This document shows positions 1 to 64,000 of a stretch of 64,000 nt of DNA, in pieces. Numbering within the stretch: the stretch's first letter is position 1; each line of letters begins with the position of its first letter. The notes below the pieces were generated by a model that did no database searches, was not told the DNA's origin, and worked only from the letters and a program-made list of their open reading frames with translations. Both the position numbers and the translations under genes were made by a program. Origin of the DNA: Polytrichum commune (taxonomy: Eukaryota > Streptophyta > Polytrichopsida > Polytrichales > Polytrichaceae); the NCBI GenBank assembly GCA_950295325.1, contig OX485807.1, positions 11,497,001 through 11,561,000 of the forward strand. Reading direction: 5' to 3'.

Positions 1-693
1 GAGGGAAATGAATTTGTTTGCATACAACACTGGAAGGTCGTTCTTGTGATTCATTTGTAGCAAATAGTGAAATGAAACTGCTATGCATCACCTATTATCA
101 AGATGAACAGGATTAGTCAATTGGAGTTTCATGTATGTTGTTGAAATGAATTGTTTGTCGATCAACTTCTCTGGAACCAAGCTCTATGTATACTTTTTGG
201 TTATCAAGGTTGCTTCCATGTATATGTGTTATTTCAGTGAGGTTGTCCTACATCAACTTTGTGATCAACATAGATTGTAATGTGACTTTTTGGTGGGTAG
301 TGATAGCTTGTTGTCTTGCAACGTTATTCTTTTTGATGCCCACAAAAAGTAACTTGAAAGGAGTTTGATGAAGATTTCATGTCATCCAGTGTAAAGAGAG
401 AATACGCAACTAGTATGAACATGCTAAAAGTGTTTAGGGGTTGAGCTTGATAATTGACACAAAGTTGGTGATGGACTTCACACAGGTGGATCTCCTGGAA
501 GATACCTCGGAGGACATCAACACACTCATGCTGGATGAGCCACGTACGTTCTGGCCAAATGACCCCCCTGACGAAAATCAATTATTCAATAGTCTAGCAA
601 TTATTCAAAAAGTTTTGGTGTGTGTTGACTAGGAATTTCTGTTCTCATATTTGTGTTCCACTCACACACATTTGTTATCTTATTGTGCACCAG
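1..693. other. Upstream of TIM44-like exons, no clear gene
   Basis: AT-rich DNA. An open stretch at 441-632 (plus strand) encodes an acidic segment rich in Asp and Glu, but I find no match to the part of Tim44 that should precede the exon at 694 and no convincing donor, so I do not call it an exon. Confidence 0.3.
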
Positions 694-1022
694 GGGGATT
701 TGGCCATTTTAAATAAAAAGTGTTTTAGGGAGGTTGTAGAACGATGTCGCGCAGAGAGAAGAGCGTTAGAAAGCCAAGGCATCTACATGGATAACAAGGT
801 AAAGCTCAAATGGTCTTGTATACCTGTATATATGATATTTTTGTGGTTCTTTTAGATCTGCTCAATTAACAACTAACCCTGAAGACTTTGCTTAGACATG
901 TATACCTTCTATCAAAAATCTAATGTAGTGATATTTGGATCCTTGAACAGATTTTGCACATTTCTGATGTTGAAATTAAGGAAACAAAGCTGCTTGGCAA
1001 CTCACCCATCATCATTGTTTCT
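694..1022 (+). CDS. TIM44: TIM44-like protein, partial (two exons)
   Basis: Two exons, 694-798 and 951-1022, join in phase 0 across a 152-bp GT-AG intron and give 59 residues: GDLAILNKKCFREVVERCRA, then ERRALESQGIYMDNK, then ILHISDVEIKETKLLGNSPI and IIVS. This matches the start of the Tim44 domain, in which plant proteins have a conserved stretch of the type GD-x-L-x(2)-YC-x-REV-x-ERC followed by SQG-x(3)-DNKILHISDVE-x(2)-ETK. TIM44 tethers the Hsp70 import motor to the TIM23 channel on the matrix side of the inner mitochondrial membrane. A consensus donor follows (GTGAGA at 1023), yet I cannot find the next exon, which should start with a FQTQQI-like motif, nor the upstream part of the protein. 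Either transposons have stretched the next intron beyond this region or this is a truncated copy. Family call is firm; completeness is not. Confidence 0.65.
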
Positions 1023-2143
1023 GTGAGAATTTACCTCCCACTACCTTCACATGAATGTGTTTTTTTGCTCAACACTTAGTTTGGTTGTAGGATAGCTTTA
1101 TTGCCTTTATATGCATTAAAATGCAGAGGTGTCCTTGATTCACTTTTAGGGTCAGGTCAGTGCACAAAATTTGCATATGATTTTGTTGTAATTCTAGGAG
1201 CACATTTTCAGGGTACTCTAGAGCCAGTAGTTGTGATACAAATCTTTTAGGGTCGTATTTCTTAGAACTCATACATACAGTAGTTACTTGCAGCTGAGGT
1301 CATGTACTCAAAAATGCATTGTTGCTGGTACATCATGTAAGCTTTATTTTGAGGTGAAACGTTGTGAGTGCTATCACAAGAACCAAGTTCCATATTCGGG
1401 TTATGGAATTATATTAGATAGCATTGATGACATTTAAAAGCACCTGAAATTATCCCCGCTTAGTAATAATCAGTAATGTAAGGTCTTCCCAAGGTCGATA
1501 CCAATCTGATGCTGGTAAATACATTAGTTGAACAGAAGTACATGGCAAGTTTTATTGCACCAAATACATGGTTTATAATGTTGTCTAATATTACAGGTGG
1601 GCAAGACACTTGATACAAGTAAATTTAAGCAACCAGTGAAGGTGCCTTACGGACTTTTCTTTCAACATACAGGGCACAGGTGTGCAGTGTGGATACTTCA
1701 CTTCCATGCCTCAAGTGAATAATATTCATGGAACGCTTAATTATTGCATTTGATAGATCACCGTAGACTGTTGTTTGGCTTAACACTATATAGAGTGTTG
1801 ATAGGTGATTACTATGTTGGATTCAGTATGGGCTTCTAGATAGAGAGGACGTCATAGGACACTTGGTGATTTATGATAAGTCATGAAGAGCACTCTATTC
1901 AATTGAATATGAATGGGAAGTTGTGGGAAGTTGTGGGAAGTTGCATCACATGTGAGCTTTTGATGAGTATTTATGATATGTGTGATTCTTGGCAGCTAGT
2001 GGTGAGTGGAATAAAGAATAAGAGTAATGGATACATATTTGCATCGTATGACTGCTAGCAATCAACCAAGGGTCGAATTCTGTAAACATGTGGTCGCAAC
2101 CCTTGCTCCCTTCTTCATTCCTTTTTGCTGAAGGATGATCTGA
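1023..2143. other. Non-coding, no recognisable gene
   Basis: AT-rich sequence with no supported ORF. A short in-phase repeat of the decamer GAAGTTGTGG occurs three times near 1917-1945. If the TIM44-like gene is intact, this is part of its intron. Confidence 0.4.
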
Positions 2144-2740
2144 CCAGGGTCAGTCATACTTTTGGTTTATGTGACAGTGCGAAGTCACATAAAAAGTCAG
2201 CACATAGAGAGTTCAGTAGTTAGCAGTTTGGTTCATGTAACTGACGGCAGTGACATGATATGTAGTTGACTTGATATGCTGAATATGTAGTCTGACTTGA
2301 TATGTAGTTGACTTGATATGTTGAATAAAATTGCAATACCTATGTTGTTCTCCACATACAAAAGTTGTTGGTCATTGAACTGGCTGAAGTACTATGAGTT
2401 CAGCAACTAACAATACATTTAACATTGACAATGGACTTGATTTATATTTTTTGATTTCAGTGGGATTTTTATGCACGTGCCTAATTGTTGAAGCATTTGA
2501 GACACTTGACTGCGCGATTTCATGAACTCGTGTCATAGGTTGTTTATAGACTTCATATCTATTGGTATTTTATTATAGTTGGCAAATTTAACTATTATAG
2601 TATATCAATTTGTGGAGGATGTTGTTACTCTGAATTATTAGTCAGTCACATGAACCAAACTTCTCACTACTGAACTGGCTATATGAAGAAGGATTGTGAC
2701 TTTGTACAATCACAAAAACCAAACTTATGACTGACCTAGG
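2144..2740. mobile_element. Non-autonomous element with ~100-bp inverted repeats
   Basis: The left arm (2144-2245, beginning CCAGGGTCAGTCAT) and the right arm (2641-2740, ending ATGACTGACCTAGG) are reverse complements at most positions, including shared blocks around GTTTGGTT, CAAAGTCACA/GCGAAGTCACA and GAACTGGCTATAT-like sequence. The ~395-bp core has no coding capacity and carries a short direct repeat of the type GTAGTTGACTTGATATG at about 2261-2325. Long terminal inverted repeats around a non-coding core are typical of miniature or foldback DNA transposons. I see no clear target-site duplication. The GACTNA-rich arms resemble the subterminal sequence of the CACTA element next to it, so this could instead be part of that element's left end. 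Confidence 0.6.
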
Positions 2741-3066
2741 TGAGTCTTGTAAGCTAGGGCGTCCATAAGTTGGATGATCCTGAAGCAGATATAGACTTTA
2801 AGGACTGCCACCAAAATCCTTCCAGTCTGAAGTTCTCTTTTAAGCTTACATGAAGGGGGGGGGGAGTACGTGTGGCAGCGAGTCTAGTATTCTAGATATT
2901 GGTAGCAGTCATTTGGTGAACTTGATGGTTAAACTGAGATTTCTGGCATAACCAGTCAAGATCCATGTTGTGAAATTGTAGTGTGATTAGGGTTTTTAGT
3001 TCCCACGCTCAATTCTGCGTGGTTTTCTGAACAGGAGCAAGTGGCATTGACCGCCTTACATTGCAA

Positions 3067-6000
3067 ATGGCTAGGCGTGGAGCGACGGGGGCAAGCGACC
3101 TCCACCTCTGGGAACTAGAGGAGAGAGAGGCAGATAGATTGGGGCTAACGCATTACCGTTGCCCATGCAGGAACTGTATGGGAGGTCGTTGCATCAGTAG
3201 GGGAACCATTCGCAAGCATCTCAGAACCATCGGAAGAGACCCTCAATTCACTGTGCCTATTTTGGTATGTCTACATAACTACTAGGAGAACAGCTGTAAT
3301 ATGACTAGAACAGTTCAATATGGCATGGCCAACATTACTGGTTTTTATTAGAATTTGTGACTAGGTCTAGTCACATATGACTGATTCTAATCAAGGTTGA
3401 CTGTCATAAGTAACATCCCACCAAAACTAGTCATGCATTCTCACTAAATCCAGTCATATCGGACACGCAATCAGGTAATGTTCCAGTGCTAAAATACTTT
3501 CAACTATTAATTCCGGGGTGTGCTATGTTCAGGCTGGACTCGTGGATGCGGAACAGGACCTTGTTGAAGAGGAAGTTAGGGAAAGCCCTCATCAGCTGGA
3601 CAACAACAATGGGGGCATGGACGCAATAAGAATGATCATGGAGTGCCTCTCTAGATACGATAACCTCGAGGACGAAGACCGTGAGGATTGTAGAAGAACA
3701 GACGATGTGGAGGAGGACGACGCAATCCCCGGGGAGGAAGGGGATTGCACGGCAGATTTAATGGAGGAATTACTTGCGCATGCCCGAACTCCCCTCTTTG
3801 CAGGTGCCACAACAAGTCGCTTGGTCGCAACTCTGCTGCTCCTCAATTGCTTTGCGGTGTTTGGAGTATCGAATGCATTTGCTGATGAACTACTTCAACT
3901 GCTGCATATTCTCCTTCCAAGCGACAATTACCTACCCCGTTCCCACTATGAAGCCCGGAAGTATGTGGTGAAGCTGGGACTGTCCTATAACAACATTCAT
4001 GCATGCCGCAATGGATGTTGCCTATTCAGGAAGGAGTTGCAGGATGCGAAGTCCTGTCCAAAGTGCAACGCCCCGAGATACAAGTCGGAGTCCAGCCCAA
4101 TCCCATCCAAAATCCTACGCCACTTTCCGTTGATTCCCCGTCTGAAGCGCATGTACCGGTGCAAAAGATTGGCGGAACTTAACAAATGGCATGCCAATCA
4201 TAAGAAGGAGGGTATTAACGTGGAATGCGTCCCCGACTCGAAGGCCTGGAAGCATATTGATTCGTTGGATGCCAACTTTACAGATGAGCATAGGAACATA
4301 CGCTTGGGGATGGCATTGGACGGTGTGAATCCGTTCGGAAACCAGTCGCTCAGTCACTCGACATGGCCGGTCCTTCTGGTGAACTATAATTTGCCTGCAT
4401 GGCTAGTGACAAAGCCATTTTTCATCATGCTTGCATTGCTTATTCCAGGTATTGCTTACACTCAGCACTGATGACTGCATCTAGTAACCAGCATGGTAAG
4501 AAGGTTGACTGTGAATAGTGCAATTTCTGAAACCAGTCACCGGTTCCAGTATCTACACTCAGAATTGTTGACTGCATCTAGTAACGAGCATGGTAAGAAG
4601 GTTTACTATAATTTGTCTGCATGACTAGTGACAAAGCCATTTTTCATCATGCTTGCATTGCTTATTCCAGGTCGCGAGAGCGTGACCTCGGAGAACATCG
4701 ATGTGTACCTTACTCCATTGATTGAAGAGCTCTTGGAACTTTGGAAAGGGGTACCAGCCATAGATGTGTCTGAAGAGCCCCCAAGACAGCATTTTAAACT
4801 ACGGGCTCTACTTCTTTGGTGCATTCACGACTTCCCTGCGTACGGACTCACATCTGGCCAAGTCACAAAAGGGTATAGAGCGTGTACCGAGTGTGGGCCA
4901 GATGTTACAACTCGGCGGTCAAAGGCTCTTAGAAAGAATGTATATTTAGGTCACCGCCGGTATCTCAGTAGATGGCATCCATATCGTAGGCTCAGGCATT
5001 CATTTGATGGTCAACAGGAGTACCGACCTCCCCCTCCAATTCTAACAGGATGCGACATCAAGGGCTATGCACAAGAAAGATTGTCCTTCCTGCAAGAGTC
5101 ACAGGGAAGAAGAGGTGGAGGAGAAGGCGACCCCATTCAGCGTACCGGAGTGAAGCGGCTCTCCGCTCTGTACAAGCTTCCGTATTGGCAGGTACTTAGC
5201 GCATTCACAGGTTCCAGTAACTGACATTTAGAATTGTTGACTGAATCTAGTAACAAACACGCTTATCTGGTTGAATGTGAATAGTGCAATTTCTGAAATC
5301 AATCACTGGTTCCAGTAACTGATAGTTAGAATTGTTGACTGACTCTAGTAACAAACACGGTTAGCAGGTTGAATGTGAATAGTGCAATTTTTGAAATCAA
5401 TCACTGGTTCCAGTATGTTCAGTTATAATTGTTGACTGACTCTAGTAACCTGGTTGGTAAGAAGAGTGACTGTGAATAGTGCAATTTCTGAAATCCATGA
5501 CTGCCAGTATGGATGAAACAAAATATGGACCTATATCTTTTCAATGAATGCTTAAGAGTCTTTGTCGAAAGTGAGTAAATCTGACGCTGGAATGCTTTGC
5601 TGGGATTTCTGGCAGGACCTCCTCATTAGACATCTTTTGGATCCCATGCACTGCGAAAAAAACATCTGCGAGAACGTGATGAAAACAATTTGGGGAGTCC
5701 GTGACACTTTGAAGGCCCGGCTAGACTTAAAAGAGGCCAACATTCGACCATATCTGCACCCTCTTCCAGGAAGGAAACATGGGTCTGTCGTACTTCCAAC
5801 AGCTCCATATGTACTATCGAAAGAAGAGAAGGCAAAATTCATAGACATTATCCGCAATTTGAAGACTCCTACGAACTACGCTGGCCAACTTGCAAAATGC
5901 ATTGCGTCGGATGGGGACTTGAAGGGGCTGAAATCTCATGACTACCATGTCTTGATGCAACAATTGCTCCCCTTGTGTTTGCGCACTCTCTTAGACAGGG

Positions 6001-7692
6001 ATACGCGGGTGGCAATAATACGGCTTAGCCGGGTGTTTGTACGATTGTGCGCAAAATCCGTAGATCCCTCGTCCATGGAACAGTTATTGGAGTACACAGC
6101 TGAGACTCTATGCATGCTAGAGATGGTTTTTCCACCTTCATTCTTTGATGTCATGTCGCACCTCCCCATTCACCTGGTGCAGCAGTTGGATATATGTGGT
6201 CCCGTACACACCCGATGGATGTATCCTATTGAGCGGTACCTGAAGAGACTGAAGGGCTATGTTAGGCAACGAGCAAAACCTGAGGGATCCATGGCGAGGG
6301 GGTACACAATAGAGGAGGCGTTAGGATTTTGCACAGAGTACATGCAAGACTGTGAGCTAACACGCAGGAGGACTTGGGACGACGAGGAGGAAGTAGGGGC
6401 CAAGAGTGAGGTCGCGGAGGGTACAGGTCGATATCGACTCTTGACATCAGAGCTGAGGACACGGATTCACGAGTTTGTTCTCACGAATGCTGAGCCTCTA
6501 CAGTCATACAGAGAGTAAGCATCACATGTTTTAGTCATGCACTCTGTCTAGAAGGGACAATGTGACTCTATAGTCAACAAAGGTCTATTGCGTATTAATT
6601 CCAGTCATCATATTGCAACACATGACTAACAGATAGTAAGCATCACATGTTTTAGTCATGCACTCTGTCTAGAAGGGACAATGTGACTCTATAGTCAACA
6701 AAGGTCTATTGTGTACTAATTTCAGTCATCATATTGCAACACATGACTAGGGAATTAGATGTTGATGACGTTTACATTTATCTGCCGGCTGTTTTTGTTA
6801 TGTAAAAAAATTCCATCCACTGTGGCTTCCAATCAGACGTCACTACTTGGAGATGGAAGCGCGGCACAGAATGCGTGCAGAGATACGTCGTCGATCACGG
6901 GGCAGAAGAGCAGAGTATCCAGCAATCGCAAGGAATGAGCAGTTTTCTGAGTGGCTTCCAATCGCGGTGCAACGGGATGTGGCAGCAGGCACAGAGGTCC
7001 ATGAAGATATTCTTGGCCTTGTCCTACCACCTTCATGCGAGGCAAAATCGTATCGCAGCATGTATGCATACGGGAACCATATACGTGTGCGAGGAGCAGA
7101 GGGCCACTTGTCAACGTGCGACAGCGGAGTAGCTGCAACATTCTCACAATCTTGCCGTTCCAGCAGAAAGGACAAGAATCACAGGCTTGCGAACGTGGAG
7201 TACGTGGGGTGGGTTGAAGAGATTATTGGGGCTGACTATGGGAAGTTCGAAATACTCCTACTGTATTGCAAGTGGGTCCGCGCCACGTGGATTGGGCCAC
7301 GGGCAACTATGAAAAGAGATGAGTACGGTTTCACTCTCGTGAACATTGACCGTACCATTCCGTACTCATCAGATTCGTTTGCGTTTCCTCTTCATGCTCA
7401 ACAGGTCTTCTTTGTTGACGATGTGGCACATCCTGGATGGAAGGTAGTTCTACGCAAAGAGGCACGAAGTGTGAGAGTGACTTCCATGGCTGAAGGAAGA
7501 CCAGATCTACACTGCCTAAGCTTATGCGACGATGTTGTAACTCAGGGATTGATGGCACATCATGTCGCTGATGATACCGTAGCAATGCCACCTGTTTTAT
7601 CAAGTTCCAGGGAGCTTTCTAGCAACGAGGTGCAGCTTGCTATGCAAATGGAGGATACAGAGGCAGACTACAATGATGAATCACCACAGTAG
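3067..7692 (+). CDS. CACTA transposase (Tnp2/TnpD type), intact
   Basis: Five exons (3067-3264, 3533-4448, 4671-5191, 5616-6514, 6837-7692) join in frame with GT-AG borders into a 1,129-residue protein with no internal stop. Exon 1 carries the transposase-associated Cys-rich domain (HYRCPCRNCMGGRC). Exons 2-3 carry the Tnp2 core, including CRNGCCLFRKELQDAKSCPKC, DGVNPFGNQSLSHSTWPVLL and LRALLLWCIHDFPAYGLTSG. Exon 4 has LLDPMHCEKNICENV and a DUF4218-type block (HLPIHLVQQLDICGPVHTRW, MYPIERYLKRLKGYVRQ). Exon 5 has the DUF4216-like domain (EILLLYCKWVRA...GFTLVNIDRT). The protein would bind the element ends and cut and paste it. The start is the first ATG of the in-frame exon. The unbroken frame implies recent activity. 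No separate TnpA-like gene is evident between 7693 and the right end. Confidence 0.9.
4383..4672 (+). repeat. 68-bp direct repeat bounding CACTA intron 2
   Basis: A 68-bp segment ending in TTGCTTATTCCAGGT occurs at 4383-4450 and again at 4605-4672, with about four mismatches. The spacing is 222 bp. The first copy is the end of exon 2 and supplies the GT donor (4449); the second supplies the AG acceptor (4670). The intron (4449-4670) is therefore exactly one repeat period long. Between the copies is a ~60-bp module (TGACTGCATCTAGTAAC...GCATGGTAAGAAGG) that itself occurs twice. Confidence 0.9.
5192..5615 (+). repeat. ~98-bp tandem repeats in CACTA intron 3
   Basis: The 424-bp intron contains three tandem copies of a ~98-bp unit, anchored on AATTGTTGACTGA at 5232, 5330 and 5427 (spacings 98 and 97 bp). 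The unit includes GTGAATAGTGCAATTTCTGA and a variant of CACTGGTTCCAGTA. The same module is present in intron 2, so this repeat family is specific to the introns of this gene here. Confidence 0.85.
6515..6756 (+). repeat. 121-bp tandem duplication in CACTA intron 4
   Basis: Two nearly identical copies, starting with GTAAGCATCACATG at 6515 and 6636, lie at the 5' end of the intron. The donor GTAAGC used after exon 4 is duplicated with it, giving a second potential donor 121 bp downstream. Confidence 0.9.
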
Positions 7693-8369
7693 GACTGTAG
7701 GAGCCCAACTACTATCTGTAGAATTTTGGTACAGCAAAAGAGTAGTCACAGAGATTGCACAATTAACAAATTAAAGTTGTATGGACAAAGGGGGTTCATT
7801 ACCAATATAAGTAAAGGAAATTGTGTCTGTGACTATGTTATATCGCAGTCATGACTGAATCCAGTAAAGAAAACTGTCCACATGGCTACGTTATTTTGCC
7901 AACACTTTGGCATCTCAAAAAAGTATGGGAAGGTGATCAATAACGGCTTTGTTGTGAGCATGGGAATTCTGTAGCCTGGTTAAGCATACACGGCAATGTC
8001 GTGCATCTGAAAAGAAAGTGGGAAGATATTCCAAGTGGAATCATGATTTCTGGACGCCCAAGCCAATTACTTACTAATTTTTGAAGGTGTGTTTAGTTCC
8101 TGTTTCTATGATGGGGTGCCTCTAAAATGACACGTGATCATGTTTGCGCGCAGACATGGTAGTGTTGAATAGACGAGCTATTATGTAAGTGAAGATTATA
8201 GACCTACTTCTATATCACAACACTCACCCATGGAGCCAACGACTAGAGGACTTCAAAATCATCTGATTGAAATATATGACAACTATTAGTCAGTTCATTT
8301 ACTACAGGAAGTCATGTAGTCACCCAAACCAACTCTCTTACTGCAGTAAGACATACATAACGCATTAGC

Positions 8370-8423
8370 ATTAGCATGACTACACATAGTGAGCACATTA
8401 GCATGACTACACATAGTGAGCAC
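8370..8423 (+). repeat. 27-bp tandem duplication, CACTA subterminal
   Basis: Two exact copies of a 27-bp unit (ATTAGCATGACTACACATAG plus TGAGCAC) at 8370-8396 and 8397-8423, inside the 3' subterminal region of the CACTA element. The unit contains the ATGACT motif that recurs throughout this flank. Confidence 0.9.
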
Positions 8424-8639
8424 TCATAGCATGACTCTGGGAACCGGGCAGGAGAACATATGTCCCGTTCCCGTAGACGTTCCCACCCAGGTCCTCAAAA
8501 ATATGACTACGTATATGACTAGACCATGACTGGACCCTCTTAGGACTGATTTTAGACTAAACCAATGACTGAGGTGACTACATAGTCATATGCCCTTAGT
8601 CACATCCGGTCACATTGGGCTGGTTTTCTTGTAGTGTAG

Positions 8640-9305
8640 GGTGAATTTGATGCAAAGATAGGGGTCATAAAATATCAACATGATAATTAGGTAAAAATTG
8701 AGGCCTAGTTTTGTACAGGTGCTTAATAGTAGTGGCACTATACTGGTCTGCTTTACTTTTTCTAGGTAGACTCACTGAAGAACATCAGTGTATATGTTTG
8801 ATAAATTTCGTCTGACAGTCAACTTCAATTCCAAAGTGTTACATGACATTCTCAAAAACGAAACAAAAATGTCAATTGACATGTGCATTTGATTCTAGTA
8901 TGTCACCTGTAGTAGAGTCAAACGTCTCCTGTTGATTGCAAACAATCTATTTATTGTTACAGACATCCACGCTTTCCAGTATATAAGCTGCAAAGTTTGA
9001 AGATTAGGTGTTCATTAAACTAACCCTCAACATTAAGCTATTGTGGTGTGTAGTTACTGTGACTGCTCGAGCTCCTGGTGCTGATATGTGACAGGTTTCA
9101 TGTTTCATCCCAATTACTTTTGAGTTATAGCAACAATTAGAGCTGTTGGTAACTCAACATTTAAATTGTCTGTTGGTAACTCAACAATTAGAGCTATTGG
9201 TAACATTTAAAATGGTAACTCAACATTTAAATTGTCTGCATGTTGTGGTGGAACATGCTCCAACATTGTTGCTTTCCGGTATATGCAAGCTGAATTCAAT
9301 GGTGT
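8640..9305. other. Non-coding spacer between CACTA and hAT
   Basis: No supported gene. Around 9145-9240 a short motif (GGTAACTCAACATTTAAATT) is repeated with small changes. Confidence 0.4.
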
Positions 9306-10307
9306 GTGTGCAGGTATGCAGATGCAATAAATATTTGCTACAGGCGGCAGTCTACATCATTGCAAACTCGTGTGCCAACAAGTCTCACATGGGCAATTGC
9401 TCGAGTTGTGACGGAGACATTGACCCCTGTGGTGTCACAGTGCGTTCCAAACGAAACTCGCGGGTTCTGGTTGCTCAGTGATGCTTTAGTAGGGGCGTTG
9501 AAGTTGATGGTGCAAATGGAGGCGCAACAACTTGCACACAATTCAATTGAACCGCCCTTGGAGTGTAGCGAGTTTGACTCAGAGCTCGAAATTCTCTATG
9601 GACGGATGGCAGGACAGGTAGCAGCGGTGTTGAGGCCTTTTCTTGCTTTTTCCCACAAGTACGATGAAGGGCAAGCTCAGAACATGCTTGCTCTCATGCT
9701 CGATCCACGTTTCAAGGGATTGGAGTTACTACAAGATTATGTTGGCCGTGAAGTGGCGAAGAAGGTGGTGGATGAGTACGACACCAAAGTCTTGGTACCC
9801 ATGTTGGTCAAAGTGGCTGTAATTTTGTCTCCCATTGTTGTTGCACAACCAGCCGCTCTAATCGTCCCGCATGTCTCCCAAACTTCTTTGTTCGGTGCAC
9901 CAACTTCTACAGCTGAAGCAAGCAAGGGGCTGCTACTTGGCGAGCTCAGCCTCTTCCGGCGTCTTGTTGTTGAACCAATTAATGTTGCTTGTCCGTTATT
10001 GTGGTGGAAGGAACATGAATCGCGTTTCCCAACTGTTGCTTTTGTTGCTCGACAGTTTCTAGGCATACCAGGTAGTCAAATTGAGTGTGAGCGGATCTTT
10101 TCCATTGCCGGCATTCTCACATCCCTTCGCCGTTGTAGACTTGGTACGGAGAATCTCAATGCCCTTGTCATGATTCAAAAGAATTGGCCTTTTGATGCCC
10201 GCACAGATACACTTAGTGAGAGTGACATCATTCAATTCTTCAATGATGAAACAGAGTTGCTTGAAATTCATGAAGAGGAGTTGATTGCAGTGGGTGAGCT
10301 AGAGTGA
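9306..10307 (+). CDS. hAT transposase, C-terminal part
   Basis: An uninterrupted frame of about 330 codons. It contains LMLDPRFKGLELLQDY, typical of the hAT catalytic core's later half, and near the C-terminus the hAT dimerisation region: PLLWWKEHESRFPTVAFVAR, QFLGIPGSQIECERIFSIAG, and a following RRCRLGTENLNALVMIQKNW. The N-terminal BED zinc finger and the first part of the RNase H-like fold are absent. The frame opens at a CAG/GTATGCAG junction that looks like a splice acceptor, so earlier exons may be missing or lost; there is no ATG at the opening. No terminal inverted repeats or 8-bp target duplication were identified. Likely a 5'-truncated element whose remaining frame is undamaged. Confidence 0.8.
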   Translation: MCRYADAINICYRRQSTSLQTRVPTSLTWAIARVVTETLTPVVSQCVPNETRGFWLLSDALVGALKLMVQMEAQQLAHNSIEPPLECSEFDSELEILYGRMAGQVAAVLRPFLAFSHKYDEGQAQNMLALMLDPRFKGLELLQDYVGREVAKKVVDEYDTKVLVPMLVKVAVILSPIVVAQPAALIVPHVSQTSLFGAPTSTAEASKGLLLGELSLFRRLVVEPINVACPLLWWKEHESRFPTVAFVARQFLGIPGSQIECERIFSIAGILTSLRRCRLGTENLNALVMIQKNWPFDARTDTLSESDIIQFFNDETELLEIHEEELIAVGELE

Positions 10308-10689
10308 GATTTAGCTTGAGGGCATTGTTTGATTGTTTTTTATCAATTCAACTTTGTTTGATTAAACTAATGTTGGTCGAAGTAGTCCATGTTGATCCAA
10401 TTCAATACTTAGTCAAGCATGATAATTTGATAAATTCAAATCATGATTCAATTTGATCAGTTTGCTCAAGTTCATGCTTCATCTGTTTTGGATTTTTTTT
10501 AAATTTTAAATTAAAATATTAAGTAATTAAATTCTCTCTTAAAAACCTTAAAATGACATACCATACCCTTGCATTGGGCACCCTGGTATATGAAAAAAAA
10601 TCACACCATAACACGTACCCTAAAATTCAAGAAATTTTACAAAACCACATACACATACCCTACCTTGAAAATACAAAACCTTTGTAATA
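10308..10689. other. AT-rich spacer
   Basis: Homopolymer-rich AT DNA just downstream of the hAT frame and downstream (in its own orientation) of the Mutator-like gene. No coding content seen. Confidence 0.4.
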
Positions 10690-12861
10690 TCAATACCTCG
10701 ATGTTCTACATTTCCAAGAAATTTTCAAAAACCAGGCCTCCCCTGTATGCACTTTACAACATACCCGTTCAACACTGGTTTGGACGCGTGGTCGGGATAT
10801 ACTGATCTTGTCTAGCCTGTGAGATTCATGTTCGTCACCGAAAGCAGTATCTGGTTTACGCTTCAGAGAAACAAATACCTCTTCCCCTTCGAGGTGGGGA
10901 GTCCTGGTGCACCACTTGTCACCGCCAGGCATCTTCAAGATGGCCTCATGCAGCGGTTTCGAGTTTCATGTTTTTGCGGCTGACCTCTGAACACGCCTCA
11001 GCTTCAATTCCTCCTTCGACGGTCCAGTTCCAGGGTTCTCTCCCTTCAGGAATTGGGAATATGCTGAGCAGTGCATGAAAACACGCACGAAGTCATCGAC
11101 TGTTGCCACATAAAGGTCGCTGTCTCGATCGCCAGATTGATGCTTCCATTTGTTATGAATAGATTCAGCAAGGTTACAGGATGGCATTTCCGCTAGTTCA
11201 TCTTCACTTAGATCCTGCAATGAGAATACAGTCCAAAATTAGAATAATGGTGGAATCAATGTAATTGAACTATAAAGAATGAACTATAGAGGAAATATAG
11301 AGGCAAGTATAGACTTACCAACTCCATAAATCCACCTTATTGGCGGTAACGGAAATGCCAGAAGGCCAGCCAAAGCTCCAGTCGAGGTAGCGCTTGTTCA
11401 ATTGCTGCACCGGATGACATCCACCATGCCCGAATTGCCAGATACTTTGTCTCGGCCTCCGCCATCGATTTTGCATTCTTGTATTGCTGGCATAGTCTTC
11501 GATGCTGAGATTGTAGGTCTTGACGGATATCGGCCTTGGTATGTTTTTCCAAGGACTGCGTCCAATGGAAAAGACAAGTCCTCTCTCTGTCCACCATCTT
11601 CTCAAACGCATCTCCACTTCCGTATATGATTCGAACAGCATTCCAGTTGGCTTGGGCACTGTCGGTCATGAAACCTTTAAATTTTATTTTGTCCACTCCA
11701 TGTTGAGCCATGAAAGCGTTCAGGTTTTTCCATACGACTGACTGGGCTGCAACATCTTCAGACTGCATGTCGCATACTGCGATGGTCATGACACGGCAAT
11801 ATGTGGAATCGTACACATGGCAAGCCATTGTCGTCCACGAACTGACCTGTTTGACATGGTCAAACATTATCCAGGAGTTATCCAGGTCACCACCGGATTG
11901 CATTCGTTTGACCAGGTCGACTCTGCTGCCCGGTCCAACTTCAGACATCTTGAAGACAAAGACCTTGTCCATGTCCGCTCCTTGCCCTGGAAACATATTC
12001 TGCTGCACGAACTTCCAATTGCTAGCACCGCGTAACTTGGTAATATTGTCCATGACTCCAAAGTGACGGATAGTCCTGAATGTGGTGACTGCGTTACGAA
12101 TGTTGGGCGAGGTGAGGTGCTTACATCGATCGAAAATAACTTGCAGCTCGTCGAGCTCCAAGATCTTCTGTGGTTCACCTTCTTTAGCAAGGAGGAATGG
12201 GCCCAGTACTTCATTTGCAGTTTCAAGCACAATAGCTGAGCGAGTGGCTGATGGGGTGCGTTCGACTTGCTCCCCAATCAAGTTGTCTGTCAAATCGATG
12301 AAGTCCCAATGATCACCTGACTTGACGAGATGGTCGTGAGATCCCAAGTGCACACAAGCCCTCGTCATGTGAGGTGTCGCAATAACATAGTAGATCTTGG
12401 CAGGGCAGACAACAACACAAGTGGGAGGGACGTTACAGGATTTGCAAACAACGGCTGAACCAGTGGGAGGTTTGGACCCCACTTCAAACACTTTCTCAGA
12501 TAATCATTCCCACTCTGTTTCATTCATTTTGGAAGTCATGTGCTCTCGCTGAAGATACTCACAGGCATGATTGTCGCAACAGAGGTGGCCCAGGCTTCAG
12601 CAACCAGAACATACCGACGTCATTCTCTCCTCTAGTCTGACGAACTACATGTGAAACTAGACCGGTTTGATCGTCAAAAACTTCTTCTTCGACAAAGATA
12701 GTGACCTCACGATACTGAAACCTCAAACTTAATGTTGTACAAGTAACTATAGCATGACCATCTTCACCTAATGGAAAGAGGACCGGAACAGAACGATGTT
12801 CAGCACAAAGCAGGGCCATAGTATTCCACAGAACTCTGAACGAAACAAGTACTCTGAACAT
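10690..12861 (-). pseudogene. Mutator-like (MULE) DDE transposase, decayed
   Basis: The minus strand holds a 384-codon frame (12491-11337) and two further segments (11220-10966 and 10938-10690); a possible N-terminal piece is at 12861-12559. In order: a Cys-containing segment (VVCKSCNVPP, PHMTRACVHLGSHDH), then a DDE-type core with VMTIAVCDMQSED and KFKGFMTDSAQANWNAVRII as likely catalytic Asp positions and CLFHWTQSLEKHTK as the C-x(2)-H element, and finally SCNLAESIHNKWKHQSG, whose Glu fits the third acidic residue. That order and spacing suit the Mutator superfamily. A single in-frame TGA (near 10966) separates the LAESIHNKW exon from a continuing frame (KMPGGDKWCTRTPHLEGEE). I see no SWIM finger here. 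Superfamily assignment is moderate; transposase nature is fairly sure. Confidence 0.6.
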
Positions 12862-13383
12862 TGAAATGGCATGAATATACAGTGCAAACTGGTAATTTAT
12901 GTCACAGTAAGCGGAATTTCAAAAGTTAATAGAGAGTCATGCAGAGTAAGCTGAAAGACGACTAAAAAACCAATTTTAAATGTAAGTCCGAGATATGTAA
13001 GAAACCGATATCTATTTTAAACATAGTATTCCAATATAAATAAAGCTATAGAGGTGGTCGTATCATATACACTCACAACTTGTTATGTTTACCTGTTTTC
13101 AAATAGTAGAATCCAATAACAGGAATACATTCTAAATATGATAGTAGCTCTGCAATAATAAATTCCAAACATTAGAATGCTACATTGTGAATAACGACGA
13201 AGACGCTTATGGGGCCCTTTGCCATTATTGTCACCGTCATTGTTATGGTCCAACCCTAAACTATGAACTGCAGTGCATCCTGCTGAACCGAGTTTCTGTC
13301 GTTTGGGACGTGGGGAACTCCTTAATAGAGATCTAGAGTACGTGCCCGGTTTAATAACCCCTACTCTAGAATAGGCATGAGTC
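12862..13383. other. Non-coding, probable promoter region
   Basis: No ORF of note. It lies between the start of the minus-strand transposase and the plus-strand methyltransferase-like gene and ends at a TATA box, so it may hold divergent promoters. Confidence 0.35.
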
Positions 13384-13389
13384 TATAAA
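13384..13389 (+). promoter_or_regulatory. Candidate TATA box
   Basis: TATAAA in a locally GC-balanced context, about 140 bp before the first ATG (13525) of the methyltransferase-like gene. A 28-codon upstream frame starts at 13433 and stops before that ATG. Confidence 0.4.
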
Positions 13390-14095
13390 GTAGACTTTTC
13401 CTCTATCAGCGTTGCATCATCCGCCTGCAAAGATGGAGTCCGTGGATGTGAAACTGCAGATTAATTATCTAAATCCAAGAAAATGTGAACATAATGATGG
13501 TGGCGAGAGCATGTATTGTTAGAGATGAACACTAGGTCGAGAGCGAGAGCAGATCGAGAATTTAGGAGGACTATTGAAAAACAAAGGCGTATTGAGAGAA
13601 GGCAAATGTTAGAATCAAGAGAGAGCTTAGGGACGCCGTACAACTTGCGGACAACAATGGGTAGACGAGGGGTTAATTCTTCTAGGGGCATAGGTAGAGG
13701 TTCCAAAGGGGAAAAAACGTTTGATGTTTCAACAGTAGCTCCAATCGTTTTATTGCCTGTATTGGAGGAAGACAACCAAGTTGACAAAGGGGGCAGTGAG
13801 GTGATGTTTATGTGCAATCCTAATGATATTCTTTTATGTGCAATCATAATGTTAACTTCTATCACGGATAGTTAGAACAATTGAGACCCATTAACTTCCC
13901 TTGTTGTGTGGGCAATGTTATCGGCACCTTTATGTTGTGTTTTATGTTTGGTGTGGGATTGTGAATTGGGTTTGGTTTGGGCATCTGGAATAGGGAGTGA
14001 CGCAGACACAGGTTCAACCTGAGGCAACCTCCAGTGCCGTAACATCAGATCATAGTGAGGAGAAGGTTTGTAAAGATTGTTATCAATTGGTGAAT

Positions 14096-14125
14096 TTTAG
14101 GGTTTTGGGTTTAGGGTAAGGGTTC
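14096..14125 (+). repeat. Degenerate telomere-like tract
   Basis: About four imperfect copies of the plant telomere unit TTTAGGG in tandem, inside a proposed intron of the methyltransferase-like gene. Confidence 0.6.
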
Positions 14126-14289
14126 TTTCCAATGCTAACACTGTCTTAGGCCAACTTCATAGCTAATGAGCACATGACATATACACTTAACAGACCCTAG
14201 GCAAATTCGATCGCGGCGATGATATTGGTGATCTTCACGAAGCCAGCATGGATAATGAAGAGCAACACATCGGGTAGTTTGTCCCACAC

Positions 14290-15756
14290 ATGTAATCTGA
14301 TGTGAGGTTAGATATGAGTTAAGGTATGTGCAATCTGATGTGAGGATAGGTATGAGGTTAGGTATGTGTAATCTGATGTGAGGTTAGATAGGTCTGAATT
14401 TTTTTTCTAGTTGTGAGTATGAGTGTCTCGGGACCGAAACACTCTTTCTGGAATAGATTTGTGTGTAAAAAGTGTATTCTGATATGAGGTCAGATATGAC
14501 GTTATGTATGTGTAATCTGATGTGAGGTTAGATATGAGGTTATGTATGTGTAATCTGATATGAGGTTAGATATGAGGTTTGGTATGTGTAATATGATGTG
14601 AGGTTAGATATGAGGTTATGTATGTGTAATCAGATGTGAGGTTAGATACGAGGTTAGGTATATATGTGTAATCTCATGTGAGGTTAGATATGAGGTTATG
14701 TATGAGGTTACGTACGTGTAATATGATGTGAGGTTAGATATGAGGTTAGGTATGTGTAATCTCATGTGAGGTTAGATATGAGGTTATGTATGTGTAATCT
14801 CATGTGAGGTTAGATATGAGGTTAGGTATGTGTAATCTGATGTGAGGTTAGATATGAGGTTAGGTTTGTGTAATCTGATGTGAGGTCATATACGAGGTTA
14901 TGTATGTGTAATCTGATGTGAGGTTAGATATGAGGTTATGTATGTATAATTTGATGTGAGGTTAGATAAGAGGTTATGTATGTGTAATCTGATAAGAGGT
15001 TAGATATGAGGTTAGGTATGTGTAATTTGATGTGAGGTTAGATAAGAGGTTATGTATGTGTAATCTGATGTGAGGTTAGATATGAGGTTATGTATGTGTA
15101 ATCTGATGTGAGGTTAGATAAGAGGTTAGGTATGTGTAATCAGATGTGAGGTTAGATATGAGGTTAGGTATGTGTAATCTGATGTCGGGTTAGATAGGTC
15201 TGAATTTGTTTTCTAGTTGTGAGTATGAGTGTCTCGGGACCGAGACACTTTTTTTGGAATAGATTTTTGTGTAAAAAGTGTATTCTGATATGATGTCAGA
15301 TATGACGTTATGTATGTGTAATCTGATGTGAGGTTAGATATGAGGTTATGTATGAGGTTATGTATGTGTAATCTGATGTGAGGTCAGATATGAGGTTAGG
15401 TTTGTGTAATGTGATGTGAGGATAGATATGAGGTGAGGTATGTGTAATCTGCTGTGAGGTTAGATATGAGGTTAGGTATGTGTAATATGATGTGAGGTTA
15501 GATATGAGGTTAGGTATGTGTAATCTGATGCGAGGTGAGATATGAGGTTATGTATGTGTAATCTGGTGTGAGGTGAGATATGAGGTTATGTATGTGTAAT
15601 CTGATGTGAGGTCAGATGTGAGGTTATGTATGTGTAATCTGATGTGAGGTTAGGTTTGTGTAATCTGATGTGAGGTTAGATATGAGGTTAGGTTTGTGTA
15701 ATCTGATGTGAGGATAGATATGAGGTTAGGTTTGTGTGATCTGATGTGAGGTTAGA
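14290..15756 (+). repeat. 38-bp minisatellite array
   Basis: About 35 or more tandem copies of a 38-bp unit (TGTAATCTGATGTGAGGTTA then GATATGAGGTTAGGTATG). Adjacent TGTAAT anchors at 15021, 15059 and 15097 are exactly 38 bp apart. The array is interrupted twice by an unrelated ~75-bp insert (GGTCTGAATT...CTCGGGACCGA...GTAAAAAGTG) at about 14390 and 15196; the two inserts and their flanking units match, giving a higher-order period of 806 bp. The array sits between proposed exons ending at 14273 and starting at 15905, i.e. within an intron. No coding frame runs through it. Confidence 0.95.
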
Positions 15757-18431
15757 TTTAACGGGACTGACTTAATTGTGCGAAGAGTACTCTTTCTTTC
15801 CTTTACCTAGTAGAGTTCTTATATTTGGCATAGTGTTTTGGTTTTACATATGGCAACTATTTTGATTGCAAGGTTTATAGTGATGAGCTGTGTCTTACCC
15901 GCAGGTATTTCAAGTACGAGCTCCTTGCAAAAGGAGCAATAACAAAAGAAGATCTCCCCATATTTCTCTCTGCATGGCTTGACAGGTCTAACTCAACATG
16001 CATGTTCTCAGCAAATCAATAGCATACGTGGTCCACCTCACATCTCACAGGAGGTGGTTGGTACCTCGACTGTGCTCCTAGTTTCACTCCTTCCTTTGAA
16101 ACTGAACTTAGGAAGTCAAGGGAGGCAGTTGGAGAATCTGGTGTTGAGATGGTTGACTTACAGGGCATAGAAGACGAGCATGAGAGGGCAAAGGCCCTCT
16201 CGCGACGTCTAGAAGAGGATAGGAAGAATGCGCTTAGAGTAAAGGAAGCAGAGGAGAAAGCGACACAGAAAGAGATGGAAAAACTCCAGAAGTCGTTGGA
16301 GAACACTAACATGAAGGGGAAAAAAAAGATGAACCCCCATTCTAAGCCAGAAGGTAAAAGTCTTGTTTCTCCAAGCCCGACTAATGATTCTGGATCTCAA
16401 GCTCCTACTTTTTTCCAAGGTACAAAACGGGATTCCTCATACGACTAGTTGAGTCTTGTTTTTAATTTGGAAGAGGAGAACGAAAGCCACATTGACGAGC
16501 TCATTCTCAATGCCTCCATGAAGGAAGTCCTTGGCGGTAGCTTACATGACTACACCTCTTATTACAAGGACTTAAAAAGCTTCATGATTAAGGTATTTTT
16601 GCTTTTACATGTTATGCCAACAATAACGTTTTCAATTTTCATAGTATACAAAGTGAGAACAATTATACATATTCATAGCCATATTCGGAGTTGCTCTGAT
16701 CGTTTATGCTGGCTAATTCTTGTTAAAGCTGAATAGACAATACATTTCTTCTCTATTACTTAGCATCGATATGAATTTACTTTACTCTTGTCATCATTTG
16801 TTCAACTTCCAAGTGTACTATATTAAATTCGGCTCTAATTATTGTTAGGTACCAGTTCAGGTAATTTTGATGTACGTCTGTTTAGCCATTTGAAAGCCGT
16901 TAATTTGGTGTAGATGTACTAATTTCTGGGTGTGTTTGTTTACTGAGCAGCATTCCAAAAGCAAAGTTTGATTCTACAAAGGGACTACCGGTGTCCAACC
17001 CTGTGTGGACTTGATACTTGCCGATATCCCAGAGGGCTTGCCCGTTCCAGGGATCTCCAACCCACCAACGTGGATTCCTGCATGGAATCAAGAAACTTAC
17101 GAGTGGCTTCAGCCAATCTTTGATTTTGCAGATAACCATTTGCATGATGACGGGGCCATCATTTTATTTCACCCTTTTCAAATGACTACAAAAGCCATGA
17201 TTATTGGATATTGTGAGTGTTTCGGTTTTCAAGTTCGGAAGGATTGGTGGGGTATGAACCGCCTTCATCTGACGTCCCCGATTAACCAGTGTTTCACTGT
17301 AAGTTAATTCTCTAATTTAATTACTCGTTATTTTTTAACAATTCTAAAACATTGTTTGACACGAATGCTACATAATGATTTTCTCATATTTTTGGTTCAT
17401 TGTTCTCAGTTGACAAGTGTTGCTTGCAATGGCTAGTGTATAACTCAGTCCATAGGTCTTGGAATCTCATTGGCTAATGTGGAGTTCTGAACTGCTTTGT
17501 TCTGTATATTGAACTCAATAATTTTGGACCATGGTAGACTATGCGTTTCGGGATTACATTGGTGGTGAGGACCATGCATGCTTCCAAATTCTCATTTCAG
17601 CCTGTCCCCGCTCTTGACCGACACGGGGTAGATGTATCAAGAAATGATATTCTACATAACCTCGTCTCTCGTGAGGATGAGCTCATGAATGGACCCACGC
17701 CGTGGCGAGGTCCAAGAGAGAAGTCTACTCTTTTAATGCAAATGTTAATTCAGAGTTCTACCTCGCCTGGGGATGTTGTTTTAGACTGCACTGCTGCTAC
17801 GGGTATGTTAATTCAATCTTCCATATCACATCTTTAACTATTTGTTATTAGTTCCAAAGAAATCACACTAATTTTATTGTCATTCTTTTTATTGTAGGAT
17901 CTTCCATCCATGCGTCCCACAACGTCGAGCGTCACATTGTGGCATTAGAGGTTGATGAGGCCATTTTCCATGCCGTACTTAAACCCTTGATTCGTTCGAG
18001 TGTTGCTCCTGAGGTCACTTCTGGAGCAACGGCAAGTAGTGAGGACCCGGAGGGCGATGTACTTGTGGTCCCGAGAATTGTGAAGAAGTCTCGATTCAGT
18101 AAGTGAGATTGTTGAACAGTTTCTCATGCATTTGTTTTACTTTTGAGCGTCATTGTATCGAATATCGAGCCCTAAACATGGTACTTTTGGAATTTGCAGA
18201 TATGGACCAATGAACTATCCTAGTCACCACCCTTTCTTCTGTGACCCTACGTTTTATCCAAGTCCTCCAAAGACTTGGGATCTCCCTTCCTACGCAAATG
18301 ACACTGCAATTGAACTAGCTAGTGGATCTTATCGTACTGCTATTCCTAAATCTTATCCACGTAGCTGTACAGAGTTTTGTGATATTGAAGCTCTAGAGTC
18401 TGATTGTGAAGACTCCTCGGATGGGAGCTGA

Positions 18432-19379
18432 GTTATTCAGCGGTCACGGCATCCTCTACTGATTGGTTTCGTTTATTGGTTTATTGGTTCACTTGACAGT
18501 GTGGTCCAATACCTCTAATCAGTACGACAAAACTTTTACATACTGTGTTAAATGATTTTATTCAATCTCATTGTACTGACTGCCATTCATTTCTCAATGT
18601 CGCATATGCTCCCATTTATGAGTTTTTCCTTTTCGAGAGCAATTTATTTGTTTATTCGCATTCTAACATACATTTAGTACATATAGATAATTTATGTTAA
18701 CACGTTACAATTCTGTCCATAACCGCTGAATTATAATTTTATTTGTGAAAAGTATAATTAAGTTGAAAATATCATCGTAACTAGTTAACAAGGAGTATGT
18801 ATAATTGAATCCTATGACATGGCAAATCATTTTATCTTATTAAATATTGAGTTGGACTTTTATATCACATTAATTCTCAGCTAAAAAAATTCGACCCTTT
18901 AAACATATTGTTTTATGATATAAATCTTTCCCACGATTGTAATGTACTGTGCATATACTATATGACCACAAGAGTCACATCATTATTGTGTGGCTGAGTT
19001 ACAATTCAGTAAATCTGAAATCACGTTTTATTCTAATAATACAGATTCTTTAAATCCTTGATGAATAGTATTTCGCAAAATTAACTATAATATTATATGC
19101 TCTTAAGAATCTACAAAATGGACAAATGTTTATGAATTCATTGAGTATCCCATATGTATGTCTACTGAATGAGTATCCCATAGTAAGCGATGTTTTGCTT
19201 CATTATTATCATGCACTGCCATTCAAAAAAATTCCCTCCACCACAGATATAGGATATTTTTGTCAATAAATTTGGTAAATATTTCAAAAGTTGGCTCTAC
19301 ACCACGGTCATAGGGCATGTTTTGCCTGACAAAATTTCAATATTCTAGAAAACTTACCGCTCACCGCTCATCGCTCACT
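18432..19379. other. AT-rich spacer
   Basis: No recognisable gene or structured repeat between the methyltransferase-like gene and the SWIM-finger fragment. Confidence 0.4.
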
Positions 19380-19382
19380 AAA

Positions 19383-20094
19383 TAGCTTTTCCCGTATGGA
19401 CCGTCCACGGTCCTAACTCGTCTTTTGCACAATGCGATTGCCCCATTTCTCTACAAGGCATGATTTGCAAGCATGTAATGAAGGTTTTCAGGATGATCAA
19501 TTCTGGATTAGAAAACGAGTTTATACGAAGGGAGGCAAGTACAACATATGGGGTGAATAAGACTACGCCAATGTCGCAGACATTCAGCCAGGCCTCTACA
19601 TCATAGATTCCACCCACGTTGGATGTGATAAAGGAGGACAAACCTCAAGATAACTGCCCAGATGAAGCTGATTTTCCAATTTTCTGTAGTAACGTTGAGA
19701 ACATAACCCTCGTGGACACTGTATATTCCAGCCAAGGCATAGGTCTTTCAAGAGAAGAAGCGATTGATCTCACCCAGACGACATCAAGGTTAGTATCAAG
19801 ACCGCCTTCAGGGAATGCCAAATATTCTACAAATGACCCGGAGGCCATATTCCAGGACATAATTCTCATCTCCGAGAGCACCTTGTTGCAAACCTGAAAA
19901 ACATCCGTGGGAAGATGAACAAGATGATGGCAAGGGGGTTGGATCAGGCGAGCAGGTCCGAACTCAACCTACTATCCCCACCAAAGATGGGGACAATTCC
20001 TAGAAACGGAAGAAGGGACCACTTGAGAGGAAGTGCAGGCGAGCAAAGAGGTAGTGCTGAAGGGCGAAGAAGTGATGATGTAGGGTTGGGGTAG
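19383..20094 (+). pseudogene. MULE-type transposase C-terminus with SWIM zinc finger
   Basis: The frame reads WTVHGPNSSFAQCDCPISLQ then GMICKHVMKVFRMINSG. The C-x-C-x(n)-C-x-H pattern (CDC...CKH) is a SWIM zinc finger, found near the C-terminus of Mutator-like transposases and their FAR1/FHY3 relatives. The same frame continues after one TAG (about 19585) through an acidic tail to 19897; a shift to another frame gives a plausible end (LVANLKNIRGKMNKMMARGL...) with a stop at 20092. No DDE core is found upstream on this strand, so this is the broken tail of a second element. It lies on the opposite strand from the Mutator-like core at 10.7-12.9 kb and may be of the same family. Confidence 0.6.
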
Positions 20095-20636
20095 ACATGT
20101 TTAGTGAGAACTTTGTCATGTAGTTGTGGTCATGCATTCATATAACCAAAACACTATCCTCCAAGACTATAGAATTTTGAGAGTAAAACTTCAGCATGTA
20201 CCTCTGCTCTGCAATACAATAAGGTTTTGAGGCCTAATAAATGTTTCATTTAAATGAATGATACTTACATATTATGCGTACACGAGACTTTTGAACTGCA
20301 CTTACAAGTGTCACCTGTATGGATTTCTACATTTCTTTTAATTCGGGATGGACGCTTCAACAACAAAACATAAGAATGATCGCCAACTACCCCTATCATG
20401 TACATCCTGTCCTACCCGGAAACCATGGTAAGCGCAATAGTCCACGATGTTCTAGATCGTCATCCAACCACAATCAGCTTTGCCAGTTTGATGCAAACAT
20501 GTAGCGTAGCTCCATGATCGCATACTTAGAGCAATCTTCCATTCTTCGGACTCCTCCTCCACAACAGCATGCAATGCCCAAAGCCTCCTCAAAAGTGTAT
20601 GAAGTCTCTCTGTTCCATGCTAGGACCCATCATAAG
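20095..20636. other. Spacer, no gene seen
   Basis: Non-coding DNA between two convergent decayed genes. Confidence 0.35.
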
Positions 20637-23600
20637 CTAAATCAAATTCCAAGAAGTGACGCTTAGAGAGCACATCAAGAGTCTAATTATCATAGTCTTA
20701 AATAGGGATAATGAGGGTGTTGCTATTGTATTGCCAATATGAGGATCTGTGAGCCCACCCCCGGAGACAATATTGTTTGTTTTTATAGTCACTGTGAATC
20801 CTTGAAAGCGTGTTGCTCCATCCCTATCCGATGGCTCAAATATCAATGACCGGATAGGAGTAATGGCTTGTGCAAGACCAATAATATCCATTTGATGGGC
20901 TACATCTTGAGGCGTTCTGTTGAATCCACCGGAAGCAAGATCGCCCACAACTGGAGCGGGATTAGCAATGTGAAGTAGCATGACTTGTCTTTGTCTCTCG
21001 GCCTCATCTTTCTGTCTTGCTCCATGAGATACACAAAGTTCGTGTTTGAAAACCTGCAAATTTGTGTATTGTGTAACTGGTAAGCTTAAATGTGCAAGAT
21101 CAACTTGGCCAACAGGGGTCAAGGCGAAATAACCTTCCGGAGGACAATTTACTAGTGACTTCTGCAATTCAATGTCTATGTCCTGGAGAAGGTCCTTGAC
21201 ATGTAGGTTCTTTTGTTCTGCAAGCTCAGTGACATCGTCATATGCTTCCTCAGTCTTGTTCAAATAACCATCATGGACGTCAATTCCCAAACTCTCAAAC
21301 GTTACCCTGAGTTGCAAATGTCTTAAGTCATTCAATATAGCAACGACTTTATCGACTAACTGCTCCAAAAGTTTCCCAACTTCAGATCGCTCCTCCAATC
21401 CCAACATTCTTCATCCGATATCAATGTTCTCCCTGATCTTCATCTGAATGCGTAAGACCTGAATATAATAACGTTAAACTGGATCTCTTACACACAAAAC
21501 ATAAAATCAAGAACCACAATAAAAATTGCCTTGCAATACCTGGTCACAATGTGGCCTAAGGAGTCCTTCAGCCTCTTTCTTATACCACATGGTTGCTAGT
21601 TCTTCTCTGTTGCCAAACCTGACCATAGAAACAATTGATCTCCAGGCCACCTTCATAATGAAACTCTCTATTTGGCGCATAACTACCTCATGTTCAATAC
21701 CTTCGTATCCTACAAAACCCATGAAGTCCCTCCTGCAATCCAGTTTAAATGACACTCCCACGATAGAAATGCAAGGAAATAAAATCCAACCACAGTCAAT
21801 AACATCTTGTGCAACCACGTACAACCTCATTGACTCGTATGAGTTCTTCGCAATGCTTAAGACATTGTGTCTGATCATACCCCTTTTTAGGTGTGTGAGA
21901 GGAGTGATGTGTTCTGACGAAACTTTGGAATACAGTTATAGTACACGCACAATGTTAGAACACTCTAACTCTAGTGTCAGTGATTCTCTAACACCCTCTA
22001 TCTTCAAGGCCTCCACAATATGCAACCACTCCTCCTCACCATTTTAGGAAAATCTCTAATGAAGGCTTGAGAGAATGGTGACCACCACCATGCCGTATCT
22101 TCTTTCTTCATAAGTTGAGCATCATAATAGAGTTTTAGTTGTTCACGCATATGAGCCTCACGTCTCTCCTGGAGCTCTAGATCATCCCTCTTTAGAGCTT
22201 CCTTGTACTGCTCTCTCGCTGCATGAAAATCGAGATAGTCCTTAAATTTTGATATTTCTTCGCACATGCTAAAGTAGCCAACTTTTTTTTCCTAATCTCC
22301 CTAGTAGCCAATAGTTATCATAACGATCTATAATATCCTCGCATGCTCATTCTTCCCTCGCCCAATCTGAAGCACAGTAACGGGGTTTGAAGGACAACCA
22401 CGGCTATAAATGACAATTTGGAAAAAAATAAGGCAATCCACATTCAAAGAGGGGCTATAGAAGATTCACGAGTTTCCGGTCATGAACATACCAGTCAAAA
22501 TATGTAGCTTTTATTGTAGCCTTTAGAATTTTGTTATGCTCCATGACCCGCAGGAGATCAATGTATTTTTCATAATCATGCAAGAGGTCGCGATTCATAA
22601 TTGCAGACGACTGGTTCTCCGTTAGCAAATAGTACAATGTAGGGGCCGGAACACCTTTAGAGGTTGTGGGATTATGTTGACATCTAGCTCAAATGATGTA
22701 GTATAAGCCCTCGCCCACGTCTCCACTTTTTCACGCGTTGGCATGTCCACACAGTCCGACTCAGTTGCAGGACAAGTAGCTAGAGTTTGCGGAGGCAACT
22801 AGGGGGGGTTTTGAGGTGGGCATCATCCATCTCGGCTGCACCAAACGACTTCTCTTGGGTGAGAGGTTTTCGTTGCTGCGGCGGAGTCTCCTGCGAACTA
22901 ACTGTGATGGGGGAAGTCATTGTTTTCTTTGGTGGTACCTTAGAAACGGTACCACATTTTCCACATATTTCCCTCCCCCCATCGTGACCATCAGTTCAAA
23001 CGTCTGCCAGGTTTGTCACCTTCTTCTTCTTCTTTGCCTCCACAACGTTTGGATGGTTGCCCTTCACATTCGTCTTTCCCTCTCGGCCTCTTGACCCTCT
23101 TGCCCCAACTTCACTTGCCCTTGCAGCATGCAATTGAACTTTTTTTCTTTTCATTCCCAACTTTTGACCTCCTTGGTTTTTCTGAACCTCTGCAGCCTTA
23201 CTCTTCTCTCCATTGTAAAAACCCTTCATCCCCCTTCCAGCGTGTTTCAAAGGGAATGTTAGACCGCGTTCATCTAAGGTCATCTTCAATGTCGTCTGGT
23301 CATTATTGTCAAATGTCGGGTACATCTTCAATGTGTACGGACCAGACCAACCCTCACATTCATCGTTGTACCGATGAAAGGACATCATGTTCTTGTCTTT
23401 AAAATGCATTCCACAATACCTATAGCAAAACCAATATTTGTTGTCAGTATGCTTCACGGGATTCCTCCAGTTGTGGTGAGCCTCAACAATGAGGTCCTTG
23501 TACTATGACTCGGTGTAAAGACAAACACAATTTGTTCTGCAGTTTGTCATCGTGCACCGGTAGAGCTTCTCATTTCCAATGGTCACCTACATTTACAACA

Positions 23601-24346
23601 AACAATCGTAAGCACAACAAAATCCCAAATTGAAAGTTATTCAGACAACACTTGAAGTCAGTGCACACACGATGAAAGACAAATGAAATGCATACAGACA
23701 ACACAGTATCTACACTAGTTATAGTATTGGAGAGGGGAGAAATGAGGGGGGGGGGGAACCAACTTTCTGCGGACCATCCTCACCATTGAGAACTAAATGC
23801 TTCCATTGTTTTAGACCAAGTAGTTTGATCAACCTCTGGTCCTTCTTCACGAAGAGTTTTTTTATCGTTATCTACCTTTTTGTCCCACACCTTTTTTGTT
23901 GCCTTTGCATGGAACACCTCCTTCTCAGACTTCCGTTTTTGGGAAACTGTAATGTCGCCGCTTAGACTGTCTCCAGTGGATTCTGCAGCCTTTGTCCGCT
24001 TTAACCTACTCTTCTTGAAGGGAACCTTCTGCAATTGGAGAGGGCCACCTATGCTCTTAAAAGCGGAGCTGTCAGAATTCAACGAGACCACCTCCTCGTT
24101 GTCACCTTCCTCCTCCTCCAAGTCTAGTGACCCACCAGAGTCAACATCCTTCAGCTCCAACAACGTCCTGGCCTCTACTTCCCTAGAGAAAACCTCGTAT
24201 TCTTGAACGCCTACAAAAGCCAGGAGGGTTTCCCTTAAGCCAAGTAGAGAGGTCAAAATTCGAATACCCCAACTATACGCATCTTCAGCACCTCTATTGT
24301 AAAGCTTGTGCCATCGCCCCTGAACCAATAGGCTCAGCACCCGCAC
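20637..24346 (-). pseudogene. Unknown multi-exon gene with cysteine-rich domain, decayed
   Basis: I do not recognise this family. Minus-strand blocks in transcript order: 24346-23780, with LVQGRWHKLYNRGAEDAYSW, a Glu/Asp-rich stretch (LDLEEEEGDNEEV) and Lys-rich segments resembling nuclear signals; about 23590-22996, a cysteine-rich module (KLYRCTMTNCRTNCVCLY...KYWFCYRYCGMHFKD...SFHRYNDEC) followed by a basic tail (VVEAKKKKKV); about 22650-22450; 22267-22004, a likely coiled coil (REQYKEALKRDDLELQERRE); 21878-21507, a compact conserved-looking block (YVVAQDVIDCGWILFPCISI); 21407-20637, a long helical segment. An in-frame TAG sits between the two cysteine clusters (near 23507), and the blocks need introns or frame changes to join. 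The Cys/His spacing could bind zinc. It converges on the methyltransferase-like gene. It may be a transposon protein or a decayed host gene. Confidence 0.4.
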
Positions 24347-26238
24347 AGACCTCCAAACGTAAGCTTTGCCACTCTAGTTCAATGACTACCCTTCCTCCTC
24401 CGGAGCACAATCTCAATCCACAGGCTATCTCAAATAATTATCGCACTCTAAAGCGGTGGTCGCAAATTATAATCGAAGACGTATGCCTACACTTGAAATC
24501 CAATCTCATAAACTCCGCTTCTGAATAAAAGGCTTACACTCAAAACCATTTGAGCTTCACCCCAAAACACCTGCTTTCTATGCATTCTAGTGGAACTGGC
24601 CATTGGCCACTGGCCTAGAAACCCCAACAACCACAAAGCACTAAACCCTAAGCATCTCGAAAACCCACAACCCAAAATCCACTCCGAACATAGTGCAAGC
24701 AAGGCACACAACATGCAAGACAAGAAGGGCGGGAAATGCACAAACACAACATTCTAATCGCAGGACAAGATCTATGCTATCGCAAGACCAAAGGCAACAT
24801 TCATTGCCTAAGTTCATTGTCGTTGAGATGCTCCGACGGAGAAGTACCAAGCAACGGCGACGTCGATTCTACGGAACAATAAACTACCCTGCAACGGCGA
24901 CGGTGCTTCCATGACCGGCTGAATTGGTCTCCAGTCACATCGGGCTCACTCAGGGACGGGCCGAGAGGAAACGTTGCCCACGTGGTGGGCCATGTACATG
25001 GAGGGGGGTGATTAATGTGACCCACAAATGTAGGGCTCATGTTAGATTTTTGCCACCGCAATGCCAAGAATATTACATGGACAACGACCCCACCCAATGG
25101 TGGTTTTTCACAAGGTCCCTAACATGTCCAGGGACATGTTCATTAAAAAAATATTTCCAGTGGACGGGTTCTTAGAAAATGAACCAGTTTTTGGACCCGT
25201 TCATTTTTGGACCCGTGAATTCACTTTGGACAGGTTCTACAAATAACAATTTTTTTGATAATTTTTTCCAAAAAAAAGAAATGTTACAAATATCAGTTAC
25301 ATTATGTCATATATGACATGTGAATATAAGCATAATGCAATCAAACCACTAATACCCAATCAAAATATCAAGCTTGAAGTGCTTGATTCACCTGCACACA
25401 TTAATTCATCAACCACAAAATTTAGAATGGGGTGACCTAGAAATTAAAGATGAGAATCGACAGAAAAAGACAGATAACTGACAAACATTGAAGGCATAAT
25501 TTGTCAAGATCCTATTGTTTCCAAGTGCAACTAGTCACATGTCAACATCTTTCAATTTTTTGTTTTTTTAAATTTTTTACCAACACTGTAAGAGACTTAT
25601 TTATACCTCTTGCGGGACGGGTATTTTCATTTTCAAACTAGTTTTGGGACGGGTTGTTTTTTCTTTAACCTTTCCATGGATGGGTTGGTTTAGAAATTAC
25701 CGGTTTTGGGACAACTTGCAATTTTTTTTACCTTTCAATTCAAGGTTTTTGGACGTGGACGGGCAAAAACTTTGTGAAAAATCAGCCCTGACCCCACCTC
25801 TTGATGAAGAGGTCCTCCATCAATAGTTCATTGGGAGTCTTCCACTGACATGGGCTTCGTGTGGTGTTTTCACCTCACCCATGGCATGGTTGCTCCAATC
25901 TATATCTGTCACTTATGTGTGTTTGTTGGTTCTATAGTCCGGCTTCCTTCCGTGCTCGTTACCAGAGTGGTCTGTGATCTTAAGTGGTTTCTAGCATATA
26001 AATATATATACAAGTTTGAAATGTACATTTATGGAAGAAAACCGTTTACAAAATCTATTAGCAGCACATTAAGAATTCATAAAATATGGAGACTCTCAAA
26101 ATTGAGTCAATGACTCACTACATCAATTTTCACACACAATGTCAGGCAAAAAAAATTAGAACACAGAAAATTTCACTTATGTAAGATAATGATCATAGTC
26201 TAATATATCATGTTCAGAGTCTCATGTATGTTGCACAA
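24347..26238. other. Non-coding with GGACGGGTT/GGACCCGTT motifs
   Basis: Upstream of the unknown minus-strand gene. Between 25157 and 25760 a GGACGGGTT-like motif recurs on both strands at least six times (about 25157, 25191, 25207, 25614, 25645, 25755), with a ~60-bp direct repeat at 25642 and 25703. Near 26145 the sequence GTCAGGCAAAAAAAATTAGA resembles a Tc1-type terminus. No gene is supported. Confidence 0.4.
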
Positions 26239-26880
26239 CTACACAAGGACAATAATTAATTTGAAGATAACTGTATACATTGCCTCGGTTTTGCAACCTA
26301 TATCTACATATAGATCAAAAAACTTGTCCACCCCTCTTTTAGAAGCTAAACTGAACTGGATACGATTAGGTGTGCTATGATGGAACTTTTGACATTGCTT
26401 AGGAGTGATGGAACGCAAAGAAGCTTGCACAAGCTCCCACAATTGAAGCATACCTTTGGCTACTGTTGGATGCTCAATTAATTTGAGTTTCAAAAGTATC
26501 CACACATGCTCCATTGGATTTAGATCATGTGATGAGAAGGCCAACTAAGTACATCCAAATTCTGCATTCACAACCACTGCTTGTGTAATTTTGTTGTATG
26601 TTTAGGATCATTATCATATTGAGGATATGACATGAAAAGGGTTCGATTATCTTCACAACTCCATCTTGAAGAATGATAAGATACAGAGCTTGTGTCATCT
26701 TCCTTTCTATCTTGCACATGCAACCCATGCCACCAGAAGTCATCCAACCCCACACAAGAGTACACATACGAAACTATCAAGTGAGCCTCCACCAATTCCA
26801 CATAATTTACATCTGTTATATCAATTGCGGACCTGCCTGAACTCGGCCTTCGCAAGAGGAAACGATCTTCGAGATATGAT
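26239..26880 (-). pseudogene. Tc1/mariner transposase remnant
   Basis: Reading the minus strand across frames gives the usual order of the Tc1/mariner catalytic domain: LVWGWMTSGGMGCMCKIERK and MTQALYLIILQDGVVKIIE, then YDNDPKHTTKLHKQWL (second Asp), then FSSHDLNPMEHVWILLKLKL (third acidic position in the DLNPxExxW motif), and a C-terminal segment ITPKQCQKFHHSTPNRI. At least two frameshifts separate these blocks and a stop follows KQWL, so the copy is dead. The N-terminal helix-turn-helix pair is not recognisable. Tc1-like elements are uncommon in seed plants compared with the mariner subgroup. Confidence 0.75.
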
Positions 26881-27723
26881 ACCTACAATGCTGCTAGAAT
26901 TCTTCTGAAAACTCAACATCTGCACATTAGTCGTCCCCTCTGTTAAAGGACGAACTAAGAGCAACGGGACACTACAACTTAGTTCACAACACCACAATCA
27001 TACCGCAACAAGAAGACCTATCTGCCCGTTGTTTATTATCACTCTCTGTGTAAGAATCAAATTCTCACACCACATCCTCGCTCGTTATGCTTGTATCCAC
27101 ATCCACTCGGCAGACTCCCACAATATATACACTAAAGCCAAGGGACTCGCATCGTAGAAATATCAAACAATTGCAGTCTTCAGAACCTTCTGCACACCAA
27201 TATTCTCTAACTACTCGGATTAGATACCATGCCAGTATGAAACCTCTGGACCGCAACTTATTCCAGCATTCCTAAAAATTACACCAAGCTCTGGGCTTAA
27301 AACAACAACTTCCTCATAATCCAACCTAAACCCTTATGCTATGATCATCTATGCTCAGCTTCAGGCACAAATCCCAAGACCAAAAAAATCCCCCGGTGCA
27401 CATAGCAATTGCCTCCAATCAAGAAGCCCGCTACCTTCAACTACCATCAACAATTCGTAGGAAACACACATTAATTCATGACGAGAACAGTACTTCGAAA
27501 GTTTAACCCGCAAACTAATTAAATAGATTAAAGCACAAAATTCACAAGGTCTTCTCAAGCTTCAGACTAACTGCACCCCGAGAAGAGCACGCATTTCAAA
27601 AGGCTCATCAATTGACGCAGAAAAATTTTGTACTTCTCTTTGGAAACACGGGTGTTACAGAATGCCTGACAGCCACTAACATTCCTGTTGGTCGCCACAG
27701 CCGACCATCACCATCTATAATAC
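26881..27723. other. Spacer and RPS7 3' flank
   Basis: No gene seen. The part next to 27724 is the 3' untranslated region of RPS7 on the minus strand. Confidence 0.4.
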
Positions 27724-28578
27724 TTAAGCAGCAGCAGCTTCCTGGACAGGGTACTCAAATGTCACTTCCTTTCCTGTCAACTTCTTGTATACTCCGGAAT
27801 AGGTCTCTAGCTTGAACTCCGTGCTGTTCCTTTCCTTAGGGTCCAAGTACACGCGCATGATTCGAGATCCATCCAAACGATAACGGATCCGCTTGCCAAC
27901 AATCTCCGAAGGGTACACGAGGTCCTCCAGGATAGCCTCGTGCACGGAGGTCAAAGTCCTGCTGCGTGGCCTGTTCACGGCCGAGCCCTTCTTGGGGGGT
28001 CTGAGGATGCGCCTCGTAGCAATAACGACCACATCCTGGAGTACTTGCAATGCACATCATCAAAAAGCATATCCTCTCCGAGGTTTGTGCACATTCCGAC
28101 CATTAAACCCTAACAGAAGTTGGGCTTCCCCTCGTGCGCCGGGAACAATGTAAATGCCAATGCATGACTGAAAACCCTAAAAGACCCTCCAACACCAAAC
28201 ATTGAAGAACAAACGAGGACACAGAAAGGAGGATCAACATATCACAACGGGGAACCAATTTGGTCAAAAAAAATTTAGGGTAAGAGAATATTCGTAGAAA
28301 CGCACCTTGCCACTGAACTTCTTCTCCAACTCCCTCACGAGGCGGGCGTGGATCTTCTGGAAAGCCTTGCGCAGCCGGTACGGCACGTGGATGATCACGG
28401 CCTTGCGGTTGCCGGACACATCGACCTCCTTGGCGGAGTTGATATACAGGTCGCGAAGGTCGCTCTTTAGCTCGTTGTTGGTAGACTCCAGGTCGAAGAG
28501 GGCCTGGGCCACGGACTCCTCGAATTCATCGGGCTCCTGCCCTTTCTCCTTCTGAATCTTCCTCCTCGCAGTAAACAT
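27724..28578 (-). CDS. RPS7: 40S ribosomal protein S7 (eS7)
   Basis: Two coding exons, 28578-28306 and 28035-27724, joined in phase 0 over a 270-bp intron (GTGCGT donor, TCCAG acceptor), give 194 residues; plant eS7 is about 190. Exon 1 reads [20 protein letters not shown]...[16 protein letters not shown], ending [21 protein letters not shown]. Exon 2 begins [20 protein letters not shown] and contains [40 protein letters not shown] and a C-terminal VTFEYPV. eS7 is a component of the cytosolic small ribosomal subunit that also contributes to 18S rRNA maturation. The ATG at 28578-28576 was chosen because the family starts M(F/Y)-T-A-R-x-K-I; the upstream in-frame extension has no similarity. 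The promoter carries matching control elements. No damage is seen, so the gene is very likely expressed. Confidence 0.96.
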
Positions 28579-28715
28579 GGCTGCGGCTGAGGAACGAACA
28601 GGGAACCCCTGGCGATGGAGTGGGCGATGGCGTGGGAGGGCCAGCAGGCGAAAGAGAGAGAACACCGCCCTGCTCGCCCTTGTGCAAGAGAGACGCTTCC
28701 CAGACCTAGCCGCCC

Positions 28716-28741
28716 TTTAGGGTTGGCCCAGGCTCGGCCCA
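28716..28741 (-). promoter_or_regulatory. Telo-box and two site II elements of RPS7
   Basis: On the plus strand TTTAGGGTT (28716-28724) is followed by GGCCCA at 28725-28730 and 28736-28741; on the gene's strand these read TGGGCC, TGGGCC, AACCCTAAA. A telo-box beside paired TGGGCC/T site II motifs, within ~165 bp of the start codon, is the known arrangement in plant ribosomal-protein promoters, where TCP-type factors bind site II. Confidence 0.8.
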
Positions 28742-29473
28742 GGCTCGGACACCAAGCCCACGGTCCAACTCTTCTCTGTCCCTCTATACTTGAGCATCTT
28801 CACCGGACCCTGCACAGCCCCCTGCAAGATAAACAACACTACTTTAGAGCGAGCGGACTCCGGAGGCTTTAGAAGGAGGGGGAGGGGAATGAGCACCACC
28901 ACATCCCATAAAATTTCCCTCCACTAAAGAGCGTACATTTTAGATGGATCAAAACAAAGAGAGCACCCTATTTTAGTGGACAAATTTAGTGCAACGCCGT
29001 GTAAATGTAATGTCTTCCTTGATGTGCTTAAAATTTCGGTGACCAACGTGTCCACAAAGTTAACCTTCAAAAACTCACTCTTAATTGTTTTGAACGAATC
29101 AAAGGGAAGATGGGGGATGCAAATAAAATCATGTTCTTCATTCTTTTTTCTTGGGGGTTAATGAATGTCATATGTGATTACGAATGATAAAATGAGTCAG
29201 TCGAAGATTTCATAAGGAGCTCTTCTTTGTTAACGTAATTGTGTTGAGGACTCATGTGCAACCAATGAACCTGTTGGACCGGTTAAATGCAATGAAAATG
29301 CCCGAAATCTTTGAACAAAAGTGGGTCCCGTATTTGAACCTTACTCTTTTCCTTTTGAGTGAAAGCAACCTTTCAAAAAAAGACATTTACGTAAATGATA
29401 CATGGCTTGGACTTTACATTATCCCAAAATTGACTAATTATCAAATTGATCACTCACAAGAAATAATCATTTA
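28742..29473. other. RPS7 upstream region, no gene
   Basis: Moderately GC-rich next to the RPS7 promoter, then AT-rich. No supported ORF. Confidence 0.35.
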
Positions 29474-29678
29474 TTTAACTAAATCTATACAACATAATAT
29501 TATTAAGCAACGTGTGTTCATGTGAGCCCTAAGAATATAACCATTTGATTTTCAACCTAGTGTACAATCATACTTAACATGAGTTTCCTTGCACTAGGTT
29601 GGGGCATCTCATGGTTATATTCTCATGCCCCACACGAATGAACACACACTACTCAATAATGTTATGTGTTGAGTTAAA
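29474..29678. repeat. ~205-bp imperfect foldback
   Basis: Two arms of about 100 bp are reverse complements with small bulges, centred near 29577. Paired blocks include GTGTGTTCAT, AGAATATAACCAT with ATGGTTATATTCT, and CAACCTAGTGTACAA with TTGCACTAGGTTG. The loop is only a few bases. It could be a foldback miniature transposon or a microRNA-type precursor; no target duplication is evident. Confidence 0.75.
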
Positions 29679-31329
29679 TTGGATTGAATTAGCAAGAAAT
29701 GACAAGAATTTTAGGGGGAATGAGCCAATTGCACACAATATCCGCATGAAATATAAGGTGAGGGCATAAGACTTGTTTCGATACTTAGTTCGCAATTACT
29801 TTAATCCATAGACATTGCCAATAACTTTCTAGTTGGCTCATAGGGTTGATTAGGATCATAGACCAACTAAAGTTTGAAATCGATCAATCTTATGGTCGAA
29901 TGCAAATTTGGATCCATATAGTTTACACTTTGAATGACATGGGTCCAAGCTATGAAAGAAGAATATGGCACTAATGTCGTATCACTTTAATGTTTAATCT
30001 TGTTGGTCCACAATCAAGAAAACGCTCCTCCTAGGCTAAGAAACCAATCTTGAATTTTGAAAATAAGGTCCACTGAAGGTGTTTTGGACCCCAAGTTCCT
30101 TGACCCAAACCCTATTGTAAACCATGATGCAAACCCACCCTTAGGACCACCGTCATTATAGAATGAACTATAAGTGTTGCTTACAAAAAAGGGCATATAC
30201 TATTGTGTACCACATTAACATTTTTGGGTTCAAAATCTAGTGTATTGTGAAGTCAATAAATGAAGGATTATTTTGTATGTGTCATGTGGCACTGTCATTT
30301 TCACATATCACCCACTTGCTATGTGCATCGAGCTAAACCACTTTGCATGAAATGTTGTTGTCTTCAAAAGAAGATGTATCACGAAGTCAATGAATATGCA
30401 TATATTGTCTTTATGTCGTGTGGCACCAACTTTGTCATTTGTGAGCACCACAACATGCCACTTGTCACGATTGCAACCTCATTCAATTGTTAATTGCATT
30501 AAGCTATGCACCACATCAAACTACTTAACATCATGTTGAATGACAATATTAAACATGCCCTACTCCAATTCGTTTGAAAATTGACGTAGTCCATTCTATC
30601 TAATACCCGCATTAGTCCTAGTCCCCCTATTTGGAATATTTGTTGTACATCGGAGAAGCATTGTCTTGTCCTATCATGAAGATATGAGTTGTTGCCATTA
30701 GTTTTTTGCCACTTCGAGATACATTTTAGGAAACCAAATCAAATTTGGAAACTTGAAATCTACCTTGTACCGAACAAAAGTATGATCCTTGGTTATGCAA
30801 TCACCAATTCTATTTGTTTTGCTCAATAATAATTGTAAATTGCATGTGTAATATCACCAACAATGTATGCAACTGAGCATTATTTGTCATTCCTTGAAAA
30901 AAGTTATAGACATTACAAAATTAGTATTAAACACACACACAATATTGCACAGACACAAAACACAATATTGCAATTATTGTCACTTACTGATTGATTTTTC
31001 ATCCAAATTTCAATCATCCATAACAACTATTACGTTACAAACAATGTTAAGATGCAATGTATTGGAAATTTTGTTTCAAGAAGTCGCATAGATTTCATCC
31101 GAGTTTTAATTGTCCATGGCAATACTTGTAAACTTATTCAAGAGGAGTGTCATTAGAAAAGCTACCACAATGACATAAAATAGCATATGACACTAAATAT
31201 TCTATGTAGTGTAGTATCCATGGATAATGATGGGTGGATGAACACATGATGTGCCTCATTTCACAATGTCATCCTCTTGGCAAAAATTCTACATGAAATG
31301 AAATGAAATTGATTTGAAAGTCAAGGAAG
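29679..31329. other. AT-rich DNA with a ~135-bp diverged duplication
   Basis: No gene seen. Within it, 30243-30365 and 30373-30540 share a diverged direct repeat (GAAGTCAATAAATGAAGGAT against GAAGTCAATGAATATGCATA, then matching TGTGGCAC and TTGTCA-type blocks). Confidence 0.4.
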
Positions 31330-31720
31330 CTGAAAAGGTTAATGGGATTGAAAGTACATCATGATGGTTCAAACCAACTACTTCTCTAGAGTGGAGAAGT
31401 GCAATAGCCTTCATGAGATAAAGGCTAATATCAACTTGATGGTCCAATTGACAAAAAGACTTGAGGCTCCCTAGGACTACATTTTCAAATAGTGATGGAA
31501 ACTAATCTATGATGGGCTTATATAGGGGACAGTCCAACACAAAATGTGCCTCATTTTCAATTACATTACAAGAGCAAAAGTGACGTAGTCGAGTATCTTT
31601 AAAGATAGGGATTTTTTGACCATCATTCAACTTCAATGGCTAATCTATGGTTCGAAGTGCTTGCACTGTGATGGTGTCAATGGTTGCTTTAAGTATAATT
31701 CACATTCATATCTGGAAAAA
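31330..31720 (-). pseudogene. LINE reverse-transcriptase tail fragment
   Basis: On the minus strand the frame reads LNDGQKIPIFKDTRLRHFCS, CNVIENEAHFVLDCPLYKPI, then FPSLFENVVLGSLKSF. The C-x-C...E-x-HF(V/L)-x(1)-CPLY pattern is the zinc-knuckle-like end of non-LTR retrotransposon polyproteins. A stop interrupts it after KPIID and another after RTID. Upstream reverse-transcriptase motifs are not found. The fragment is short but the motif is characteristic. Confidence 0.6.
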
Positions 31721-32869
31721 ATTCTTGAGGTGGAGGTAATCTAGTTTCTTCCATGAGAGATCGAAAGAGTTCCATTATTTAGAAAAGAAACGCCTCCTTG
31801 ACATCATGACATGTTATTTTAGACGTGGTTGGATTGTCATGTGTATTCCAATGAGATAGACCCCATGATGTTCTTCATGTTTGGCTAGGTGCTGGAAAAT
31901 TAAGGATGATTTACTACCCACCAAATGATTGATTTCCTTCATTACAATTTTTACTTCACTTTAAATCCAATTTTTTTTTCTAATTTATTGGCAGTTAAAA
32001 TTCCATTTTATCTAATTTTATCTGGGTTTCATTTTTTGGTGTTATTTTTAAGTCCCTTACAACTTAGAACAAAACACCATTATCCTTGGTAAGAGTTGAA
32101 CCTAGCTTGAATCCCCCCCCCCCCGGCGCTGGTTGGGGGCTAAGGATTCTCAACCCCTCTAAATTTAACACCTTCAAACATTATAGGACTATGAGGATCA
32201 ACAAATTCAACTTTCATGCATTACCTAGCAACTAGCAACAACAAACACATTGTTATATCAATCAAGTACCAACACTTAACATGTATATTTCAAAATAAAG
32301 ACATGTACATTCTAATGATCTTCATAGACACCTATACCATTTCATACCATTAATATTACAAGGGTTGAAGATTAGTAAATATAACACAAACAAGATTAAA
32401 AACTATACAACATTCACATTGCAAAAAAATCACATAGTAGTAGGTTCCTCATCCTCAAGGTCCACATGTTTAGCAAGATAGCATTCGAGATGCGGAAAAA
32501 GAAACCTAAATTTGGTGTTGTTTTTCCAAATCCACACAACTTCATTGAAAGTGTCATGACAACTTGAATTGGCCGGTTCGATGCAACTCTTAACAATCTC
32601 TCCGAATTCTTTGTTAACATTCTTTATTATGTTTTGGTGTTATACAATTTTACATTGAAAATGTTTTTTTGTAAATCACCGTACGAACACAATGCACTCT
32701 AACAATCTCAACAAGAACAACCAAATTCTCACACTTTATCTTCAATGTAGCCTTCCAAGTCATCAATCCCCATAAATCTTTGAAACTAATATCCAACCAA
32801 TACATTATTGTTTGTAATTCAAATTTTAAAAATCCCTCTTAATTGCAACGAAGTTTATCAAAGAAGGGT

Positions 32870-33730
32870 TTCCCCCTTTAAGTTCTTACTCAAAACCATA
32901 CCAAGCACATAACAATACTAAATCAGACGTACACACCCCAATTAGCTAAACATATTTGATATGAAGTTTTCCTTTTCATGATTCCCTAAAATGTGTGGCA
33001 ACCAATTTCAAAAAAATATTAATTTCCTTTGATAAATTTTGACAACTATAGGCTTTTGTTGTATCTATACTTGTCAAGTTTGTCCCACGAGTTACACAAT
33101 GCATTGAAGTGAGAAATGAGTTAAATTTTTTTCCATATTTGCTACAACATCATTTCATTTATCTATCATTTGTTGTTGCTCCGTTAAAACCAAACCCTAC
33201 CAACTTGTCAAAGTTAAATTCCCAATCCGTCATCATTTTTGTTGATATTTATAAAATTATACATGCATATTTTTTCAACACTCATTATGTATTAAGCCTT
33301 AAAAATACATATAGGAAGACCTTCCTCAACAAATGAAGCAAATATAACTAGATTACCCGTCACTGATATATCCATAGACTCATCAATAATAATCTCAAAA
33401 AACTTTGAGTTTCATACTATATTTAAGTCTTTCTTTTGGACAACTGATGAAATATAAAAAATGATCCCACTACAACTTTTTTCATCATGATAGAGTTCTT
33501 CTATCATGTTGATTTTACTGTTACAACAAAAAAACATAAACCTATAAAGTTTGAAAATGAATGAGCTCATTCTCACATAGTATGCAACTTAAAATAAAGA
33601 ATGTTTGTCACATGTCCAATTTGCCTTAGTATTGCCTCATTGCATAATTTGTTGACCCCACTGCATGGCCCAAATTAATCTACCATGCTCTTCAGTCTTG
33701 CAACAGTCTTGGAAGGTTAAAATCATGATA
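32870..33730 (-). pseudogene. hAT-type (DUF4371-like) transposase remnant
   Basis: Minus-strand frames contain SKFFEIIIDESMDISVTGNL then VIFASFVEEGLPICIF, matching the first catalytic Asp region (DES-x-D) of TTF/DUF4371-type hAT transposases. Next come KLVGFGFNGATTN (the G-x-DGA-x(2)-M region, Asp lost to Asn) and FNSFLTSMHCVT (the CxxH-like region), then ISKEINIFLKLVATHF-like sequence. Multiple stops and frameshifts separate them. A weakly similar stretch continues to about 32700. A dead copy, unrelated in detail to the intact hAT frame at 9.3 kb. Confidence 0.6.
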
Positions 33731-34239
33731 TTAACATTGCCAGTTGTAGCGAATACAATCATCTTTTCATATTTTTTTCATATTTTACAAAAAAAATATA
33801 CCCGTTTCAAAATTTAATTTAATCCAATCAAATTATGTATACCAAACTTCCTTTAAATTGCTTTGTGGAATTTGCAATGAAATTAAACCCAAATGAGAAG
33901 AACAACCCTCGGAAAAAGAAGATGAAGGATTTTGTCTCATTACTTTGAGAATTTATATATAGCATAGCTCAAGGGCATTTTTATCTTTTTGTCATATTGC
34001 TAGAAACTAGCAAGTGCTAAAGACTTATAATATATCCAAAAAGCAGACTCAAAATGTGTTGTTACACTCCAAACAAATTAAAAAAACTAAAAAATGAATA
34101 TTCAAATGTAAAACACCAAAACTATACAAAAAATGATATTCATATTTGAAACAAACATTGATGAATGACCATAAATTTGCACTCCCAACATAGATATAAT
34201 AATTACAAAATTGGAAGATGAATATTATGTAGCAATAAT
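33731..34239. other. AT-rich DNA, nothing recognised
   Basis: Flank of the decayed hAT copy; no gene or structured repeat seen. Confidence 0.35.
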
Positions 34240-34950
34240 ACCAACAAGATTGGCTTTAAAAGTTAGGACCATCAACAACAACATCAACAAAGACCCTAAA
34301 TCCTAAACACCAACAAAAACCAACAAGAATGACTTACAACAATACCAAGAAGAAAGATCAACAATAACAAAAAATAAAATTATATATATATATACACAAA
34401 GATACAAATTTGTAAAGTATATTAACAAAGACATAAATTTCTAAAACACCAACATGAACAAAAAAAAACATCAATTTTAAATGTACAACAAAAATACCAA
34501 CAACCTGAAATGAAAAACATTCAAAATGACAACCAACAACAAAAACAATTACCACAATTAAAAACCAACAACAACTCCAAACAATGACATCAACTATGAC
34601 AACAAATAATAACAACCAACTTTAAACAACAACCAAAAACAAGAAAGACCAACAAGAAGGACCCAAAATTAAAAATTAACAACAACAACAAACATCAACA
34701 ACAACTAAAACAAAGGATGAATATGAAAGAATAGCAACAACAAGAAGGATCAACAATCCCTTACACAATAACAACATCAACAAGAAAAGGGACCATCAAC
34801 AAGAACAAGAACAAGAACAAGAACAACATTTCATTTTAAATGATAAATCCAACAACTTAACCCTAATTCCAAAGCCTAAACCTCCAACCGAAAAAAATAC
34901 AAGGGAAAAAACCAAAATCAACTAATAAAAAACAAAACAAAAAACAAACT
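34240..34950. repeat. A/C-rich low-complexity tract (AACAAC-like)
   Basis: About 700 bp almost devoid of G and dominated by AACAAC, ACCAACAA and ACATCAAC permutations, including a perfect (GAACAA)n run near 34801-34826. The strand asymmetry is extreme. Open frames on the opposite strand here are by-products of the composition. Confidence 0.75.
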
Positions 34951-36441
34951 CAATAAAATAATATTTTTAAATTATTTATATAGCAAAAAACAACATTAAC
35001 CACATGATGTAGCACTGCTATGCACTCCATGCCACTACTTCCAACGCCAACAAATTGCCCACCACTACCTATCACTAGGGTCCGCCACTGTAATCCCAAA
35101 CTAAGCCCCTGAGCCTTCACAATCATTCAAGTTGTCTCGCAATAGTCAATCCGAGCTCGGAGCAAACGACCTTAGAGCAGCAAACCTTATAGTAACCAAG
35201 CCGAGAAGGTAGCAAACCAACAAACTAAGCAAGCATTTGACCAACCAACAATCAACCAAACTGCAAGGTGCAACTAATAAAACAAGAGACCCTAAGAAGG
35301 TTAAAGCCGATGAAGGTAAGAGCCTAAGTGGGGCAAACAAGCTCTGGGAAGAGTTAAAAACACAACAAACAACTCTGCACTCTAGCAAGTACCGAAGCAA
35401 ACCCTAGTCACAAACAAGAAACCAAGAGAGATAGAGAGTGAGAGCGCTCAACGGCTTCATACAAGAAGTTCAAAATGTTGAATTGGTGCCATGGGCTAGA
35501 AAACCCTTTGGCCCAACATGATGGCTAACTAATATCCAACCAATACCCTAGGGACTTAGCCAATATCTGGAAGGTCTCATATTAACCAACGTAAATTTGT
35601 CTTATAACCTCGGGGGGGGGGGGGGGTAATATATTTGCCTCCCACTCATGTCAACCCACCCATATCTAGATGGAACCAATAATTGGTCAGATGTCCATCT
35701 GCAAGTCTTCAACTTTAACCGGTTATTTCTCAAACTCAACCAATGCATCTCTAACCAACTACTTGTTCTCCCCGTTCATTGTTGTAGTAAGTGCATTTAG
35801 CCTAATTAAGCGTAAGGAAGCCTAAACAAGTGTAATTAAGCACATCATTCCTCATATCTAAATTAAGTCATGATTAATTCCAATAAGTGTTTTTATATTT
35901 AATTTGGTAAGCATACTTTCTGATTTGATTGGGCTTAATTAGGATTTTTAGACTTAATTACATTCAATCACACTTAATTAGTCTAAATGTGTATGAACAC
36001 TTTGTGAAAGTAGAAGGTATTAACTAAACTTACTTATAATAAAACACTAATTTTAGTTCCATATTAGAATGACAAAGACCCTTTCAATGGTAAGACACAA
36101 AATTATAACCTCAATGCTAATGAGGGTTTTGTAATATTTTTGGCTTCCGAGTTAATTACATATTTTATTGATGATTACACTTCGAACATGAACTCCCAAT
36201 CAATTGCTTATTTACTCAATGGAAGAAAACATATACATTGGTTTTTGGACCTTGCACTCAATATGAGATTTGTGAATAAATAGCCTTCAAAATGCAAGGG
36301 CAATCGTTTTTTCTAAGTCGGGCGGGACGGTCAGAAGTTTTCGGTCGGGTCCAGAAAATCTAGATTTCTTTCTGGGGGCTGCCCCTGCCCGTATCTACCT
36401 CCCCGAAAAGCTAGTAGGGGGAGGTTTAACGTCCAGCATTT
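34951..36441. other. Intergenic with G15 tract and a dispersed repeat
   Basis: No gene seen. A run of about 15 G lies at 35612. The segment 35705-35785 is repeated elsewhere in the region (see that entry). Confidence 0.4.
35705..35785 (+). repeat. Dispersed repeat, copy 1 (copy 2 at 55690-55775)
   Basis: About 80 bp aligns to 55690-55775 in the same orientation. Shared blocks include TGCA(A)GTCTT, TTTCTCAAACTCAAC against TTCCTCAAACTCAAC, and GTTCTCCCCGTTCATTG against GTTCTCCCCGATCATTG. Both copies are in intergenic DNA. The element type is unknown; it may be part of a long terminal repeat. Confidence 0.6.
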
Positions 36442-36630
36442 CCCACACCGAAGTTGGATGCAACCGAAGTTGGATGCAGGTTGTGAGATTTCATGAAAAT
36501 AAGCAAATCCCACACCGAGGTTGGATGCAATTGTCAGATCTCGTGAAACAAGCAATTTCTCACATCGACTCAGTTGGATGCAATTTACCGAATTTCGTGA
36601 AAACCAGAGGCAATCCCACAGGTGGAATCC
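36442..36630 (+). repeat. Diverged direct repeats upstream of the syntaxin
   Basis: A module of the form CCCACACCGAAGTTGGATGCA followed within ~25 bp by GATTTCATGAAAATAAGCAA starts at 36442, 36509, 36560 (diverged) and 36614 (partial), spacings 67, 51 and 54 bp. It begins about 1 kb before the syntaxin start codon. Confidence 0.7.
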
Positions 36631-37453
36631 AGTCTAAAAACTTGGACCGCTTGACACTCCAGGTCGGTGAGGAACCCGTGCGGAAAATGGTGAACAAATT
36701 CCACCGGGGGAGGTCAGATGCATGGATGCGTGTGGGGACCGCCCGACCAGTCGGAATAAGCCTGCATATCTTGTAGGTTTCTACAGTTGTAACTTGTGGC
36801 AAATGGGATTCACCTGTAGACTTTTGATTCCACCCCTGACCCGGACCGAGTCGTCTTCATGGAACCTCGCCAGCTGAAAGTCGGATGCATGGAGCTGTTT
36901 CCCACACTTTAGAAACAGGAAGGAAGTTCATGGACTATGGTCGTCTTTGAATCCTGGGGCCCCGCTGACGATGTTTTCTCAATCGCACTGCGACGTAGTA
37001 TCCGATTGCCGGGATCCCAGTCGCATACACATGGGATACATGTGCCGTCGCTTTGATAACTCAAGTCTCCTTTTGGTGATGCACCGGGTGCTGGTTATGC
37101 GTATGAGATTTCTCACCGAGTTCACGTGAAGCTGGTCAAGGTGGCTGTGTCTGCTCCAAAGTCCCAATTGGCTCCAAGTTTGGGAACGAGACCGCGGAGC
37201 ACTGATTGATATGTGAAATTAATCCCACCAAGAGTTTCTTGAAAAGTTTCTGCAACCTAGCGCAAGTTTGCGTATTGTGGAACATAAGAGTTCCGCGGGG
37301 ACATTGGCTAGCTCTAGAGTGATTTGTATGCTCGTAATGCTCGTATGCAGAATAAAAGGAATTTTGAGGTTGATCGTGAACAGGGCGGCGGCAGGAGGAG
37401 GCTAATTACCTGTTGCATGTAAGAAGTAGGCACGTTTGAGTGATTGTGTGAAG
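36631..37453 (+). other. 5' flank of the syntaxin gene
   Basis: GC-richer than the surroundings, no separate gene. Expected to hold the promoter and 5' untranslated region; I see no strong TATA box. Confidence 0.35.
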
Positions 37454-38395
37454 ATGAATGACCTACTTGCACGAAGCTTCAACCGAGCGCGCGTTGCAAC
37501 CTCACCCAATGAAGAAGACCTCGAGAGCCGGGAGGCTCTCCATGCCAGTGTGGAGATGTCAGCCATGGCGAGGCCCAACGACGACATGGGCCACTTCTTC
37601 AAGGAGATTGAGACCATCAAGATCGAGCAGGACAAGGTGAAGCAGTTTCTGGAGAAGCTCCAGGACGCAAACGAGGAGGCCAAGACAATCCACCGAGCAG
37701 AGGCCATGAAGGCGCTCCGCCAGCGGATGGACTCCGACATAGCCTCCGTGGTCAAGTCAGCACGGTTCATCAAGGCGAAGCTCGAGGAGCTCGACGCGAC
37801 CACGGCCGCGAACCGCACGATGCGTGGCCATGAGGAAGGCACGGCTACGGACCGAACACGAGTCTCTGTCACCAACAGCCAGAGAGCGAAGCTGAGAGAG
37901 CTCATGCACCAGTTCCAAACCCTAAGGGAGCAGACGATGAGTGATTACAAGGAGACCATTACACGGCGGTTTTACACCGTCACGGGCCAGCAGGCTGACG
38001 AGGGAACCATCGAGAATATGATCCGCACAGGGGAGAGCGAGACTTTCTTGCAGCAGGCCATCAGGCAGCAGGGGAGGGGGAGCGACCTTCTTGACACTGT
38101 CCGTGAGATTAACGAACGGCACGCAGCCGTGAAAGAGATTGAGAAGCACTTGCTGGAGCTTCACGGCATCTTTGTGGACATCTCTGTGCTTGTGGAGGCG
38201 CAAGGGCAAACCCTCGATGACATCGAGAGCCACGTCAAAGAAGCAAGGTCGTTCACTGAGCGTGGTACCGTGCAATTGGTGAAAGCCAAGCGGCTACGGA
38301 GACGCAGACGCAAGTGGACATGCATCTGCATCTTACTGATCATCCTCCTCGTCGCTGTCTTGCTCATCGCCTTGCGGATCGCGGGCAAATTGTGA
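37454..38395 (+). CDS. Plasma-membrane Qa-SNARE syntaxin, SYP1 group (SYP12-like)
   Basis: A single uninterrupted exon of 313 codons. It starts MNDLLARSFNRARV, the N-terminus characteristic of plant SYP1 syntaxins; the ATG at 37454 was chosen for that reason. Residues about 45-160 form the Habc helices. The SNARE motif follows GRRFYTVTGQ-type linker sequence (RRFYTVTGQQADEGTIENMI) and IRQQGRGSDLLDTVREINER, with HAAVKEIEKHLLELHGIFVD and the zero-layer Gln in ISVLVEAQGQTLDDIESHVK. A basic patch (RLRRRRRKW) precedes one C-terminal membrane segment (TCICILLIILLVAVLLIALR). It would drive vesicle fusion at the plasma membrane or cell plate. The features VEAQG, DDIESHV and SF-x-GT lean to SYP12/KNOLLE rather than SYP13, as does the lack of introns. 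The coding sequence is much more GC-rich than its flanks. No defects seen. Confidence 0.93.
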   Translation: MNDLLARSFNRARVATSPNEEDLESREALHASVEMSAMARPNDDMGHFFKEIETIKIEQDKVKQFLEKLQDANEEAKTIHRAEAMKALRQRMDSDIASVVKSARFIKAKLEELDATTAANRTMRGHEEGTATDRTRVSVTNSQRAKLRELMHQFQTLREQTMSDYKETITRRFYTVTGQQADEGTIENMIRTGESETFLQQAIRQQGRGSDLLDTVREINERHAAVKEIEKHLLELHGIFVDISVLVEAQGQTLDDIESHVKEARSFTERGTVQLVKAKRLRRRRRKWTCICILLIILLVAVLLIALRIAGKL

Positions 38396-41300
38396 TGATC
38401 TTCGCCATGCATGAAAGCTGCAGGCAAATCTTCATGAACATTCTCACAGGCAGCTCTTCACAGCTGATCGAAACCCCCGACGACCCCAATCCCTAGTTGC
38501 TACCTTTCAGGTTTTGAGTTTAATAGATGACGACGATTGAACGGTGGTGGAGATTAGTTCCCTGAAGTAAAGTGCTCTTCAGGTTTGTTAAATGTAGGAG
38601 AGTGGAGTTTCGAAAACTCATGAGGTTTTCAAGAGATCCACCTATTCAAGCCATCGAAGGGCACAGCTGGATTATCCATGAACAAATTCTGCAGCATAAA
38701 TTGCAATCGGAGAGTGGATGTCAGGTTGCGATAGTAGCTATCGAATCTAAGTCTCTCAAACCATGTATGGAGCGTAGTCGATCTAGTTGTGTACATCAAA
38801 AAAATGGAGACTAATTGAGGAGTGAAGAATGAATGTTGAGCTAGCATCATAAATCTGCGTACTCAAGTTGTTTTTGAGTAGTTTATGGGACACGACTAGT
38901 CGATCTGCTCATGGACGGTAACGTGAAAACATGACTAGCCAAGAGAGAGTGGATGAAGAGCAGTATGCCAACAAGACATCTACCTAAGGTAGAATTACCA
39001 TAACCTCGTTAACCACCCTCTAGCCGTGCACTAGACCGCTGTCATAATGGTGAAGTGCCATTTCTAAAACCGATCATGGTTCGGCAACAACTTCAATGCG
39101 TGTACACTTAGTGTAGCCAATGGGCGTCAAGTGTTAATGTACTCACGAGGTAACCAATTTAGGCAATGTTCTATATGGAAATTCGGATTATCGTGTAGGG
39201 TGTAGGGAGAATCTAGTGAATGAGTAGGGGTTTGGACAACTTTCCACTTTGAAAAATTGTAGCAATTTTTGTATAGGGCAGGAAAATATGAAACAACTTG
39301 CATTCTTTCTTCATGAATCCTTCTCGTCTATCTTGGAAAATTATCTCATGATTGTCAGACCATATCTTCAATGCGGATCACCTTATTTTCACAAGTTATG
39401 GTATTTCTACCTTGTTTGAGCCATTTATGAGACGAAATCAACTTGCTTAAATGGGCTGGAAATTGGACGTTATGGATTGCATCACTAGAAGGAAAAAGAA
39501 AAGAAAAGAAGAAGACAAATTTCATGTATTTGAGTTGTTGAGTTGTTGATGGGACATGACCGATTTGTTCGTGAACAAAAAGCGGAGGTTTGGAGGAAGT
39601 GGATAGAGAAAGCCGAGGGAAGATGTTGGAAGTGCTCTCCACTTGGACGAGCATTGGTAATGAAAGCTATTGATTTTCCGGGATTGATGATTGTCTCATT
39701 TAGAAACATCCAATGCAAAGAATGCAATTTTAGCAGTAGGTCAATGGAACACAATGATGTACATTAAACCATTTTTATTTTATTTTTCTTTTTATGGGAG
39801 CTTGCAATATGTGTGTATCTCGAGTATCTCTCATCCTTCAACACATAAATATCATCATGCGAGTTTGACTCTTGGCATGGACACAATTTGAGCTTGTTCA
39901 TGAAATTGCAAGTGTAACTTAAATTGCCTTTTTTCATTTTTTTTTTTAATGCATTCATTGTATTCCGCATGTGTTGGGTATTACGAGTCAAGCATGCCCA
40001 TGAATGGGCGAATCTTTAAACACATGCCAACAAGGGAGGGGGTGAAAATGTTAATTAGGTGGTATGTAGAGTCTTGGGATTGTTATTTTGATCCAAATTA
40101 ACATCTAAATTGGGTTGCATACCATGAGTTAGTCTTCTTATGTTAATGTAAGATAAATTAGTACTCAAATTCTAGGTGGGGAGGGGGGGGGGAGTTTACC
40201 ACATTACATATGGTAGGTGTTTGGGCAATGAATTTGCCACGGATCTTGTGGCAACCATGTGAGGTGAAGGTGAAAACCTGGGAATTGTTAATAGCTTTGA
40301 GTTATTTCACAAAAGAGAACATATTGATATGGTATTGGAATTAGCATCAAAAACCTCAAATTAGTCTACATTGTTTATGACTTGTATTGTCACTTATTAT
40401 AGTGTTGTACATGATGCTACACCTTTTAATTAAAGATTCTAGTTTCCACAAATAAAGTCAAATGGGACATTTGGACATTAAGTACTTGATAAAAACCTAC
40501 ACTCTAAGCAAAAAGCTCAAGCATTATGTAACTCCAAATAGTCAATGACAATATGTATTACAAACAATACATGTATCCATATGATCTAGGTGCCTCTTTG
40601 AGAGATTTTTCTACTAAGAGTTCATTAGCTTGTCTTGTGTCAAAGCCTAATTTTAAAAGTTGGATGAAATTCCTTGGACCTCCTCTTTCAATCCCAAAAC
40701 TTTAAGATCTAAAATAGGGTATGCCCGTGGGATCTGCCTCCCTCAATTTTAGATCAACCTATGCAAGAGTAGCTTGGCCCACCAATCCTAATATGGCATG
40801 AAACCATTTGTTTTTTTTCTTATACACAACCCCACTTTTTAAACATCCTAATTTAAGCCTTAAGAAAACTTGGATGACTTCATGCATCAGCTCTCAATCT
40901 CATCCTTTAACCAACTCATCAAGAGTTTGATCTGGAGAGTTTACGGATAACTCTAAGGTTAGATGGGCTTGAGTGGCTTTTCTTATTGGACCCCTATACT
41001 TGATTGGTACGTGGTTTGGTGAGGATCAAAAAAACAAACATCATAATGAAACATGTTAAAAAGAGATTGAACTACATCTTTAAATATTAATAACTACTCT
41101 ACACTCAATAGTGAACACAATTGGGAGGACCCATGTATCTAAGTAAGAAACCAAGAAACATGCAATTCCAATAACCATAGATAAAATAAGGAAAGCCCAA
41201 TTTTCAATAGATATTTCATCGTAGATTTGCTAATGCAAAACAAGTGTTATTATGAACATCTAATCGGTTGAAGTTGAAGAACACGAAAAACGAGCCAAAT

Positions 41301-41776
41301 GATAACGCATGCCTTAATGAAGTGAGATTAGGTTAGGACGAAGTGTCCCCAAATCACTAAGAGGACGTAGTTTTGTCCCGAGGACTCCCTCATATGCAGT
41401 TGGCATGAACACAAAGCTCAATGGACGATGATGCATGCATGCTCAAAGAATGCATTGGCCATTACAATGGTCTTGACTTATCCGGGCTCTTCATGGGACT
41501 CACGCGCTTACTTACTTCCACCCGATAAGTTACATTCTCATCTTCAGTGCCTGTGGCTGTTAGTAGAGCTGTCCCAATCGCGCCACTTGTCAGACCCTAG
41601 TTGGATATGGAAATTGCCACCTCACCGTCAGGTGGCACTTCCACTCCCTGGAGCCAGCCAATCCCCTCACGCCACCTGGGTCTGTCACTTGACGCTTGGG
41701 ATGTGTGGTGGCTGTCAAAGAGTCCCGGTGAAAATCCTCCAATCGACTTTTTTGTGGGTCCAACTTTGTCATATGT
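38396..41776. other. 3' flank and intergenic DNA
   Basis: No gene seen. A motif of the type GTTTATGGGACACGACTAGTCG (38880) reappears in diverged form at about 39545 (GTTGATGGGACATGACCGAT). A G-rich run lies at 40178-40194. The 41450-41760 stretch is GC-richer but has no conserved frame. Confidence 0.35.
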
Positions 41777-41833
41777 AAAGTGATAAGGTTCATTTAAAGT
41801 GATGAGGTTCATTTAAAGTGATGAGGTTCATTT
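41777..41833 (+). repeat. Three 19-bp tandem repeats
   Basis: AAAGTGATRAGGTTCATTT occurs three times end to end (41777-41795, 41796-41814, 41815-41833), with one A/G difference in the first copy. Confidence 0.9.
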
Positions 41834-43927
41834 TAGGTCTTGATGTTTTGAGAGGAAAGTGCAGTGAAGGGAATCAACTTTCCAAGGACCGACGCTGGAG
41901 ATGTTCATTATCCAACGGACGAGTCCAATCCGACGCACGTTGAGAAGTTTGGGCTGAGGAAGAGCTTGTCCTAATGTCTTCAAGCCGGCCCAAAGATTTG
42001 ACGCCACCTAAGAGCCACATGGGATGAGTGAGTGTTCGTGCCCAACCATGATATAAAGCCCTTGAGTTGGATTTGATGAAACGGTCCTATTGGCCCAACC
42101 CAAACGATACCTTAAACAATGTCTTCAACAATTTGTGCATGCATCGTTGCAATAAAGTGCTACATATGATGCACATGTAAACTACAATTATGGCAACACC
42201 ATAACGAATATTCTTTCTAATGAATATCCTCCACTTCAATTTGATGCACCAAACATGCCTCTTTATGTAGCACACGTTGACAATCTCCTAGCTCCAATGT
42301 ATATGTTTGAGGTTGGCATGCCAACTCATTCTACGTCCAAAGGTGAAACAACTATGAAGGTCCGGTCACACGAAGTGGTTAGTGAATAGTAACACTAAAC
42401 CTTATGTGGCACATGATGTATCACTTCATGTTAAAAGCAAAGTGATGAGAAATAGTTTAGTGCTAAATAATCATCACTTCCAAGAAACAACCAATTGAGT
42501 CAATATGTGACTTTACCATTGGATGCGAACATACGAGTGCTCTAATATCATAAACATGCCATTCTTAGTTGATGTTACGCCCTTAACACTATGGATGGCT
42601 AACAATCGGTTTGACCAAACCCTTACCTATTCACGTCAACCTATGGTTGGTGTCGTTCTCTCTCACTCACACGTTGCCAAAGTCTTATTCCTCGATCACA
42701 TTTTACGATGTTGCGATGCCTCGACGTCTCAACTCCTTTTCATTTCATAAGTTGATAAGGATGGTATCCAACATTTTAAATACCTCTCAATCGGTTTCTA
42801 GGAAGGCTACAACAAAAGCAAAGTTCACCTTAGTGTGTACTTTGGTGTACTATCTCCCCACTATCTCATAGAAGGATATCGCTAACTTGGTACATATTTG
42901 TTAGGATATGTGAGTCCATGCTTTAAAGATCCAAGAAAGAACCAACGGTGTGGGGCACCCGGCCTTTATCTCTCGGGAGCTACACACAACCACAACATAT
43001 TAAGCTTATTAGGGTTTACTCCCGGCTCACTTGCCCAACACACATGGACCCATGCGAATGTTGGTGAGAGGGGTGCATATGGCGAGATGGATAAATTGAT
43101 GCACACGAGCATACCTCTTATCCATTCAACATAAAAACTTGATCCCGTGTAGATTTAGGGTTGTTTTTGTCTCACATAATGTTGAGTCAAAGTCTTGAAT
43201 AAATGTAGGTTGCTAGTTTCAAATTCCACGTCAAACAATCATTACGATCATATACAAACACATGCCAATGTCCCTTTACATATTAAAGCCCACAATACAT
43301 AAGCAAATAAACAATATGATGCTTCAACACTACCCCAACAAAATTTGCCTTGGGAGATCTTTTGAGATTAATTGCATGTTGTCTTACTTGGGATGAATTT
43401 GGTGGTTCTCAAGGAAGTACATTAAATATGATGTTTAGTGCCATATGGTGTTCGTCCATTGGCCAAAACCCTACCTTCTTTTGTTAGCAACCCGTGGTGA
43501 AATATTGTCATGGATGAATGAATTTTGGATGAAAATCATCTCGGTAAGTGACAGAGATTGCAACACTGTAAATCTATAATCCCCTCAAAAATTTACAAAT
43601 AATGACAAATAATGTAGGGTTAACATTTCAGTGTTGGTGACACTATATTGTTGTTTACAATTAGTGTCGAGCGAGAGAATTAGAATTGGTGACACTAAAT
43701 ATCACATTTAGTGTAGTACCCAATGTTAAGTTTGTTTCGTTATTTGTAAAGCAGCGGATATGGTGATATATATCGGAGGGAAGGAGCCTAACCTATATAT
43801 GTCATGGATGAAATTCTACATCCATCTACAATAACTCCATTAGTGTCCTCTTTATAGATTGAAATAATTCACAAAACATTAGCCTAACCAATAAAAGTGG
43901 TCTCTTGTAACATAACATGTTATACTC
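41834..43927. other. Intergenic DNA, no gene recognised
   Basis: Several open frames at 42520-43134 show no family resemblance. Between 43625 and 43720 motifs of the type GGTGACACTA and CACTAAATAT occur in both orientations, resembling subterminal DNA of a CACTA-like element, but no pair of ends could be assigned. Confidence 0.35.
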
Positions 43928-44465
43928 TTAGGGCCGGTTTACACTACGGTGGAGAAGGCCTCCGGTCGGTCAAGAATGCTTGGCCAAGACATGGTTATAT
44001 GAGGCAAATGGTGGATGTGCCGGAGAAGAATTAAAGGCAATAAAATATTTCTTAAGGAGTCTTGACCGGTTGAAGTCTAAACACCTAGAGGAGAAGTTTA
44101 GCGGAGAAGTCCACTGGAGAAGTCCACCGGTGAAGAGAAGTTCACCTAATGGTGAAGATTTTTTGTGATAAAAAACCATAATTCTCTACATTCACATTGT
44201 ATCAAAAGATTTCAACAAGAATTGTGTTCATAAGAATTGTGTAATATAATGTTCAATTTTATTCAAAAGATAATGAAAATTGCCAAATTGCCAATTGTCA
44301 AGTTTGGCCCATGTAGGAAATAAATGTCTCCTTGGGTGTTTAAGAATGAAGAGGGGGAAAACCCATACACATTGGACAAAACATTACTCTTTGGTATTAT
44401 TTAAGACATGCTCTCCTCTTAATCATCCTCATCAATTTCTCTCTTCTTATCTTTGATTTTCAATC

Positions 44466-44937
44466 ATGGATAATCGAAGAAGAGAGATTTTGTGCTCTCT
44501 TATGATCTTTATAATTTTGAAGTATTTTATCGTTTCAACTATGGCGATACAAAAAACCATCATGTATCACCATACTGCTTCAATTATGATGATGGCATAT
44601 TTTTTGTTTGGGAGCAAGGAGAGGGTGGTGTGGAAATTTGACCGGCCAAGTGGATATGTGTCACAATTTCTTCTTGGATCATATAATGCAAAAATGTTCA
44701 AAGATCGTGTACGGGTGAGTAAGCCTACTTTTTTTTTATTCATGTCATTTGCTTGGACCCATGTTGAGCAAGAAAGATACAAAATTAAGACTTTGTATTC
44801 CAATAGAGTGTAGAATTTCTTTGACATTGCATCAATTGGCAACCGGTGATACTTTGCATACACTTGCCGGGTTGTATGGTATTTCAAAGTCAAGTGCTTC
44901 AATCATAGTGAGAGAAGTATGTGAGGGTATGTGAGGG
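44466..44937 (+). pseudogene. Harbinger transposase, N-terminal fragment
   Basis: From the ATG at 44466 a 115-codon frame carries KPTFFLFMSFAWTHVEQE; one frameshift near 44785 leads into LRLCIPIECRISLTLHQLAT then GDTLHTLAGLYGISKSSASI and IVREVCEG. The LHxLATGDTLHTLAGLYGIS-x-SS region is the helix-turn-helix part preceding the nuclease domain in HARBI1-like transposases. The frame ends at 44937, next to a short duplication (GTATGTGAGG twice), and the DDE domain is absent. No separate Myb-like gene is present. Confidence 0.8.
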
Positions 44938-44986
44938 TATTGAAATCTACGGTCCAGGATCTGTTTTTGAAAATTAAATTTTTATT

Positions 44987-45030
44987 GAGTTGGGCTTCTC
45001 CGGCCTCTTGAGGCCGGAGAAGCCCAACTC
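44987..45030. repeat. Perfect 44-bp hairpin
   Basis: Two 21-bp arms, GAGTTGGGCTTCTCCGGCCT plus C and its exact reverse complement, flank a 2-base TT. It lies 159 bp from the right terminus of the Harbinger element and next to CCAAAAAGTGCCGCCATGTA. Confidence 0.95.
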
Positions 45031-45810
45031 CAAAAAGTGCCGCCATGTAGGCGGCCATGTCATTTTATCATCCACGAGAAAAGTTCATCACCATTGTTTT
45101 CTTCACCTAGTGTAAACACCCACCGATCAAGAGTTGCATTTTCGACCAATCACAATTGAGAAACGCCCTTTTTTTCATGACCGGTGGACTTCTCCACCGT
45201 AGTGTAAACCGGCCCTTATTAACTCTGTCCCATATCATGGGATAGACGCATTGTAGAGAATGACTTTGAATGGTACTAGGGCTTGGGCAATGCATGTAAG
45301 GTCTTAATGGATATGTTTGGTGAAATATAGCGAAAGCTCAGTGGAGGCTTAATGAAAGTCCCAATTTAATACGAAAAGAGCTAGTAATTAAGAATGATTA
45401 CTATCAAGATGTCATTTCAAGACATAGCCTCTTGTGGCAAAGCCACATTCCCTTGTTTAACTTTTAGTTTCTATAAAACTAAAAGCAATCATTCACTCTA
45501 CCATATACTTTTACCACTTCCAACATTTCACTCTTAAAAAATAGGATTCTTTTCTACATTCAACCTTTGCGACATGATGAGATGCAACATTGCAAAGTTT
45601 TTTCATACTTTATGGTAAAGACTTTTGACAATTTCATCAACTTTTTCATAACACACGAAGGCAAGTAATATAACCTAGACATTCCATTTCTTTCAAATAT
45701 TATATAGAATATGCTATAATAAAGTATGCTCTTATTAAAGTATAAGTAGCTGATATGACGATTAACGATTACCGATAGGATGATCGACGATTATCAATCC
45801 ATATGATTTC

Positions 45811-46102
45811 GGGGCCAGTTCACATGGGGACCCAAGTCCCACTCATACTAGCAAGTCCCAACATGGAGGCAAAGTTCCAACTTTTGAGCCTCAAGAAATC
45901 ATCAAAACATGGTTAATTGTCATTAGAATCAGATTTTGATTATTTCATGCAAAAATATTCACGGGACTTGTGTTGAGAACTGGGTCTAGCTTTTTGCTTG
46001 ACTCAACTCTCAACACAAGTCTAGAGCCTCACCTCCAAAAAGTATTGCCATGTGGGCATCCATGTCATACTTGGGACTTGGGCCCGTGTGTCAACAGGCC
46101 CC
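45811..46102. mobile_element. Miniature element related to the Harbinger copy
   Basis: Imperfect terminal inverted repeats: GGGGCCAGTTCACATGGGGA on the left and the reverse complement of GGGGCCTGTTGACACACGGG on the right, both continuing into CCCAAGTCCC. Internally it has a hairpin (arms ACTTGTGTTGAGA and TCTCAACACAAGT) followed by CTCCAAAAAGTATTGCCATG, the same order as in the nearby Harbinger element. The size is ~292 bp with no coding content. I find no clear target duplication. Confidence 0.7.
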
Positions 46103-46299
46103 CAAAAGGCTTGCATGCAGAAGTCCTACGAGGATATAACCTCGGAGCATACTAAGTTATGGTACTGGGAGTCAGTAAATAAGCATTTAGCATATACCAG
46201 CAGGCATCATACCCACTTAGGAAGACACTTGCAGTGTGAACACATATAAGTGCCAGCTCAGCCCTAATCCCCGGGCCCAAGTGGCAGGGAAAACACTCC

Positions 46300-46356
46300 G
46301 AGAGAGCGAGAGAGAGAGAGAGAAAACGAGAGAGAGAGAGAGAGAGAGAGAGAGTC
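46300..46356 (+). repeat. GA-rich microsatellite
   Basis: (GA)n with two interruptions (GAAAACGAGA and AGAGAGCGAG), about 650 bp before the proposed IFRD start codon, so probably in or near its promoter or 5' untranslated region. Confidence 0.9.
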
Positions 46357-46992
46357 AAAGGTGTGGATTCGACGCAAACCGCAGACACACCATTCACTTC
46401 AACGCATTTGAGGAGATAGACGTTCGATTGAGAGGGCGCACTAGTGGCACATAAGAATAAAGAAGATTCATCGGAAGCTCCTTAGAAACCCCAATTTCTC
46501 CCTGCGCCCCCGGTCTCGGACAATCCGCCACGGCACCGCTTCGTTAGTTTCGGGAGCAAGCCTTCCCTGTCCTTTGTTGCCGTTTCTTTTCGGTAGCTAT
46601 GGCGGACCGTCTGTTCTCGGTTTGCACGAGGTAGCTTTAAGCGACTTGTGGAGTACGAGGGAGGGGAAGTTTGTTTGTTTGGGGGGTTGCTTAAACGAGG
46701 GGAGTTGAGTGTTTGTGTGGTGGTGGGTTTTCGGTGAATTTCATCGTTGGAGATGGATGGTGCGTCGTTGCAGGCTGGGTCTTCGAAGTTTTTGGTGCAA
46801 CGGTGTTGGGTGTCGAAAGCAGAGGTCAGAAAGACGGCGTCGGGAAGGTCAGGGTGGAGTGGTTGGTGTTGTAGTGGGTCCAAATAACAAGCTGTAAATT
46901 GGCTTTGTGTTTTATTGCGTTGGTGGTGGTGGTGGCGGGGGAAGCGGCATTGGAAGGTTGGCAGGTTGCAGAGGGATTATTTCTTCGACGCA

Positions 46993-49900
46993 ATGGGAAG
47001 AAGTAAGCAATTCTTTCTTTGTTTACAGAGCTTGGATTTTGGTTTCGATTAATGGCTGCACCGCTTGGTCTTCGTCTCTTTGGAAATGACATTTTTAATC
47101 TCCAATTCAGCCACTTCCTTTGCCTAGTTCTGAGTTTCAACAGAAGATGTGGCCTCGTTTTTCAGCTTTCTTCTACATGGGCACAGAGAGGAGTCCTTAA
47201 GCATAAGAAAGGTCTCTCTGGCGCATGCTTCTGCCTGCTTTGCAACTCACATATGAATGAAATGGAGAGTTCGCACCGTCTGTTATTTGTTTAGCTACTC
47301 TTGTTGGCAGTTGGCTTCGCTTGCTCTTCGTCTTTTCGGAAATGGCATTTTGTAGCTCCATTTCAGCCACTTCCTTTGCAGTTTTGAGTCTTCAAGAGAA
47401 GATTGCCTCCTTTTCTAGCTTTCTTTTACATGAGCATAGAGAGGAGTTCTTACGCATAGAAAAAGGTCTCTCTGGGGCGTGCTGCTGCCTCCTTTGCAAT
47501 TCACACGTGGATGAAATGAAAAGCTCGCGCTGTCCGTTAGTTGTTTGGCTACTCTTATTGGCACTTGTTGCAACCTATCCATAGTTTATTACCAAAACTG
47601 AAGGTTGTCACAAGTACCAAGGCTTTGGAGGGTTCCTAAGAGGGGAGCTTGTCAAAGCCCTCGTAGCGAAATTAAGTGTGTCTTCTCAAATAAACTGAAG
47701 TTTTGGCTTCTGGCTTTTGACTTTTGTTTTTCTTCGGTATTTTGTCTTTCCTCTCCTGGTTTCCTTCATGTCGAAATTGAGGACTTAGTATACACTCTAT
47801 GCGATAATTTGCTTGAGTTACCTCCGGAGATCAGTAGCAGAAACTCAAGACAAGGATTATTCACTGTCAGAGGGAACTGATGATGAAGTTAGCGGGAAAG
47901 TCGTGGAAGGTGGCTTCTTCCATACAGATAGATTGTTGTGAATGGCCTCTGGTCAAATGACATACCATTCTTGAGCTATTCGCTCATGTGTGATTTGTTT
48001 TGTATTTCGCTCTTGTCTTTGGTTGCTTTCTGTTGGTTGCTTTGTATTCAGTACGGAACTTTAAAAGCTTGAGATGAACTATGTACCTCTCCCCGAGTCT
48101 TATTTCATAGTTTAGTGGTTACCTTTACCTGTCATGTACACAGTCACAAGGATACTTTATTACTAAATTTCCTTATAGAGACTTAAGGTAGTGAAAATCT
48201 AAGGTCTTGCAAGTCAGAGGAAGGTAAGTCCAAGGAGCTCCCAAATTATGAGCAGTTCAGATATGCATTGCCTAAGCTCGGATGGCTTTGCTTGCTGTAG
48301 GTACGATGCCTTTAGTATTCTTGATTTAAATTATATATCTTTGCTTTTCTTGTGCAGGTAGGTTGCAGCGAAAAGTTGCGAGAGGGGATGAAGACCCTGG
48401 CGAGGGGTCTGACTCTCTGAGTTCCCCGTTGGCAGGCTCTCGCTGGTCAGATGGGAACCCTAATGTGGTAGAGGAGGTGCAAGCTGGTAGCTCTGCACTC
48501 GAAGGATCTTTGGATGCCCTGTATGAAAAAAGGTATTCTATTTCATGGCTTTCTGATGGTCTGAATTTAGCCTATGTGAAGCGCAGTGCAAGTTGTCAAG
48601 GTGAAGTAGTTAGAATTAGTGTGCTATTAGCTCTGGCTTTCAATAAATACATATTATTGAATTGATGCCACATTTACATTGCTTGAGACCCACACAAAAC
48701 CCACTTGGATATTGTAGTTTTGTATTATAAAAGATGAATCAGGAAGCACCTTGTAGTATCATTGGAGCAGTAGAGGTGACAATGTTCTTCTATGTGGTGG
48801 TATGCAGGGCGGCTACGAGGGAAGCAGGTCTGAAAGGTCTAATCAGAGCTTTCACACAGGAGGTCATGTCTAACTATGTTGAAAACAAGTACGTGTATTT
48901 TCTCTCTCTGTACATGTCCTCTCTTTTGTTGCTTTTCTTTGATTTGATTTAATTTGATTGTATCTGTAGTGCACCAGGGTGTAGGTGGTTGAGCGTACAT
49001 TGTTGGTTGGAAATTGTGCGGCTTTCTGCAGCGTGAGGTTAAGTAGTTCTTTTCGTTTGCTTTGGTTTGCAGGTACGAAACAATTGGACATCAGCTGCTT
49101 ACCTGCGTAAAGAAGGGAGGCTCTTCAGAGATTGCCTTAGCAGCTCGAGCTCTTGGTCAGTGATGTCCTATTGCGAAGCTTGAACTGCCATTTACACAAG
49201 TGGATATATATTTTTTGGATTGCACAAAGCAAGTGAAAGGATTTTCAATGGGTGCTTGTCATTGACAGTGATGGAATTGGCTCTTGGCAGGTTTGTTGGT
49301 ACTTACACTTGGAGTAGGTGATGCTGCAAGTCAAGTAAAGGCAGAGTGTGAACAGTACCTTGTGAAAATTGCCAAGTCGGCATCTGCATCCACTTCTAGG
49401 ATAGCTGTAAGATTTCTCCTCTTTTTCAAATTTTCTCACGATTTCTTTGTACGCAATCTTCTCAAATTCTTGTATGGACGTATCCTCACATTGGGTGCTT
49501 TTTCATATGCTGGGGCAGGCACTGGAGGCTTTAGCAATCATGTGTTTTGTCTGCAATGTCGATGAATATAAAGAGGAAGAAATGGCCATTTTCTGGCAAA
49601 TATTTGGACATGCTGGTGTCGAAGCTTCAGACCAGGTATTGCTACCTGCTATCCATAACTGTCTTGCTGTGCTGATACATGTTTTGAAAGCACTTTAAGC
49701 AGGATGATGTGGAAAAGGCAATGAAGTATATATTGAAATACCTTATGTAGTCAATCAAAGGTTTTATGCACTGATTAATCTTGTGCTTGGGTGACTGCAG
49801 AAGCTGAAAGTTCATCAGCCTCCAGATGCGGTGAAAGCAGCTGCATTGTCAGGATGGACTCTCCTTTTATCCACGTTGATGCCCTTGCAAATACCTACAG

Positions 49901-52900
49901 CCCTCTTGACTTCGTAAGTCTATGTTCTTGACCTATTTTTCATGGGGGCCTTGGTCTGACTTCCATTCTAGAGTGTCACAATTTATGTAAGGTTTGTGGG
50001 CTTATGTGGCCACTTTTCATAATTGAAAACCTACATTTGAGTGATATATGGCAAGGCTTGCAGTTAAGAATATAACCAAACAGACGTGTTACAATGAGAT
50101 TGGACTATGTGCTCGAAATGTTGACACCATTCTAGGTTCAATAGGTAACGCAATGGGGAGGGTCTATGTGATTGTTTTAAGAGAAAAGAGTATGTCTATG
50201 TTGATCTACTATATAGCTTTGATTCTGAAACTTGAAATGAGAATCTTTGTGATTTGCAATTGCTAGCTGGATCCAATTCAATGACCAAAATTGTCTGTGG
50301 AAGTGGAAGTGCCCACAATAGGGCTGCATATGTTATATATGAAGAAACCTTTAGTGTACTCTTTGTGTCATGAGAGCTAATTTGGACTTTTTGCTAATTT
50401 GGACTTTTTCTTCAGGAGCTTCCCGGTGTTGTCATTGCTCTTGGAAAGTCAGGACATGGCAGTTCGTAGAGTAGCAGGGGAGGCAGCTGCTACACTCTAT
50501 GAGGCAATTTATGATGGTGCTGATACTGGAGGTTGTGACAGTGAATCGACAGACAGTTCTATTCCTGACCTTGAGGAAGTAACCAAAGATCAGGTGCTGC
50601 ATCAAATGAAAACCCTTTCCGTAAGTTCGACGAAAAAATTTCAGACACGGAAAGAACGGGCATTGCAGCGTAAATCTTTCCGGCAGTTGTTGACCACACT
50701 AGAGGTATGTGGTCGTTCATCCTAAGAATCCTCTTGTTGATTCACATTGGGACATGTGTCAATTATGCTAGAGCTTGGGGGCCTGTGCCCTTTGAAATCT
50801 ACAAAACTCTTGTTGGTGGAAAAGGCCACCTAGACCGTCCCACTTCACTTCACACTACACCGTCTATGGTATTTAGTGTCCTGTACACTATTTGCAAAGG
50901 GCCTAAACTAGATGCCCAGAGGTCTCAAAGTGTTTCGCCCGCTAACTGCAGATATGATTTCATAAGTAACTTCTTCAAGTGAAAAATATCTTTATTATGA
51001 CATTTAGAGTAGCACATTGGGATACGGTAGATGATAGTCTTGCGTTTTAGTATTCAGGGGAAGATATTCTTGAGCTTACTAATTGTAAGTGTCATGCGTT
51101 TAAATTTTAGTATGCCATGGGAAGATACTCTTGAGCATACTAATTGACATCCACCTCATAACACTATGGAACTTACTCATCCTAAGATATTAGGAAGCGC
51201 ACTCGAATGCCAAGTGTCATGAGAGAACACTTGTGGTGAAGTTGTTAATCATCAATATAACCTAGCATACGCTTCAAAATGCATGAAAAACCTAAATGGA
51301 GTCTTACATGGCATGCAATGGATAATGTTTCATGGTCTACCGGATTTTGCTACAAGCCCATCTCAAATAGTGGGTCTAACACAGAACTTGGAGACCATGA
51401 CATTCCAAAACTCACAACCCTTGATTTATTAAAACTTATTGTGTGGAGGGGCCAACATGAATAGGGTGGTTGCGTATGTCTTTACACTACACTTGTGATC
51501 AGACGAAATCCTGTTTCAATTTTCCATGGTTTTAAGGGCCCTACAATTTCATAGTCGTAGTGTACAGGGGCCCTTAACCCCTAAATGCCCAAGAAGCTAA
51601 AAGGTGGTTGCGAGCGTTTTTCACATATATATCTCTCAAGGCAAACTTGACATAATAAAGTTTTGCACTGTCTAGATTAAATGGATCGAAATTTCATATC
51701 AATGACTCTAATATATGGACCTTGAAGTGGTTGGAACCCTTAAATTAGCTGTTTTGGGAAAGTAACAATGTCGGTGACATGAATATTTTTGGTTTTTTCC
51801 ACCAAATTATGCAGTTCCAGTTTTTAGCCAATCATATCAAAGATCAAGTGATTTTGATACATTTTGGATTTTTTATTATTTTCTGAAGGAAAATGCTTGT
51901 AAAATGATTTGGTGGAGACCAAGAATAAAGATTCATAATCCAACTGCACAGATGTGATTTAAAATTGACTCCCTAAAACTCTCTCTTGTATGCCAACACA
52001 AAATTAAGTTTCTGATTCATACTTTATAGTACATCTTTGATTCAAGCTAAAACCCCCAGGCTTTTAGGGGTTAAACTATCTCAGGTCACCTGTCTAAAGC
52101 AGCCAGAGTCAGTGATGTGTGAAGCATTTAACTCATCTTAAATGATATAGGTAAGTTCTTTTCTTGATTTGCTCATCTTTACATTGACCAGGATGGAGTG
52201 CCTCGGGAAGTGAAAATAAAGATCCCCAAGTGCAAGGTGTTGATTATCAGAACCTGGAGTGAAACCGTACAGGTGGCTGGAACTTCCTTTTTTCTCTGTT
52301 GCTTTGCAATGTTCCATATCTTTCTATTTTCTATGCTCCACTCTCCAAGTGACATGTGTGTTTGTGTCTTTTTTTCACTTTCCAAGTGACTTGTCTGTTT
52401 GTGACCAGTATTTCATTTGGAAAATGTTTAATCAAAGGGATCAAGCCTGTAATTTAAAGGGAAATACTAGATTATTTATGAAATTTGCTGATGTTGTTTA
52501 CCACTAGTAGAGGCAACTTTGAAGCATGTGTGAATGCTTTTGTTCTTTCTATGCTGACCAGCTGTGTTTTGTTAATGCAGTTGAATGGTTTAAAACGGTT
52601 CCTAGGTGAAGGATTCCAAGTGCACATGCAGGTCAGTTTCTCACAACTTTGCTTTGTACATGCCATCTCAAATTGGTGACACCTGAAGAATGCATTTTGA
52701 CTCTCTTAATCTTACTGCAACTATAATGCTATATTACTACCTAAGTGCAGTTTAATAATCTTAGTGTATAATCTCCATTTGTAGTTTGAGTTGTATCCTG
52801 GGATGATTAGTTTTACTTCTCTTTCCCTACAGGTGTATGCCCATTGGGAAAGAAAAGTTGAGTGTTCTGTGTTTGGTATTGACAATTTGGATGTGTGTAG

Positions 52901-53712
52901 ACCTTCGCAATAAATACCCTTCATGGCTGTGTGAACAGAATAATACCCTATTGCACGATATATTTGGCATTGAAGTTGAAGATGTGCCCGTCTTACTCAG
53001 CTCAAAAGAAAAGGTACTGGCAGCGATTCTGTCTAGGAATCACATAGTTCTTATGAGGGGTAAAACATGAGAGCATTTGATAACAACTATTGTTTTTCTT
53101 ACAAATTGCTGTTATAAGATTGAAAGTGGCCACTTCCATTTTGCACCTTTATATGTCTTTAGAGTCTATATGAAAAGCACACCTCTATAAAGTGGCTTAA
53201 ATTATTTGGCAGAAGTAATCTCATTAACTTTTGAAATAATAGAAGAAATTATCCCATTTAAACATGTAATGTAGTTGTTCAATTGAAGTAGTTGTGAATT
53301 TTACACCACATTAAACTCAAAGGGCCGTAAAGTTGTTGCACCTCATTAAACTTATAAATTTTGTCAGAAATATGGGATGAGTGAATTACTACGTCTGTTT
53401 TTTCGAAGTCTGTTATTCAATTTTGTTGGCATCATTGGGTGCAGAAAATGCTGTGGTCGCCTAATTCCGCTGCATGCAAGGCACGCACCAAACTTCTGAA
53501 CCGCACACGATTGAATAATCAGGTGAACCTCGAAGAAAGACCCTCTCACCACCCATTGATTCTCATGTTGTAACTTGACATAGCTTATCTCCACTGGAGT
53601 TAATGATTTTAAGCATTATTGATGGTAGATTCTCATGGATTCATGTTTGTTGTGGTTATTGCAGGCTGAGAAAACTGCTCATTTCAGTACTGATGAGTGC
53701 GACAGTGACTGA
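46993..53712 (+). CDS. Interferon-related developmental regulator (IFRD) family protein
   Basis: Proposed 14 coding exons: 46993-47002, 47838-47909, 48358-48532, 48808-48888, 49073-49155, 49291-49406, 49519-49635, 49801-49913, 50416-50704, 52192-52272, 52581-52631, 52939-53013, 53445-53522, 53665-53712. All borders are GT-AG and phases agree, giving 462 residues, the usual plant size. Landmarks are DALYEKRAATREAGLKGLIR, LGLLVLTLGVGDAASQVKAE, the IFRD helical repeats (SFPVLSLLLESQDMAVRRVA), a basic segment (TRKERALQRKSFRQL), then the IFRD C-terminal domain (GLKRFLGEGFQVHMQ, LLHDIFGIEVED) and KMLWSPNSAACKARTKLLNR. Relatives act as transcription co-regulators or ribosome-associated factors; the role in plants is poorly known. 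Exons 3-14 are well supported. Exons 1-2 rest on phase and the MGR start only. The 1.49-kb intron 9 contains a foldback (51531-51572). Confidence 0.85.
47054..47572 (+). repeat. ~260-bp diverged tandem duplication in IFRD intron 1
   Basis: 47054-47310 and 47311-47572 align along their length, sharing CAGCCACTTCCTTTGC, AAGGTCTCTCTGG, GCTGCCTCCTTTGCAA-like and TTAGCTACTCTTGTTGGCA-like blocks. Both copies keep an open frame containing KGLSGACxCLLCNSH, ending in a stop in each case. In my gene model they lie in the first intron; they could also be transcribed 5' leader. Confidence 0.8.
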
Positions 53713-55689
53713 TTCATCCGAATCTCAGTTATATCTCATTCATACTACTTATAATTACCATAATACTTGTTTCAAGATTTCAGCAAATAAAGAAAAGAAA
53801 ACCATTTAGGAATTGTATGTCGAATCATTGATTGAACCATTAAAGATACCGACAGACCCAACAATACCACTTCAAGCTGTGCAGGTGGAGAGAAGTGATT
53901 ATTGTTCATGGAATGTGTTTTAGCTACAGATTAGGCCAGGACCTTCATTTTCAGGATATATTTCCTCAAAGTGGTGGGCACATGCCCTTGTTAGAAACAT
54001 TGGTGACAAGCTCTGGTCAGCACCCAGTTGCCCAATTCATGTTAACTTCCTGATTGTATTGTTCTGATTTACCAGAACCAAATTTCTCATGATACAGTAA
54101 TATACATTTGCTATTATCTTAGTTCATTCCAGAACTAATTTTGCAGACAAGTTTGCTATGTGATGAAGTTAGATGGACAGTTATACTTGACCCAAATTTC
54201 TGTGCTCAGATTTCGGGAGTCTGCAATTTCTGTGTCCAAAACATTCTTCAGTGTTTGCCAAAAACATTCTGGGGCTGCCTTGCACATGGACCAAGAGCTG
54301 TGACAATGAAATTTAAAGGCCTTTGAAAATCATCCAAAGGCCCCCATTGCAATAAAATGTTATTTGGGGTCCATGGCAATTTGATTGCTTGTCACAGCCC
54401 CTAATTTTGTGTTAGACCTGCTAATTTTGGTGGGCCTGAGGCAACATCTAGTAGTCCACTTGGTGCCATGTAACATATCATATAGATTTTTCATTTATTT
54501 GAATTTGTTTGGTCATTCAAGCTTTCAAGGTCTAGTGTAAAGTGAACTTGGACCTTCTTTGGCCTCTTGACCGATCACATAATTTATATATCACGGGTCA
54601 AAGGTCCTCAAGCTCCAGTGAAAAGTGGCCCGCAGCTTGGAATAAAAGTCCTTGAAACAATGTGCATTTCATTTGAACACTTTCTTAAAGGTAGTTGCTA
54701 TTTGACCATAACATTAACTAGTTGTGTGATGAGGTTTATTGGGCCATGTCGAGTAGAGGGGTGCCTATAATTGATCACTTAAGAGGTTTTGTGTAAGATG
54801 TGGAGAAGTATAAGGTGGTGCAACTTTTTTCCATGCAGGGAAGATAAAAACAAGGAGGATTGTCGTTTTTCGGCAATGTTATTTCTTAAATTGAAATTGG
54901 TTGGCAATTAAAGAGGTAAGGCAACGATCAGCAATTGTTGATGTTGAAGATGAAGAAGGGCACCATAAACTGACATCCAAACGTTGACGCTACAAGGACC
55001 CCAAAAACACCACAATTTGCAACCACAATCTCATTACTAGATCAAAAAACAACCAGAAGAATAAGAGAAGAAAAACCACCTATGAACTCCATCCTCACTC
55101 CACCTGCAATGAGCTCCACAATGAGAAACCTTTAGGGTTCCCATAGAGTGGTCTTTCCCCTCTCGTCCTAAACCTTAAATTTCATAGAGGAATGTAATTC
55201 ATATATTGGATGAAATGTTCATTTGGATCTCTTGTAGATAACCCACTTCATTATAATTGACTATGAGCTTAAAAGCAGAAATCCAACTAGGATTAGATGA
55301 ATAATATGCCTAGTACACTTACAAAATCTAGAATAAATAATACATGTACCTTATGCATATTTTGTAACCCCTAGGCACAATTAATACCCCTCTTGTGTAC
55401 GCATGTGGGTCCACTCTTTCAACAATGATTAGTGCACCCCCAAAGGGCGGGGTAGAATGGCTTAGCAAGCAAAACCTTGCATGCTCCAAGTAGCAATGTG
55501 CTCTAGGGTGCTTCAAGTTGGCATTTGTCCATGGATCTCTCCAGTGATCGAGGAGATTTTTGGGCATAATCGGTTGAGATCCTAGTGTTTGCAAGTCCAC
55601 CCGGTTACATGTTGACATCCTCCGGTTTTCCTTTATGAAATTGGAGTATATTCTATAGATTCCTTTAAAATGATCGGTAATTTTCCTGC
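53713..55689. other. IFRD 3' flank and intergenic DNA
   Basis: No gene recognised. The diverged repeat shared with 35705-35785 begins at 55690. Confidence 0.4.
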
Positions 55690-55775
55690 AGTCTTGAACT
55701 TCAACTGGTTATTCCTCAAACTCAACTGGTTCATTTGTAACTAACTGTCGGTTCTCCCCGATCATTGGACCTCTC
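55690..55775 (+). repeat. Dispersed repeat, copy 2 (copy 1 at 35705-35785)
   Basis: Aligns with 35705-35785 in the same orientation, ending in GTTCTCCCCGATCATTGG. Intergenic. Confidence 0.6.
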
Positions 55776-56229
55776 TTAACAAACTTGTATTAATTTATTT
55801 TCCCTAACCCTCCCATTTCCCTTGTTGAAATCCTCCCGCTTCTCCCAAGGGACGATTGCCACATGACTTTTCCTCCCCCATGGAATTCTCCACGTCCATG
55901 ACAAATCCTTGAATGAGAAAGAGCTCAAAGATGGCGGTTGCACTCCACTCCTAAGATGCTCCAAAATTGCCATGTTTTGTAACATGTGCACTTTCATCAT
56001 AATCGTCCTCCCTTTTTGGAGCAAAATTGTCCATCTTCTCCTAATCTCGGAGCTATGCGACTCCAATTGTGGACATGTGTAGCGAAATTAGGGTTTGGAT
56101 GTCGCAAGGGAGTTGGAGAAATGAGCGGCAATGCGCCCTTGGTTTCAAATGCCTTGACGCACCTAAGATCATCTAGGGAATGTTGTTGGGTAGACTGCTT
56201 GTGCCATGGGCTATGGCATCTACCACTCA

Positions 56230-56634
56230 GAGCGTCCCCACCAGACCGGGCATGGGGCATGCCAACGCCCAAAATGGGGCATCCCGGGTTCTTAGGTGGC
56301 GGTACCGGCATAAATTGAGCCCCACCAGTGTCCGGTCCCTCATAATTTAGAACCGACCTGGGTATAGTAAAGACCTTCCCCCGCCATAAATGGTTCAGAT
56401 AACGACCCGCCAAGAGATTACTTTAATATGAGATACTCCGATATCTTACTTTATCCCATGTCAGATAATTGGTGTCGTTGTCTTATTGATTGCTTCCTAA
56501 TTATACCGGGGGTATGCCTAGGCTTTGGTGGGCTTTGACTCAAGATGAGTTGCCCTGCCCAAGAGGAGGGCTCCCAAAAAGTATAAAATATTATATACTC
56601 TATTTGGGCTGTACCCGATCTGATGGGGATGCTC
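56230..56634. mobile_element. 405-bp miniature inverted-repeat element (Tourist/Harbinger-like)
   Basis: The left end GAGCGTCCCCACCAGACCGG and the right end, reverse complement GAGCATCCCCATCAGATCGG, differ at only four of 25 positions. TCA flanks both sides (56227-56229 and 56635-56637), consistent with a 3-bp target duplication of the PIF/Harbinger type, though TTA or TAA is usual. GAGCATC(T/C)CCA-type ends are common in plant miniature elements. No coding content. Confidence 0.8.
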
Positions 56635-56637
56635 TCA

Positions 56638-57914
56638 CCGTGTGCACTAGGTGACTATGTTTTACGACAACATGGGTGTGTATGGGCAAAAGTCACATGC
56701 AAAGCATGCAATTCATGGAACATGAGTTGAGACCTAGAAGATGGAACACTGAACAATCCATTGGGTTACGAGGGTCTTGCGGGTCACTAGGCTTGGCAAT
56801 GATTTTAAAACATACGCCACAAGTAATGTGAGAGGAAGTTACCCACCTAAATGGGAGAGGACTAATTATAAGCAAGTTATAGGTTAGTTGCTTATTAATA
56901 GTAAATATTTGTCCGTCCCTATCAATGCTAAGTGGCAACCTCACCTAAATAGTAGCTACTAGTACTACACCGATCATCCCACTTAGTGCGTGGTACTATT
57001 CGGAGGTATGCATTGCTTTAACTATTTAATGAGAATGTAATTATCTACCAAACAAAGTCAAATATGTTCTATAATGTCCAAATATCCTCTTGTAACTTTT
57101 GTTGGTAGAAATTGAGCTCATGAGTACGTAAGATGTTATTGCACTGCATAATTCCGAATAGTAGCATGCATTAATTGGGATAATTAATATAGTAGTGACC
57201 ATGTTGGGGGTACAAACTTCTTGTTGTGCTAGACCATTTGTCTCGTTAGTGTGGGTGACCATTTGGAGTTATGCAATGCTATAACATTTTACTAAGTGTA
57301 TCACTTTATACCCCAAATAACATAAGTAGTTAGTATGCACACCGAAGAAAATGATATAACTTAGTTGGTAAAAATTAAAATGCCGGCAAAAAGTTCTAGC
57401 AACACGTAACTCCGAATGGTGTCCCACACTAATTAGACAAAACAATATAGCTTATGACCAACATCAGAAGCACCCCTGCATGACACAAATACCTCCCTCC
57501 TTCTCATTTACATTGATTTTATACATGTTGCCGAATTTAGGAGTGGAAGTTCAATTGCTTGTTGAATAATGTTATGACCAAGCGACGTCTAAACGTAAAT
57601 AAGTTGAAAATAATTTGTAATATAAATCTTGTAAAAAGGAAAGAAATTAAAAGCTAAAATGAGAGGAAGTTGAAAAATGCAACACTACCAATATTACCCA
57701 CATCATTACCTCTTTTTTTGTCCTTTTACTTTACTTTTCTATACGGTGTTCTCTGCTTTTACTTTTGTTACATATGGGTATAAATTAGTACTTTTGCAAT
57801 GATGATGAACTTAAACTTTATATCCCAACTGGTTACTTCTTTAATCATTCTAATCGTCGAGGTTGCGAAGATATCGGTGAAATTTGTCATTGACAAGTTC
57901 TGGTCCACACATTC
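56638..57914. other. AT-rich intergenic DNA
   Basis: No gene or repeat recognised up to the TATA box of the small coiled-coil gene. Confidence 0.35.
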
Positions 57915-57920
57915 TATAAA
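57915..57920 (+). promoter_or_regulatory. TATA box of the small coiled-coil gene
   Basis: TATAAA 50 bp before the ATG at 57971, in a suitable position for a short 5' leader. Confidence 0.5.
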
Positions 57921-57970
57921 ATCCAGAGAGCTTTGCATAAATTTGTTGAGAGAAAGAAAATAAGTATACC

Positions 57971-58327
57971 ATGGGCTGCCATACTGGAAGGGCGAGGTCC
58001 TCATGTGCACAATGTGCTCTAGACTTGTGTCAACAAGCAAAGGAGCGTGAATTAGAAGAATTGAAGGCTAAAGCACGTGAATGTGCTTTGGAGATTGAAT
58101 CAGCTTGTGAAAACTTGGACGAAGAAGATGCTTGGAAGGCAAAAATGCGTCGACGGGCAATGGACGTGGAATTGGCATACACAGAGTTGAAGTTGCGCAA
58201 ATCACAACTCCAAGAGGTCAAACGCAAATCAAACAAAGACAAATATGGACTTTTGGCATTTTGTTTTGTTGCCCTTTGTAACATTGTCGTGGACAAGATT
58301 CTTCACTGGCCCTTATACTTGATATAA
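57971..58327 (+). CDS. Small coiled-coil protein, possibly tail-anchored
   Basis: A single-exon frame of 118 codons starting in a favourable context (ACCATGG) with a TATA box 50 bp upstream. The N-terminus is cysteine-rich (MGCHTGRARSSCAQCALDLC; a CxxC occurs at 13-16), and MGC at the start could be lipid-modified. Residues about 22-88 are highly charged and helical (QAKERELEELKAKARECALE, MRRRAMDVELAYTELKLRKS), predicting a coiled coil. The C-terminal ~25 residues are hydrophobic (YGLLAFCFVALCNIVVDKIL) and may anchor the protein in a membrane. An AATAAA-like signal follows near 58541. I recognise no family. The composition and promoter make it more than a chance frame, but expression is unproven. 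Confidence 0.55.
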   Translation: MGCHTGRARSSCAQCALDLCQQAKERELEELKAKARECALEIESACENLDEEDAWKAKMRRRAMDVELAYTELKLRKSQLQEVKRKSNKDKYGLLAFCFVALCNIVVDKILHWPLYLI

Positions 58328-60394
58328 TGTTTCTTTGTTTCTTGCTCAAACGAGTGATGAAGCAAATGAGGAATTTATCTTGCCCCAAGACTTAGTAATG
58401 AGCTAGAAAAAGAGGTTGAGGCTCACCTTCATCAATTTCGTCCTCCTATAGAGGTGGTGTTCCAATTTACATACTAGAGTGAGTGTAAAATTTGTACACC
58501 AATTTTGGAAACGTGTGTTTTCATGTTGTCCAATCTTATTGAAATAAATTAGAAGAGTGGACTTTGTAGTTGCTAAATGATGTTACAATTTCAGAATGCT
58601 TGAAAATGAAGTATCTATATGTTTTTACATGTATGACTGCACTATAGTAAATGCCCTAGAGCACTTTGGCCACACTCTCACTTGGTCCTATAGTCTACAC
58701 TAAATATTGTATTCAGTGCCATATGGTATTTTGTGTCACTGTGGTAAGTTTTCTAGTGATACTTCTTATGAATAACTCTACAAGTGTTGTCATCCCCAAA
58801 TTACTTTTAGTTCATCCAAATTCTTTTTTTTAATATTTTTTTTATCACACAAACAAAAACACAACTCTCCCCTTCTCACAAACACATACAAACACTCCCA
58901 AAGCCTCTACCAGTAGAACTATCCACAACCAATTCCACAAAATTCCCACCACTAAAGAGCTAGTACATTAGCGGTTCATTCACACCCATTCACACCCCCT
59001 AATAAGGATGGCACATGTATTCTAGCCGGTTTTGGAGTCTACAGCAAATATAACCAAAAATCATAGCATAAATACTCCCAGGCTACCCAAACATATTAAG
59101 AGCATAACTCAATGCAATCCTCTTCTGTTTAGAACATACAATGAACTTAGTCACAAAAAACCAATAAAATCTACATCTTCACAGATGATTTTAATATGTA
59201 CACAAAGGTTCCTAGTAAAATTCCGATTAGATAAACACAACAAGCAATACATGTCATTGCTGCAAGCACAAATGAATGCACCCCTCAAGACAACACCATA
59301 CCAACACATGCAAAACACATGCACAACTCATTGTTGCACATGTTTAGCTCGCTTACGTCTAAACATTACAAGTGTCATTGGTATAGCCAAAGAAGCCACC
59401 CCCCCCCCCCCTTTTGTTTTTAACACCAACCATTCCCTAAACTTTGTCCAAGAAAAGCACGACAAATACAACTTGCTCATAGATGCTCTTTGACAAAAAA
59501 AATTGAAAGCTTGTTATATTACAACTTGGGCTAGAGGAGCGATCCACACCCTAACTATGTAATACTTCACAAAACTCAAATTACCCAAACGCCTCATCAA
59601 ACTCTCATGAAAAAGATACACCAAATATCTATAAAATACCTAACCTACAAGAAAAGTAGAAAGAACCAACATCTTAACCAACCCTCAAAATAAAATTATA
59701 ATCACACAACATAAAGACCCCAATATATATATGACTACACTCACAAGTGAGCAAAACCCTCTTACTTACAAGTAGGATTTACATCACAAGAGAGAGCATC
59801 TGTGCATGGGTGGGTACTCTCTACTGACGAATGGGTTTTTATTCATGCAAGTGTCAAAAAACATTTGCGTTCATTTCTTTTTGTTTTTATTTATGCCCAT
59901 ATAGAAAGGCCCTCAGTGTGATCAACATATAATCAACAATGAACAACATTCCACTAAAACATAGTATTGGAGAGAGCTCTCTATTTCGACAGATAACAAG
60001 TATTCCATCTGACACGTGTCATTCCTACAATTGGGTGAGACCACTTGACATGGGATTGATAGAACGCCCTCCGGTATGCTCAAAGACCACAATATGTTCG
60101 TGTACTGTAGATTTCCAACTCAACATTGAGCATAGCGAGAAAGCTGTGAAGGTTCTTCGGTGCCCGATTGCTCACGGCGGATGTTTGGCCGAATCTTGAA
60201 GCAATTTCGATGGTGCTCATTGTCAGGCTGTAAGTACCTACTTACTTAGTCGGTAACTGAAACTTTCATCGAGGTTTGAGCAACTTGTGGGAAATTTCGG
60301 TGATATTGAGGTATACAAGGGTGTGTGTGGGAAGTGGGCATGGTTATTGAGAAAGCTGGAGCTTCGGGACTGGAGAAACTTGAGTGGATTGCGT
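58328..60394. other. Intergenic, AT/AC-rich
   Basis: A 153-codon open frame at 59032-59493 has skewed composition and no family signature. A motif CCATATGGTATTTTGTGTCA (58719) resembles sequences near 43428 and 50868. CACTA-like TTTTCTAGTG ends at about 58761. A run of 13 C lies at 59399-59411. Confidence 0.35.
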
Positions 60395-61060
60395 AGTGGG
60401 AGTCATATTTCACTTTTTTTGGACATTTGGAGGTAAATGGCCTGGGTCGCATTTGCATCAGAAGCTAATTTTGTGCTTGGCATTCGAACTCACCAGCTCT
60501 CTGATCGTAATGAGGTTTTCCTTACGGTGCCTCTCGTGTGGAATTCACGGCGTGGAGATTTCCTGATAGCTAGGCTATCTGGGTTCCTCAAATTCAAAAC
60601 ACGAGGAGCTTAAACCCTAAACCCTAATTAAGGATGCGCTCGAACAGAAGTTAGGCTTGTTGATGACGTCTGTTTGAGCTCCCGTGCTTGTCAAATTATC
60701 AGCTACATGGGAGTCGGAGTCATTCACTTTTTGTGCACATTTGGAGGTAACGGTTTTGGGGCACATTTGCACCAAAATGTAGCTCTGGGTTAAGAATCTC
60801 AAAAGCTATTTGTGGGTGATGTTCGACATTCGAGCTCATCAGCTCTCTGATGCGACTGAGGTTTTTCCGACGCTGCCTATTGTGGTCGAGTTAACTTTGT
60901 AAAGATTTTCTATTAGATAGGTGTTTAAGTTGCTCAAATGCAAAATAAGGATCTAAAACCCTAAACCCTAAATGTAGGAAGAGCTCAAATAGAATTCATG
61001 CTTGTTGATGACTTGTGTGTTTGCTCTTGTCTTTGTCAAATCATCAGCTTCAGGGTCCAT
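60395..61060 (+). repeat. Tandem duplication (~310-345 bp) with telo-boxes
   Basis: Two diverged copies, roughly 60395-60705 and 60707-61060. Shared blocks include ACATTTGGAGGTAA, CATTCGAACTC/CATTCGAGCTC, CAGCTCTCTGAT and GCTTGTTGATGAC. Each carries two plant telomere units: AAACCCTAAACCCTAA at 60612-60627 and again at 60956-60971. They lie 0.8-1.15 kb before the CNX3 start codon. Confidence 0.8.
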
Positions 61061-61763
61061 CTATTTTCTCATTTTAGCTTGTTTCGCGAAGCATTTGGTG
61101 AGAACCATAATATCTCTGGCAAGGTTCCGTCCTGGCGAAATTTGATGATTCAAAAAGAGAGAGAGAGAGCTTCGTTTTTATTCATATAATATCATGTCGC
61201 CAGCTACTCGTCACTGTTAAGGTTTCTCCATGAAGAGCTTCTCTAAGGATTAGTGAGCATTCCCTTCAATAGTAGAGGTCCTGATTATGTGTAGTGGTTT
61301 GGTATATTTACTGTATTGGACAAATGATCATGGCTGGCTTATTTCTACCATCAAGCTTAAATCGTCAATAGTGTATGCATATTCTTCATCAATATCTGGG
61401 ACAACGAGTAACGCAATTGCACAATCTGTGCTAATGGCCATGGTTATAGTCATCGTGAAGGGGCTTGGAGAGAAATGGAATTCTATCTCTTCTTTTAAGA
61501 GAGCGTGACCCATGTTTGACAGGAGATCTGGGATCAGGTTGTATATTTTAGGGTTAAGGTTTAAGGATTTTGTTGTCAGAGCTCACAGATGAGTGGATCT
61601 ATCTGGAGCAACTTGTTTGAAGGTGCAGACCTCAGCAAAGAGTCCGATTGCTTAAAAGGGTAAAATGATTGCATGCCTGTAATGGGGATTTGGATGTGTA
61701 TGCAGATGATTAATGAAGAGCTGCGGATGGAGGTGTAAGTGAATCCTCCAACGGCCCCCAAAG
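61061..61763 (+). other. 5' flank of CNX3
   Basis: No separate gene recognised. A reverse telo-box-like TTTAGGGTTAAGG occurs at about 61547. Probably holds promoter and leader of CNX3. Confidence 0.35.
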
Positions 61764-63165
61764 ATGCTCCTCAGAGGCAGACAAGGAGCTCTTTGGAAGC
61801 TTGTTTCCACTGCGCAGTCTTCCCTGACTGGGGGATGCCGGGCGGCATTTTCAAGGGAGAAGTGGAAATCCTCATTAGGGTCAGGGTTTGATGGTGGTGA
61901 TTTCAGTGATGAGGAGGACAATCGTCACTTTGACAAGGCTCAAAGAACAGGCTTTGGTTATGGTGAACCGGGAAGTGTAACCCTGAAAGGGGATGAGGAT
62001 GCCATCGTTGACGAGTTCAATAAGGTGCACTTCCACTAGTCATGGATTTTACATCTCTACATCATTTGAATATGAAATTGGCTTAAACGCTTTCAAAAGG
62101 ACAAGGTGTGCCCATATGCAAAACATTTTGGCCATGCAATGTTTGTTGGTGTGGTAATTCTTTGGGTGGAAGAAATGAGGGTTCCAAAATGGGAGACATA
62201 ATCCACCCATTCAACGAGGGTCCCTTGAATCTTCTTATTTAACCAGCTTGCCTTCCTTCGATGCTCCCTTTATGCCAATGATGCGTTTAATGAGCTTGCT
62301 GTTGCCAACTTGAAGAAGTGACCAGAGGTGTGTGCTCCAGATATATCTTGCTGCCTCGAGAGTTCTCCTTGCAATCACAATGTAAAATGAAACTGGATGG
62401 GATAGTGATCAACCTGAGCATGATAAGTGCTTCTTCCTCGGTTGGCAGGAACTGGAAGCTATATTTGGTGCTGTGCCTCCATCTCGATTTGAGGCAACTT
62501 CTGCCATGAAAGGCAAAGTCTCTTCTGACCCACAACTCAATTCTGCACTGTCAGCCCGACTGGAACCGGTGAGGAGCAACTTGACTACCACTGGTGCAGT
62601 GAGGGATTCTGACCACCAATTTGTGTCTCGATCAAAGGATATTGGCAGAGAAAATCAGCCACCTGCTATGGGTCTCTCACATGTTGACGTGACAGGGAAG
62701 GCTGCGATGGTAAATGTTTCCATGAAGAATGACACAAGGAGAGTGGCGGTTGCAAGCGGGCGAGTGCACCTTGGTGCACATGCATTCTCCCTTGTCACCG
62801 CCAACAGCATCTCCAAAGGTGATGTTCTCACGGTGGCGAAAATCGCAGGTATCATGGGCGCGAAACAGACGGGCGATCTTATACCCCTTTGTCATAACCT
62901 GTTGCTGAGTGGGGTTGATCTGAGCCTCAGTCTCAACGAGGGACTGCATGCCGTGGACATTGAAGCTAAAGTGACGACTGTTGGTCCTACGGGTGTGGAG
63001 ATGGAAGCTCTAACTGCTGTGTCTATTGCCAGCCTCACAGTTTACGACATGTGCAAGGCTGTGTCAAAAGACATCAAAATCTCTGACATTCAGCTGGAGT
63101 CCAAGACAGGAGGCAAGAGTGGTGACTGGTGCAGAGAAGAGAGATCAGCCACCTCTGATCCTTGA
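61764..63165 (+). CDS. CNX3: Cyclic pyranopterin monophosphate synthase (MoaC/CNX3)
   Basis: Two exons, 61764-62024 and 62449-63165, joined in phase 0 over a 424-bp intron, give 325 residues; Arabidopsis CNX3 is about 270. Exon 1 encodes an Arg- and Ser-rich, acid-poor leader (MLLRGRQGALWKLVSTAQSS) fitting mitochondrial import, then an acidic linker. Exon 2 carries the MoaC domain: LSHVDVTGKAAMVNVSMKND, VTANSISKGDVLTVAKIAGI with the first catalytic Lys region, MGAKQTGDLIPLCHNLLLSG, TTVGPTGVEMEALTAVSIAS and LTVYDMCKAVSKD with the Asp-Met-Cys-Lys active-site segment, ending in KTGGKSGDW. With CNX2 it converts GTP via 3',8-cyclo-dihydro-GTP to cyclic pyranopterin monophosphate, the first intermediate of molybdenum cofactor. 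The ATG at 61764 is the first in the frame. No defects; the family call is firm. Confidence 0.95.
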
Positions 63166-63236
63166 GCTTCTCTGGAGGTATGCTTTGGAAGCTCAATGAT
63201 GTTGCCTCAGCAACAGCATTTCATCAGTGTCGCTCA

Positions 63237-63830
63237 GGGTAGGAGACACAATAAGCTGGCCAGTGCTTCACTTGCTTCTCACAAACATAGGTCTACCTTG
63301 AAGTTTTTGTTAAAATCCTAGTCTCGTGCAAATCATTCAAATCCTTCCAGAGGTTGAGCTGATGTAACAAACCCATATCATGTACGAGTAACTCTCGTGT
63401 GTAGGGACGCCGTAGAAGTGCCAAGTCTTCATAGTCCCAGCTTTGCGGTTAGACCCAAGATATAGTGGCTCCTCAAGAGAAATGCAGTGACTGAGGGTTG
63501 GAGACACAATCAGTTGGCTTACTCTCCATCATTTCACTTGCTCCTCACAATCAGAGGTCTACCTTGGCATTGGTCCTGAAAAGCCTAGTCTCATGCAATC
63601 CATTCAAATCCTTCCAGAGGTTGAGTTGATGTAACTAACCTATTATGTCCGAAGTAACTCTCATGTGGGAAGACACTGTAAAAGTTACATACCAAGCAAT
63701 CCCGTGGCTTCATTGTTCCAGCTTTGCACTTAAACTGGAGGTATATTGCCTTTGAAGAGAACCAGTTTGGTTGCCAAAGTAGTGAATCAGTGTAGGAGAC
63801 ATAATCAGTTGGCTTAGGGTGAGTTTCCAT
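63237..63830 (+). repeat. Diverged tandem repeats downstream of CNX3
   Basis: A unit of ~260-300 bp is repeated: GGAGACACAATAAGCTGG at 63242, GGAGACACAATCAGTTGG at 63501 and GGAGACATAATCAGTTGG at about 63798 (partial). Copies share CAAATCCTTCCAGAGGTTGA (63338 and 63605) and GTAACTCTC(A/G)TGTG. In the first units these lie in what should be the 3' untranslated region of CNX3 or just beyond. No coding content. Confidence 0.85.
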
Positions 63831-64000
63831 GTAGGCTGCTAGCCACGAGATTCTAGATAATAGTGGGTTGGAGGTGTTCTCATGTACCTAAGCACAAGCC
63901 ACCAACCAACCACATTCTGGTGGCCTTGTGAATGTGAAGGGCCGTGGACATGGGCCGCTTGACTTCCATGTGCCCACTAATGCACTTTTTAACCTACAAG
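63831..64000. other. Right edge, nothing recognised
   Basis: No supported feature. Confidence 0.3.

What the first reader, a model, noticed from the sequence alone, without database searches (positions are those of the whole stretch)
13525..18431. Spliced plant gene resembling a bacterial-type beta-class DNA methyltransferase
The order motif IV, then KST/PGDVVLD, then motif I and motif II is the circular arrangement of beta-class N4-cytosine and N6-adenine methyltransferases, rare in plant nuclear genomes. It is fused to a basic N-terminus and a coiled coil and is split by introns, so it is not recent bacterial contamination. N4-cytosine methylation by a bacterial-derived enzyme has been reported in Marchantia sperm; whether this locus is related is unknown. 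Motif IV reads DIPEG, implying a lost or altered activity.
Basis: partly seen in the sequence, partly recalled or inferred. Interest (0 to 1): 0.75.

Follow-up and report, generated by a model that had tools for sequence, protein, structure and literature searches.

The report
Moss transposons carrying an altered methyltransferase
The stretch is a worn-out copy of a large, many-copy "jumping gene" of a moss that carries, beside its own mobility gene, a bacterial-type DNA methyltransferase whose catalytic motif has changed and has been kept in the changed form, which suggests the transposon turned the enzyme into a helper protein of another kind.

Summary
In detail: joined exons at 16972-18101 match Pfam N6_N4_Mtase (E 1.3e-10) in beta-class order. 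The reading as a plant gene does not. The "gene" is one half of a high-copy DNA transposon: 203 exon matches on the seven large contigs of what is most likely a moss genome. A complete element on C4 is 15.0 kb, with inverted ends, a 10-bp target-site duplication and two head-to-head genes: a transposase-like protein that matches no transposase family of Pfam, and the methyltransferase-derived protein. Ten of 12 examined end pairs have a 10-bp duplication, 9 exact. The window copy lacks the left end and carries three nonsense codons. Motif IV reads DxPEG in 20 of 21 distinct main-family copies and the first motif I glycine is lost, yet dN/dS between subfamilies A, B, C is about 0.09-0.11. An older lineage with related ends and the same layout has DIPYG. 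So the altered motif is a maintained derived state. Most likely an accessory factor, perhaps anti-silencing like VANC (inferred; long arrays lie in the same intron of the three elements where it was read). No link to Marchantia DN4MT1 was found or could be tested.

The parts
10775..19393 (+). left-truncated copy of a two-gene TIR DNA transposon (collinear with complete element E1, C4:31563589-31578598)
   Evidence: BLASTN window vs E1: 10775-12592 = E1 5556-7372 (94%), in order through 19235-19393 = E1 18945-19099
10775..12918 (-). remnant of the transposase-like gene, divergent from the methyltransferase gene; core ORF 11337-12503, N-terminal ORF 12559-12918; about 585 bp missing near 12591
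   Evidence: core 58-59% identical to L021, 91% to E1; gap vs E1 7372/7957; no Pfam match of the two window ORFs at E<=0.1
13525..13810 (+). exon 1: basic N-terminus of the methyltransferase-derived protein (end approximate); further short exons up to 14279 are likely but not verified
   Evidence: ORF, and 82% DNA identity to E1 and E2 over about 13511-14132/14291
14291..15757 (+). 38-bp tandem array, about 38.6 copies, inside an intron of the methyltransferase gene; core ATCTGAT[GT]T[GA]AG 16 times on the + strand, 0 on the other
   Evidence: arrays of other units in the same intron of E1 and E2
15905..16592 (+). exon 2: conserved N-terminal domain (YFKYELL...GGGWYLD), charged stretch and linker; nonsense codons at 16020-16022 and 16446-16448
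   Evidence: open at these codons in L013, L014 and L016
16951..17301 (+). exon 3: motif IV DIPEG and following strands; nonsense codon 16969-16971
17538..17803 (+). exon 4: EKST, PGDVVLDCTAATG (motif I); 3 codons shorter than in other copies
17898..18100 (+). exon 5: acidic residue after motif I (VALEVDE) and helix
18200..18431 (+). exon 6: conserved C-terminus (YPSH.PFFCDP.FYPSPPK)
19355..19393 (-). right terminal inverted repeat, ...CGCTCACTAAATAGCTTTTCCC
   Evidence: 3 mismatches in 22 to the E1 TIR; same end point in L018, L019, L020

Best explanation
Shown: 13525-18431 is the second gene of a large TIR DNA transposon (pairs of ends with a 10-bp target-site duplication lie 14-22 kb apart) that has spread to well over a hundred places in what is most likely a moss genome; the window holds a left-truncated, pseudogenised copy. 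The other gene, read in the opposite direction, encodes a large protein, most likely the transposase (inferred from linkage and a sub-threshold SWIM match). Shown: the methyltransferase-derived protein (basic N-terminus, conserved N-terminal domain, charged linker, beta-class amino-methyltransferase domain, C-terminal tail) has been under strong purifying selection while its motif IV was DxPEG and its motif I lacked the first glycine. Inferred (probability about 0.35): the protein works as a transposon accessory factor that recognises element DNA, perhaps the tandem arrays in its own intron, and promotes expression or movement against host silencing, as VANC does for VANDAL elements, with methyl transfer lost or changed. 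Inferred (about 0.5): the DIPYG lineage is close to the ancestral, possibly still catalytic, state. The confidence figure is for the shown part.
For: Copy number: 203 exon matches at E<=1, those listed all at E<=4e-37, on C1-C7. Recent mobility: four copies on four contigs 98.0-98.7% identical over about 2.8 kb. Linkage: 31 of 86 listed transposase-like matches within 20 kb of one of 125 places taken from the list (chance mean 1.2, maximum 6 in 2000 trials), 28 of them head-to-head. Ends: 25-mer 178 times at up to 2 mismatches, 0 in the reversed control; using the 99 exact ends listed, 27 of 125 places have one within 4 kb on the 3' side in the right orientation, 0 in the wrong one, 2 on the other side. 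Duplications: 8 of 10 pairs (7 exact, 1 with one mismatch), plus E1 and the older-lineage element, both exact. Domain: 6 of 6 sequences from five subfamilies match PF01555. Selection: dN/dS 0.085-0.112 between A, B and C at dS 1.4-1.7. Older lineage with the same layout. Intron arrays.
Against: The transposase-like protein matches no Pfam transposase; its only Pfam matches are chance-level (zf-MYND E=0.096, YopH_N 0.19, UPF0179 8.4) and it shows no likeness to MULE profiles, so 'transposase' rests on linkage, ends and a SWIM match at E=0.039 in one of three C-termini scanned. The core motif of the window and E1 arrays is absent from the E2 array, so a shared binding site is not shown; no array scored over 150 in L021 and the older-lineage element has only a short one elsewhere. 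The kept acidic residue and the strong constraint leave methyl transfer open. dS values are near saturation and element modules recombine, so the ratios are rough. No expression or protein data.
Confidence: 0.9

Rival explanations
1. Transposon-borne but catalytically active amino-methyltransferase: it writes N6-methyladenine or N4-methylcytosine on element DNA, which regulates transposase binding (as Dam does for Tn10) or blocks host silencing.
For: Domain strongly conserved; acidic residue after motif I kept; older lineage has DIPYG and GxG in L028. DIRS retrotransposons carry Dam-like enzymes (PMC5890265, passages).
Against: Main family has Glu in place of the aromatic of DPPY/SPPY in 21 of 21 distinct copies read, and no first motif I glycine in 20 of 20 distinct copies read; in bdelloid N4CMT changing Ser and Tyr of SPPY to Ala abolishes activity (PMC8885841, passages).
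Confidence: 0.25
2. Inert structural domain: the methyltransferase fold is kept only as a scaffold for oligomerisation or for holding the transposase, with no DNA target of its own.
For: Altered catalytic and SAM motifs under purifying selection; head-to-head pairing with the transposase-like gene.
Against: Long intron arrays in window copy, E1 and E2 could be a DNA target; not tested, and they could be neutral.
Confidence: 0.25
3. Host plant gene of bacterial origin, an orthologue of Marchantia DN4MT1, that happens to lie near repeats.
For: Beta-class domain and introns.
Against: Copy number, TIRs, target-site duplications and a linked second gene; extra N-terminal domain; no close prokaryotic relative found.
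Confidence: 0.02
4. Contamination by bacterial DNA.
For: Two small contigs of this assembly (C10, C12) do look bacterial or phage-like.
Against: The window lies on a 52.9-Mb contig with syntaxin, MoaC and RPS7e genes and the gene is spliced.
Confidence: 0.01

Closest known systems
VANDAL (MULE) elements with the VANC anti-silencing gene, Arabidopsis (PMC5735166, abstract and one section read; PMC13317346, passages)
   Same: MULE-type element with transposase plus accessory gene; tandem repeats, among other places in introns of VANC21 and VANB21, that differ between related elements
   Different: VANC has DUF1985, no methyltransferase domain, and VANDALs are called non-TIR; here the accessory protein derives from a beta-class amino-methyltransferase, the ends are inverted repeats and the transposase is not recognised by Pfam
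Retrotransposons with methyltransferases: SymbioLINE-Dnmt, SymbioDIRS-Dnmt3, DIRS with Dam-like enzymes (PMC5890265, passages)
   Same: transposable element that carries a DNA methyltransferase gene
   Different: retrotransposons, C5-cytosine or Dam-like enzymes; here a TIR DNA transposon with a beta-class domain and altered motif IV
[quoted passage not shown]
   Same: DNA transposon with transposase and a methyltransferase
   Different: mariner, with endonuclease partner, Methyltransf_26 or C5 enzyme; in viruses, not in a plant nuclear genome
Fungal DNA transposons with TET/JBP dioxygenase (PMC12730594, abstract start and passages)
   Same: DNA transposon carrying an enzyme of DNA modification as accessory gene
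   Different: dioxygenase, not methyltransferase; fungi
Bdelloid N4CMT and Marchantia sperm 4mC enzyme (PMC8885841, passages)
   Same: bacterial-type amino-methyltransferase in a eukaryote
   Different: host genes, SPPY (N4CMT); Marchantia enzyme without extra domains; not in transposons

Membership tests
Beta-class N6A/N4C DNA methyltransferase (PF01555) | significant match to the family profile | tested here: met
   E=1.3e-10; 6 of 6 sequences of A1
Beta-class N6A/N4C DNA methyltransferase (PF01555) | motif IV before motif I and II | tested here: met
Beta-class N6A/N4C DNA methyltransferase (PF01555) | catalytic motif (D/N/S)PP(Y/F/W) | tested here: not met
   23 distinct copies: DxPEG 20, DILEG 1, DIPYG 1, DIPDG 1
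Beta-class N6A/N4C DNA methyltransferase (PF01555) | motif I GxG | tested here: not met
   0 of 20 distinct main-family copies read; present (VGTG) only in the older lineage, L028 and L029
Beta-class N6A/N4C DNA methyltransferase (PF01555) | methyl transfer to DNA | not testable with these tools
   no biochemistry
Mutator-like element (MULE) | TIRs and 8-11-bp target-site duplications | tested here: met
   range from the table passages of PMC6446971
Mutator-like element (MULE) | MULE (PF10551) transposase domain | tested here: not met
   no PF10551 match at E<=10; profile comparison with five MULE sequences of the same genome: probability 0.1 of 100, with a thin profile
Mutator-like element (MULE) | SWIM zinc finger at transposase C-terminus | tested here: inconclusive
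   PF04434 E=0.039, below cut-off, in one of three C-termini scanned
VANC anti-silencing protein | DUF1985 domain | tested here: not met
   not among the Pfam matches of exons 1-5 at E<=10; exon 6 not scanned
VANC anti-silencing protein | tandem-repeated target motifs in element non-coding regions | tested here: inconclusive
   arrays in the intron of window copy, E1, E2; core motif shared by window and E1 only; binding not tested
DN4MT1 (Marchantia 4mC methyltransferase) | orthology by phylogeny | not tested
DN4MT1 (Marchantia 4mC methyltransferase) | no additional N- or C-terminal domains | tested here: not met
   conserved exon 2 domain under constraint and C-terminal exon; feature taken from PMC8885841

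The most novel reading that the evidence does not exclude
A plant DNA-transposon superfamily, with a transposase outside known Pfam families, captured a beta-class amino-methyltransferase long ago and remade it into a sequence-specific factor that reads the minisatellite in its own intron: the older lineage still writes 6mA or 4mC on element DNA, the successful high-copy lineage turned the writer into a non-catalytic anti-silencer.
Probability: 0.25. Interest if true: 0.85.

Novelty: new variant of a known kind. Interest (0 to 1): 0.62.

Why it matters
Few transposons are known to carry enzymes of DNA modification, and the listings of my ten paper searches (capped, open-licence papers only) showed none for a TIR transposon of a land plant with an N6/N4-type methyltransferase. 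It makes a clear question testable: when a transposon keeps a methyltransferase fold but changes its catalytic motif, what does the protein do? One genome holds many copies and two lineages (DxPY and DxPE), so activity, DNA binding and escape from silencing can be compared directly. It also warns annotators: amino-methyltransferase "genes" found by domain search in moss genomes may be transposon cargo.

Tried and rejected
Host gene or DN4MT1 orthologue: rejected by copy number, ends and duplications. Bacterial contamination: rejected. Recent bacterial or viral source: viral contigs (53 stretches, none confirmed), genome contigs (37 stretches, none confirmed), 3 genomes (2 weak matches at E<=0.001), 198 genomes (0 at E<=1e-6) and 398 genomes (4 at E<=1e-6, best 1.8e-7). 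The profile has only 6 rows and one search had no positive control, so a distant source is not excluded. No tree was built: outgroups too few and too distant. Helitron: considered because of the sharp 3' end; rejected by TIRs and duplications. Transposase identity by Pfam, PDB profile (best E 0.42), MULE profile comparison and structure (window protein alone, pLDDT 34, unusable): all failed. Shared array motif: window 16, E1 13, E2 0, upstream part of L014 1, remaining 44 kb of the window 0. CpG observed/expected: elements 0.60-0.64, E1 flank 0.71, window 20-64 kb 0.53; not informative. A first count of ends near methyltransferase copies used only 68 of the 125 places, chosen by me; it was redone with all 125, and only that is used. 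Two of ten end pairs (C4:31628836 and C6:35299577) show no duplication. In E2 only one end candidate, with 5 mismatches, was seen and not followed. The motif count held two places twice (L006/L013, L008/L014) and missed two copies (L012, L015); corrected.
Full report
What is there. The window is C5:11497001-11561000 of a 408-Mb assembly of 64 contigs. The plastid PsaB of this assembly scores highest against 7ksq, 6l35 and 8htu (1671.8 bits each; next sequence 1634.3), which I recall as the Physcomitrium photosystem I entries, so the host is most likely a moss; the species is not known. The region 13525-18431 reads as a spliced gene with GT/AG borders. Its joined exons 3-5 match N6_N4_Mtase and the family profile matches solved beta-class enzymes; in the alignment to 5hek, DIPEG falls on DPPYN, in a stretch that scores only 7.2 bits by itself.

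It is repeated. The 254-aa query gives 203 exon matches at E<=1 (149 of 2,331 candidates scored, so probably a lower bound); those listed lie on C1-C7 at E<=4e-37. From the list I took 125 distinct places, 117 by exon 3 and 8 by exon 4. Groups by identity to the window copy: about 81-88% (A), 64-70% (B), 71-75% (C) and one 59% (D). Four A copies on C4, C7, C5 and C6 are 98.0-98.7% identical over about 2.8 kb, so the family moved recently.

It is a transposon. L018 (B), L019 and L020 (C) and the window share one sharp right end...AATAGCTTTTCCC; the four A copies end ...ACTAACTTTCCCC. Upstream of the methyltransferase gene, on the other strand, lies a second gene; its homologue is open for 1241 aa in L021 (a likely intron included) and is in the window at 12918-10775. 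Of 86 listed matches to it, 31 lie within 20 kb of one of the 125 places, against 1.2 by chance, 28 of the 31 head-to-head and 3 on the same strand. The element E1 is complete: C4:31563589-31578598, inverted ends of about 29 bp, flanked by CCGGAACCTC on both sides. The end 25-mer occurs 178 times at up to 2 mismatches, never in the reversed control. Ten inverted pairs were cut out: 7 have an exact 10-bp duplication, 1 has 9 of 10, 2 have none; the eight with a duplication are 14-22 kb long. In E1 and in the cut-out pairs that hold a listed methyltransferase match, the methyltransferase-side end begins GGGAA(A)AGC and the other end GGACGAAGC or nearly so. Using the 99 exact ends listed, 27 of 125 places have one within 4 kb on the 3' side in the right orientation, none in the wrong orientation, and 2 on the other side.

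The window copy. It is collinear with E1 from 10775 to 19393 but lacks E1's left 1.46 kb, has lost about 585 bp inside the transposase-like gene and has nonsense codons at 16020-16022, 16446-16448 and 16969-16971 where L013, L014 and L016 are open. A hAT fragment lies to its left, a SWIM-finger coding stretch to its right.

The altered motif is the rule. In 23 distinct copies with motif IV read (window and E1, E2 included): DxPEG 20, DILEG 1 (L016), DIPYG 1 (L028), DIPDG 1 (L029). Motif I is DCTAATG or close in 20 of 20 distinct main-family copies read, with VGTG in L028 and L029. Between A, B and C, dN/dS over 187 codons of exons 3+4 is 0.085-0.112 at dS 1.4-1.7; against D, dS is saturated in 4 of 5 pairs and the fifth gives 0.073. 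Exon 2 is constrained too, but its distances differ between two copies of one group (L017, L018), which points to recombination between elements. Close pairs give higher ratios: window against an A copy 0.24, two B copies 0.32, as expected if copies decay after insertion.

An older lineage. L028 (C1) and L029 (C4) are 98% identical over 3.7 kb and carry an open 577-aa frame with the GGGWYLD block and the methyltransferase domain. Their right ends (...CCGCTCACAAGATAGCACTCCCC) resemble the main family's; for L028 the left end GAGGGAAGCTATTTTATGAGCG follows TCTGTTACCT, which is repeated exactly at the right end, so this element spans C1:9648778-9663944, 15.2 kb. On its other strand is a diverged homologue of the transposase-like protein (52% identical to the window's). 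So the pairing of the two genes is older than the split between the DxPY and DxPE lineages.

How it may work. Shown: mobile element, two genes, conserved altered domain. Inferred: the second protein helps the element. VANC of VANDAL elements is the nearest working model: its targets form tandem repeats, among them in the introns of VANC21 and VANB21, and differ between related elements (PMC5735166, abstract and one section read). Here the window copy, E1 and E2 each have a long array in the same intron, with different units; L014, L016 and L018 also hold arrays in the stretches fetched, L021 none scoring over 150. Window and E1 share ATCTGAT[GT]T[GA]AG, E2 does not. The older-lineage element has a 105-bp unit repeated 3.6 times, between the two genes. 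This fits co-evolving targets but is equally what neutral minisatellites would give. Against VANC: VANC proteins vary fast, whereas here the methyltransferase domain is better conserved than the transposase-like protein (dN B-C 0.15 against 0.42). Whether SAM is bound is unknown.

What is known. The word methyltransferase does not occur in the MULE survey PMC6446971 or the gene-capture review PMC13317346, of which I saw passages. PMC12730594 names VANDAL, SET and TET carriers (passages). PMC5890265 describes retrotransposons with C5 enzymes and mentions Dam-like enzymes in DIRS (passages). PMC3627910 reports mariners with methyltransferases in viruses (passages). The listings of my ten searches showed no paper on a plant TIR transposon with an amino-methyltransferase; several listings were capped at 8-15 of many, and the library holds only open-licence papers, so this is weak evidence of novelty.

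Verdict. Observation confirmed; interpretation partly supported; a new variant of a known kind (DNA transposon with an epigenetic-type accessory gene). Interest 0.62.

Noticed in passing
window 3479-4471 (+) and 9294-10307 (+): CACTA transposase (PF02992, 4.8e-27) and hAT dimerisation domain (PF05699, 1.2e-14) left of the element.
   Followed up: partly
window 28264-28716 (-), 37430-38395 (+), 62386-63165 (+): Host genes: ribosomal protein S7e, syntaxin/SNARE, MoaC; they support that the window is eukaryotic nuclear DNA.
   Followed up: partly
window 19382-19606 (+): SWIM zinc finger (PF04434, 2.2e-4, over cut-off) directly right of the element end: the element may have jumped into another SWIM-type gene or transposon.
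   Followed up: no
L030 (C10, 47 kb, 63% GC) and L031 (C12, 61 kb): Contigs with PF01555 enzymes with canonical motif IV (ADPPYG, CDPPYG) that look bacterial or phage-like, probably contamination of the assembly.
   Followed up: partly
L021 (C3:47773000-47782700): Transposase-like ORF of group-B type next to a group-D methyltransferase gene on the same strand; looks like a mosaic or two abutting elements.
   Followed up: no
L069 6845-7761 (+): Kinase-looking ORFs (HCDLSFTNI..IGDWGSA, by eye) between the two genes of the older-lineage element; no Pfam match.
   Followed up: partly
L018 vs window exon 2; E1 8556-9970 vs E2: Exon 2 and the intergenic region are far more alike between subfamilies (84-87%) than the methyltransferase exons, as if elements exchange modules.
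   Followed up: partly
C4:31628836-31635476: 6.6-kb pair of inverted ends around a transposase-like match (C4:31631971) without a listed methyltransferase match; no target-site duplication found.
   Followed up: no
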